Below, piece after piece: positions 1 to 33,814 of a stretch of 33,814 nt of DNA (position 1 is its first letter; each line of letters opens with the position of its first letter). The DNA lies in contig NZ_WKYV01000040.1 in assembly GCF_009677585.1 (NCBI RefSeq), positions 1 through 33,814 of the forward strand. Direction: 5' to 3'. Origin of the DNA: Lactonifactor sp. BIOML-A5. GTDB taxonomy: Bacteria; Bacillota; Clostridia; Lachnospirales; Lachnospiraceae. The translations under genes and the position numbers were made by a program. Below the pieces are notes generated by a model. It ran no database searches, was not told where the DNA came from, and saw only the letters and a list, made by a program, of their open reading frames with translations.

Positions 1-37
1 CCATTACACAAACTTTATTTGGAACGCAATTTGGTTA

Positions 38-81
38 ATAAAAGAAAACTGGCTCTGGGATACAAAGCCCAAAACCAGTTT
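38..81 (-). terminator. Rho-independent terminator of the 6S RNA transcript
   Basis: On the minus strand, arms AAACTGG (81-75) and CCAGTTT (52-46) enclose an inner GGG/CCC pairing and are followed by TTTTCTTTTATT. This is a standard intrinsic terminator for the transcript entering from the right. Confidence 0.6.
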
Positions 82-93
82 GTCTACAGTCTG

Positions 94-121
94 AAAGAGC
101 CATTAAAAATGGCTCTTTTTT
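94..121 (+). terminator. Terminator-like hairpin
   Basis: A perfect 11-bp stem (94-104 with 108-118) around AAA is followed on the plus strand by a short run of T. It could end a plus-strand gene lying left of the window. On the minus strand it lies just downstream of the 6S RNA and may mark its 3' side. Confidence 0.45.
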
Positions 122-139
122 ATCTTTTGTAACAGCTAT

Positions 140-339
140 CATTTGTAAACCCAGGATGCCGTTCCCTATCTTCTGACTCCTAGCTACTGCTAGGTGGGTT
201 TCCGCAACACCTCTTCTGTCTTCCGCTGCGCAATGACGGCCTGACATCTGAGGAGCAATGTAGGAATCCCGTTTAAAGTAAATGTAGGTTCAAAATGACA
301 GGAGTCATCGAACATCCCAGGAATTACTTTCTTTTCTTT
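140..339 (-). ncRNA. ssrS: 6S RNA (RNA polymerase regulator), probable
   Basis: No credible protein is encoded here, but the minus strand has the layout of 6S RNA. A sigma-A promoter sits directly upstream (-35 at 374-369, -10 at 351-346). The 5' part starts with CCTGGGATGTTCG, close to the start of known 6S RNAs. About 165 nt later comes CATCCTGGG (158-150), which pairs with it over nine positions including wobbles; flanking GTAA and TTAC extend the closing stem. The length of about 200 nt fits Firmicute 6S RNA. 6S RNA mimics an open promoter and holds sigma-A RNA polymerase in stationary phase. The ends are approximate and no covariance model was run. A short reading frame covering the segment resembles no protein family. 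Confidence 0.7.
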
Positions 340-345
340 GATTTT

Positions 346-374
346 ATTATACTCTAGTCTCCCGCATTTTTCAA
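346..374 (-). promoter_or_regulatory. Sigma-A promoter of the 6S RNA gene
   Basis: TTGAAA (374-369), a 17-nt spacer and a perfect TATAAT (351-346) on the minus strand. Transcription would start near 339, just before the 6S-like sequence. Confidence 0.65.
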
Positions 375-443
375 TATTAATACTTGAATTGATGTACCAA
401 TTTTTGTGAATATTGAGAATTTTCTACTTGAGGGCATTATGAA

Positions 444-466
444 AGCCCCCGGTATTCACCGGAGGC
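444..466 (-). terminator. Weak terminator-like hairpin after pckA
   Basis: AGCC-CCGGT pairs with ACCGG-GGCT around GAAT just past the pckA stop. Only three T follow, so termination may be inefficient or may need a factor. Confidence 0.4.
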
Positions 467-479
467 TCTGCTGTACGCA

Positions 480-2171
480 TTAGTTTAATTCATCTACTAC
501 TTTCTGAATAGCTGCCAGCGCATCGTCAGGAAGTTTATTGTAGCCTTCGTTCTTTTCAGCGAATGCTTTGATTTCATTTACACGGTCATTCATACGTGCT
601 TTCAGCTGTGTCACATATTCTGTGTCTTTCATGTCCGGAACAAAGCCTTCCCATTCAAAGATTTCGATGTCTGAGAACGGACCCCACTGTTTGAATTCTG
701 CTTTTTTCTCAACAATTGCTTCCAGGATTCCTAAGGTATCTTTTGGCTGTACCTTTTTGCCCATGAAATCACCTGTGTTGATGATATAGCAGTCTACATT
801 CTTCTCTTCCACCAGCTTTTTGAACTTAGAATAGTCATCAGCTAACGGATAGGTTCTGAATGGGTTAGCGTAAGGAACAACTACCAGCTTGTTCGGATCT
901 ACCCCTGGTGCCAGACGCTCTGCTGTGGAACGTTTAGTGGCAAGAGTTGCACCCATTACAGAAGCCAGGGAAGCGCCTTTTAACTTAACTACCGGAGGAA
1001 TGGTCGGGTCTTTCATAATCCAGAAGATAGCGTTAACCGGCTCGTCAATTTTATCCACACGGTTTGGCGCCCACAGTTTAGATTTGATGGCACGTCCGTT
1101 TCCGTTTCTGATATCTTCTGTTACTAACTGTACTTTGCCCTCATCATCTAAGGTTGCAGAGCAGTTCTGTGCAGTTAACAGGAATTTATTGTCAGGGCAT
1201 CCAGCAGGATAATCCTGTGTTTTATCGAAGTAAGTAGGCTCCAGGGCGATGGATGCACAGGTATCTGTGTTAATAATAAACGCATCGTCGTGAAGTACTT
1301 TAATTTCGTATTTTCCGTTATGTTTTGCGTGGGTCAAAGTGGATTTACCGGAACCTGACAGCCCGTATACAGATGCTACATATTTGGAACCGTCAGCCAG
1401 TGTGTACTCTTTCTGTCCGCCGTGGCAGGCTGCATATCCGTTGCGGTTGGCGATAGCCCATGCCATGGTCAGTGTACCTTTTTTATGTTCACCGAAATAT
1501 CTCATACCAAGGATGCAGGCACAGTTCTGATCGGTATTGAAGTAGCATAATGTCTGCGGATCACTTAAGCAGTCAAAATTCACACCCGGATGATCTACCG
1601 GTGACCACTGGGGATCAGAGAAAATAAAGATATCTGCCTCTTTGCCGTCTCCCACAGCTTTGGAGTTTTTATACATTTTTACGTATTCATCTGACATATA
1701 CTGGAAGTTCAGCATCCAGGAATACATAACATTTTCTTCTCCTTCCGGAATCAGAAGGTGAGCTTTAACCATAAATTCAGGATCCAGACCTACATATACT
1801 TCTGCATGGTACATAGTTTTCCAGCGGGCTTCATAGATAGCATCCATAGCCACTTTGTCCAGAGCCGCACAATCTACTCCGGGTTCTCCGGCAATACGGC
1901 GTGCTGCTGCATAACGTCCGGTGATGGCACCGTCATTAAATAATAATACCTTTGCATCTGGTTCCAGTCCAAATTCTTCGCCTCTATAAACCGGCATATC
2001 TGTAACAACTGTTCCAGGAGAGTTTTTGGCTAACTCATATGCCTCTTTTAATGTGTTAACTTTAACCACATTGTTACCGTAAAATGCAGCTTCAATGATG
2101 GAACGTGTTTTGCTGAATCCTGCCTTGCCAGCACCAATTTCATTAATTGGATAGTATGCTTTTGTTGACAT
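480..2171 (-). CDS. pckA: Phosphoenolpyruvate carboxykinase (ATP)
   Basis: A cytoplasmic enzyme interconverting oxaloacetate plus ATP with phosphoenolpyruvate, CO2 and ADP. In fermenting gut Clostridia it can run toward CO2 fixation and oxaloacetate; in gluconeogenesis it runs the other way. The 563-residue protein carries the ATP-PEPCK signatures: RGEEFG (63-68, substrate site), YFGEHKKG (225-232, metal and substrate region), the P-loop GLSGSGKST (270-278) and LHDDAF (293-298, metal-binding kinase-2 motif). It is slightly longer than the roughly 530-540 residues usual for the family. The ATG is preceded by AGGAGGA at good spacing. It is monocistronic, with its own promoter and a possible Rex operator. 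Identification is firm; flux direction is inference. Confidence 0.96.
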   Translation of the reverse strand: MSTKAYYPINEIGAGKAGFSKTRSIIEAAFYGNNVVKVNTLKEAYELAKNSPGTVVTDMPVYRGEEFGLEPDAKVLLFNDGAITGRYAAARRIAGEPGVDCAALDKVAMDAIYEARWKTMYHAEVYVGLDPEFMVKAHLLIPEGEENVMYSWMLNFQYMSDEYVKMYKNSKAVGDGKEADIFIFSDPQWSPVDHPGVNFDCLSDPQTLCYFNTDQNCACILGMRYFGEHKKGTLTMAWAIANRNGYAACHGGQKEYTLADGSKYVASVYGLSGSGKSTLTHAKHNGKYEIKVLHDDAFIINTDTCASIALEPTYFDKTQDYPAGCPDNKFLLTAQNCSATLDDEGKVQLVTEDIRNGNGRAIKSKLWAPNRVDKIDEPVNAIFWIMKDPTIPPVVKLKGASLASVMGATLATKRSTAERLAPGVDPNKLVVVPYANPFRTYPLADDYSKFKKLVEEKNVDCYIINTGDFMGKKVQPKDTLGILEAIVEKKAEFKQWGPFSDIEIFEWEGFVPDMKDTEYVTQLKARMNDRVNEIKAFAEKNEGYNKLPDDALAAIQKVVDELN

Positions 2172-2204
2172 GTTATGTCCTCCTTTTTCTCCAAAATCAA
2201 ACCT

Positions 2205-2233
2205 ATTATCTCATTTTCCTCTTACGGTGTCAA
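2205..2233 (-). promoter_or_regulatory. pckA promoter
   Basis: A consensus TTGACA (2233-2228), 17-nt spacer and GATAAT (2210-2205) on the minus strand, about 34 nt from the pckA start. Confidence 0.65.
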
Positions 2234-2244
2234 TACTTTAACAA
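2227..2244 (-). promoter_or_regulatory. Candidate Rex (NADH-sensing repressor) operator
   Basis: TTGTTAAAGTATTGACAC matches the Rex consensus TTGTTAANNNNTTAACAA at 12 of 14 defined positions and covers the -35 box of the pckA promoter, where a repressor would block polymerase. The match was made by eye; no binding model was run. Confidence 0.4.
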
Positions 2245-2496
2245 ACGATTTCGAATTATTTTCGCAAGATGAATTATTTTTATATGCATATTACCTAAAT
2301 TAGTCCACTTTATCCGGGCGTCTCGTATATGAATGTCTTATCAGGGTTTGAAACGGCCAATCGGCTATTTTAAAGTAAATATTTACATACTTCCCTGGCT
2401 GTATCTATTTTTTCAAACCAATCGTCAGACAATTGATGTAAATGAGTGAAATGAATTATTTTTGTGTCTGTCCTGCATTTTAACGGTAAACACAAA
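2245..2496. other. Intergenic spacer between thrC and pckA
   Basis: An AT-rich spacer upstream of the pckA promoter and downstream of the thrC terminator. I see no gene, RNA motif or repeat in it. Confidence 0.5.
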
Positions 2497-2528
2497 GAGA
2501 TGTCCGGATCATTACCCCCGGACATCTC
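2497..2528 (-). terminator. thrC terminator
   Basis: A perfect 11-bp stem, GAGATGTCCGG pairing with CCGGACATCTC, lies 9 nt after the thrC stop and is followed on the minus strand by TTTGTGTTT. Confidence 0.7.
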
Positions 2529-2536
2529 CTGTTTTC

Positions 2537-4024
2537 TTATATTCCCAGAATTTTTTTAACAATCTTTGGCATCTCTTCTACTTCCACTGTAGTATTGTGG
2601 AGCACCGGAGCGGTACGGATTTCTTCGATGGCATTGGGCACCGGTGTATTGGAAATCTTTGACAGTTCATCCACCAATTCAAAATCCCCCATGGAAGCAT
2701 ACTTCTCATCAATGGCTTCCATTACGCTTCTCGTGAATTTGTACGGACTGGCGGTAGAAGCGATTACCGTCTTTTTCCCGTCTTTTGTCTCTTCTTTGTA
2801 TTTTTCATAGACAGCTGCCGCTACCGCTGTATGTGTATCAATCACATAACCAGTATCCTCATAGATTCTTTTAATTGTCTCTGCTGTCTCTTTCTCAGAT
2901 GCATAATTCCCATAAAAATCTTTCAGTTCTTCCAGCATCTCACCGGTTATGGTATATTTCCCTTCCGTTTTTAAGCTGTCCATAAACTCCTGATTCTTTT
3001 TTGCATCATTCCCGGTTAGGCGGAAAATGAGGCGTTCCAGATTACTGGAGATAAGAATATCCATGGAAGGAGAGGATGTCAGAATAAACGCCCTGTTCTT
3101 GTCATAAGTTCCTGTGCGGAAAAAGTCAAACAAAACCTTATTGTCATTGGAAGCACAGATCAGTTTATCAATTGGAAGCCCCATATTCTTGGCATAAAAA
3201 GCAGCCAGAATATTTCCAAAATTACCCGTGGGCACTACCACATTAATTTTCTCATCTTTTTCAATTTCACCGTTGCCGTACAATGTCGCATAAGCATAAA
3301 CATAATACACAATCTGGGGCACAAGGCGTCCGATATTTATTGAGTTGGCAGATGAAAACTGGAACCCTGCTGCGGCCAGTTCTTCTGTCATATTCTTGTC
3401 ATTAAAAATATTCTTAACCCCTGTCTGAGCATCGTCGAAGTTACCGTGGATACTTACAACATAAGTGTTATTACCTTTCTGGGTAACCATCTGCTTCTCC
3501 TGAATAGGGCTCACTCCGTCTTTGGGATAAAATACTATTATTTTTGTACCCGGGACATCAGCAAATCCGGCCATCGCCGCTTTTCCTGTATCCCCTGAAG
3601 TTGCCGTAAGAATCACAATCTCATTCTCTACATGATTCTTTTTGGCTGAAGTAGTTAAAAGGTATGGTAAGATGGAGAGCGCCATATCTTTAAAAGCAAT
3701 TGTAGATCCATGGAACAGTTCCAGATAATATGCCCCGTCGGACTTCGCCAAAGGTGCTATTACTTCTGTATCAAACTTTTTATCGTATGCCCGGGCAATA
3801 CAGTCCTTCAGTTCATCCTCTGTGAAATCCGTCAGGAATTTGCTCATAACCGTATACGCTACCTCCTGGTAGGTCATCCCTGATAAAGTTTCGATATCCG
3901 TGTCAAGGGCAGGTATCTGCGTGGGGACAAACAGTCCTCCGTCCTCAGAAAGTCCTTTTAAGATTGCGGCAGATGCCGGCACTGTCTCATTGTTACCCCT
4001 TGTGCTTTTGTATAAAATCTCCAT
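2537..4024 (-). CDS. thrC: Threonine synthase
   Basis: A PLP enzyme converting O-phosphohomoserine and water to threonine and phosphate, the last step of threonine synthesis. The protein has the fold-type II core with the PLP lysine in STIAFKDMALS (about residue 112 from this start) and glycine-rich phosphate-binding segments TATSGDTGKAA and VVPTGNFGN. A length near 495 residues fits the long bacterial/yeast-type ThrC. An ATG three codons upstream (4033) overlaps AAAAGGA with almost no spacing. The ATG at 4024 has AAAGGA about 9 nt upstream, so I prefer it. It is a single-gene unit with its own promoter and terminator; no hom or thrB lies nearby. Confidence 0.95.
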   Translation of the reverse strand: MEILYKSTRGNNETVPASAAILKGLSEDGGLFVPTQIPALDTDIETLSGMTYQEVAYTVMSKFLTDFTEDELKDCIARAYDKKFDTEVIAPLAKSDGAYYLELFHGSTIAFKDMALSILPYLLTTSAKKNHVENEIVILTATSGDTGKAAMAGFADVPGTKIIVFYPKDGVSPIQEKQMVTQKGNNTYVVSIHGNFDDAQTGVKNIFNDKNMTEELAAAGFQFSSANSINIGRLVPQIVYYVYAYATLYGNGEIEKDEKINVVVPTGNFGNILAAFYAKNMGLPIDKLICASNDNKVLFDFFRTGTYDKNRAFILTSSPSMDILISSNLERLIFRLTGNDAKKNQEFMDSLKTEGKYTITGEMLEELKDFYGNYASEKETAETIKRIYEDTGYVIDTHTAVAAAVYEKYKEETKDGKKTVIASTASPYKFTRSVMEAIDEKYASMGDFELVDELSKISNTPVPNAIEEIRTAPVLHNTTVEVEEMPKIVKKILGI

Positions 4025-4122
4025 GTTTTCCATTCCTTTTCTATGTATTCATTATTGTTGCGCATCCCTGAAAATATCTACCGGAATGATTCCCAGGGCA
4101 TAAGGTGTTCATTGCATGTTAA

Positions 4123-4151
4123 AGTATACCATAGGAATTTCTTCCTTACAA
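4123..4151 (-). promoter_or_regulatory. thrC promoter
   Basis: TTGTAA (4151-4146), 17-nt spacer and TATACT (4128-4123) on the minus strand, about 100 nt from the start codon. Confidence 0.55.
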
Positions 4152-4161
4152 GTAGGAAAGG

Positions 4162-4191
4162 AAAGGACGCCTGCCTTCAGGTACGCCCTTT
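4162..4191 (-). terminator. Terminator after the cell-wall hydrolase gene
   Basis: AAAGGGCGTACCTG pairs with CAGGCGTCCTTT around AAGG just past the stop, and is followed by TTTCCTTTCCT on the minus strand. Confidence 0.6.
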
Positions 4192-4196
4192 CCCTC

Positions 4197-5042
4197 TTAT
4201 TCTGTCTCATCGTCAGGATAAGTATAAAAATCATGAACTCCATACTTAAAGAGTTTCTTCAAATCCTTGTCAAACCATTCAACATTTTTCTTTTCAGCCT
4301 GTTCCTTTGCTACAAAGAATAAAGCACCTTTGGAATAATCTTCTCCGTCTATAGCTCTGTTTACTGCCTCTCTCGTAGTATCAGAGACTGTAACCGTATG
4401 TATTCTTCCGTCAGAGGTAGGGGAAAACTGAGGTTTTCCTGCAACCTTTTCCCATACAACCTTTGTCACCGTATCCGGAAATCTGGAATCCTTTACGCGG
4501 TTAAAGATTACATTGGCAACCAGGATACGACCTCTCATATCTTCACCGCCTGCCTCCGCTTCCACAATAGACAGAAGTGTCTCATAGTCATGATCCGTCA
4601 TACGCATCCTGTCTTCCACCACATCCACGGAATGATCTCCCAGATATTCCACACTGGTAGCCACTTCTTCTCCCACTTCAATCCTGGATTCCCTGGTCTG
4701 TGTTGCCGTCCGCTGACCTACCAGAACCGCCTCATAGGAGGTTCCTATTCGGCCGACAGTATTATTCGTATTCTGTGTAACCAGAACTCCTGAGATAATT
4801 CCCCCCAGTCCGGATAAAGCTTCCTCTTCCTCCGGTTCTTTCTCCTCCTGGGAAGGATTATCCTTTTCAGCCGCCGCATACACTGCATTCTTTCCTCCGC
4901 TGCCTAGTGCATTGGACGTAAAGGCAATTGCGGCAACCGCTACTGAGCCAACCAATATGACTGCACAGGACCTGCGCTTCTTTTTTGTAATTTTTTCTGC
5001 CAGAAACTGAAAACCGTACAGCAGATTTCTGATTAGTTCCAT
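4197..5042 (-). CDS. Membrane-anchored SleB/CwlJ-type cell wall hydrolase
   Basis: Probably a peptidoglycan hydrolase. A basic cytoplasmic start (KKKRR) and one membrane segment (AVILVGSVAVAAIAF, about residues 27-41) put the rest outside the cell. An acidic linker of about 20 residues follows (PSQEEKEPEEEE). The C-terminal ~125 residues form a Hydrolase_2 domain: LLSIVEAEAGGEDMRGRILVANVIFNRV, with the likely catalytic Glu in VEAEA, then FSP and ALFFV. Family members act as spore-cortex lytic enzymes or vegetative hydrolases; with this N-terminal anchor a vegetative role is equally possible. A TTG at 5090 would lengthen the frame but has no ribosome site. ATG 5042 has AAGGA 8 nt upstream and is preferred. 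Confidence 0.8.
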   Translation of the reverse strand: MELIRNLLYGFQFLAEKITKKKRRSCAVILVGSVAVAAIAFTSNALGSGGKNAVYAAAEKDNPSQEEKEPEEEEALSGLGGIISGVLVTQNTNNTVGRIGTSYEAVLVGQRTATQTRESRIEVGEEVATSVEYLGDHSVDVVEDRMRMTDHDYETLLSIVEAEAGGEDMRGRILVANVIFNRVKDSRFPDTVTKVVWEKVAGKPQFSPTSDGRIHTVTVSDTTREAVNRAIDGEDYSKGALFFVAKEQAEKKNVEWFDKDLKKLFKYGVHDFYTYPDDETE

Positions 5043-5109
5043 AAGCTGGTTCCTTAACCTCTTCCTCAGTAAGATATCAACAAGTTCCAAAATAAGTGAT
5101 TGTTTTAAA

Positions 5110-5139
5110 ATTATAAAATAATAACTTGGTATTCGTCAA
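5110..5139 (-). promoter_or_regulatory. Promoter of the hydrolase gene
   Basis: TTGACG (5139-5134), 18-nt spacer and consensus TATAAT (5115-5110) on the minus strand, about 65 nt upstream of ATG 5042. Confidence 0.6.
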
Positions 5140-5238
5140 TATCTAAGGAAATTTTTCAGCCATATTGCACAAAATTCAATAGATTATTTCCAGGTATTTT
5201 TAGAGGTATTTCACAAAGTTTTCAGCAAATTTAGACAT

Positions 5239-6897
5239 TTACCGATTGTTGATTGCTGTTACCAGGGCATCGATGGAAGCCCGGATAATATCCGGATCCA
5301 CCCCTGCTCCCCAGGCCAGAGAACCGTCTGGTTTTCTGATTCCCACATAGGCGATGGCTTTGGAGCTGGAGCTTTGCTCTAAGGCATGTTCCTGATACGT
5401 TACCAGATCGTATTTCAGCCCATACGCCTTCTTAAGCGCATTGCTTACCGCATTGAGACGTCCGTTTCCGGCCGCTTCTGTCACTGACTTCTGGCTTCCA
5501 GCAAAGGTTGAAGTCACTGTGGTTGTAATCCCCCCGTCTGTCTGCTGGAAATGAACTTCGTGAATATTCAGCGGCTCTACAACGTTCTCGAAAGTTTTCT
5601 TGAATAATTCGAATATCTCCTCCGGCATAAGCTCCTTGTGCGTATGATCGGACACTGCTTTTGCCGCGTATCCCATCGCCTCTCTCATCTTGGCGGGCAG
5701 ATTCAAACCAAACTTTGTCTCAAGAATATAGCCTACGCCGCCCTTTCCGGACTGGCTGTTGATGCGGATAACATCGGCATCGTAATTTCTGCCCAAATCT
5801 TTGGGATCGATTGGAAGATAGGGTACGGTCCAGTGTTTGGGATCTTTCTCCTCCAGCCATTTCATTCCCTTTGCAATCGCATCCTGGTGGGAACCGGAGA
5901 ATGCCGCAAATACCAGCGCGCCGCTGTAGGGCCTGCGCTCGTCAATATGCATTCCTGTATATTCCTCGTACTGCTCACAGATCTCAACCATGTTGGAGAA
6001 ATCAAGCTCCGGATCCACGCCCTGAGAATACATATTCAGAGCCAGGGTCACAATATCCACGTTGCCGGTTCTCTCACCGTTTCCGAATAATGTCCCTTCC
6101 ACCCTGTCCGCTCCGGCTAAAACGCCCATCTCCGCATCCGCTACGCCGCAGCCCCGGTCATTGTGAGGATGTATGGACAGGATTACATTCTCCCTGTATT
6201 TCATATTCTCACTCAGGTACTCAATCTGGCTGGCGTACACATGGGGCATAGAGTGCTGTACCGTAACAGGAAGATTTATTATCGCCTTTTTATCCGGGGT
6301 TGGCTGCCAGATGTCAAGAACCGCATTGCACACTTCCAGGGCATATTCGGGCTCTGTTCCGGTAAAGCTCTCAGGACTGTATTCAAACAGGAAATTTCCC
6401 TCTGTCTCCTCTGCCAGTTCCTTCAGGAGAGCTGCGCCGTCCACTGCAATTTTCAGGATCTCTTCTTTTGATTTTTTAAATACCTGCTCCCTCTGCGCTA
6501 CGGAAGTAGAATTATATACGTGTACAACGGCTTTTTTGGCCCCTTTTAAAGCCTCAAAGGTTTTTTTGATAATATGTTCCCTTGCCTGTGTCAAAACCTG
6601 AATAGTAACATCATCAGGTATTAAATCCTGCTCAATCAATGCTCTCAAAAACTGGTATTCCGTCTCTGAAGCTGCCGGGAATCCAACCTCAATCTCTTTA
6701 AACCCAATTCTAACAAGCAGTTTAAAAAAATCTATTTTCTGTTCCAGGCTCATGGGAATCACAAGCGCCTGATTTCCGTCTCTAAGATCCACACTGCACC
6801 AAACAGGTGCCTTGTCAATGTACTCCTTCTCTGCCCACTTCATACATTTCACCGGCGGCATAAAATATTGTCTGGTATACTTGCTGCAATTTGTCAT
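5239..6897 (-). CDS. leuA: 2-isopropylmalate synthase
   Basis: Condenses acetyl-CoA with 2-ketoisovalerate to 2-isopropylmalate, the first committed step of leucine synthesis. The 552-residue protein is the long LeuA type. It has the catalytic/metal motif DLRDGNQ (37-43), HPHNDRG (243-249, metal ligands) and GNGERTGN (272-279), followed by a C-terminal LeuA regulatory domain. That domain usually binds leucine for feedback inhibition. The frame is open further upstream through the leader terminator, but ATG 6897 with GGGAGG 8 nt ahead is clearly the start. Expression is controlled by the Leu T-box leader directly upstream. leuC and leuD lie 1.1 kb away in their own unit; leuB is not in the window. 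Confidence 0.96.
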
Positions 6898-6929
6898 AGT
6901 AATATCCTCCCTGATTTTTATTTTTTGAT

Positions 6930-7230
6930 AAAAGAAAAAGCCCTCCGTTCTATCCCGGCATTCATTGCCTGATAGAGACGAAAGACTGCTAACTGTCCTA
7001 CGCGGTACCACTCTATTTTATGAAGTATCTTCATACGCTCTGCAAGATACGGGTCACTGCAATGACCTTATATCTCTCCCTGAATAACGGTCGGGCTCCG
7101 TCTGCGTCTACTTTTCCTTAGAATTTCGGGCAGCCGCTCGGAGGCGAGTTCAGATCATTCTCTCTGCTGCTTTCCACCTGCCAGCAGCTCTCTGTCATCG
7201 AAAATAAACTTACTATTCCTCTTCATCGCT
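6930..7230 (-). promoter_or_regulatory. T-box leader, leucine (CTC specifier)
   Basis: A leucyl-tRNA-sensing leader. The T-box core GAGTGGTACCGCG is at 7014-7002. The terminator stem (about 6987-6941, CTCTATC paired with GATAG) is followed by CTTTTTCTTTT. Stem I carries GATGAAGAGGA near 7227-7217, AGAGAGCTGC, GGTGGAAAGCAGC and the specifier stretch CTGAACTCGCC. The codon after GAA is CTC (7148-7146), which is leucine and matches leuA. Uncharged tRNA-Leu would stabilise the antiterminator and switch on leuA. Confidence 0.93.
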
Positions 7231-7256
7231 TTTTCTTATATCAATCTATAGAATAT

Positions 7257-7285
7257 AAGATAACATTTCTCCCATCCATTGTCAA
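7257..7285 (-). promoter_or_regulatory. Promoter of the leuA T-box transcript
   Basis: TTGACA (7285-7280), 17-nt spacer and TATCTT (7262-7257) on the minus strand, just ahead of stem I. Confidence 0.65.
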
Positions 7286-7314
7286 TCTTTTTTCTAAAAA
7301 TGGGTACAAAAAAA

Positions 7315-7388
7315 TCGGGGCAACAGGATTTGAACCTGCGACCTCACGGCCCCCAGCCGTGCGCGCTACCAAGCTACGCCATACCCCG
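7315..7388 (-). tRNA. tRNA-Pro (GGG)
   Basis: A full cloverleaf of 74 nt. The acceptor CGGGGTA pairs with TGCCCCG, the anticodon stem CACGG/CCGTG holds loop CTGGGGG with anticodon GGG, and the T arm contains GGTTCAAATCC. No CCA is encoded. A run of seven T directly after the discriminator A probably ends the transcript. Confidence 0.95.
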
Positions 7389-7450
7389 ATATGTGTCAGT
7401 GTCTCTTATCTGACCCTGACTACTATACACTATTTTGTTGTGCTTGTCAA

Positions 7451-7524
7451 TAGCGAGAAAGGGATTTGAACCCCCGACACTGCGGGTATGAACCGCATGC
7501 TCTAGCCAACTGAGCTATCTCGCC
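7451..7524 (-). tRNA. tRNA-Met (CAT), elongator type
   Basis: A 74-nt cloverleaf with GGCGAGA/TCTCGCT acceptor (G1-U72 wobble), D arm AGCTCAGTTGGCTAGAGC and anticodon loop TTCATAC with CAT. The T arm has GGTTCAAATCC. The arm layout resembles elongator Met rather than initiator; a lysidine-modified Ile(CAT) tRNA is less likely but cannot be excluded by eye. No CCA is encoded. It is co-oriented with and 62 nt upstream of tRNA-Pro. Confidence 0.93.
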
Positions 7525-7558
7525 ACACCGCTTCTGGACTACCAGAGCGAACTTCCAT

Positions 7559-7588
7559 ATATTATCATTATTTGCCTTATTTTGTCAA
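7559..7588 (-). promoter_or_regulatory. Promoter of the Met-Pro tRNA unit
   Basis: TTGACA (7588-7583), 18-nt spacer and TAATAT (7564-7559) on the minus strand, 35 nt from the Met tRNA. Confidence 0.55.
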
Positions 7589-7664
7589 TAGTTTTTCTAA
7601 ATTTTTTTATCTTTTCCTCTTCTTATTTTTCTACTATAATAAAAAGCAAAAAGGAGAATGTACT

Positions 7665-7925
7665 ATGATAAATCCATCTGCTGAAGAATTGCTGAATTTC
7701 TTCAATTATACTATGAAGCTTCAGGGTCTGTCCCCTGAGAATGCAGCAGCCCGGATGGGTATAGAACCCCAGGTCCTCCTGCGTCTGCTTTCCGATTCCA
7801 GCCTGACATTTCAGCAAGCTGTACGCATAGCCAGTGCTATAAACTGCCAAATTCAGGTGGAAGATAAAAGGAACGGGAAGGAAAAGGAATTTACTTGTAA
7901 GTCATACGCACCATTTAGTAAGTAA
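7665..7925 (+). CDS. Small HTH-like protein (86 aa), function unknown
   Basis: One of two plus-strand genes. Residues 1-65 read like a short helix-turn-helix domain of XRE type (NYTMKLQGLSPENAAARMGIEPQVLLRLLSDSSLTFQQAVRIASAI), followed by a basic tail. It may bind DNA or regulate a neighbour, but no target is evident. ATG 7665 has AAGGAG 8 nt upstream and TATAAT (7635-7640) further up with only a poor -35. The frame is open upstream of this ATG but would give a hydrophobic run with no ribosome site. It ends just before a shared terminator with leuD. Confidence 0.7.
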   Translation: MINPSAEELLNFFNYTMKLQGLSPENAAARMGIEPQVLLRLLSDSSLTFQQAVRIASAINCQIQVEDKRNGKEKEFTCKSYAPFSK

Positions 7926-7930
7926 AACTT

Positions 7931-8005
7931 TCTCTGCGTATGCGGACAGCGCTTCGGGAGGGATTCCTGTTTCCCGCCCGAAGCAACCGGCCCATAACGC
8001 AGAGA
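7931..8005. terminator. Bidirectional terminator between the HTH gene and leuD
   Basis: Nested inverted repeats: TCTCTGCGTA (7931-7940) with ACGCAGAGA (7997-8005), and GCTTCGGG (7951-7958) with CCCGAAGC (7977-7984). They sit between convergent genes. The minus-strand side is followed by AAAGTTTTAC. Confidence 0.6.
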
Positions 8006-8018
8006 GCCGCCTTAATCA

Positions 8019-8501
8019 TTATTGATTAATATAATTAATCAGCCCCTCTGCCTTTATAATCTTCTGCATAAAAGGCGGAAACGCCTGCCCTTTATATTCC
8101 GTCCCCTTTGTCTTATCATAAATCATTCCACTGTCGAAATCTACCTCAACCTCATCGCCGTTTTCTATTGCTTTAGCTGCCTCAGGGCATTCAATAATAG
8201 GCAGTCCGATATTAATGGAATTTCTGTAAAAAATGCGGGCAAAGGTTTCGGCGATCACGCAGCTTACGCCTGCTGCTTTTATGGCGATGGGCGCATGTTC
8301 CCTGGAAGAACCGCATCCAAAGTTTTTATTTGCCACAATAATATCACCCTTATTGACTTTGTTCACAAACTCCTGGTCAATATCCTCCATACAGTGTGTA
8401 GCCAGTTCTGCAGGGTCAGAAGAATTCAGATATCTGGCGGGAATGATTACATCTGTGTCTACATTGTCACCGTATTTAAAAACTGTTCCGTTTGCTTTCA
8501 T
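8019..8501 (-). CDS. leuD: 3-isopropylmalate dehydratase, small subunit
   Basis: The swivel-domain subunit that with LeuC isomerises 2-isopropylmalate to 3-isopropylmalate. At 160 residues it is the short LeuD type. It has the family signature [10 protein letters not shown] (61-70) and the segment [21 protein letters not shown] 8501 has AGGAGGAG just upstream and lies 12 nt after the leuC stop, so the two subunits are cotranscribed. A member of the wider homoaconitase family is the only real alternative; neighbouring leuA and ilv genes favour leucine synthesis. Confidence 0.94.
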
Positions 8502-8513
8502 CTTTATCTCCTC

Positions 8514-9782
8514 CTATAATCCTAATTCAGCAGGATCTGATATCTTTCCTGTCACAGCGCTTGCCGCTGCCACTGCAGGGCTTGCCAGGTACACCTCAGA
8601 ATCCACATGCCCCATACGGCCCACAAAGTTTCTGTTGGTGGTGGACACACAGCGCTCATTGGCTGCCAGAATCCCCATATATCCTCCCAGGCAGGGACCG
8701 CAGGTAGGAGTGCTTACCACAGCACCGGCTTTTATAAAGGTCTGTACCAGCCCTTCCTCGATGGCCTGCAGATAAATGGCCTGTGTGGCCGGGATTACGA
8801 TACAGCGCACGCCTTTTTTCACCTTTTTGTCTTTCAGAATCTCCGCTGCACAGCGAAGGTCCTCAATACGTCCATTGGTGCAGGAGCCAATCACTACCTG
8901 ATCAATCACCACATCTTCTGCAATCTCATCCGTAGTCTTTGTATTTTCCGGCAGGTGGGGGAAGGCTACCGTTGGCTTTAAGGAACTGAGGTCAATGGTA
9001 TATTCCTCATCATACACTGCATCTTCATCCGCCTCGTATACCGTATACGGCCTGTTGGAGTGTTCCTTCATGTAGGCTTCTGCTAAGGCATCTACAGGGA
9101 AGATACCATTCTTGCCGCCGGCCTCAATTGCCATGTTGGCAATGGTAAAACGGTCATCCATAGAGAGATTTTCAATTCCCTCCCCGGTAAATTCCATGGA
9201 TTTGTAGAGCGCACCGTCTACCCCTATCATACCAATAATATGAAGAATAACGTCTTTCCCGCTCACCCATTTAGATGGCTTGCCAATTATGCGGAATTTA
9301 ATAGCGGAAGGAACTTTAAACCATGCTTTACCGGTTGCCATACCGGCCGCCATATCTGTGCTTCCCACACCGGTGGAGAATGCCCCCAGCGCACCGTATG
9401 TACAGGTATGGGAGTCAGCTCCGATAATCACATCTCCTGCCACTGTAAGGCCTTTTTCCGGAAGCAGAGCATGCTCAATCCCCATGTCTCCCACATCAAA
9501 GTAATTGGTAATATCATGCTTACAGGCAAACTCTCTTACACATTTGCAGTGTTCTGCTGATTTAATGTCCTTATTCGGAATAAAATGATCCATTACCAGG
9601 GCAATTTTATCTTTGTCAAATACAGTATCCCCTTTTATCTTATCCATTTCGTGAATCGCCACAGGGGATGTTATGTCATTGCCCAATACTAAGTCTAAAT
9701 CTGCCTCTATTAATTGTCCGGCTTCTACAGAATCAAGTCCGGCATGTGCAGCCAGAATCTTCTGTGTCATTGTCATACCCAT
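8514..9782 (-). CDS. leuC: 3-isopropylmalate dehydratase, large subunit
   Basis: The catalytic aconitase-family subunit with a [4Fe-4S] cluster. The 422-residue protein has the cluster cysteines C301 (VIGSCTNGR) and C361/C364 ([10 protein letters not shown]), plus the family motif [21 protein letters not shown] (121-141). ATG 9782 follows AAGGAGG at ideal spacing; an upstream in-frame extension starting at 9821 would include this ribosome site and is not used. It forms an operon with leuD and is divergent from a LysR gene in a 185-nt shared region. The leader before the ribosome site holds a short tandem repeat. Confidence 0.95.
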
Positions 9783-9812
9783 TCGTAAATCCTCCTTTAT
9801 GTTCCATTTCTT

Positions 9813-9839
9813 TTCTTGCATTTCTATTCTTGCATTTCT
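9813..9839. repeat. Two 13-nt direct repeats upstream of leuC
   Basis: TTCTTGCATTTCT occurs at 9813-9825 and 9827-9839 (period 14), and a related GTTCCATTTC lies next to them. On the leuC mRNA the repeats read AGAAATGCAAGAA and lie shortly before the ribosome site. Function unknown. Confidence 0.6.
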
Positions 9840-9843
9840 TTAG

Positions 9844-9873
9844 TTGTAATTCTAACACACTTCCTGGTATAAT
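9844..9873 (+). promoter_or_regulatory. Promoter of the LysR gene, in the divergent control region
   Basis: TTGTAA (9844-9849), 18-nt spacer and consensus TATAAT (9868-9873). The AT-rich inverted-repeat stretch 9874-9925 between this promoter and the LysR gene is the likely binding site of the regulator. No consensus minus-strand promoter for leuC is obvious, which would fit activator dependence. Confidence 0.5.
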
Positions 9874-9967
9874 AGAAATACATATAATGCATATTTACTA
9901 TAACTATTGATTATATGTTACTGCTGATATGACAGAAACAGCAGCAATTATATTACAGGGAGGAAGT

Positions 9968-10870
9968 ATGGATCAAAATCTTTCGTTATACAAAGTCTTT
10001 TATACTGTAGCCAATTCCAGAAACATTTCTAAAGCCGCCGCAGAGCTTTTCATCAGCCAGCCCGCAATCAGCAAATCCATCCGAAAACTGGAGCAGAGCC
10101 TTGGTGTCACCTTGTTTTCCAGGAATTCCAGAGGTGTCCAGCTGACTGAGGAGGGGGAGATTCTCTACGAATATGTGGAGCGGGCCTTCGACTCTCTGCA
10201 GTTAGGAGAGGCGCAGCTGAAAAAGGTCAATGAGCTGGGCATCGGCCATCTTCATATCGGCGTAAGCACCACTCTGTGCAAATATATGCTCCTCCCCTAT
10301 CTGAAGGCCTTTATCAAAGCTCATCCCCATGTAAAAATCACCATTGACTGCCAGTCCACCAACCATACCCTTCAGCTGCTGAAAGAAAACAAAATTGATA
10401 TCGGCCTGATCGGACGGCCGGACAGTCTGCATCACATCTGCTTTGATTCCCTTGGAGAGATCGAAGATATTTTTGTTGCAACGAAAACTTATCTGGATAA
10501 CCTTTCCCTCAGAACCAGAAGCAATGAAATGGATATCTTCCGCTCGGCCACGCTGATGCTGCTGGATAAAGAAAATATGACCCGCCAGTATATTGACGAC
10601 TATCTGTCCCTTCACCATATTGAGACAAATAATCTCCTGGAAATTTCAACCATGGATCTTCTGATCGAATTTGCCAAGATCGGTCTGGGGGTTGCATGTG
10701 TCATCAAGCAGTTTGTCTCAAAAGAGCTGGAGAACGGAACCTTTGTGCAGATTCCACTGCCCTTTCCCATTCATAAAAGAGAAATAGGTTTTGCCTATCT
10801 GGAAAATCAGCAGCACTCCAACGCTGTGAAAGACTTTGTAGCCTTCTACACCGCCCAGAAGCCCCAATAA
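9968..10870 (+). CDS. LysR-family transcriptional regulator
   Basis: A cytoplasmic DNA-binding regulator of 300 residues, typical LysR size. The N-terminal winged HTH (about 5-63) contains NISKAAAELFISQPAISKSIRKLEQSLGVTLFSRNSRGVQLTEEG; the C-terminal two-lobed effector domain begins near residue 90 (LHIGVSTTLCKYMLLPYL). ATG 9968 has GGGAGG upstream; an in-frame ATG at 9929 has no ribosome site. Its position between leuCD (divergent) and ilvC (convergent) suggests it controls branched-chain amino acid genes in response to a pathway intermediate. That role is inference; the family call is firm. Confidence 0.9.
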   Translation: MDQNLSLYKVFYTVANSRNISKAAAELFISQPAISKSIRKLEQSLGVTLFSRNSRGVQLTEEGEILYEYVERAFDSLQLGEAQLKKVNELGIGHLHIGVSTTLCKYMLLPYLKAFIKAHPHVKITIDCQSTNHTLQLLKENKIDIGLIGRPDSLHHICFDSLGEIEDIFVATKTYLDNLSLRTRSNEMDIFRSATLMLLDKENMTRQYIDDYLSLHHIETNNLLEISTMDLLIEFAKIGLGVACVIKQFVSKELENGTFVQIPLPFPIHKREIGFAYLENQQHSNAVKDFVAFYTAQKPQ

Positions 10871-10898
10871 AAAACCGGTTCCCAGGAACCGGTTTTTT
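10869..10898. terminator. Bidirectional terminator between lysR-type gene and ilvC
   Basis: AAAAAACCGGTT pairs with AACCGGTTTTTT around a short loop. Both strands end in T runs, and the element serves the two convergent genes. Confidence 0.85.
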
Positions 10899-10908
10899 AT
10901 TGTCTGTT

Positions 10909-11982
<1,074 letters not shown>

Positions 11983-12016
11983 CTAGCTAACTGTTTTTAC
12001 AGAGCGAAACTATGTA

Positions 12017-12514
12017 TTATAAGTATCGGACATCTTCCGCCCCTCTTGACAAACCAGTGATTCCGGTCCGCGCAAGCTCCAGAATCTCATATCCATCCAG
12101 AAGGTTCAGGAACGCCTCCAGCTTTGTCTGTGTACCTGTCAGTTCCACTATCAGTGACTCTTTTCCGATATCAACAATATTAGCCCTGAAAATATTGGCC
12201 ACAGCGATTACATTCTGCCTCTGCTCCGGACTGGTACGAACTTTAACAAGAATCAGTTCCCTGTTAACGCTTTCATTATCCTTTAATACTTTAATATCTC
12301 TCACATCCTCAAGCTTTTCCAGCTGCTTGGTAATCTGCTCTAAAATCAGCTCATCGCCTCTGCAGACCACTGTCATTCTGGAATACCTGGGATCCGCTGT
12401 CACGCCTACGGTCAGGCTGTCGATGTTGTATCCCCGTCTGCTGAAAAGCCCTGCAACACGGCTCAGTACACCGGCGGTATTTTCTACCAAAATGGATAAT
12501 ACTCTTTTCTTCAT
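12017..12514 (-). CDS. ilvN: Acetolactate synthase, small (regulatory) subunit
   Basis: A regulatory partner of the ThDP-dependent acetolactate synthase large subunit; it confers activation and valine feedback inhibition. The 165-residue protein starts with an ACT domain (KKRVLSILVENTAGVLSRVAGLFSRRGYNIDSLTVG) followed by the IlvN C-terminal domain (about 80-158). The length matches IlvN/IlvH. The ribosome site is GAGAAGG 6 nt upstream. The large subunit ilvB is not beside it, which is unusual, and must lie elsewhere. It is promoter-proximal to ilvC. ilvN versus ilvH cannot be separated from sequence alone. Confidence 0.93.
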   Translation of the reverse strand: MKKRVLSILVENTAGVLSRVAGLFSRRGYNIDSLTVGVTADPRYSRMTVVCRGDELILEQITKQLEKLEDVRDIKVLKDNESVNRELILVKVRTSPEQRQNVIAVANIFRANIVDIGKESLIVELTGTQTKLEAFLNLLDGYEILELARTGITGLSRGAEDVRYL

Positions 12515-12557
12515 ACCCTACCTTCTCCCTGTATTAATAACTTCTATATTGCAGTTA

Positions 12558-12586
12558 ATTCTATCAATTATTCAATTTTTTGTCAA
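12558..12586 (-). promoter_or_regulatory. ilvN(-ilvC) promoter
   Basis: TTGACA (12586-12581), 17-nt spacer and TAGAAT (12563-12558) on the minus strand. The leader is only about 40 nt, leaving no room for a T-box. Confidence 0.65.
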
Positions 12587-12645
12587 TGGATTTGTCGAGT
12601 TATAACTAATTCGTATGAAAGTTATAACCTATAGGAATAAACATT

Positions 12646-12684
12646 CAGGTGCGGAAATTCCTGCAACAGAATTTTCCGCACCTG
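12646..12684 (-). terminator. Terminator of the cooS operon
   Basis: CAGGTGCGGAAA pairs with TTTCCGCACCTG 23 nt after the oxidoreductase stop. The T run on the minus strand is weak (GTTTATT). Confidence 0.6.
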
Positions 12685-12707
12685 TAAAAAGCTGCCTTTC
12701 TGAGAAC

Positions 12708-13934
12708 TCAGCTAACCTTCCAGACGAATTCTCCATTTTCCTGTATTCCATAAAAATCACTGAAGTTCAGCTCAAAAATATCCTTTTTAATAGAAGCAAC
12801 CGGTATCTGATTCTTTATCAGATACTGCCAGATACCGGCATGTGCGATATCCCCCTGGAGGAGAACCCCTGCCACTTTTCCATTCCGAAGGATTATCCGC
12901 TTATAATTGCGGGCATCCTCTCTGGCAATCACGACATCATTTTCCTCCGGCTTTATGACTCCTACACACAGAGAGGCCAGACCAAAGAAGTTGATCGTAT
13001 TTTTAATGGCAAAGGTATCTGTGTAAGCCACCGCAGATCCCATCATATTAAGGGCTGCTGTCTCGCCCTGCTTCATGGCATTGGGCCATATGCCGGAGAG
13101 CCCCGTAACATCTCCGGCTGCATATATATCCGGAACATCAGTCTGCAGATACTCATTTACCTGAATTCCCCTGTCAATCCTAATTCCTTCCCCGTCCATG
13201 CCGGCGGTTCCCGGACGCACTCCGGCTGCCACTATCACCATATCACAGGGAATTTCTTCCCCATTGTCCAGAAGCAGCCGGGTTACTTCTCCTTTTTCAT
13301 TGCACAGGGTATCCTGCGCTTTTCTGCCCAGAAAGAAGCGGCATCCTGCATTCTCAAAGCGCTTCTGGTACTCTTTGGCACCCTTTTCATCCAGCTGAAT
13401 GGGAAGGATTTGATCAGCCATCTCAATGACCGTTACCTGTTTTCCCTGTTCCATCAGCCCGCAGGCCGCATCCAGGCCTACCAGACCGGAACCGATGATG
13501 GCAATCTCTGAAGAGACTTCTGCCTTTTTGTCAATTGCCCTGGCATCCCTCAGATGGCGAAGGCCGAACACATTGGATGCCTCCCGGAGTTTTCCTACCG
13601 GAGGGATAAAGCTTTCCGCCCCTGTCGCAATCAAAAGCTTGTCATAAGAGATCTGCTGCCCATTATCCAGAACCAACTTTTGGGACGAGGTATCCAGCTC
13701 CACTGCCGTACATCCCGGCATCCATTCTATGTTGTTTTCGCAAAAAAAGTCTTCCGGGACAAAGTTCAGCTCCTTTTCATCCCTTTCATGACTCAGATAT
13801 TTGTGAAGCATGCAGCGGGAATGTACCCTGTCGTCCGTGGAGATAATACGTATGGAGTCTTCCTTTCTCCCCTTTCGGAGGGTCCTGGCTGCAGTGATGC
13901 CTGCAGCTCCTGCACCTAGAATTACATATTTCAT
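12708..13934 (-). CDS. FAD/NAD(P)-dependent oxidoreductase of the CO dehydrogenase operon
   Basis: A class I pyridine nucleotide-disulfide-type flavoprotein of 408 residues. It has an FAD-binding GAGAAG (7-12), the LIATGA motif (101-106), the NAD(P) site GSGLVG (148-153) and the second FAD motif DIYAAGD (269-275). It lacks a CxxxxC redox-active disulfide, so it resembles rubredoxin or NirB-type reductases. It is the third gene of a cooS-cooF-reductase set that recurs in anaerobes (often called FNOR). The likely role is passing electrons between the ferredoxin-like CooF and NAD(P)+. The start lies 3 nt after the cooF stop, with AGGAGG inside the cooF end, so the two are coupled. Direction of electron flow is unknown. 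Confidence 0.88.
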   Translation of the reverse strand: MKYVILGAGAAGITAARTLRKGRKEDSIRIISTDDRVHSRCMLHKYLSHERDEKELNFVPEDFFCENNIEWMPGCTAVELDTSSQKLVLDNGQQISYDKLLIATGAESFIPPVGKLREASNVFGLRHLRDARAIDKKAEVSSEIAIIGSGLVGLDAACGLMEQGKQVTVIEMADQILPIQLDEKGAKEYQKRFENAGCRFFLGRKAQDTLCNEKGEVTRLLLDNGEEIPCDMVIVAAGVRPGTAGMDGEGIRIDRGIQVNEYLQTDVPDIYAAGDVTGLSGIWPNAMKQGETAALNMMGSAVAYTDTFAIKNTINFFGLASLCVGVIKPEENDVVIAREDARNYKRIILRNGKVAGVLLQGDIAHAGIWQYLIKNQIPVASIKKDIFELNFSDFYGIQENGEFVWKVS

Positions 13935-13937
13935 ACC

Positions 13938-14384
13938 TTACACCTCCTCTACATATATAGCGTCTTTGGGACAAGCTTTCACGCAGCTGGGTTCCCCTCC
14001 CGCGTCTTTGCAAAAATCGCATTTGATGATATGCATGCCCGTCCTGTCATCTGGTTTCAGAACTCCGTAAGGGCAGTTCATAACACACATAAAGCAGGAA
14101 CCACATTTCTTTTCATCATAGCAGACATGTCCGGATTCCGGATCCTTTGTCAAAGCTCCGCTCATACAGGACATGACACATTCCGGCTGATCACAGTGGC
14201 GGCAGAATATGGGGGTGTAGCCTCCAGTTCTGTTTTTATAGATAAAGTTTCTGGATTCGTTATCCGGATCCAGGAGATTCAGATCATATAAAGTACCCGT
14301 ATCTTTTCTATGGGCCTGCATACAGGCCAGAGAGCAGTTCTTACAGCCGTCGCATTTTTCCGCGTCAATTATTATTCTTCTCAT
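13938..14384 (-). CDS. cooF: CooF-like ferredoxin with four [4Fe-4S] motifs
   Basis: A 148-residue electron carrier of the CooF/HycB/DmsB type. Sixteen cysteines form four cluster motifs: C11/14/17/21, C61/64/69/73, C94/97/100/104 and C122/125/134/138. In CODH systems this subunit takes electrons from the D-cluster of CooS and hands them to a partner; here the partner is the adjacent flavoprotein. No signal peptide or membrane segment is seen, so it is cytoplasmic. It starts 15 nt after cooS, with AAGGGG ahead of the ATG. Confidence 0.9.
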   Translation of the reverse strand: MRRIIIDAEKCDGCKNCSLACMQAHRKDTGTLYDLNLLDPDNESRNFIYKNRTGGYTPIFCRHCDQPECVMSCMSGALTKDPESGHVCYDEKKCGSCFMCVMNCPYGVLKPDDRTGMHIIKCDFCKDAGGEPSCVKACPKDAIYVEEV

Positions 14385-14399
14385 ACCCTCAGCCCCTTT

Positions 14400-16286
14400 C
14401 TATATATGCAGTCCGGCACGTTTCTCCTCAATGATTTTCTCCAGAATATCTGCACTTTCTTTTCCGTCGCCGTTGATGATCACCTGACCGCCGGTAAGAT
14501 TTTTCATATCCTCTGTTAACACTTTGGTTACCAGCTGGCTTCCTGTGACAAAGGGCGGAAGTCCCAGATGCAGAGGAAGTCCAAGGGCCAGACCAAAGCA
14601 TCCGTCTGCCAGGGCCTGTTCCTCCAGCCACTGTGCTGCGGAGAGGGCAAGTGGAAGCTGGGGAATATCAATACCGATGGCCTCAGCCAGTTCTGTTGCA
14701 ACAATCTCCAGTCTTCCGATCGCCAGACATGGCCCAAAATTCAGCACCGGAGGGATTCCCAGCTTTTCACAGACAGCACGCAGCTTCGGACCTGCCAGTT
14801 TGGCTGCCTCCGGTTCCATAAGTCCGCAGTTTTCAATACCTCCTGAAGAACATCCTGCGGTAAGGACGAGAATATCTCTGGAAATTAACTCCTTTGTGAG
14901 CTCCACGGTCAATACATCATGGCCCCCCGCGGTAAGGTTGGAACATCCTACTACTCCCACAATGCCTTTGATGTCTCCGGATACAATCAAGTCAATAAGA
15001 GGTTTCCAGTTCCCGCCCAAGAACTCTTTTAAGGATACTTCACTTACTCCTGTAAGCGTTTTATCATTTCCGTGCTCAGGGAACAGATTCATTTCTACTT
15101 TGCCTCGTCTCTCCTTATATGCGGCAACGATTTCATCGATGATTTCTTCGCTCTGCTGTTCTCTCTCTTCAAAAATAAAGGGTTTCATCTCTGCATTTGC
15201 CTTCTTTGCTACACTGTCAAGGCAAATCTGTTTAATCATCATTTTGTCACAGATAGGCTCTATACCCGGCAATGTACAATTAAACTCAGAGAGTACGGCA
15301 TCAATTCCGCCGGTAGCAAGCACTGCTTCACTGGTATAGTTATTTCCTGCATGGCCGTCGAAGACTTCCTGGTAATGAGCCCCCCGAAGCTGAAGGTCCT
15401 GACCAACACAGGTACATCCAACCAGTTTAAATCCTTTGGCTCCTGCCGCCTTCGCTTTTGCCACCGCCTCCGGGGAAGTCAGGCGCTCCTGCAGATCTAC
15501 AAAAATTGTATGCTGATGCCCGGTTATCATAATGTTAATATAATCCGGATCGATTACGCGCAGTCCAACCGGGGCCATACGAAGTTCAGGCTCTCCCAGG
15601 AGCACATCATTCAAAAGATTTGTCAGCGTCAGACCATAGATTCCAGTAGAAATACCTAGTTTCAGACAGTCAGTAAGCATATCTACCGGGTCAGAATTCA
15701 GGTTAGTAGAACATTTTACCACTCCGTGGAAGACTTCTCCCTTGGCGCCTCCGGGAAGGATCCCAAGCTCTTCCCATTTTTCATAGCGGGGAGCATAGGC
15801 CATCTTCTTTACCAGCTCCATTTTTTCATATTCAGGTTTGTAGAGATCCGCAAGTACAGCGTCCGCTACCTTTAAGGCTGTCTCATATTTGTCTTTTCCT
15901 TTCAGGCCGAAGAGTTGGGAAAGACGCTCCAGCGCTTTTTCCCCTTTGATTTCCCCTTTTGCCAGGGCTGTCTTCTTTACATTCAGGGCTGTATTTTCTA
16001 CTACATGAATATAACATCCGGAACCTGCTGCCACTGCCCTCAGAAAGTTTCTGGCAACAATGGTGTCCGCAGTGGCGCCGCAGATTCCTCTGGGTGCCTT
16101 TGGTGTGATGCGGCAGGGACCATTAGAGCAAAGGCGGCAACAGACCCCCTGGAGTCCAAACCCACACTTAGTGCTCTGCCCTTCCACTCTGTGGTGAGAC
16201 GTCTCCACTGAAAGATTTTTTATGTACCCTTCCAAAGGCTTATCTGCACTCGCACATGTGTTACATCCAAAACATTGATTCATCAT
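14400..16286 (-). CDS. cooS: Anaerobic carbon monoxide dehydrogenase, catalytic subunit
   Basis: A Ni-Fe enzyme interconverting CO plus water with CO2, two protons and two electrons. The 628-residue protein keeps all C-cluster ligands, judged against C. hydrogenoformans CODH-II: H257, C293, C337, C448, C479 and C520. It also has the D-cluster cysteines C41 and C49 and the B-cluster cysteines C50, C53, C58 and C69. It differs in an N-terminal extension with CFGCNTC (C5, C8, C11), which could hold an extra cluster. AGGAGG precedes the ATG by 5 nt. No acetyl-CoA synthase, CooC nickel chaperone, or CooA/RcoM sensor lies nearby. The operon therefore serves CO oxidation or redox balancing rather than obvious acetogenesis here; that role is inference. 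Confidence 0.96.
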   Translation of the reverse strand: MMNQCFGCNTCASADKPLEGYIKNLSVETSHHRVEGQSTKCGFGLQGVCCRLCSNGPCRITPKAPRGICGATADTIVARNFLRAVAAGSGCYIHVVENTALNVKKTALAKGEIKGEKALERLSQLFGLKGKDKYETALKVADAVLADLYKPEYEKMELVKKMAYAPRYEKWEELGILPGGAKGEVFHGVVKCSTNLNSDPVDMLTDCLKLGISTGIYGLTLTNLLNDVLLGEPELRMAPVGLRVIDPDYINIMITGHQHTIFVDLQERLTSPEAVAKAKAAGAKGFKLVGCTCVGQDLQLRGAHYQEVFDGHAGNNYTSEAVLATGGIDAVLSEFNCTLPGIEPICDKMMIKQICLDSVAKKANAEMKPFIFEEREQQSEEIIDEIVAAYKERRGKVEMNLFPEHGNDKTLTGVSEVSLKEFLGGNWKPLIDLIVSGDIKGIVGVVGCSNLTAGGHDVLTVELTKELISRDILVLTAGCSSGGIENCGLMEPEAAKLAGPKLRAVCEKLGIPPVLNFGPCLAIGRLEIVATELAEAIGIDIPQLPLALSAAQWLEEQALADGCFGLALGLPLHLGLPPFVTGSQLVTKVLTEDMKNLTGGQVIINGDGKESADILEKIIEEKRAGLHI

Positions 16287-16303
16287 TTTTTCCTCCTGAA
16301 TAC

Positions 16304-16320
16304 TTGATTATTTTTATCAA
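16304..16320. promoter_or_regulatory. TTGAT-N7-ATCAA inverted repeat in the cooS leader
   Basis: A near-palindrome of the same half-sites as the one over the promoter, lying 18 nt upstream of the cooS start. Possible second operator. Confidence 0.35.
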
Positions 16321-16359
16321 TTTTATTTCCGAAAAAACAGCAATTCCTGAGAATTACTG

Positions 16360-16381
16360 GATTGATAATATTATATCAATC
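16360..16381. promoter_or_regulatory. Palindromic operator candidate over the cooS -10 region
   Basis: Two perfect 8-bp arms, GATTGATA and TATCAATC, with a 6-nt centre, overlap the -10 box and transcription start. The half-site TTGAT/ATCAA equals that of FNR-type sites but the spacing (8) is wider than FNR (4). The binding protein is unknown. Confidence 0.45.
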
Positions 16382-16398
16382 TTAACCTTTTTAGTCAA
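16370..16398 (-). promoter_or_regulatory. cooS promoter
   Basis: TTGACT (16398-16393), 17-nt spacer and consensus TATAAT (16375-16370) on the minus strand, about 85 nt upstream of cooS. Confidence 0.65.
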
Positions 16399-16441
16399 GA
16401 TTATTTCACACTTTTTTTGAAGAATTTTCCATGAGACATAC

Positions 16442-16466
16442 GTACAGTCAGCCTGGCTGACTGTAC
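16442..16466. repeat. Perfect 12-bp inverted repeat between the surface-protein gene and cooS
   Basis: GTACAGTCAGCC and GGCTGACTGTAC flank a single centre base. No T run follows. On the minus strand an alternative 7-bp hairpin (AGCCTGG with CCAGGCT) shares the same bases. It lies about 85 nt past the stop of the surface-protein gene and may act as its terminator or processing site. Confidence 0.5.
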
Positions 16467-16550
16467 CAGGCTGTCCTATACTATTTTCCCTGCACGTATT
16501 TACTCAGAATCGCCGTGCATACCAGACGGGAAGACAGAAGCGCGCTCCTA

Positions 16551-19500
16551 TTATCTGAATACCTTCCATTTCTTCATCACTTCACGGATGGCCTTTTCTG
16601 ATCCCTCCTTATCCTTGCCGTAATCGCCGGCTATTTTCTTGATTTCCTGTATCTCCTGATAAGTAAGAGAAAACGTATACTCAGGTTCTTCCTTCTTCAG
16701 TCTCTCTTCCAGTTCGCTTCTGCTCCAGTGAGAATCTTCTGCCAGTGTATCCAGATATTCCAAAGAAATAAATCGAACATCTGCTTCCTCTCCAGGCTCT
16801 TGCTTTGTGTCTGCGACCGCTATATGCAGCTCAGCAACGCAGGTCTTCCCGAATCTGTCGGTAGCTGTCACTTCTCCTGTGTATTCTCCAGGCAGGAGCC
16901 CCTGTTCCAGGGATACCGTCTCACCGTCAGTATCCTTTATTTCTGTCAGCATAAGGTATCTGCGTATATCCACAACCTGCCCGTCCCTGTCAAGAACACC
17001 GGCAGCTTTTGCCATATCATCCTCTTTGTCTTTTACTGACACATAATTTAGCAGCACCTCCTCTGATACTCTGCCTTCTCCGGCTTCATCAGTTGTTAAA
17101 ATCACCCGTTTTGGAACTGTAATTACGGGAGGCTCATTGTAAACCACAGAAACCGGCATTTCACAGAATGATACATTTCCAGCTGAATCTTCGGCTTTGC
17201 ACAGCAGAAAATCTGTAATCCTCTCCCCCTTCTCCATTCCCCGGTCCTGATAAGTATCAAGAATATAGCTGTCCGGGAGTCCCTGCACAAACTCTTGATT
17301 TTCTCCCTGATATCCACTTTTGGTTCTGCCATAGGAGATTTGTGTGATCTCGATTTTATCTGTAATGTCCCCATCCTCAGTATCCATCCCCCGCAGTATC
17401 CCCTTCTTAAGCTGAGACGCCCTCACCTCTTCCCCTTCATAAAACTCATTTCCGCATACTTCCAGAGAGGGAGCATAATCCCATATTGCATAGAGAGTAA
17501 TCTCTCTGATTCCTTCTGCCTCAGTAAATGGATACATGGATAACAGCCTTTCAGGAAAAACTTCCTCCATAGGATACAATAGTTTTCCGGTCTCGCTATT
17601 GGTTCTCACAAGTGACCAGCCCACAAAAGCAGCCTGTTCTCTCTCAAACTCATTGTCCCGAATCCTGTATTTTTTGTTTACAGAGACAACCTCAGAACTC
17701 ATCACCCCGGTTCCTCCGTTTGCATCATAACGTATTCTGCAGCCAGAGGAATTCAGGTATACACTATAGGCATAGGGTGTCAGTTCCAGGCTTCCGCTTT
17801 CCAAGACAAGGAGTTTCCCGGACACAGTATCCTGCGTTTTTTGCTCAAGAGAGTATTTGTCTAATTCGCTGTCTCCCGGCATAAGGGTATAGTGGGCCAG
17901 CACCCTGCCTTGAAAGGTATCTTCTGACGCCATCTGACATACAAAGCGCTCTATGCTTCCTGTCACTGTAATAAATCGTGAGGGAGCCAGAAAAACTTCC
18001 TCTTTTACCCTGGGATTCCCATATGCCTTCAGCGTTCCGTCCAGATAAACAGACCCTCCTCTTACTGCGGAATTATTCTCCAACGTGCTTTTGGACAGCT
18101 CACAGGCGGCACCATTCAGGATACAGATTCCGCCGCCGTCCTTTGTCCCGGAATTATGTTGTAGAGCACCTCCAGAAACAGCAGTTCGGGAGGCGGAGGA
18201 TGTACTGCAGATTCCTCCTCCCTGTGACGCCTGGTTTCCTGTGACTTCTCCTCCTGTCATGGTAAAGGCACCCTGGTTAAAGATGCCTCCGCCTCTGGAG
18301 GCCGTATTATCTTTTATGCATCCGCTTTCCATGAGGAATTCTTTCTTATTTGTGATTCCACCTCCATCACTTCCACGGTTGGAGGATACGGTGCCATTCT
18401 TCATGGTATACTTTCCTTCGTTCAAAATCCCCGTGTTTTTGTTGCTGCGGACATTGCCTGAACAAAACAGCAATTCTCCAAAATTATATATTCCGCAATG
18501 ATTGCCGTATATCTCCGGTGTCCCCTCCAGCTTCGCATATCCGTTGGGATACAGCAAGAAGCCATATCTGTAATTCTCATGTATTGAGACATTCGTAACG
18601 CTGAATTCGGCATATTCGGAAGACGCAACCCCATATTGATTTCTGTAGAATTCTCCTCCTGTCAGAATGCCCCTGGCTCCTGTTCTTTTCCCCTCATAGG
18701 TTCCGGCTATGTATAATCCGGTATCGTTTTCATAAAACTTCCCTCCCGACACCTGAACGGTTCCATAGCTTCCTACCCCATCATGATAATTCCCTCTCAG
18801 ACTGCCCGACTCTACAATAATCAGACTCCGGACCTCCCCATAGATTCCATGGCCGATAGAATTCTGAATGCAGACACCGCTTCCCTTTACGCACAGTGTA
18901 CCTCCCGTTTTTACAAAAAGGTTGCTGGTAACATCGTCCGCCACCTTATCTTTTTGTCCATCAAATACCAGGCTGCCTTCCAGGGATACATTTCCGGTAA
19001 TGACCCATCGCTTTAAGCCAGTGCCATATATGGTACATCCTGAGCTATTGGGGGCGGTCGTTACCGTCATAGTCTTACCGATTCTAAGTTCCGCTTCATT
19101 TGCAATACTTGATACCGTCAGCCGGACAGTTGTACAGTGGCCTGATCCTGCTGCCTGCTGCAGAGTCTTAAAGCTTCCTATTCCTGCCGTAGTACAGTAA
19201 CCGCTTCCATTCACATAGTTATTGCTGTCCACCCATGTGTTTGTGGCAATATACCCATTGTCTTTGAAGTAATACCAGTCATACACACCATTGTAAGCCA
19301 GATACTGCCAGCAGTTTTTGTAGTACGCTGTAGTACTGTAGGCATACCACCATCCGGTACTGTCACTGTTCCATCCTATCTTGTAGGATGCACGTGCCGA
19401 TGCCAGGAGCTTTTTCGCCTTCTGGAATTCTGTTTTCAACTCTTCCTTGGGCGCTTCTTCTTTGTCTGCTTCTTCTTTGTCTGCTTCTTCCCTGGGAGCT

Positions 19501-20255
19501 ATATCCCCGGGCGGCTGCTCTTCTTGCTTCCAGGGCAGTTTTGTCTCCCCCTTCATAAAAGAAGTAAATCCTGCCAGGATCCGTCTTTTTTTTGCCTCGT
19601 CCGGAAGCCGAATCAAAACCTTTGTCAAAGGAATCAGAACCTCACGCTCCAGGGCAGACATTCCTTCCTCCTCCGGCTCTTCAGCAAAATATGTCCTCCA
19701 GCACATGTAGGTATCTGTCAGGGATTTCAGCTGGGAATACATCTCTTCCCCCGACTGATAAGCCTCTGTCATTTCTGCCAGGGCTGCCTCAGCCTCAGCA
19801 AATTCTGTTTCCGCCTCCTCAGTCTGGATGCTTTCATGATACATCTGTGCCACATACAGGCAGGTATAAAGCTTTTCCTGCAGTTCTTCTCCTGCTCCCT
19901 GCCGGGTGCTATTTTCCTCTAAGCCTTCCTCTGAAAGTCTGAGAATATTTTCTCTTTCGGCACAGATTGCAAAGTAAAACGTATAAGCCCTTAAAAAGAA
20001 GTATCTCTCAGCTCCGGACCGTGACAAAAAGGCGGTTCTTTTGTCTCCTTCCGGCAGCAAATGAAAGGATCTTATATTTTTCTCCAGATAATCGGCTGTC
20101 TGAATAAATGTTTTCTCTTTCACTATGCTTTCCTCTGCCTCGTCTTCTTTATTGCTCTCACTCTCAGCCTCCATCCTTTCTGTGGTTTCCTGCCTTTGTG
20201 CGCTGACCGGAGATGCCGCTGTCAAGAAAACGCCTGCCAGAACAAGACTAAGCAT
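16551..20255 (-). CDS. Large secreted beta-helix surface protein (1234 aa)
   Basis: An exported protein of unknown function ending the Tad-like locus. Order of parts: a signal peptide to about residue 19 (VSA|Q); an acidic helical region (40-290) with KEEAD repeats; one choline-binding-like cell-wall repeat (293-342, GWW, WYYFKDNGYI); a right-handed beta-helix rich in GGG-I and N-rich turns (390-830); an InlB-B/Flg_new-like module (842-925, YDANGGTG, FVGWS, ITLYAIWD); then one or two DUF5011/Ig-like domains (930-1160, TEDGDITDK, DSAGNVS); and a charged helical tail. There is no LPXTG, so wall contact would be non-covalent. ATG 20255 has AAAGG 8 nt upstream but gives a signal peptide without basic residues. 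The frame stays open to a CTG at 20315 behind AAAGGAGG, which would add a basic n-region. Adhesin or polysaccharide-binding roles are plausible only. Confidence 0.8.
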   Translation of the reverse strand: MLSLVLAGVFLTAASPVSAQRQETTERMEAESESNKEDEAEESIVKEKTFIQTADYLEKNIRSFHLLPEGDKRTAFLSRSGAERYFFLRAYTFYFAICAERENILRLSEEGLEENSTRQGAGEELQEKLYTCLYVAQMYHESIQTEEAETEFAEAEAALAEMTEAYQSGEEMYSQLKSLTDTYMCWRTYFAEEPEEEGMSALEREVLIPLTKVLIRLPDEAKKRRILAGFTSFMKGETKLPWKQEEQPPGDIAPREEADKEEADKEEAPKEELKTEFQKAKKLLASARASYKIGWNSDSTGWWYAYSTTAYYKNCWQYLAYNGVYDWYYFKDNGYIATNTWVDSNNYVNGSGYCTTAGIGSFKTLQQAAGSGHCTTVRLTVSSIANEAELRIGKTMTVTTAPNSSGCTIYGTGLKRWVITGNVSLEGSLVFDGQKDKVADDVTSNLFVKTGGTLCVKGSGVCIQNSIGHGIYGEVRSLIIVESGSLRGNYHDGVGSYGTVQVSGGKFYENDTGLYIAGTYEGKRTGARGILTGGEFYRNQYGVASSEYAEFSVTNVSIHENYRYGFLLYPNGYAKLEGTPEIYGNHCGIYNFGELLFCSGNVRSNKNTGILNEGKYTMKNGTVSSNRGSDGGGITNKKEFLMESGCIKDNTASRGGGIFNQGAFTMTGGEVTGNQASQGGGICSTSSASRTAVSGGALQHNSGTKDGGGICILNGAACELSKSTLENNSAVRGGSVYLDGTLKAYGNPRVKEEVFLAPSRFITVTGSIERFVCQMASEDTFQGRVLAHYTLMPGDSELDKYSLEQKTQDTVSGKLLVLESGSLELTPYAYSVYLNSSGCRIRYDANGGTGVMSSEVVSVNKKYRIRDNEFEREQAAFVGWSLVRTNSETGKLLYPMEEVFPERLLSMYPFTEAEGIREITLYAIWDYAPSLEVCGNEFYEGEEVRASQLKKGILRGMDTEDGDITDKIEITQISYGRTKSGYQGENQEFVQGLPDSYILDTYQDRGMEKGERITDFLLCKAEDSAGNVSFCEMPVSVVYNEPPVITVPKRVILTTDEAGEGRVSEEVLLNYVSVKDKEDDMAKAAGVLDRDGQVVDIRRYLMLTEIKDTDGETVSLEQGLLPGEYTGEVTATDRFGKTCVAELHIAVADTKQEPGEEADVRFISLEYLDTLAEDSHWSRSELEERLKKEEPEYTFSLTYQEIQEIKKIAGDYGKDKEGSEKAIREVMKKWKVFR
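19453..19491. repeat. 15-nt tandem repeat inside the surface-protein gene
   Basis: GCTTCTTCTTTGTCT is repeated twice and then partly (19453-19467, 19468-19482, 19483-19491). It encodes the KEEAD repeats. Copy changes would stay in frame. Confidence 0.8.
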
Positions 20256-20278
20256 CCTGATACCCTTTCCTTCCTTTC

Positions 20279-20656
20279 TCAGCCTCTTTTTTCTAAGATA
20301 ACCGCTCTTCTGCAGGTAATCACCCCCTCCTTTCCTGTAAAATGCCTGTATTTTTCTTTCAGTAAAAGTTCAAGCATTCCTTTCTCATAATCTACATTCA
20401 TAACGGACACCTCTATATCTCCAAAGCTTTCTATCTGGCAGCAGAGATTAAGCAGGAAATCAGCCACCAGCTCTGTCTCATTCCTAATCTCATAGGTTTG
20501 ATCCGCATATAATATTTCCATGGACTATTCGATAGCAATGGCCGCACTTTCTTCCATCTCACTTTTTCGAATACTCCTTCCATGGACTGTAAGCACTGCA
20601 GCGCCGGTTAAAACAAGAAGGAACAGTGATAAAAATGATATAACAGCTGTTTTCAT
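20279..20656 (-). pseudogene. TadE-like pseudopilin gene split by an in-frame TAG
   Basis: From ATG 20656 (AAGGAG upstream) 43 codons encode MKTAVISFLSLFLLVLTGAAVL, one membrane helix, and a helical stretch ending AIAIE. Then comes TAG (20527-20525). The same frame continues with TCC ATG and 80 more residues (MEILYADQTYEI...RRAVILEKRG) to TGA at 20279. The joined 125-residue product has the pseudopilin layout: short N-terminus, one helix, small soluble domain. The second half alone has an ATG at 20521 but no ribosome site. TAG is one change from CAG (Gln). The call is therefore one gene with a nonsense codon; two coupled small genes or amber readthrough are alternatives. The neighbour upstream has the same architecture. 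Confidence 0.6.
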
Positions 20657-20665
20657 ACTTTCTCC

Positions 20666-21001
20666 TTATCTGGCATATCCTCTGATCTCATGTACCTCTG
20701 ATTTGCTGTGGAGAATCCCCACTGAATACGTATATTTTACAACCACCTCGCACATCCTGCGGTTAGGAATAATTTCCCTTACCTCAACCGGTTCCAGCTC
20801 ATAACCCAGTCTGTCGGCTTCTCTGTACAGGCTGCTTATTACCTCCGGATTATAATTACTGTTCTCGATCTGGCTGACTGCGGAAGCATGAAAATTTCTG
20901 GCATTCTCAGCTGCAATGCTGCCGGTGACCAGCGAAGTGCCCATAAGGGATAAGAGAAGCAAAAGTATGATTCCTATAAAATATCCTGGAAGTCCTTTCA
21001 T
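20666..21001 (-). CDS. TadE-like pseudopilin (111 aa)
   Basis: A small protein with a short N-terminus (MKGLPGY), one membrane helix (FIGIILLLLLSLMGTSLVTGSI, about 8-29) and an external domain of about 80 residues. This layout matches minor pseudopilins or TadE/TadF-like proteins of Tad systems, though no strong sequence signature is visible. GGAGGG lies just upstream of ATG 21001. It is 9 nt upstream of the split pseudopilin gene and may share its role in assembling a pilus or secretion pseudopilus. Identification rests on layout and neighbours. Confidence 0.55.
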   Translation of the reverse strand: MKGLPGYFIGIILLLLLSLMGTSLVTGSIAAENARNFHASAVSQIENSNYNPEVISSLYREADRLGYELEPVEVREIIPNRRMCEVVVKYTYSVGILHSKSEVHEIRGYAR

Positions 21002-21016
21002 ATCTCCCTCCTGTGT

Positions 21017-21121
21017 TTAATAGGATAAGCTCTCCGCTATCCACAAAAATACAGCTACAAGGCATCCGCCTAAAATTGCGATAGCTGCCGACTGACAATA
21101 TTCTTCGATAATTTCTCTCGT
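21017..21121 (-). CDS. Mini membrane protein (34 aa) with ACG at the expected start
   Basis: The frame reads (M)REIIEEYCQSAAIAILGGC followed by LVAVFLWIAESLSY. It parallels the 49-residue protein at 22240-22389, which starts MKEILEEYGG and then a membrane helix. At the homologous start codon this frame has ACG (21121-21119) preceded by GGTGGA, and no ATG, GTG or TTG occurs in frame upstream before the previous stop region. One T-to-C change would explain it. The EEY motif before a helix recalls Flp pilins (G-x4-EY), but no cleavage glycine is present. It may be a broken or very weakly translated gene. Confidence 0.45.
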   Translation of the reverse strand, partial: TREIIEEYCQSAAIAILGGCLVAVFLWIAESLSY

Positions 21122-21138
21122 AGTTCCACCAACTTTCC

Positions 21139-22233
21139 TTATATTTTTCTCACAAAGATACGGCAGCTGCTGTTATCATTTACTGCTTCTTTGTACATGG
21201 CTTCAGCTGCTGCTGCCTTATCCTCCCGATCCGCCACAAGCTGCAGGCAGAAATCCCCCACATTGGTTGCAGCCTGCAGGAAACATCCCTCGTACTGCGC
21301 AGGACACCCCAATAGCTCAACACTGCCCTTTAGCTTCCCGCAGTTTTTAAACGTGTTTCTGCAGTTCCTGACACCGGAAGGGATGGGACCTGTCAGTTCC
21401 AGATTCCCGCAGTCTTCATACATGCCCTCAATGTCTTTGGCCCCGCCAGGGATCCCGGCCGCCCTGAGCTGCCCGCATCCTTTAAACGTATACCGGAAGC
21501 TTTCAGCAGTCTCAGGCATCCAGGGGATTTCTTTCAGACTTCTGCACTGGTAAAACCACCCGTCCATACGCTTTATCTCGATTCCCTTCTCAATCCTGCA
21601 GGCCTCAATGGTTTCTCTCATCTCTTTCCAGGGAACCGTATCCTGATTCAAAGACTTCACTCTCCCCTTTCCCTCCAAAGACAGAAAAAGAGTCTCATCC
21701 TCTTTTTTATAGAGCCGTGCCCTCACATCTTCCCCCTCCTCTCCCATCTCCCATTCTTCTATAAGAGCCGTGATCTGAGGGTCCGCTTTGCGGCTTTGTA
21801 CCTGTATGTATCCGGATTTCCAGGTCTCCATGTAGTCTTCTCCTATAAGGACAAAACGAATTCTGATTACTCCTGGTTTATCCCCCGAAATCTCATAACT
21901 GCCATTGACTTCTGTACCGTCTTCCAGGTAATACCTCACCTGTTCCTGCAAATCAGGGCTTGTACCATGACTTGCCTCTGTAACCATATCCTGCAGTAAT
22001 ATAGAATCCCCAATTTCCAGCACCTTATTTTCCACCGCAAGCTTCGGACTTCCTTTTTTACTGAGCTTCTGCAGGATCTCTCGTGTCTCGCTGGTGTCCG
22101 TCACACCTGAAGTCACCGAAAAACCTCCCAACAGCTTGAGAATTCCTTCCGGATACAGCAGAATAACAGCAAAAAGTCCTGCAATCACTGCGGCCGCAGC
22201 CATTCTTCCGTGTTCCCCAAACAACTGTCTCAT
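21139..22233 (-). CDS. Membrane-anchored BspA-like (DUF285-type) protein
   Basis: A 364-residue protein with an N-terminal membrane segment (about 11-27, MAAAAVIAGLFAVILLY). An external beta-rich Ig-like region follows (60-150). After it come leucine-rich BspA/DUF285-style repeats (about 205-315) with the pattern F-x2-C-x2-L: MDGWFYQCRSLKEIP, YTFKGCGQL, MYEDCGNLELTGPIP, NTFKNCGKL. Such repeats occur in surface proteins that contact other cells or matrix. ATG 22233 lies 6 nt after the preceding mini-gene, with GGGAGG inside that gene's end, so they are coupled. It could be a tip or minor component of the Tad-like apparatus; that is inference. Confidence 0.65.
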   Translation of the reverse strand: MRQLFGEHGRMAAAAVIAGLFAVILLYPEGILKLLGGFSVTSGVTDTSETREILQKLSKKGSPKLAVENKVLEIGDSILLQDMVTEASHGTSPDLQEQVRYYLEDGTEVNGSYEISGDKPGVIRIRFVLIGEDYMETWKSGYIQVQSRKADPQITALIEEWEMGEEGEDVRARLYKKEDETLFLSLEGKGRVKSLNQDTVPWKEMRETIEACRIEKGIEIKRMDGWFYQCRSLKEIPWMPETAESFRYTFKGCGQLRAAGIPGGAKDIEGMYEDCGNLELTGPIPSGVRNCRNTFKNCGKLKGSVELLGCPAQYEGCFLQAATNVGDFCLQLVADREDKAAAAEAMYKEAVNDNSSCRIFVRKI

Positions 22234-22239
22234 ATCATT

Positions 22240-22389
22240 TCAGCCTCCCAGTGTAAGTCTTCCGAACACAGCAGTCAGAACTCCTAATGGGCCCTCCGGT
22301 TCCATGCACCATCTGCCGGCTGTCAAAAGTACGATTGCGACAAGACATCCGGCTATTGTTCCTCCATATTCTTCCAATATTTCTTTCAT
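22240..22389 (-). CDS. Mini membrane protein (49 aa), Flp-like layout
   Basis: It encodes MKEILEEYGGTIAGCLVAIV then LLTAGRWCMEPEGPLGVLTAVFGRLTLGG. AGGAGG lies 5 nt upstream of ATG 22389, so it is clearly translated. One helix begins right after an EEY motif, recalling the (G)x4-EY of Flp-type pilins, but there is no visible prepilin cleavage glycine and no prepilin peptidase gene nearby. It sits 9 nt after the TadBC-like gene. It is a probable paralogue of the mini-gene at 21017. It could be a structural subunit or a small membrane adaptor. Confidence 0.6.
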   Translation of the reverse strand: MKEILEEYGGTIAGCLVAIVLLTAGRWCMEPEGPLGVLTAVFGRLTLGG

Positions 22390-22398
22390 ATGCACCTC

Positions 22399-23805
22399 CT
22401 AAATCATTCCCTTAGTAATATTCATCAGGCCCACCAAAAGGAGCCCCATGTCTGTTATCATTTTTATTGAGCCTGTAACCATAGGGATAAGTACCAGCAT
22501 CCCCACGCCTGCAAGAGAATCTTCATTGGAAAGACGCTCCGCCTTGTCCATCAGATGATGGTTCCTCTCTACCAGAACCGATATCTGCTTTTCCATATCT
22601 TCCCTGTCTCCCGCTGCCCACATAGAGTAAATCAATCTCAAAGCCGACTGCACGTCAGGCAAATCAAGCCATGGCATAAAATCCAGGAAGGGTTCGATAC
22701 TGTTTGGATTTTTTTCAATAGAAACGAGCATCCTGGACAGTTCTTCTCTCAATACAAAGGGAGCTTTCCCAAGGGATTTTTCCAGCGCATTATGAACATT
22801 TTCTGTCTGCATCAGGAGCGAGAGATCCATCAGCCAGATCGGAAACGACTTATCCACCTCTTTTATGATTCGTTTTTTTGCCAAACGATGCCTGATTCCC
22901 GGCCAACACCACAGCAGTACGGATATGGTTCCAAGCAGCAGCAGCCCAGTCCGTGATTTCAGCCACACAGCAAGAGCCGCGAGGAGTGTCAAAAGCAGAA
23001 GTTTAACGGGCACATAACGTGATGCTCCCTTTCTGTCATTGGTTTTCAGATACTCATACTCTTTGCGAATCTCCGCCTCCTGTGCAGCATCCTCCTTCAG
23101 CCAGGCTGCCTGAAGCTTTTTTTGCCCCCAGAACCATATAGTAATTCCCGATATCATGTAGGCAGCTGTCATGCTCTGGGAAAGAGGGTGATCCAATGCC
23201 ATAAACTCCTTTGGGAGCATGATCATAGATATTTTGCAGATTCCGGCAGAAAGAAGGAGAGAGATGAAAATGTTCCGTCTTATATTTCTGCGCTGCTGGG
23301 CCAGCTCATATACACGCTCCACCCACAGCTGCCGATCCAGTAAAAGTATATGGAGGGCATTGGAAAAATCTCCCCCTATCTCCTCTGCCTTCACGAGAAA
23401 TTCATGGGTTTGTATCAGCCTCCTGCAGGAATATGAATCCTCTATATCCTGAAAGGCTGCATGATAAAGATTTCCTTCCTCTGTCTCATTTTGTATTTTG
23501 TGTACCGCAGACTGGATGACTTTATGCATTTTCCCTTCCGGAAACACCAAAGCAGCATCTTCCAGTGAGGTTAGTATTTTCGGAATCCTTTTAAATGAAT
23601 ACAGCATCTGCTCCAGATAATTTGCAGTATCCTCAAAGTCTTTCTCTTCACAGGCATTTTTACAGGAGTTCAATATAATAAAGGGTGACAGCAGCAAAGC
23701 GTAGAGGGTGACAGCAGCAATATAACCAATCTTCAGCCCATACCAAACACCCAGCAGGACAATACCGGCGAAAGACAGCAAATATTTTTTCCAATTATTT
23801 TGCAA
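22399..23805 (-). CDS. TadB/TadC-like inner-membrane platform protein, probably a fusion
   Basis: A polytopic membrane protein of the T2SS-F/Tad platform class. It has two halves, each with a cytoplasmic helical T2SF-like stretch followed by membrane helices. The first stretch is about 55-175 (NYLEQMLYSFKR..LTSLEDAALVFP, then EEIGGDFSNALHILLLDRQ). The second is about 315-435 (FPIWLMDLSLLMQTENVHNALEKSLGKAP, then NHHLMDKAERLSNEDSLAGVGML). Canonical systems encode TadB and TadC separately at about 300 residues each, so this looks like a fusion. The first standard start is TTG 23805 with no ribosome site. The frame is open 30 codons further, back to 23895, and that stretch reads like real protein (KNLRFWHFLNPSHLAAEVSRYGY). 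ATT 23895 has GAGAGG 8 nt upstream and would follow the cpaF end directly. Confidence 0.65.
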   Translation of the reverse strand: MQNNWKKYLLSFAGIVLLGVWYGLKIGYIAAVTLYALLLSPFIILNSCKNACEEKDFEDTANYLEQMLYSFKRIPKILTSLEDAALVFPEGKMHKVIQSAVHKIQNETEEGNLYHAAFQDIEDSYSCRRLIQTHEFLVKAEEIGGDFSNALHILLLDRQLWVERVYELAQQRRNIRRNIFISLLLSAGICKISMIMLPKEFMALDHPLSQSMTAAYMISGITIWFWGQKKLQAAWLKEDAAQEAEIRKEYEYLKTNDRKGASRYVPVKLLLLTLLAALAVWLKSRTGLLLLGTISVLLWCWPGIRHRLAKKRIIKEVDKSFPIWLMDLSLLMQTENVHNALEKSLGKAPFVLREELSRMLVSIEKNPNSIEPFLDFMPWLDLPDVQSALRLIYSMWAAGDREDMEKQISVLVERNHHLMDKAERLSNEDSLAGVGMLVLIPMVTGSIKMITDMGLLLVGLMNITKGMI

Positions 23806-23888
23806 AGAAAATGTATACCCATATCTGGAGACCTCTGCAGCCAGATGGCTGGGGTTTAAAAAATGCCAAAATCTTAGATTCTTTTTAT

Positions 23889-24935
23889 TTATAATTCATT
23901 CATCCTCTCTTTTGAAAGAAAAGGGTCATCAATGCCCGCAAAGGAAAACTTCCTTTTAATGTCCGGCGGAAGCGACCTGTTTATAATACTTCCCCCCTCT
24001 GCCATCATAACTATCTTATTTTTTCCATTCTCCCTGCTGTAAAAACAGATCTGATCCATATACCTGCGGATTCCCTCTCCCAAATCAGCTCCCTTTCTTA
24101 TGAGAATACCTGCGTCTACAAAGGAAAAAACATCATTTTCAATCCTTTGAGGAGATACGGTATCCTTCATCATATTTTGAATCCGGTCCGGTACCTTATT
24201 TACATCATCTGTGTGCAGGGTTGTGAGGCAATGGGTCCCTGTGCTCATAGCCTCCAGCAGATATTTCACTTCTGTGCTTCTGGCTTCAGACAGCATAATC
24301 CACTTGGGATTCTGCCGCAGGCAGCTTTTGATGGCTTTTGTATAGTCAAAAAACTCTTCGTTTACTTTTAATTCCACGCAGTCCTTCTGTGGATTAATGG
24401 AACGATAATGGATTTCCAGATTGTCTTCTATGGTAATGACTCTCTCATTTTCAGGAATATACTTTGTCAAAAACTTTAATAATTCCGTTTTCCCGGAACC
24501 AGGAAGTCCTGTCATGATTAGATTCATATGCGCCCGAATACAATTTTCCAGAAATACAAGCATCTCTGGTACACAATAGCCATCCTTCAGCATGCTGTCT
24601 TCGGTCAGACGTCTGGCCGGAGATGTCTTTCGGATAGAGATAGAAGTTCCTGTGCAGGCCACACTCTCGTGGATAATACTGACACGCAGAGTTTCTGTCT
24701 CCGCCTCCAGCAAATTATTAAATTTGTTAAAGCTTTTGCTGACTACGTTGCTGATTCTTGTGGCAAACTGACTGACAAAATCTTCGGAAAGTTTTATGTC
24801 TGCCCGGTATCTTCCTCTGTACAGATGATCGATCCAGACATCTATCCCATTGAAATTGATGTCTGTCACCAGGTCATCTCTCACATAGGGCAAAAGTTCT
24901 CCGAAATTCTCCGGCTGAAACGTCCATACATTCAA
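23889..24935 (-). CDS. cpaF: CpaF/TadA-type secretion ATPase
   Basis: A hexameric motor ATPase of the type II/IV secretion superfamily, driving assembly of a Tad-like pilus or pseudopilus. The 348-residue protein has Walker A GLPGSGKT (143-150), a Walker B region KWIMLSEAR (211-219, catalytic Glu 217) and the His box TLHTDD (239-244). It is shorter than typical CpaF (about 400 residues or more), with a reduced N-terminal domain. ATG 24935 has GGAGGT 10 nt upstream. It is the first clear gene of the locus and overlaps or abuts the TadBC frame downstream. No TadZ/CpaE or CpaB precedes it; only a 48-codon fragment is present. Confidence 0.85.
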   Translation of the reverse strand: MNVWTFQPENFGELLPYVRDDLVTDINFNGIDVWIDHLYRGRYRADIKLSEDFVSQFATRISNVVSKSFNKFNNLLEAETETLRVSIIHESVACTGTSISIRKTSPARRLTEDSMLKDGYCVPEMLVFLENCIRAHMNLIMTGLPGSGKTELLKFLTKYIPENERVITIEDNLEIHYRSINPQKDCVELKVNEEFFDYTKAIKSCLRQNPKWIMLSEARSTEVKYLLEAMSTGTHCLTTLHTDDVNKVPDRIQNMMKDTVSPQRIENDVFSFVDAGILIRKGADLGEGIRRYMDQICFYSRENGKNKIVMMAEGGSIINRSLPPDIKRKFSFAGIDDPFLSKERMNEL

Positions 24936-24953
24936 GATCTCACCTCCGACCTT

Positions 24954-25100
24954 TTATCTTGCATTTTTAAAAAGGACTGTGTTTCCTGCACTACTTTGAT
25001 ACAATGCACCATTTTCTTCTGTCGGCGAGCTTTCGTTAACGAGCAGGGTATCGTTAACGAGCACGTAGGATGAAAGAGCTGTCGTATCAGAGCACTCCAT
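24954..25100 (-). CDS. 48-codon reading frame before cpaF, possible gene remnant
   Basis: It runs from ATG 25100 to TAA 24954, 18 nt before cpaF. The product (SYVLVNDTLLVNESSPTEEN and a short tail) matches no family I know. It has no ribosome site. A duplicated 18-nt unit (VLVND and LLVNE) lies inside it. It may be the tail of a lost upstream Tad gene joined to unrelated sequence, or noncoding. Confidence 0.25.
   Translation of the reverse strand: MECSDTTALSSYVLVNDTLLVNESSPTEENGALYQSSAGNTVLFKNAR
25033..25063. repeat. Two copies of TCGTTAACGAGCA, period 18
   Basis: Copies lie at 25033-25045 and 25051-25063, and each contains the palindrome TCGTTAACGA. They lie upstream of cpaF and could be regulator sites for the Tad-like locus, or the result of a local duplication. 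Confidence 0.5.
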
Positions 25101-25115
25101 GTCTGTCCGAAAATT

Positions 25116-25478
25116 TTAGTTTTTTTCCCATGTTGAGTAAATCACATTACGACGTTTAAAGGCTTCATAGCCACCTTCCATAATGTCAACAATTTGTTGA
25201 TGAGTTTCTTTAGAGTCAATCGCCTTCAATCCATTCCTCTGGATTAAAGACAATGGATCGTCTTCCCTCAAAACCAGCGCATGGTCAAAGTTTTGTAAAA
25301 CATCCCAAGCGGTTTTCTGAATTTCATTACATGGGAATACCATATTGACTCCCGTGTTGACAGTATCTTCAACTTCAATCGTCAGTACTCCCGTATGCCC
25401 ATGCAAATACTGAGCTTCGCCCTTGAACCCATAGAACCTGTGTGCATACTGCAGGTCTAATGTAGTAAAACTTCTCAT
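25116..25478 (-). CDS. 6-pyruvoyltetrahydropterin synthase/QueD-like protein
   Basis: A 120-residue protein of the tunnel-fold PTPS/QueD family. The zinc ligands are present as H13 (YAHRF) and the HGH pair H26/H28 (YLHGHTG), and NFDHALVL (63-70) matches the family. The usual catalytic Cys four residues before HGH (C-x3-HGH) is Ala22 here, so it may not make carboxytetrahydropterin. No queC, queE or queF is nearby. ATG 25478 follows AGGAG at 7 nt; an ATG five codons upstream overlaps this ribosome site and is not used. It begins a run of small redox genes unrelated to the Tad-like locus. Confidence 0.7.
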   Translation of the reverse strand: MRSFTTLDLQYAHRFYGFKGEAQYLHGHTGVLTIEVEDTVNTGVNMVFPCNEIQKTAWDVLQNFDHALVLREDDPLSLIQRNGLKAIDSKETHQQIVDIMEGGYEAFKRRNVIYSTWEKN

Positions 25479-25573
25479 AATTATTCTCCTCATATTTATA
25501 TTTACGGGTGGTTTTGCTCCCGTATGCGCCTATAGTTAAGCTTGCCGAATTGCCTGTGATCGCTTTTTTTGTG

Positions 25574-26137
25574 TTATTGAATTCGCTTAGTTATAAAGCT
25601 CAGAAAAGCATTCGCTTGTTTTTCAAAGTATGGATAGCTTGCTTTAAGTGTCAGCTTGCCATCGCTGTCAAGTTGTTGCATAGCGTTAGGAATAGTGAGA
25701 CGAGGTACGTTCATAACATCCATGTTCAAAAAACTGATGAGTGTAACAAGATGGTCCTGGGCCATGCTTGTCCCGGTCATTGCAGGAGAAATCCCGCTTA
25801 TGGCGGTAGGTTTTCCTGCAAGAACCTGCGGCTCTTGATCGCTGATCGGGCGGGATAGCCAGTCGATGAGGTTCTTCAAAACGCCCGGGAAAAAGTGATT
25901 ATATTCCGGCGTGAAAAACCATATCCCATCTGCGGACTTCACTGCATCACGAACGCGTTTTACAGCTTCAGGTGCGGGGTATTCAATGTCCTGATTCATT
26001 AATGGTACGTCCTGATATTCAAGCAGTTCAAAATCAGCCCGATCCCCAATGAGTGCTTTTGCTGCTAATGCCAATTGTCGGTTATATGATTCTTTTCGCA
26101 TAGAACCAACAATGGCTACTATCTTTATTTTTTTCAA
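25574..26137 (-). CDS. NADPH-dependent FMN reductase family protein
   Basis: A 187-residue flavodoxin-fold quinone/azo/chromate-reductase-like enzyme. The FMN phosphate loop GSMRKESYNRQLA lies near residue 10, and the family motif PEYNHFFPGVLKNLIDW near 80-96. The start is taken as TTG 26137, which has GAGGAG 9 nt upstream and is followed directly by KKIKIVAIVGS. An upstream in-frame extension to 26170 has no ribosome site. It follows the pirin gene by 29 nt, so the two are probably cotranscribed. Substrate unknown; quinone or flavin reduction under oxidative stress is plausible. Confidence 0.82.
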   Translation of the reverse strand: MKKIKIVAIVGSMRKESYNRQLALAAKALIGDRADFELLEYQDVPLMNQDIEYPAPEAVKRVRDAVKSADGIWFFTPEYNHFFPGVLKNLIDWLSRPISDQEPQVLAGKPTAISGISPAMTGTSMAQDHLVTLISFLNMDVMNVPRLTIPNAMQQLDSDGKLTLKASYPYFEKQANAFLSFITKRIQ

Positions 26138-26166
26138 TATGATGTGCTCCTCTCTGTATCGTATCC

Positions 26167-27006
26167 TCAATAAGAAATTTTATCTTGTATAAAAGTACCT
26201 TTCTTCAAATCATCAAAAGCCTTATTCAATTCTTCTTTAGTGTTCATGACAATAGGACCACCCCAAACTACCGGTTCGTCCAGCCGTTTTGAACTTATGA
26301 ATAAAACTTGGGCTTTTTCATCTGTAGCCTTTATTTCTACTTGGTCACCGGAGGTAAGTTTTACCGCCGTCTTTTCCCTTACCAGATCACCTCCGATATA
26401 TGCGTCCCCTAAAAGGGTAAACACCATTACAGAGCGCACATTTTCTGTACTCAAAACAATTGATGCATTTGGGTTGATGTGTAAATCGTAATAATTAAGG
26501 GGAAGATAATTGCTCATATATCCTTTTCTTCCCTCAAATTCGCCCGCCAACAGTCTTAGTTTACCCCAATTAAACTCTATTTCCTCAATTTCTGAGTTTT
26601 TGATGCTGTGATAAGCTGGCGGAGCCATTTTATCCTTTGCGGGAAGATTCAGCCAAAGCTGTACCCCAAGCATCCGCTCGGCAGCTGGCAATTTTTCTTC
26701 ATGCATAATACCGGAACCGGCTGTCATCCATTGAACTTCTCCATCACCAATCGTATCCTCATTCCCTAAGCTGTCCTTATGAGTCATAAATCCACGATAC
26801 ACATAACTGATTGTCTCGATACCTCTGTGTGGATGCATGGGAAATCCCGCTGTGTAATCATCCGGATTTGTGCTATCAAAGGAATCGAGCATTAAAATCG
26901 GATCATATTCCTGTACAGTTCCGTTTCCCAAAACCCTGACCAAACTAACTCCGGCTCCGTCCTTCGTTCTATAACCTCTAACCTGTTGACTAATTTTTCT
27001 TTCCAT
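26167..27006 (-). CDS. Pirin family protein
   Basis: A 279-residue bicupin. The metal site is complete: H58 and H60 (FPMHPHRGIETISYV), H102 and E104 (SGIMHEE). The C-terminal cupin of the pirin family follows (about 175-265). Bacterial pirins are linked to quercetin dioxygenase activity, redox sensing or binding partner enzymes; the role here is not known. ATG 27006 has AAGGAG 9 nt upstream. It lies between an extradiol dioxygenase and an FMN reductase, which suggests aromatic or quinone handling. Confidence 0.9.
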   Translation of the reverse strand: MERKISQQVRGYRTKDGAGVSLVRVLGNGTVQEYDPILMLDSFDSTNPDDYTAGFPMHPHRGIETISYVYRGFMTHKDSLGNEDTIGDGEVQWMTAGSGIMHEEKLPAAERMLGVQLWLNLPAKDKMAPPAYHSIKNSEIEEIEFNWGKLRLLAGEFEGRKGYMSNYLPLNYYDLHINPNASIVLSTENVRSVMVFTLLGDAYIGGDLVREKTAVKLTSGDQVEIKATDEKAQVLFISSKRLDEPVVWGGPIVMNTKEELNKAFDDLKKGTFIQDKISY

Positions 27007-27062
27007 ATACCGTGTCTCCTTGCTTTAATATATTTGAAGCATTCCCGCTTGCAACGCTTGTA

Positions 27063-27833
27063 TTATTCCCAAAGATAACTTGTCATTGTTAATGACCCCA
27101 GTTCACAGGATTTATTATAAACACTGATCTTATCATCTTCATTCGACGCTCCGAGTACATATAAAAGAGGATAAAAATGGTCCGGAGTCGGAACTGCCAA
27201 CTTTGCACTATTACCAATTTCATTGAATTTCAGGATATTATCATTATTCTTATTTAAAATGTTTTCATAAATATATTCATCAAATTCATATGCCCAATCA
27301 AAGCCCTCGTTTTCTTTGTTCCAGTCAACCAGTCTTAAATTATGGACAATATTCCCGGTGCCAAACAGAAGAACTCCCTGTTCCCTTAAGGCTCTTAATT
27401 CCTTACCAATTTTGTAATGTGCTGCGGGAGGAGCATCAGCATCTATGCTGATTTGAAATACAGGAATTTCTCTATCCGGATGCATGTGAACCAGTACTGA
27501 CCATGTCCCGTGGTCAATTCCCCAAGAGTTATCATATTCCGTTTTCCTTGAAATCAGCTCCTTAGAGATTTTAGCCATACCGGGTGAACCCGCTGTGTTG
27601 TATTTAACTTCATATAATTCCTTAGGAAAACCGTACATGTCATATATAGTTTTGGGGGTTTCCTCGTTCATAATTTTGGTCCCTTTAGTATACCAGTGAG
27701 CCGAAACAGACAATATCACCTCAGGTTTTGGTATCCTTTCAGCTATACTTCTCCAGGTTCTTGTATAATTATTATCTTCAATGGCATTCATCGGTGACCC
27801 ATGTCCTACAAATAAAACCGGCATCTTTGACAT
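27063..27833 (-). CDS. LigB-type extradiol dioxygenase (YgiD/DODA family)
   Basis: A 256-residue class III extradiol dioxygenase related to 4,5-DOPA dioxygenase. Visible signatures are GHGSPMNA (10-17), SAHW (44-47), DHGTWS (107-112) and PTPDHFYPLLYVLGA (215-229). The metal and active-site histidines H11, H46, H108 and H219 are all kept. An O2-dependent ring-cleaving enzyme in an anaerobe is odd; it may act as oxygen enters, or on another substrate. The ATG at 27845 directly abuts AAAGGA, so the ATG at 27833 is the likelier start. Confidence 0.83.
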   Translation of the reverse strand: MSKMPVLFVGHGSPMNAIEDNNYTRTWRSIAERIPKPEVILSVSAHWYTKGTKIMNEETPKTIYDMYGFPKELYEVKYNTAGSPGMAKISKELISRKTEYDNSWGIDHGTWSVLVHMHPDREIPVFQISIDADAPPAAHYKIGKELRALREQGVLLFGTGNIVHNLRLVDWNKENEGFDWAYEFDEYIYENILNKNNDNILKFNEIGNSAKLAVPTPDHFYPLLYVLGASNEDDKISVYNKSCELGSLTMTSYLWE

Positions 27834-27891
27834 AGTCTTACACATTCCTTTCTTTAGATTAATACTGAAACGTAATTTGCTACTAGACAGA

Positions 27892-29148
27892 TTATTTTAT
27901 TGATTCAAATAGTGACTTAAACTCCTCCTGATGCCGGATGAAAACATCAACAAGCACTGGATCAAAGTGACTTCCTTTACTTGAACTGATAATTTCGATG
28001 CTCTTTTCGTGCGAAAAGGCCTCTTTATACACTCGCTTGGAGCGGAGTGCGTCGTAGACATCAGCAAGCGCCATGATGCGTGCGCACAGGGGTATATTAC
28101 CCCCCTTAAGACCTTTATTATAACCGCTGCCATTCCACTTCTCATGATGGTACAGAGCGATATCCATACCCATTTTGAGAAAATCGTTCTTATCGTATTG
28201 CTGTCCGACTTTAGAAAGCGTGTCATACCCTATCTGCACATGGGACTTCATAATTGTAAACTCATCTTCAGTGAGCTTGCCGGGTTTCAGCAAAATACCG
28301 TCGGGTATGCCAACTTTCCCGATATCATGAAGCGGACTGGCTTTATATATTGTTTCAATAAATATGTCAGTAATAGCATTTGCATATTCGGTGACAGATC
28401 GTGCTTTTTCGGCAAGCAATCGGCAAAAGCTGGCTGTCCGTTCGATATGTGCACCTGTATCGTCATCCCTTGATTCTGATAGTTTAATCAGTGCATAGAT
28501 AGTCGCCATTTGAGAAGATGAGATTTCTCGAACTTTTTCTTCCACCAGCTGCTCAAGACGTTGACTGTATTTTTCAAGTTCGTCTTCGACCTTTTTCATC
28601 TCGGTAATATCTTGAATCGTCCCATAAAAAAGAATAGGAATACCTTTAGCGTCTGTCTTGGAATAGAATCTTAAATGCACCCATTTTATTTTCCCGCTTT
28701 TCATCAGCAAACGATACCTGGTTGTCCAAGGCTTTTGCGCAACAAACATCTCCTGAAATATCGCGGTCGCTTGCTCCAGATCGTCTGGATGGACAATCGA
28801 AAAAAACAAATCAGAAGTTGCGGGAGTTGAGCTGTCAATTTCAAGAATGTCATACATCGACTTTGACCAAGTCATGCTACCCGAAGTAGGATTTATATCC
28901 CAACGACCCAACAATGCAATTTCCTGCGCTTCAGCAAGCACTTCGCGGCTGTGCGCTAATTCTTTGTTGATCTGCTCAAGGCGCTTTGCTATTGAGGAAT
29001 GATCCAGAATTAATTTCGTCAGAAGTTCCGTTTGATTATGGTAGTCAATCTCCTTTGCGAAGCTTTCTAACGCATAGGCTTTGAGGTCGGCATTTAAACA
29101 CAAGCTATTTGATAATATGTCCTGAAGCATTAAATATCGATTGTTCAT
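27892..29148 (-). CDS. PAS-HD-GYP protein, probable cyclic-di-GMP phosphodiesterase
   Basis: A 418-residue cytoplasmic protein. It has an N-terminal helical region (1-70), a PAS domain (75-185), a short coiled coil (185-212) and an HD-GYP domain (215-410). HD-GYP metal residues are present: H234, HD 274-275, H303, HH 334-335 and D363. The GYP motif itself reads GYN (342-344), a partial degeneration that may affect activity or partner binding. The start ATG 29148 overlaps the stop of the upstream metallo-beta-lactamase-fold gene by 4 nt (ATGA), with GGGAG 7 nt ahead. The coupling suggests that this protein's PAS or HD-GYP output depends on the oxygen-type sensor beside it. Confidence 0.86.
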   Translation of the reverse strand: MNNRYLMLQDILSNSLCLNADLKAYALESFAKEIDYHNQTELLTKLILDHSSIAKRLEQINKELAHSREVLAEAQEIALLGRWDINPTSGSMTWSKSMYDILEIDSSTPATSDLFFSIVHPDDLEQATAIFQEMFVAQKPWTTRYRLLMKSGKIKWVHLRFYSKTDAKGIPILFYGTIQDITEMKKVEDELEKYSQRLEQLVEEKVREISSSQMATIYALIKLSESRDDDTGAHIERTASFCRLLAEKARSVTEYANAITDIFIETIYKASPLHDIGKVGIPDGILLKPGKLTEDEFTIMKSHVQIGYDTLSKVGQQYDKNDFLKMGMDIALYHHEKWNGSGYNKGLKGGNIPLCARIMALADVYDALRSKRVYKEAFSHEKSIEIISSSKGSHFDPVLVDVFIRHQEEFKSLFESIK

Positions 29149-29969
29149 ATGACTTCTCCCGACAACAGACAATCGATACCGACGTTTTCGATTGAGCGTA
29201 AGTGCCGAATAATTGTTTTTACATCCTCTTTTGTTGAGATAACGCTGCCATGCTGAGAGGCTATTCTTTCAATATCCAGTTTTTCGATAGTATTTAGGGC
29301 GTTTGACAGCGCACTGTTTGATGTCATGATAATCTGATGGAACTTCACGATTCCTTTGACAGGGCATTTAGTTAAATTCGAGGAACACTTTTTCAGATCC
29401 CGGCATTCACTGCAAGCCTCGCCCAATTCAAGCATCAATGTCCATCGGGCATCAAAGCTGCCGAACAAATCACTTGAGAACAGTGTTTTTGTTTGCGTAT
29501 CATATGTAACAAAGCTACCCGGGTGATGGCAATAGGGGGTTGCATAAAATTCCAGCCGCCTGCCTGTAGAGAATTCATAATGATTGCCCAATTCGCGAAA
29601 ATCGAGTTTCTCGGTTTTAGCTGAATAATAATGAATGAAGACGTTGTTCTCTGAATGGGAGATGATTCTTAGCGCATCATTATTTATGATTGCCTCTAGC
29701 TGAGGTAAGCTCCCACAAAGATCTGGGTCATAGTGTTGGTAAATCAATCTCGTAATCTGGGAAGGTTCTATTCCCGTTCTTAAAATTTTCAGCATGACAG
29801 TGCTGAAATCATCACGGTTCCCACCGTCAATTAAAGCAGCTTCATCTCCCTCAATAATTAGATAGGGATTGCAGTGAAGACCTCTGTTTTCATCAGAGTA
29901 ACCGACCCAGTAAACACCCTCGGCAATATCTACCGGTTCTTTTTCTAAAGATTCCATTTTAATTTTCAC
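29145..29969 (-). CDS. Metallo-beta-lactamase-fold di-iron protein, oxygen-sensor (ODP/flavodiiron) type
   Basis: A 274-residue MBL-fold protein related to the N-terminal domain of flavodiiron proteins but without the flavodoxin domain. The di-iron ligand pattern is visible: H79-x-D81-x-D83, H148/H149, D167 and H240. Stand-alone versions (ODP) bind O2 and sit beside signalling proteins, which fits the coupled HD-GYP gene. A loop carries four cysteines, C186, C189, C195 and C202, absent from the plain fold. The start is GTG 29969 with AAGGAGG 8 nt upstream; it overlaps the end of the response regulator frame by 11 nt. Confidence 0.8.
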   Translation of the reverse strand: MKIKMESLEKEPVDIAEGVYWVGYSDENRGLHCNPYLIIEGDEAALIDGGNRDDFSTVMLKILRTGIEPSQITRLIYQHYDPDLCGSLPQLEAIINNDALRIISHSENNVFIHYYSAKTEKLDFRELGNHYEFSTGRRLEFYATPYCHHPGSFVTYDTQTKTLFSSDLFGSFDARWTLMLELGEACSECRDLKKCSSNLTKCPVKGIVKFHQIIMTSNSALSNALNTIEKLDIERIASQHGSVISTKEDVKTIIRHLRSIENVGIDCLLSGEVI

Positions 29970-30513
29970 GGTTTATTCCTCCTTGTTGGCAATATAACTT
30001 TTCATATCTTCTATAACTAATCTTTGCCCAGCCAGAATCAATGAGCTCTTCTTTTGTTCTGCCTGTAATTTGTTCAAACGCTGAGTTAATTTTTATATTA
30101 TTCTTATCAGAGCGTTTGGGATCACGGCTGTGAGAAATCGCTATGCCAATAGGTGCTTGATCGAAAACCATGTCAAAGGTAAGAGCCTGTTCGTCAATTT
30201 TTTGCTCCAGTGCTTGCTGCGCTTGCAATAGTGCTACGTGAACATCGATACTGGCTTTCAATGAATCCATATGAATTGGTTTACGAATATAGTCTACGGC
30301 ACCAAGTTTTAAGCCCTTGATTTCGTTGTCCAATTCATCATAATTAGTCAATATTATGGTACGAAGATTCCGAAACCGCTCATCTTGATTGAGTGATTCA
30401 AGAACCTGAAACCCGTTCATATTGGGCATATTGAGATCGAGTATGAGCAAGTTAATTTCATCATGCTCCGAAAGCACGCGCAAAGCTTCCACACCGTCGC
30501 AAGCAGTCAACAC
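29959..30513 (-). pseudogene. Response regulator (receiver-PAS), broken at both ends
   Basis: The frame keeps the back part of a receiver domain: LLILDLNMPNMNG with phospho-Asp 26, and YIRKP with Lys 78. A helix and the start of a PAS domain (about 112-168) follow. The beginning of the receiver, with its acidic pocket, is missing. The frame is readable back to about 30555 (ILSIGSTFANYVAENTV) without a start codon and then meets an IS-end-like sequence. Near 30012 the PAS reading shifts: the other frame gives EDMKSYIANKEE and TAA, which continues the PAS pattern after a presumed 2-nt loss. So it is truncated at the front and frameshifted at the back. It was probably once the sensor-regulator of the downstream MBL and HD-GYP genes. 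Confidence 0.65.
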
Positions 30514-30554
30514 GGTATTCTCTGCGACATAGTTGGCAAAGGTACTACCTATTG

Positions 30555-30606
30555 ATAAAATGCACCGCTCAAATCAAATCGTTAAAATTTGCACCGCTTC
30601 TGCACA
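30555..30606. mobile_element. Relic resembling an IS21-family terminus
   Basis: TGCACCGCT occurs at 30561-30569 and 30590-30598 (period 29), with TGCACACC at 30601-30608. Repeated AGCGGTGCA motifs starting from TGTGCA are a hallmark of IS21-type ends. No istA or istB gene remains. It lies exactly where the response regulator lost its start. Recognised by pattern only. Confidence 0.4.
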
Positions 30607-30782
30607 CCCCCTGGGTTTATACCCAAATCCTAAATTTGTTTATGTGTTGCGCCCATTGTTTTAATACAATGCACACTCCTGTCGCGACAACAGGTGATGG
30701 TGTGCATTTTTTATATTTTCAGTCGGCATTTCGCCTGCGAGCAGCATTAAACACTATCACCCAACTCTTGATCGAGCAGACT
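30607..30782. other. Noncoding scar between the IS relic and the PAS-GGDEF gene
   Basis: It contains small inverted repeats (TGGGTTTATACCCA near 30613-30626, CATTGT/ACAATG near 30653-30672) and a terminator-like hairpin. I see no gene. Confidence 0.45.
30670..30706 (+). terminator. Orphan plus-strand terminator
   Basis: TGCACAC and GTGTGCA, with an inner CCTGT/ACAGG pairing, form a long hairpin followed on the plus strand by TTTTTTATATTTT. No plus-strand gene precedes it, so it is probably left from a deleted gene or mobile element. Confidence 0.55.
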
Positions 30783-31769
30783 TCAAAATTTTGCATCAGA
30801 CACTATTTGATTTTTCCCGTTTCTTTTCGCAGTGTACAATTTCGTGTCTGCGGAATGAACTAGCTCAGTAATAGTTTCGTTATTATACTGACTGGTTCCT
30901 CCGCTGATGGTTACCCTTAAACCGTCAACAAAGTTATAGTCCTCAACAGCTTGTCTGATCCGCTCAGATATTTTACTGGCTACAGACAGGGTTGTATTTG
31001 GAAAAATCACCATGAATTCTTCGCCGCCGTATCTTCCAGCAAAGTCAGTGCCTCTGATGCTTTTTGTTATAATGGACGCTAGATCAACGAGCACTTGGTC
31101 ACCATAGACATGCCCCTTGCTGTCATTGACTTTCTTGAAATCATCAATGTCAAAGAGAGCAATTGATAATGGGCTGCTTGTCCGGCTTGTTTCTGCTATT
31201 TCGGCCTTTAGGTGCTCTATTAATGTTCTGTGGTTGCCGATCTTTGTAAGCCCATCAATCGACGATATCTCGGAAAGAATTCTGTTTTTATACTCCAGTT
31301 CCAGCTGTGTCTCTTTCTTTTCGGTGATATCAAACACGATACCCGCTAGGAATGCAGGCTTGCCATTATCATATTGAGTTATTCTTCCACGGTCATAATA
31401 CCATTTGAAAGTTCCGTCTTTCGCTTTTATGCGGTATTCGATTTCGTACACATCTGCTTTGCCGTATAAGTGGTCGCGCATTGCGTCCATGGCCTTTTGA
31501 AAATCCTCCGGATGCAACTTATCTGTAAAGAACTGATAAGTAACATGTTCCGGAATCTCGCTTTTATCATAACCGAGCGTGGTCACTTTGAGCGGATTGA
31601 AGGTAACCTCATTAGTTTTGATGTTCCAATACCAATGACCAAGATTACCTGTCCATGCGTATTCAAGCCTAGTTTCCTGTTCTTTCTCATTCAGCAACTC
31701 CTGTGTTAGCATCTCGAGGCTTTTTATTCTGTCCAGTAGCTGTTCTCTTGAAAACTCTGTGTAATCCAC
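30783..31769 (-). CDS. PAS-GGDEF diguanylate cyclase
   Basis: A 328-residue soluble protein that makes cyclic-di-GMP from GTP. It has an N-terminal coiled coil (5-35), a PAS domain with PAC motif (about 38-152) and a GGDEF domain (165-325). The active-site loop reads GGEEF (248-252), a functional variant. The inhibitory site RxxD is present as RGTD (239-242), exactly five residues ahead. The start is GTG 31769, with AGGAGG 7 nt upstream, 2 nt after the stop of the upstream GGDEF/HD-GYP gene, so the pair is an operon. Confidence 0.92.
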   Translation of the reverse strand: MDYTEFSREQLLDRIKSLEMLTQELLNEKEQETRLEYAWTGNLGHWYWNIKTNEVTFNPLKVTTLGYDKSEIPEHVTYQFFTDKLHPEDFQKAMDAMRDHLYGKADVYEIEYRIKAKDGTFKWYYDRGRITQYDNGKPAFLAGIVFDITEKKETQLELEYKNRILSEISSIDGLTKIGNHRTLIEHLKAEIAETSRTSSPLSIALFDIDDFKKVNDSKGHVYGDQVLVDLASIITKSIRGTDFAGRYGGEEFMVIFPNTTLSVASKISERIRQAVEDYNFVDGLRVTISGGTSQYNNETITELVHSADTKLYTAKRNGKNQIVSDAKF

Positions 31770-31771
31770 TT

Positions 31772-33760
31772 TTAAACCTCCTCACTTTTTTCTATTATTT
31801 GAACAAACACTTTGGTGATTTGCGGGTCAAATTGCGTGCCTGAACCATTTCTAATAACATCAAGAGCCGCTATTCTACATTCATCCGAGGAAAGTTCACC
31901 TCTGTTAATCACTCGGTCGTAAGTTTCTACGACTGTAATGATTCTAGACAACAGAGGGATTTGTTCGCCTTTCAATCCTCGCGGATATCCGGTGCCATCC
32001 CATCTTTCGTGATGGCCATAAACGTATTCCGCCAAATCCAAAGTATCATCGAAAAGGCTTAAGATTCGATATCCCACTGCAGAATGTTGCTGCATTTTTT
32101 CCATTTCTTCATCCGATAAAGTATCCTTTGTAAGCATGCCATCATCAAGTACGATTTTCCCAATGTCATGGAGATAAGCTGCTCGCTTAAGTTTGCTGAT
32201 TTCGGTTTCAGGTAGATGTAATGCAGCTCCCACATCAGAGCACAAATCACTAACATTAATCGAGTGTTGTTTCTCTCCGGTATTTTTCGCATGCAGCGTC
32301 TCAATAATCGTATCAATAATGTCTTTATTGATTGCCTTGCGATTCATGGTTTTATCCTTATACATTGCATTTTCTGCGTTTGCCATGATCTCGTCCAGCG
32401 ATTGGTCTGGGCTTCGCTTTGTATCAAGGCCTAGAGCAATACTGCACTTAATGGCCTCAACGCGGGCGTCGACAAAGACGGATTTAATCCTGTCAAGAAT
32501 ATTTTCCGCATTTTCTCTGGTTGTGTTGGGTAGAAGTATGATGAACTCATCTCCGCCGACACGCGCGACTACATCATTCTGCCTGCAGACCTGCTGCAGT
32601 ATTTCAGACGATTTCTTAATTAGCTCGTCGCCTGCGGTATGTCCAAATATATCATTTGTCATCTTCAAACCATTGATATCCGCAAAGATGACAGATAGCG
32701 GAAGATTATCTGGATTGTCGATTTTCGCACGGTTGTCCTCAAAGCATTTTCTGTTGTGCAGCCCGGTCAAGGTATCGTAACAGTTCAGGTATTGTATTTC
32801 AGCTTCCTTCTGCTTCCGCTCGCTTATATCCATAAAAGTTACAACTGCGCCGGTTATTTCACCGTTTTTAATCTGGGGATATGAGTAATATTCCACGTCA
32901 AAAGAAGTCCCGTCAGCGCGCCAGAATACTTCATCCTCCACGTGGGAACCTTGCCCTTTGATAATAGCATTATAAATCTTACATTCTTCAGTTGAGTAAG
33001 GGGTTCCATCTCTGTGAGTATGGTGAATAAGCTGGTGCATATTTTTTTCTAGCAATTCTGTCTGGTCGTTATATCCAAGTATTTCAATACAGCTTTTATT
33101 ACAGAATGTGCAGTTGCCCTTTAGATCGATGCCATAAATGCCTTCTGCCGCTGTGTTTAATATCAACTGGAGGTCGTCTTTACTCGCCTCCAATTGAAAA
33201 TTTACTTTATGCAATTCCCGGGTGCGTTCTTGTACGTTAAGCTCTAGGTTTTCTATAAGCGATTGCATTTTATCGGCTACTTTATTAAAGCTGTTTGATA
33301 TCCGGCCAATCTCATCATTTCGGATAATGTCAACTCTTTTAGACAGGTCTCCGGAAGATAATTCATCGGATACCTGCAACAGGCTTTTTATTGGCTTAAG
33401 ATATTTACTCATGAACAAATTACAGATCAAAGCGGAGAGCAGCATGGATAACGTGGCGATGAGTGCTGCCCAACGTATACTGTTCATTACATCTGTCATG
33501 AAAATTGATTGGGGGAGTACCGATATGACTATCCAATCTATTCCATTCATCTGGATTTCACTGGTGTTGACAAAAAAGCTGTCATTTTCACCTTTATAGA
33601 TCATTTCCGTAGCGCTGTTTGCTTTGTATTGTTCGTACGCATTTTGAATGTCTGTGTTGTCAATATCCTCAAGTGCGTAACGCTCCAGCGTACCATCCTG
33701 TTGAACAGCAAAGTTTGCGACATCCATGGAGTTTGCGACTAAACCCCCATGCCCGCACAC
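31772..33760 (-). CDS. HAMP-PAS-GGDEF-HD-GYP membrane protein, N-terminally truncated
   Basis: A bifunctional cyclic-di-GMP enzyme. Parts in order: the tail of an extracellular dCache sensor (1-90), membrane helix (94-117), HAMP (115-170), coiled coil, PAS (195-315), GGDEF (325-470) and HD-GYP (480-655). GGDEF is intact at 402-406 with I-site RQND (393-396). HD-GYP keeps H499, HD 531-532, H559, HH 583-584 and GYP 591-593; the last metal Asp is Glu612. The front of the sensor domain and the first membrane helix are missing. The frame opens after TAG at 33784-33782, and the first start, GTG 33760, has no ribosome site. Without helix 1 the sensor tail would lie on the wrong side of the membrane, so the product may be inactive or altered. 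Confidence 0.8.
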   Translation of the reverse strand: MCGHGGLVANSMDVANFAVQQDGTLERYALEDIDNTDIQNAYEQYKANSATEMIYKGENDSFFVNTSEIQMNGIDWIVISVLPQSIFMTDVMNSIRWAALIATLSMLLSALICNLFMSKYLKPIKSLLQVSDELSSGDLSKRVDIIRNDEIGRISNSFNKVADKMQSLIENLELNVQERTRELHKVNFQLEASKDDLQLILNTAAEGIYGIDLKGNCTFCNKSCIEILGYNDQTELLEKNMHQLIHHTHRDGTPYSTEECKIYNAIIKGQGSHVEDEVFWRADGTSFDVEYYSYPQIKNGEITGAVVTFMDISERKQKEAEIQYLNCYDTLTGLHNRKCFEDNRAKIDNPDNLPLSVIFADINGLKMTNDIFGHTAGDELIKKSSEILQQVCRQNDVVARVGGDEFIILLPNTTRENAENILDRIKSVFVDARVEAIKCSIALGLDTKRSPDQSLDEIMANAENAMYKDKTMNRKAINKDIIDTIIETLHAKNTGEKQHSINVSDLCSDVGAALHLPETEISKLKRAAYLHDIGKIVLDDGMLTKDTLSDEEMEKMQQHSAVGYRILSLFDDTLDLAEYVYGHHERWDGTGYPRGLKGEQIPLLSRIITVVETYDRVINRGELSSDECRIAALDVIRNGSGTQFDPQITKVFVQIIEKSEEV

Positions 33761-33814
33761 TTGGCACCACCATAAATGAAACTATGCAGGCTATAGGGTA
33801 TTGAACTTGTTAAT
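33761..33814. other. Unidentified sequence at the right edge
   Basis: It precedes the truncated sensor gene. The frame through it has a TAG and does not look like dCache sequence, so a rearrangement junction probably lies near 33755-33765. The source is not recognisable from 54 nt. Confidence 0.35.

Follow-up and report, generated by a model that had tools for sequence, protein, structure and literature searches.

A group of genes in the stretch of Lactonifactor sp. BIOML-A5 DNA analysed here (33,814 nucleotides, hereafter the window) is probably one example of a system, derived from Tad and type IVc-like, that occurs in Lachnospiraceae and related bacteria and would form a filament or pseudopilus. 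Such a Tad-derived machine had been proposed by a first-pass annotation of the window, and it is supported by the profiles of its ATPase and platform protein, by profile searches for Tad parts and by an ATPase tree. The locus has eight genes, all on the minus strand, running from 24935 down to 16551 (Table 1), with the close packing in a single direction that had been described at the outset. What distinguishes it is a set of very small pilin-type proteins, named here types A to D, one of which, the likely major pilin, is reduced in the window to a remnant.

Table 1. Features of the locus, with positions in the window
Feature	Position	Strand	Remarks
Remnant of pilin gene A (final codons and stop)	24967..24979	-	blastn block, comparison with L. 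longoviformis
TadA-type ATPase, 348 aa, TTG start	23889..24935	-	in 61/61 loci
Platform protein, two T2SF-like halves; starts at a codon other than ATG, which one being uncertain	22399..23895	-	in 61/61 loci
Mini-pilin type C, 49 aa	22240..22389	-	
Type D, 364 aa: pilin-type N-terminus, Ig-like region, BspA-like LRR extension	21139..22233	-	
Mini-pilin type B, 34 codons, ACG at start place	21017..21121	-	
E, 111 aa; long helix at the N-terminus and small beta-sheet predicted	20666..21001	-	in 60/61 loci
F gene, in-frame TAG at 20525-20527	20279..20656	-	F in 59/61 loci
Large protein of secreted type (1234 aa), without Pfam match at E<=0.01	16551..20255	-	relatives in 42/61 loci

A recurrent set of genes

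Twenty-four database homologues of the platform, taken as queries, led to 60 loci, all of which were used, making 61 with the window; some of them end early at contig ends. They come from Lachnospiraceae, Roseburia, Eubacterium, Ruminococcus, Clostridium and similar organisms. ATPase and platform are universal among them, the only locus lacking E (L043) ends before reaching it, and F is missing there for the same reason and from L057. The usual order is A-ATPase-platform-E-B-C-(D)-F, six of the 61 loci having B-C-D ahead of E, and the gene for the large protein, where present, usually closes the operon. The first-pass annotation had recommended asking whether the arrangement recurs without TadZ or peptidase; the same gene set does so in the 61 loci, neither component being found in their examined DNA. 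In a sample of 299 genomes from the L. longoviformis family, 35 encode the platform. In a phylum-wide draw at least 1 of 398 genomes, the draw's own centre, has it among the matches listed; as these comprise no more than three scored candidates for each genome, this is a weak negative.

The closest relative is the locus of Lactonifactor longoviformis (L001), with 91% identity across 12.6 kb. Compared with it, dN/dS is 0.094 for the ATPase, 0.095 for the platform, 0.18 for C, 0.14 for D, 0.13 for B (from 32 codons only), 0.064 for E, 0.071 for F and 0.19 for the large protein, the values for neighbour genes being 0.018 and 0.055. With 61 recurrences and a dN/dS of 0.06-0.19 for its eight genes, the gene set is beyond chance.

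The motor and the missing parts

The ATPase, initially described as CpaF-type, matches the T2SSE family (PF00437, E 9e-28) and, below cut-off, the TadA and VirB11 models, while its matches in the PDB include archaeal FlaI, CpaF and VirB11. Profile comparison with hhalign assigns it to the TadA type (99.8% against canonical TadA), and the canonical TadA HMM matches 60 of the 61 loci. Walker A is intact in all 59 copies that cover the region. In a tree of ATPases, a branch with support 99/96 separates those of the mini-pilin loci from canonical TadA and PilB/PilT.

The platform is more divergent: it had no T2SF match in Pfam or NCBIfam, and a sequence search of the PDB gave no significant match. 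Its N-terminal half aligns with canonical TadB at 88% (hhalign, E 3e-6), on a scale where TadB against TadC gives 91% (E 1e-6). The predicted structure resembles PilC, EpsF, OutF and SpoIIIAB in a fold search, each half of the model matching T2SF-type folds with modest scores. The T2SF similarity on which the first reading of a two-halved, TadB/C-like platform had been made to depend is found, then, both in the TadB-like N-half and in the T2SF-type folds of the model. The two T2SF units of Tad systems are present here as one fused protein, separate TadB and TadC genes being absent. The reading frame stays open as far as 23895, a place without ATG, GTG or TTG; homologues share the additional N-terminus, and the platform of L. 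longoviformis likewise has no standard start codon.

Canonical Tad loci also have TadZ/CpaE, CpaB/RcpC, a prepilin peptidase and an Flp pilin. Profile searches of the locus DNA for A24 peptidase, TadZ, TadB, TadC, Flp1 and TadE of the canonical kind found none in the 61 loci, and the positive control, canonical Tad loci L061-L068, was detected in eight cases out of eight. Twelve loci contain a Z-like frame, whose profile shows no similarity to that of canonical TadZ (0.2%). Inspection of the gene calls brought no CpaB/RcpC to light. The absence of TadZ, peptidase and canonical Flp, first remarked in the window, accordingly extends to all loci searched. The missing TadZ and peptidase are not due to local loss, even though part of the minimality of the window is. 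A peptidase of family PF01478 is encoded elsewhere in the genome in 20 of 20 carrier genomes, in 35 of 35 carriers of the family sample and in 295 of its 299 genomes overall, and in the L. longoviformis genome a canonical Tad locus lies apart from the present one.

A family of mini-pilins

Judged by sequence, a single, probably Flp-related family, comprising types A to D, takes in the 49-aa protein (found as announced, and described at first as a membrane protein), the frame of 34 codons and the N-terminal part of the BspA-like protein. Starting from protein A of L001, an HMM was built up over five rounds, position not being used; it retrieved 199 frames from all 61 loci. Place and length then gave 57 A, 47 B, 55 C and 37 D; three frames without a standard start nearby were left untyped, among them B of both Lactonifactor, each with ACG at the start position. 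The mini-gene noted in the window therefore exists as a frame, with no standard start (ATG, GTG or TTG) to go with it. An earlier motif scan had given 148 matches on the operon strand against 4 on the opposite one, alternative starts included. Gene A adjoins the ATPase gene upstream in 57 of the 61 loci; the exceptions are the window and three loci truncated by the start of their contig. Gene A begins with ATG in 51 cases out of 57, has a Shine-Dalgarno match in 55, and residue 8 of its product is always aromatic or His (57/57).

Mini-pilins are 30-66 aa long, type B having only 30-40 aa. In D, sub-threshold PKD and Ig matches point to an Ig-like region, followed in L001, L002 and the window by the LRR extension; the BspA-like protein of the first annotation is present, its LRR_5 match (E 0.002) lying below the cut-off.

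As comparison set, 30 Flp_Fap pilins were drawn from the phylum. Against their mature parts, hhalign scored A at 89% (E 2e-6), D at 56%, C at 29% and B at 2%. Sixty shuffled versions of A reached at best 37% (E 3.5e-4), the 30 column-shuffled ones going up to 3% and the 30 block-shuffled ones up to 37%; as a yardstick, Flp_Fap against canonical Flp1 of the same genomes, mature parts, gives 62%. Because its score exceeds the shuffled controls, A is probably related to Flp, even if it falls below the Pfam cut-off for Flp pilins. The N-terminus that all four have in common links B, C and D to A. A is likely the major pilin. The view that the locus has no pilin is not supported: the mini-proteins themselves appear to be Flp-related, and a likely major pilin is present in 57 of the 61 loci.

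E, F and the large protein

Two TadE-like pseudopilins had been announced downstream. Both genes exist and code for short membrane proteins, F being broken in the window: 20525-20656 and 20279-20521 make up one F gene, intact in L. longoviformis. The label TadE-like is not supported by sequence, because neither E nor F has significant profile similarity to canonical TadE. The model of E has a predicted pilin-like outline, and its fold search gave no clear match. The 1234-aa protein is likewise present as described, without a Pfam match for the beta-helix attributed to it; in one relative (L005) a beta-helix scores just above the Pfam cut-off. The N-terminus of the large protein, judged by eye, is of the Sec type.

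What the machine may build

In the assembly that we favour, the ATPase would drive the platform to polymerise A, the major pilin, B, C and D being added as minor subunits; D, with its Ig-like domain and, in some species, LRRs, would sit with E and F at or near the tip, and the large protein would leave by Sec and serve in adhesion, being carried or bound on the cell surface. A pseudopilus akin to type II secretion, moving the large protein through the cell wall, would fit the usual position of its gene at the end of the operon and the pilin-like outline predicted for E. It is nevertheless unlikely, as the large protein seems to have its own Sec-type N-terminus and is found in only 42 of the 61 loci, while a likely major pilin with Flp similarity is nearly always there. 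Still less probable is a static membrane complex in which the small proteins act as structural anchors rather than as a filament. It would account for type B, which at 30-40 aa barely leaves the membrane, but sits poorly with four paralogous pilin-type N-termini per locus, and pairs of a T2SSE ATPase and a T2SF platform are known only as assemblers of filaments or pseudopili. A filament of A would be a likely addition to the surface appendages of gut Lachnospiraceae, with Ig-like, LRR and large exported proteins.

With or without a leader

In the portions available of two papers, filament assembly is said to include leader processing by a prepilin peptidase (PMC6916266, PMC10191384). In mini-pilins, only 8-9 residues precede the hydrophobic helix. 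There is no upstream in-frame start codon at all in 123 of 196, and a longer alternative start with a Shine-Dalgarno-like motif in 12. They may be made directly in mature form, by a machine that no longer needs leader peptides or a prepilin peptidase, a proposal that we hold with somewhat less than even confidence. Balanced N-terminal charges would then stand in for the Glu5 salt bridge; the net charge over residues 1-9 and the amino group is 0 in 43 of 57 A. The competing account, to which we give an even chance, is that they are prepilins with a short leader, MKxxxEEYG (9-10 aa, class III), cut after Gly by a peptidase from another locus; it competes only with this leaderless version of the mechanism. 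A Gly at position 9 or 10 is conserved in 184 of 196 (57/57 A, 42/47 B, 50/55 C, 35/37 D), and ungapped scoring favours the register cut after Gly in six of eight comparisons, including A against Flp_Fap (cut after G9, 13.6 vs 3.7) and all four types against Flp1 of the same genomes. Against this cut, no acid follows at +5 in 184 of 196 (12 have one, with 0/57 in A and, more in favour of a cut, 10/37 in D), when Glu5 is universal in the canonical set (28/28 Flp_Fap, 7/7 Flp1). Furthermore, the residue after Gly is only P, K, R, D or E in 27 of 37 D and 8 of 57 A, and in the hhalign alignment EEYG of A falls opposite E5-Y6-G7 of mature Flp_Fap, the leader columns staying unmatched. The register tests point both ways.

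The published range of leader lengths, 6-51 residues in the part of the source at hand (PMC6916266), would accommodate so short a leader, and Glu5 is said in the available text of another to be present in pilins 'often, but not always' (PMC10191384). As for the enzyme, the peptidases present in all carrier genomes could act in trans; according to the accessible part of Denise et al. (2019; PMC6668835), all MSH loci are without a peptidase and may use one from elsewhere, and peptidases are exchangeable. The presence of a peptidase in trans is not decisive, because nearly every genome of the family (295 of 299) has one. Being at or near their mature start and without Glu5, mini-pilins allow a direct test of whether leader, cleavage and Glu5 are needed.

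Comparison with known systems

The locus looks like a Tad-derived variant, seemingly undescribed, and not like a canonical Tad locus; a literature search returned no description of a Tad-like system with mini-pilins. With the Tad/type IVc loci of the same genomes (L061-L068) it shares a TadA-type ATPase, a TadB-like platform half, small Flp-related pilins and a one-direction operon. It differs from them by its fused platform, its four mini-pilin types, the lack of Glu5 and that of the canonical parts listed above. The platform halves are predicted to share the fold of SpoIIIAB, GspF and PilC, in contrast to the sequence searches, where Pfam, NCBIfam and the PDB gave no significant match. MSH pili have conventional pilins. 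Their loci resemble the present ones in having no prepilin peptidase, yet the MSH clade is a different one, near T4aP, in the portion of the survey available (PMC6668835). Imam et al. (2011) described, in the part accessible of their paper, tad-like loci of Clostridia, Clostridium bolteae and relatives among them, without a prepilin signal motif and with tadV, tadZ and rcpC (PMC3244431). Both they and the present loci consist of clostridial Tad-like genes in which no pilin signal peptide is recognised; in a comparison by description only, those loci differ from ours, where A24 and TadZ profiles found nothing.

The copy in the window

Similarity to L001 begins at 24979, so that the upstream flank breaks inside the final codons of A, a gene that is whole in L. 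longoviformis (L001 8748-8927). Beyond this junction, nothing in the L. longoviformis genome matches window segments 25000-29500 and 29000-33814, whereas segment 20000-24900, the positive control, matches it at 92%. Without A, and with F broken by its TAG, the window copy probably no longer builds the structure. The finding of a deletion remnant, named in advance as an argument against a minimal machine, holds in part: because A is lost and F broken, the copy is partly a remnant, but of the compact system and not of a complete canonical Tad locus.

Whether it is by now a dying remnant without present function is a question on which we are evenly divided. The loss of A at the junction, the interruption of F, the flank without counterpart in L. 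longoviformis and the lack of standard starts in B and platform speak for it. Against it, those starts are lacking in L. longoviformis too, and dN/dS is low in all genes, F included when read across the TAG. The damage may be recent, or an error of assembly or sequencing. With such low dN/dS, constraint was in force until recently.

A possible diverged TadZ and unusual starts

In 12 loci, a frame of ~180-250 residues lies immediately 5' of pilin A, the likely major pilin (L038, L039, L040, L042, L043, L045, L046, L047, L049, L051, L058 and L060). Its start is rich in GTT/GTS, resembling a worn P-loop, and it is possibly a diverged TadZ, although it has no profile similarity to the TadZ of ordinary Tad loci. 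In the window and in L. longoviformis (L001), neither the mini-pilin B nor the platform protein has an ATG, GTG or TTG start. In both Lactonifactor, ACG occupies the start place of B, while the start region of the platform displays ATT/ATA, ATA being common to both. The platform is present in two copies in Eubacterium oxidoreducens (G020; contigs C11 and C20), one of which has an internal TAA.

Positions of features
Feature	Sequence	Coordinates	Strand
Mini-pilin B	window	21017-21121	-
Platform	window	22399-23895	-
QueD-like protein with TrlF-like C-terminal end	window	25116-25493	
PilT-like operon	L070	5693-9669	
PilT-like operon	L071	5795-9561	
PilT-like operon	L072	8909-12833	

Flank and further operon

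Beyond the junction in the last codons of A, window 24980-33814 has no counterpart in L. longoviformis. It codes for an FMN reductase, a pirin, LigB, several GGDEF, HD and PAS proteins, and a protein that is QueD-like except in its final 29 residues; these match (E 7.6e-8) the C-terminus of the TrlF ATPase family. Two copies of the TCGTTAACGA motif lie close to the junction at this flank.

Besides the compact Tad-derived operon, the genomes carrying L001, L059 and L002 have a further operon. At L070-L072, it comprises a PilT-like ATPase, a single GspF-like protein and a set of four small proteins with one helix each. The N-termini of these four look pilin-like but show no evident site for cleavage at a Gly. 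The operon is preceded by a lipoprotein-like gene.
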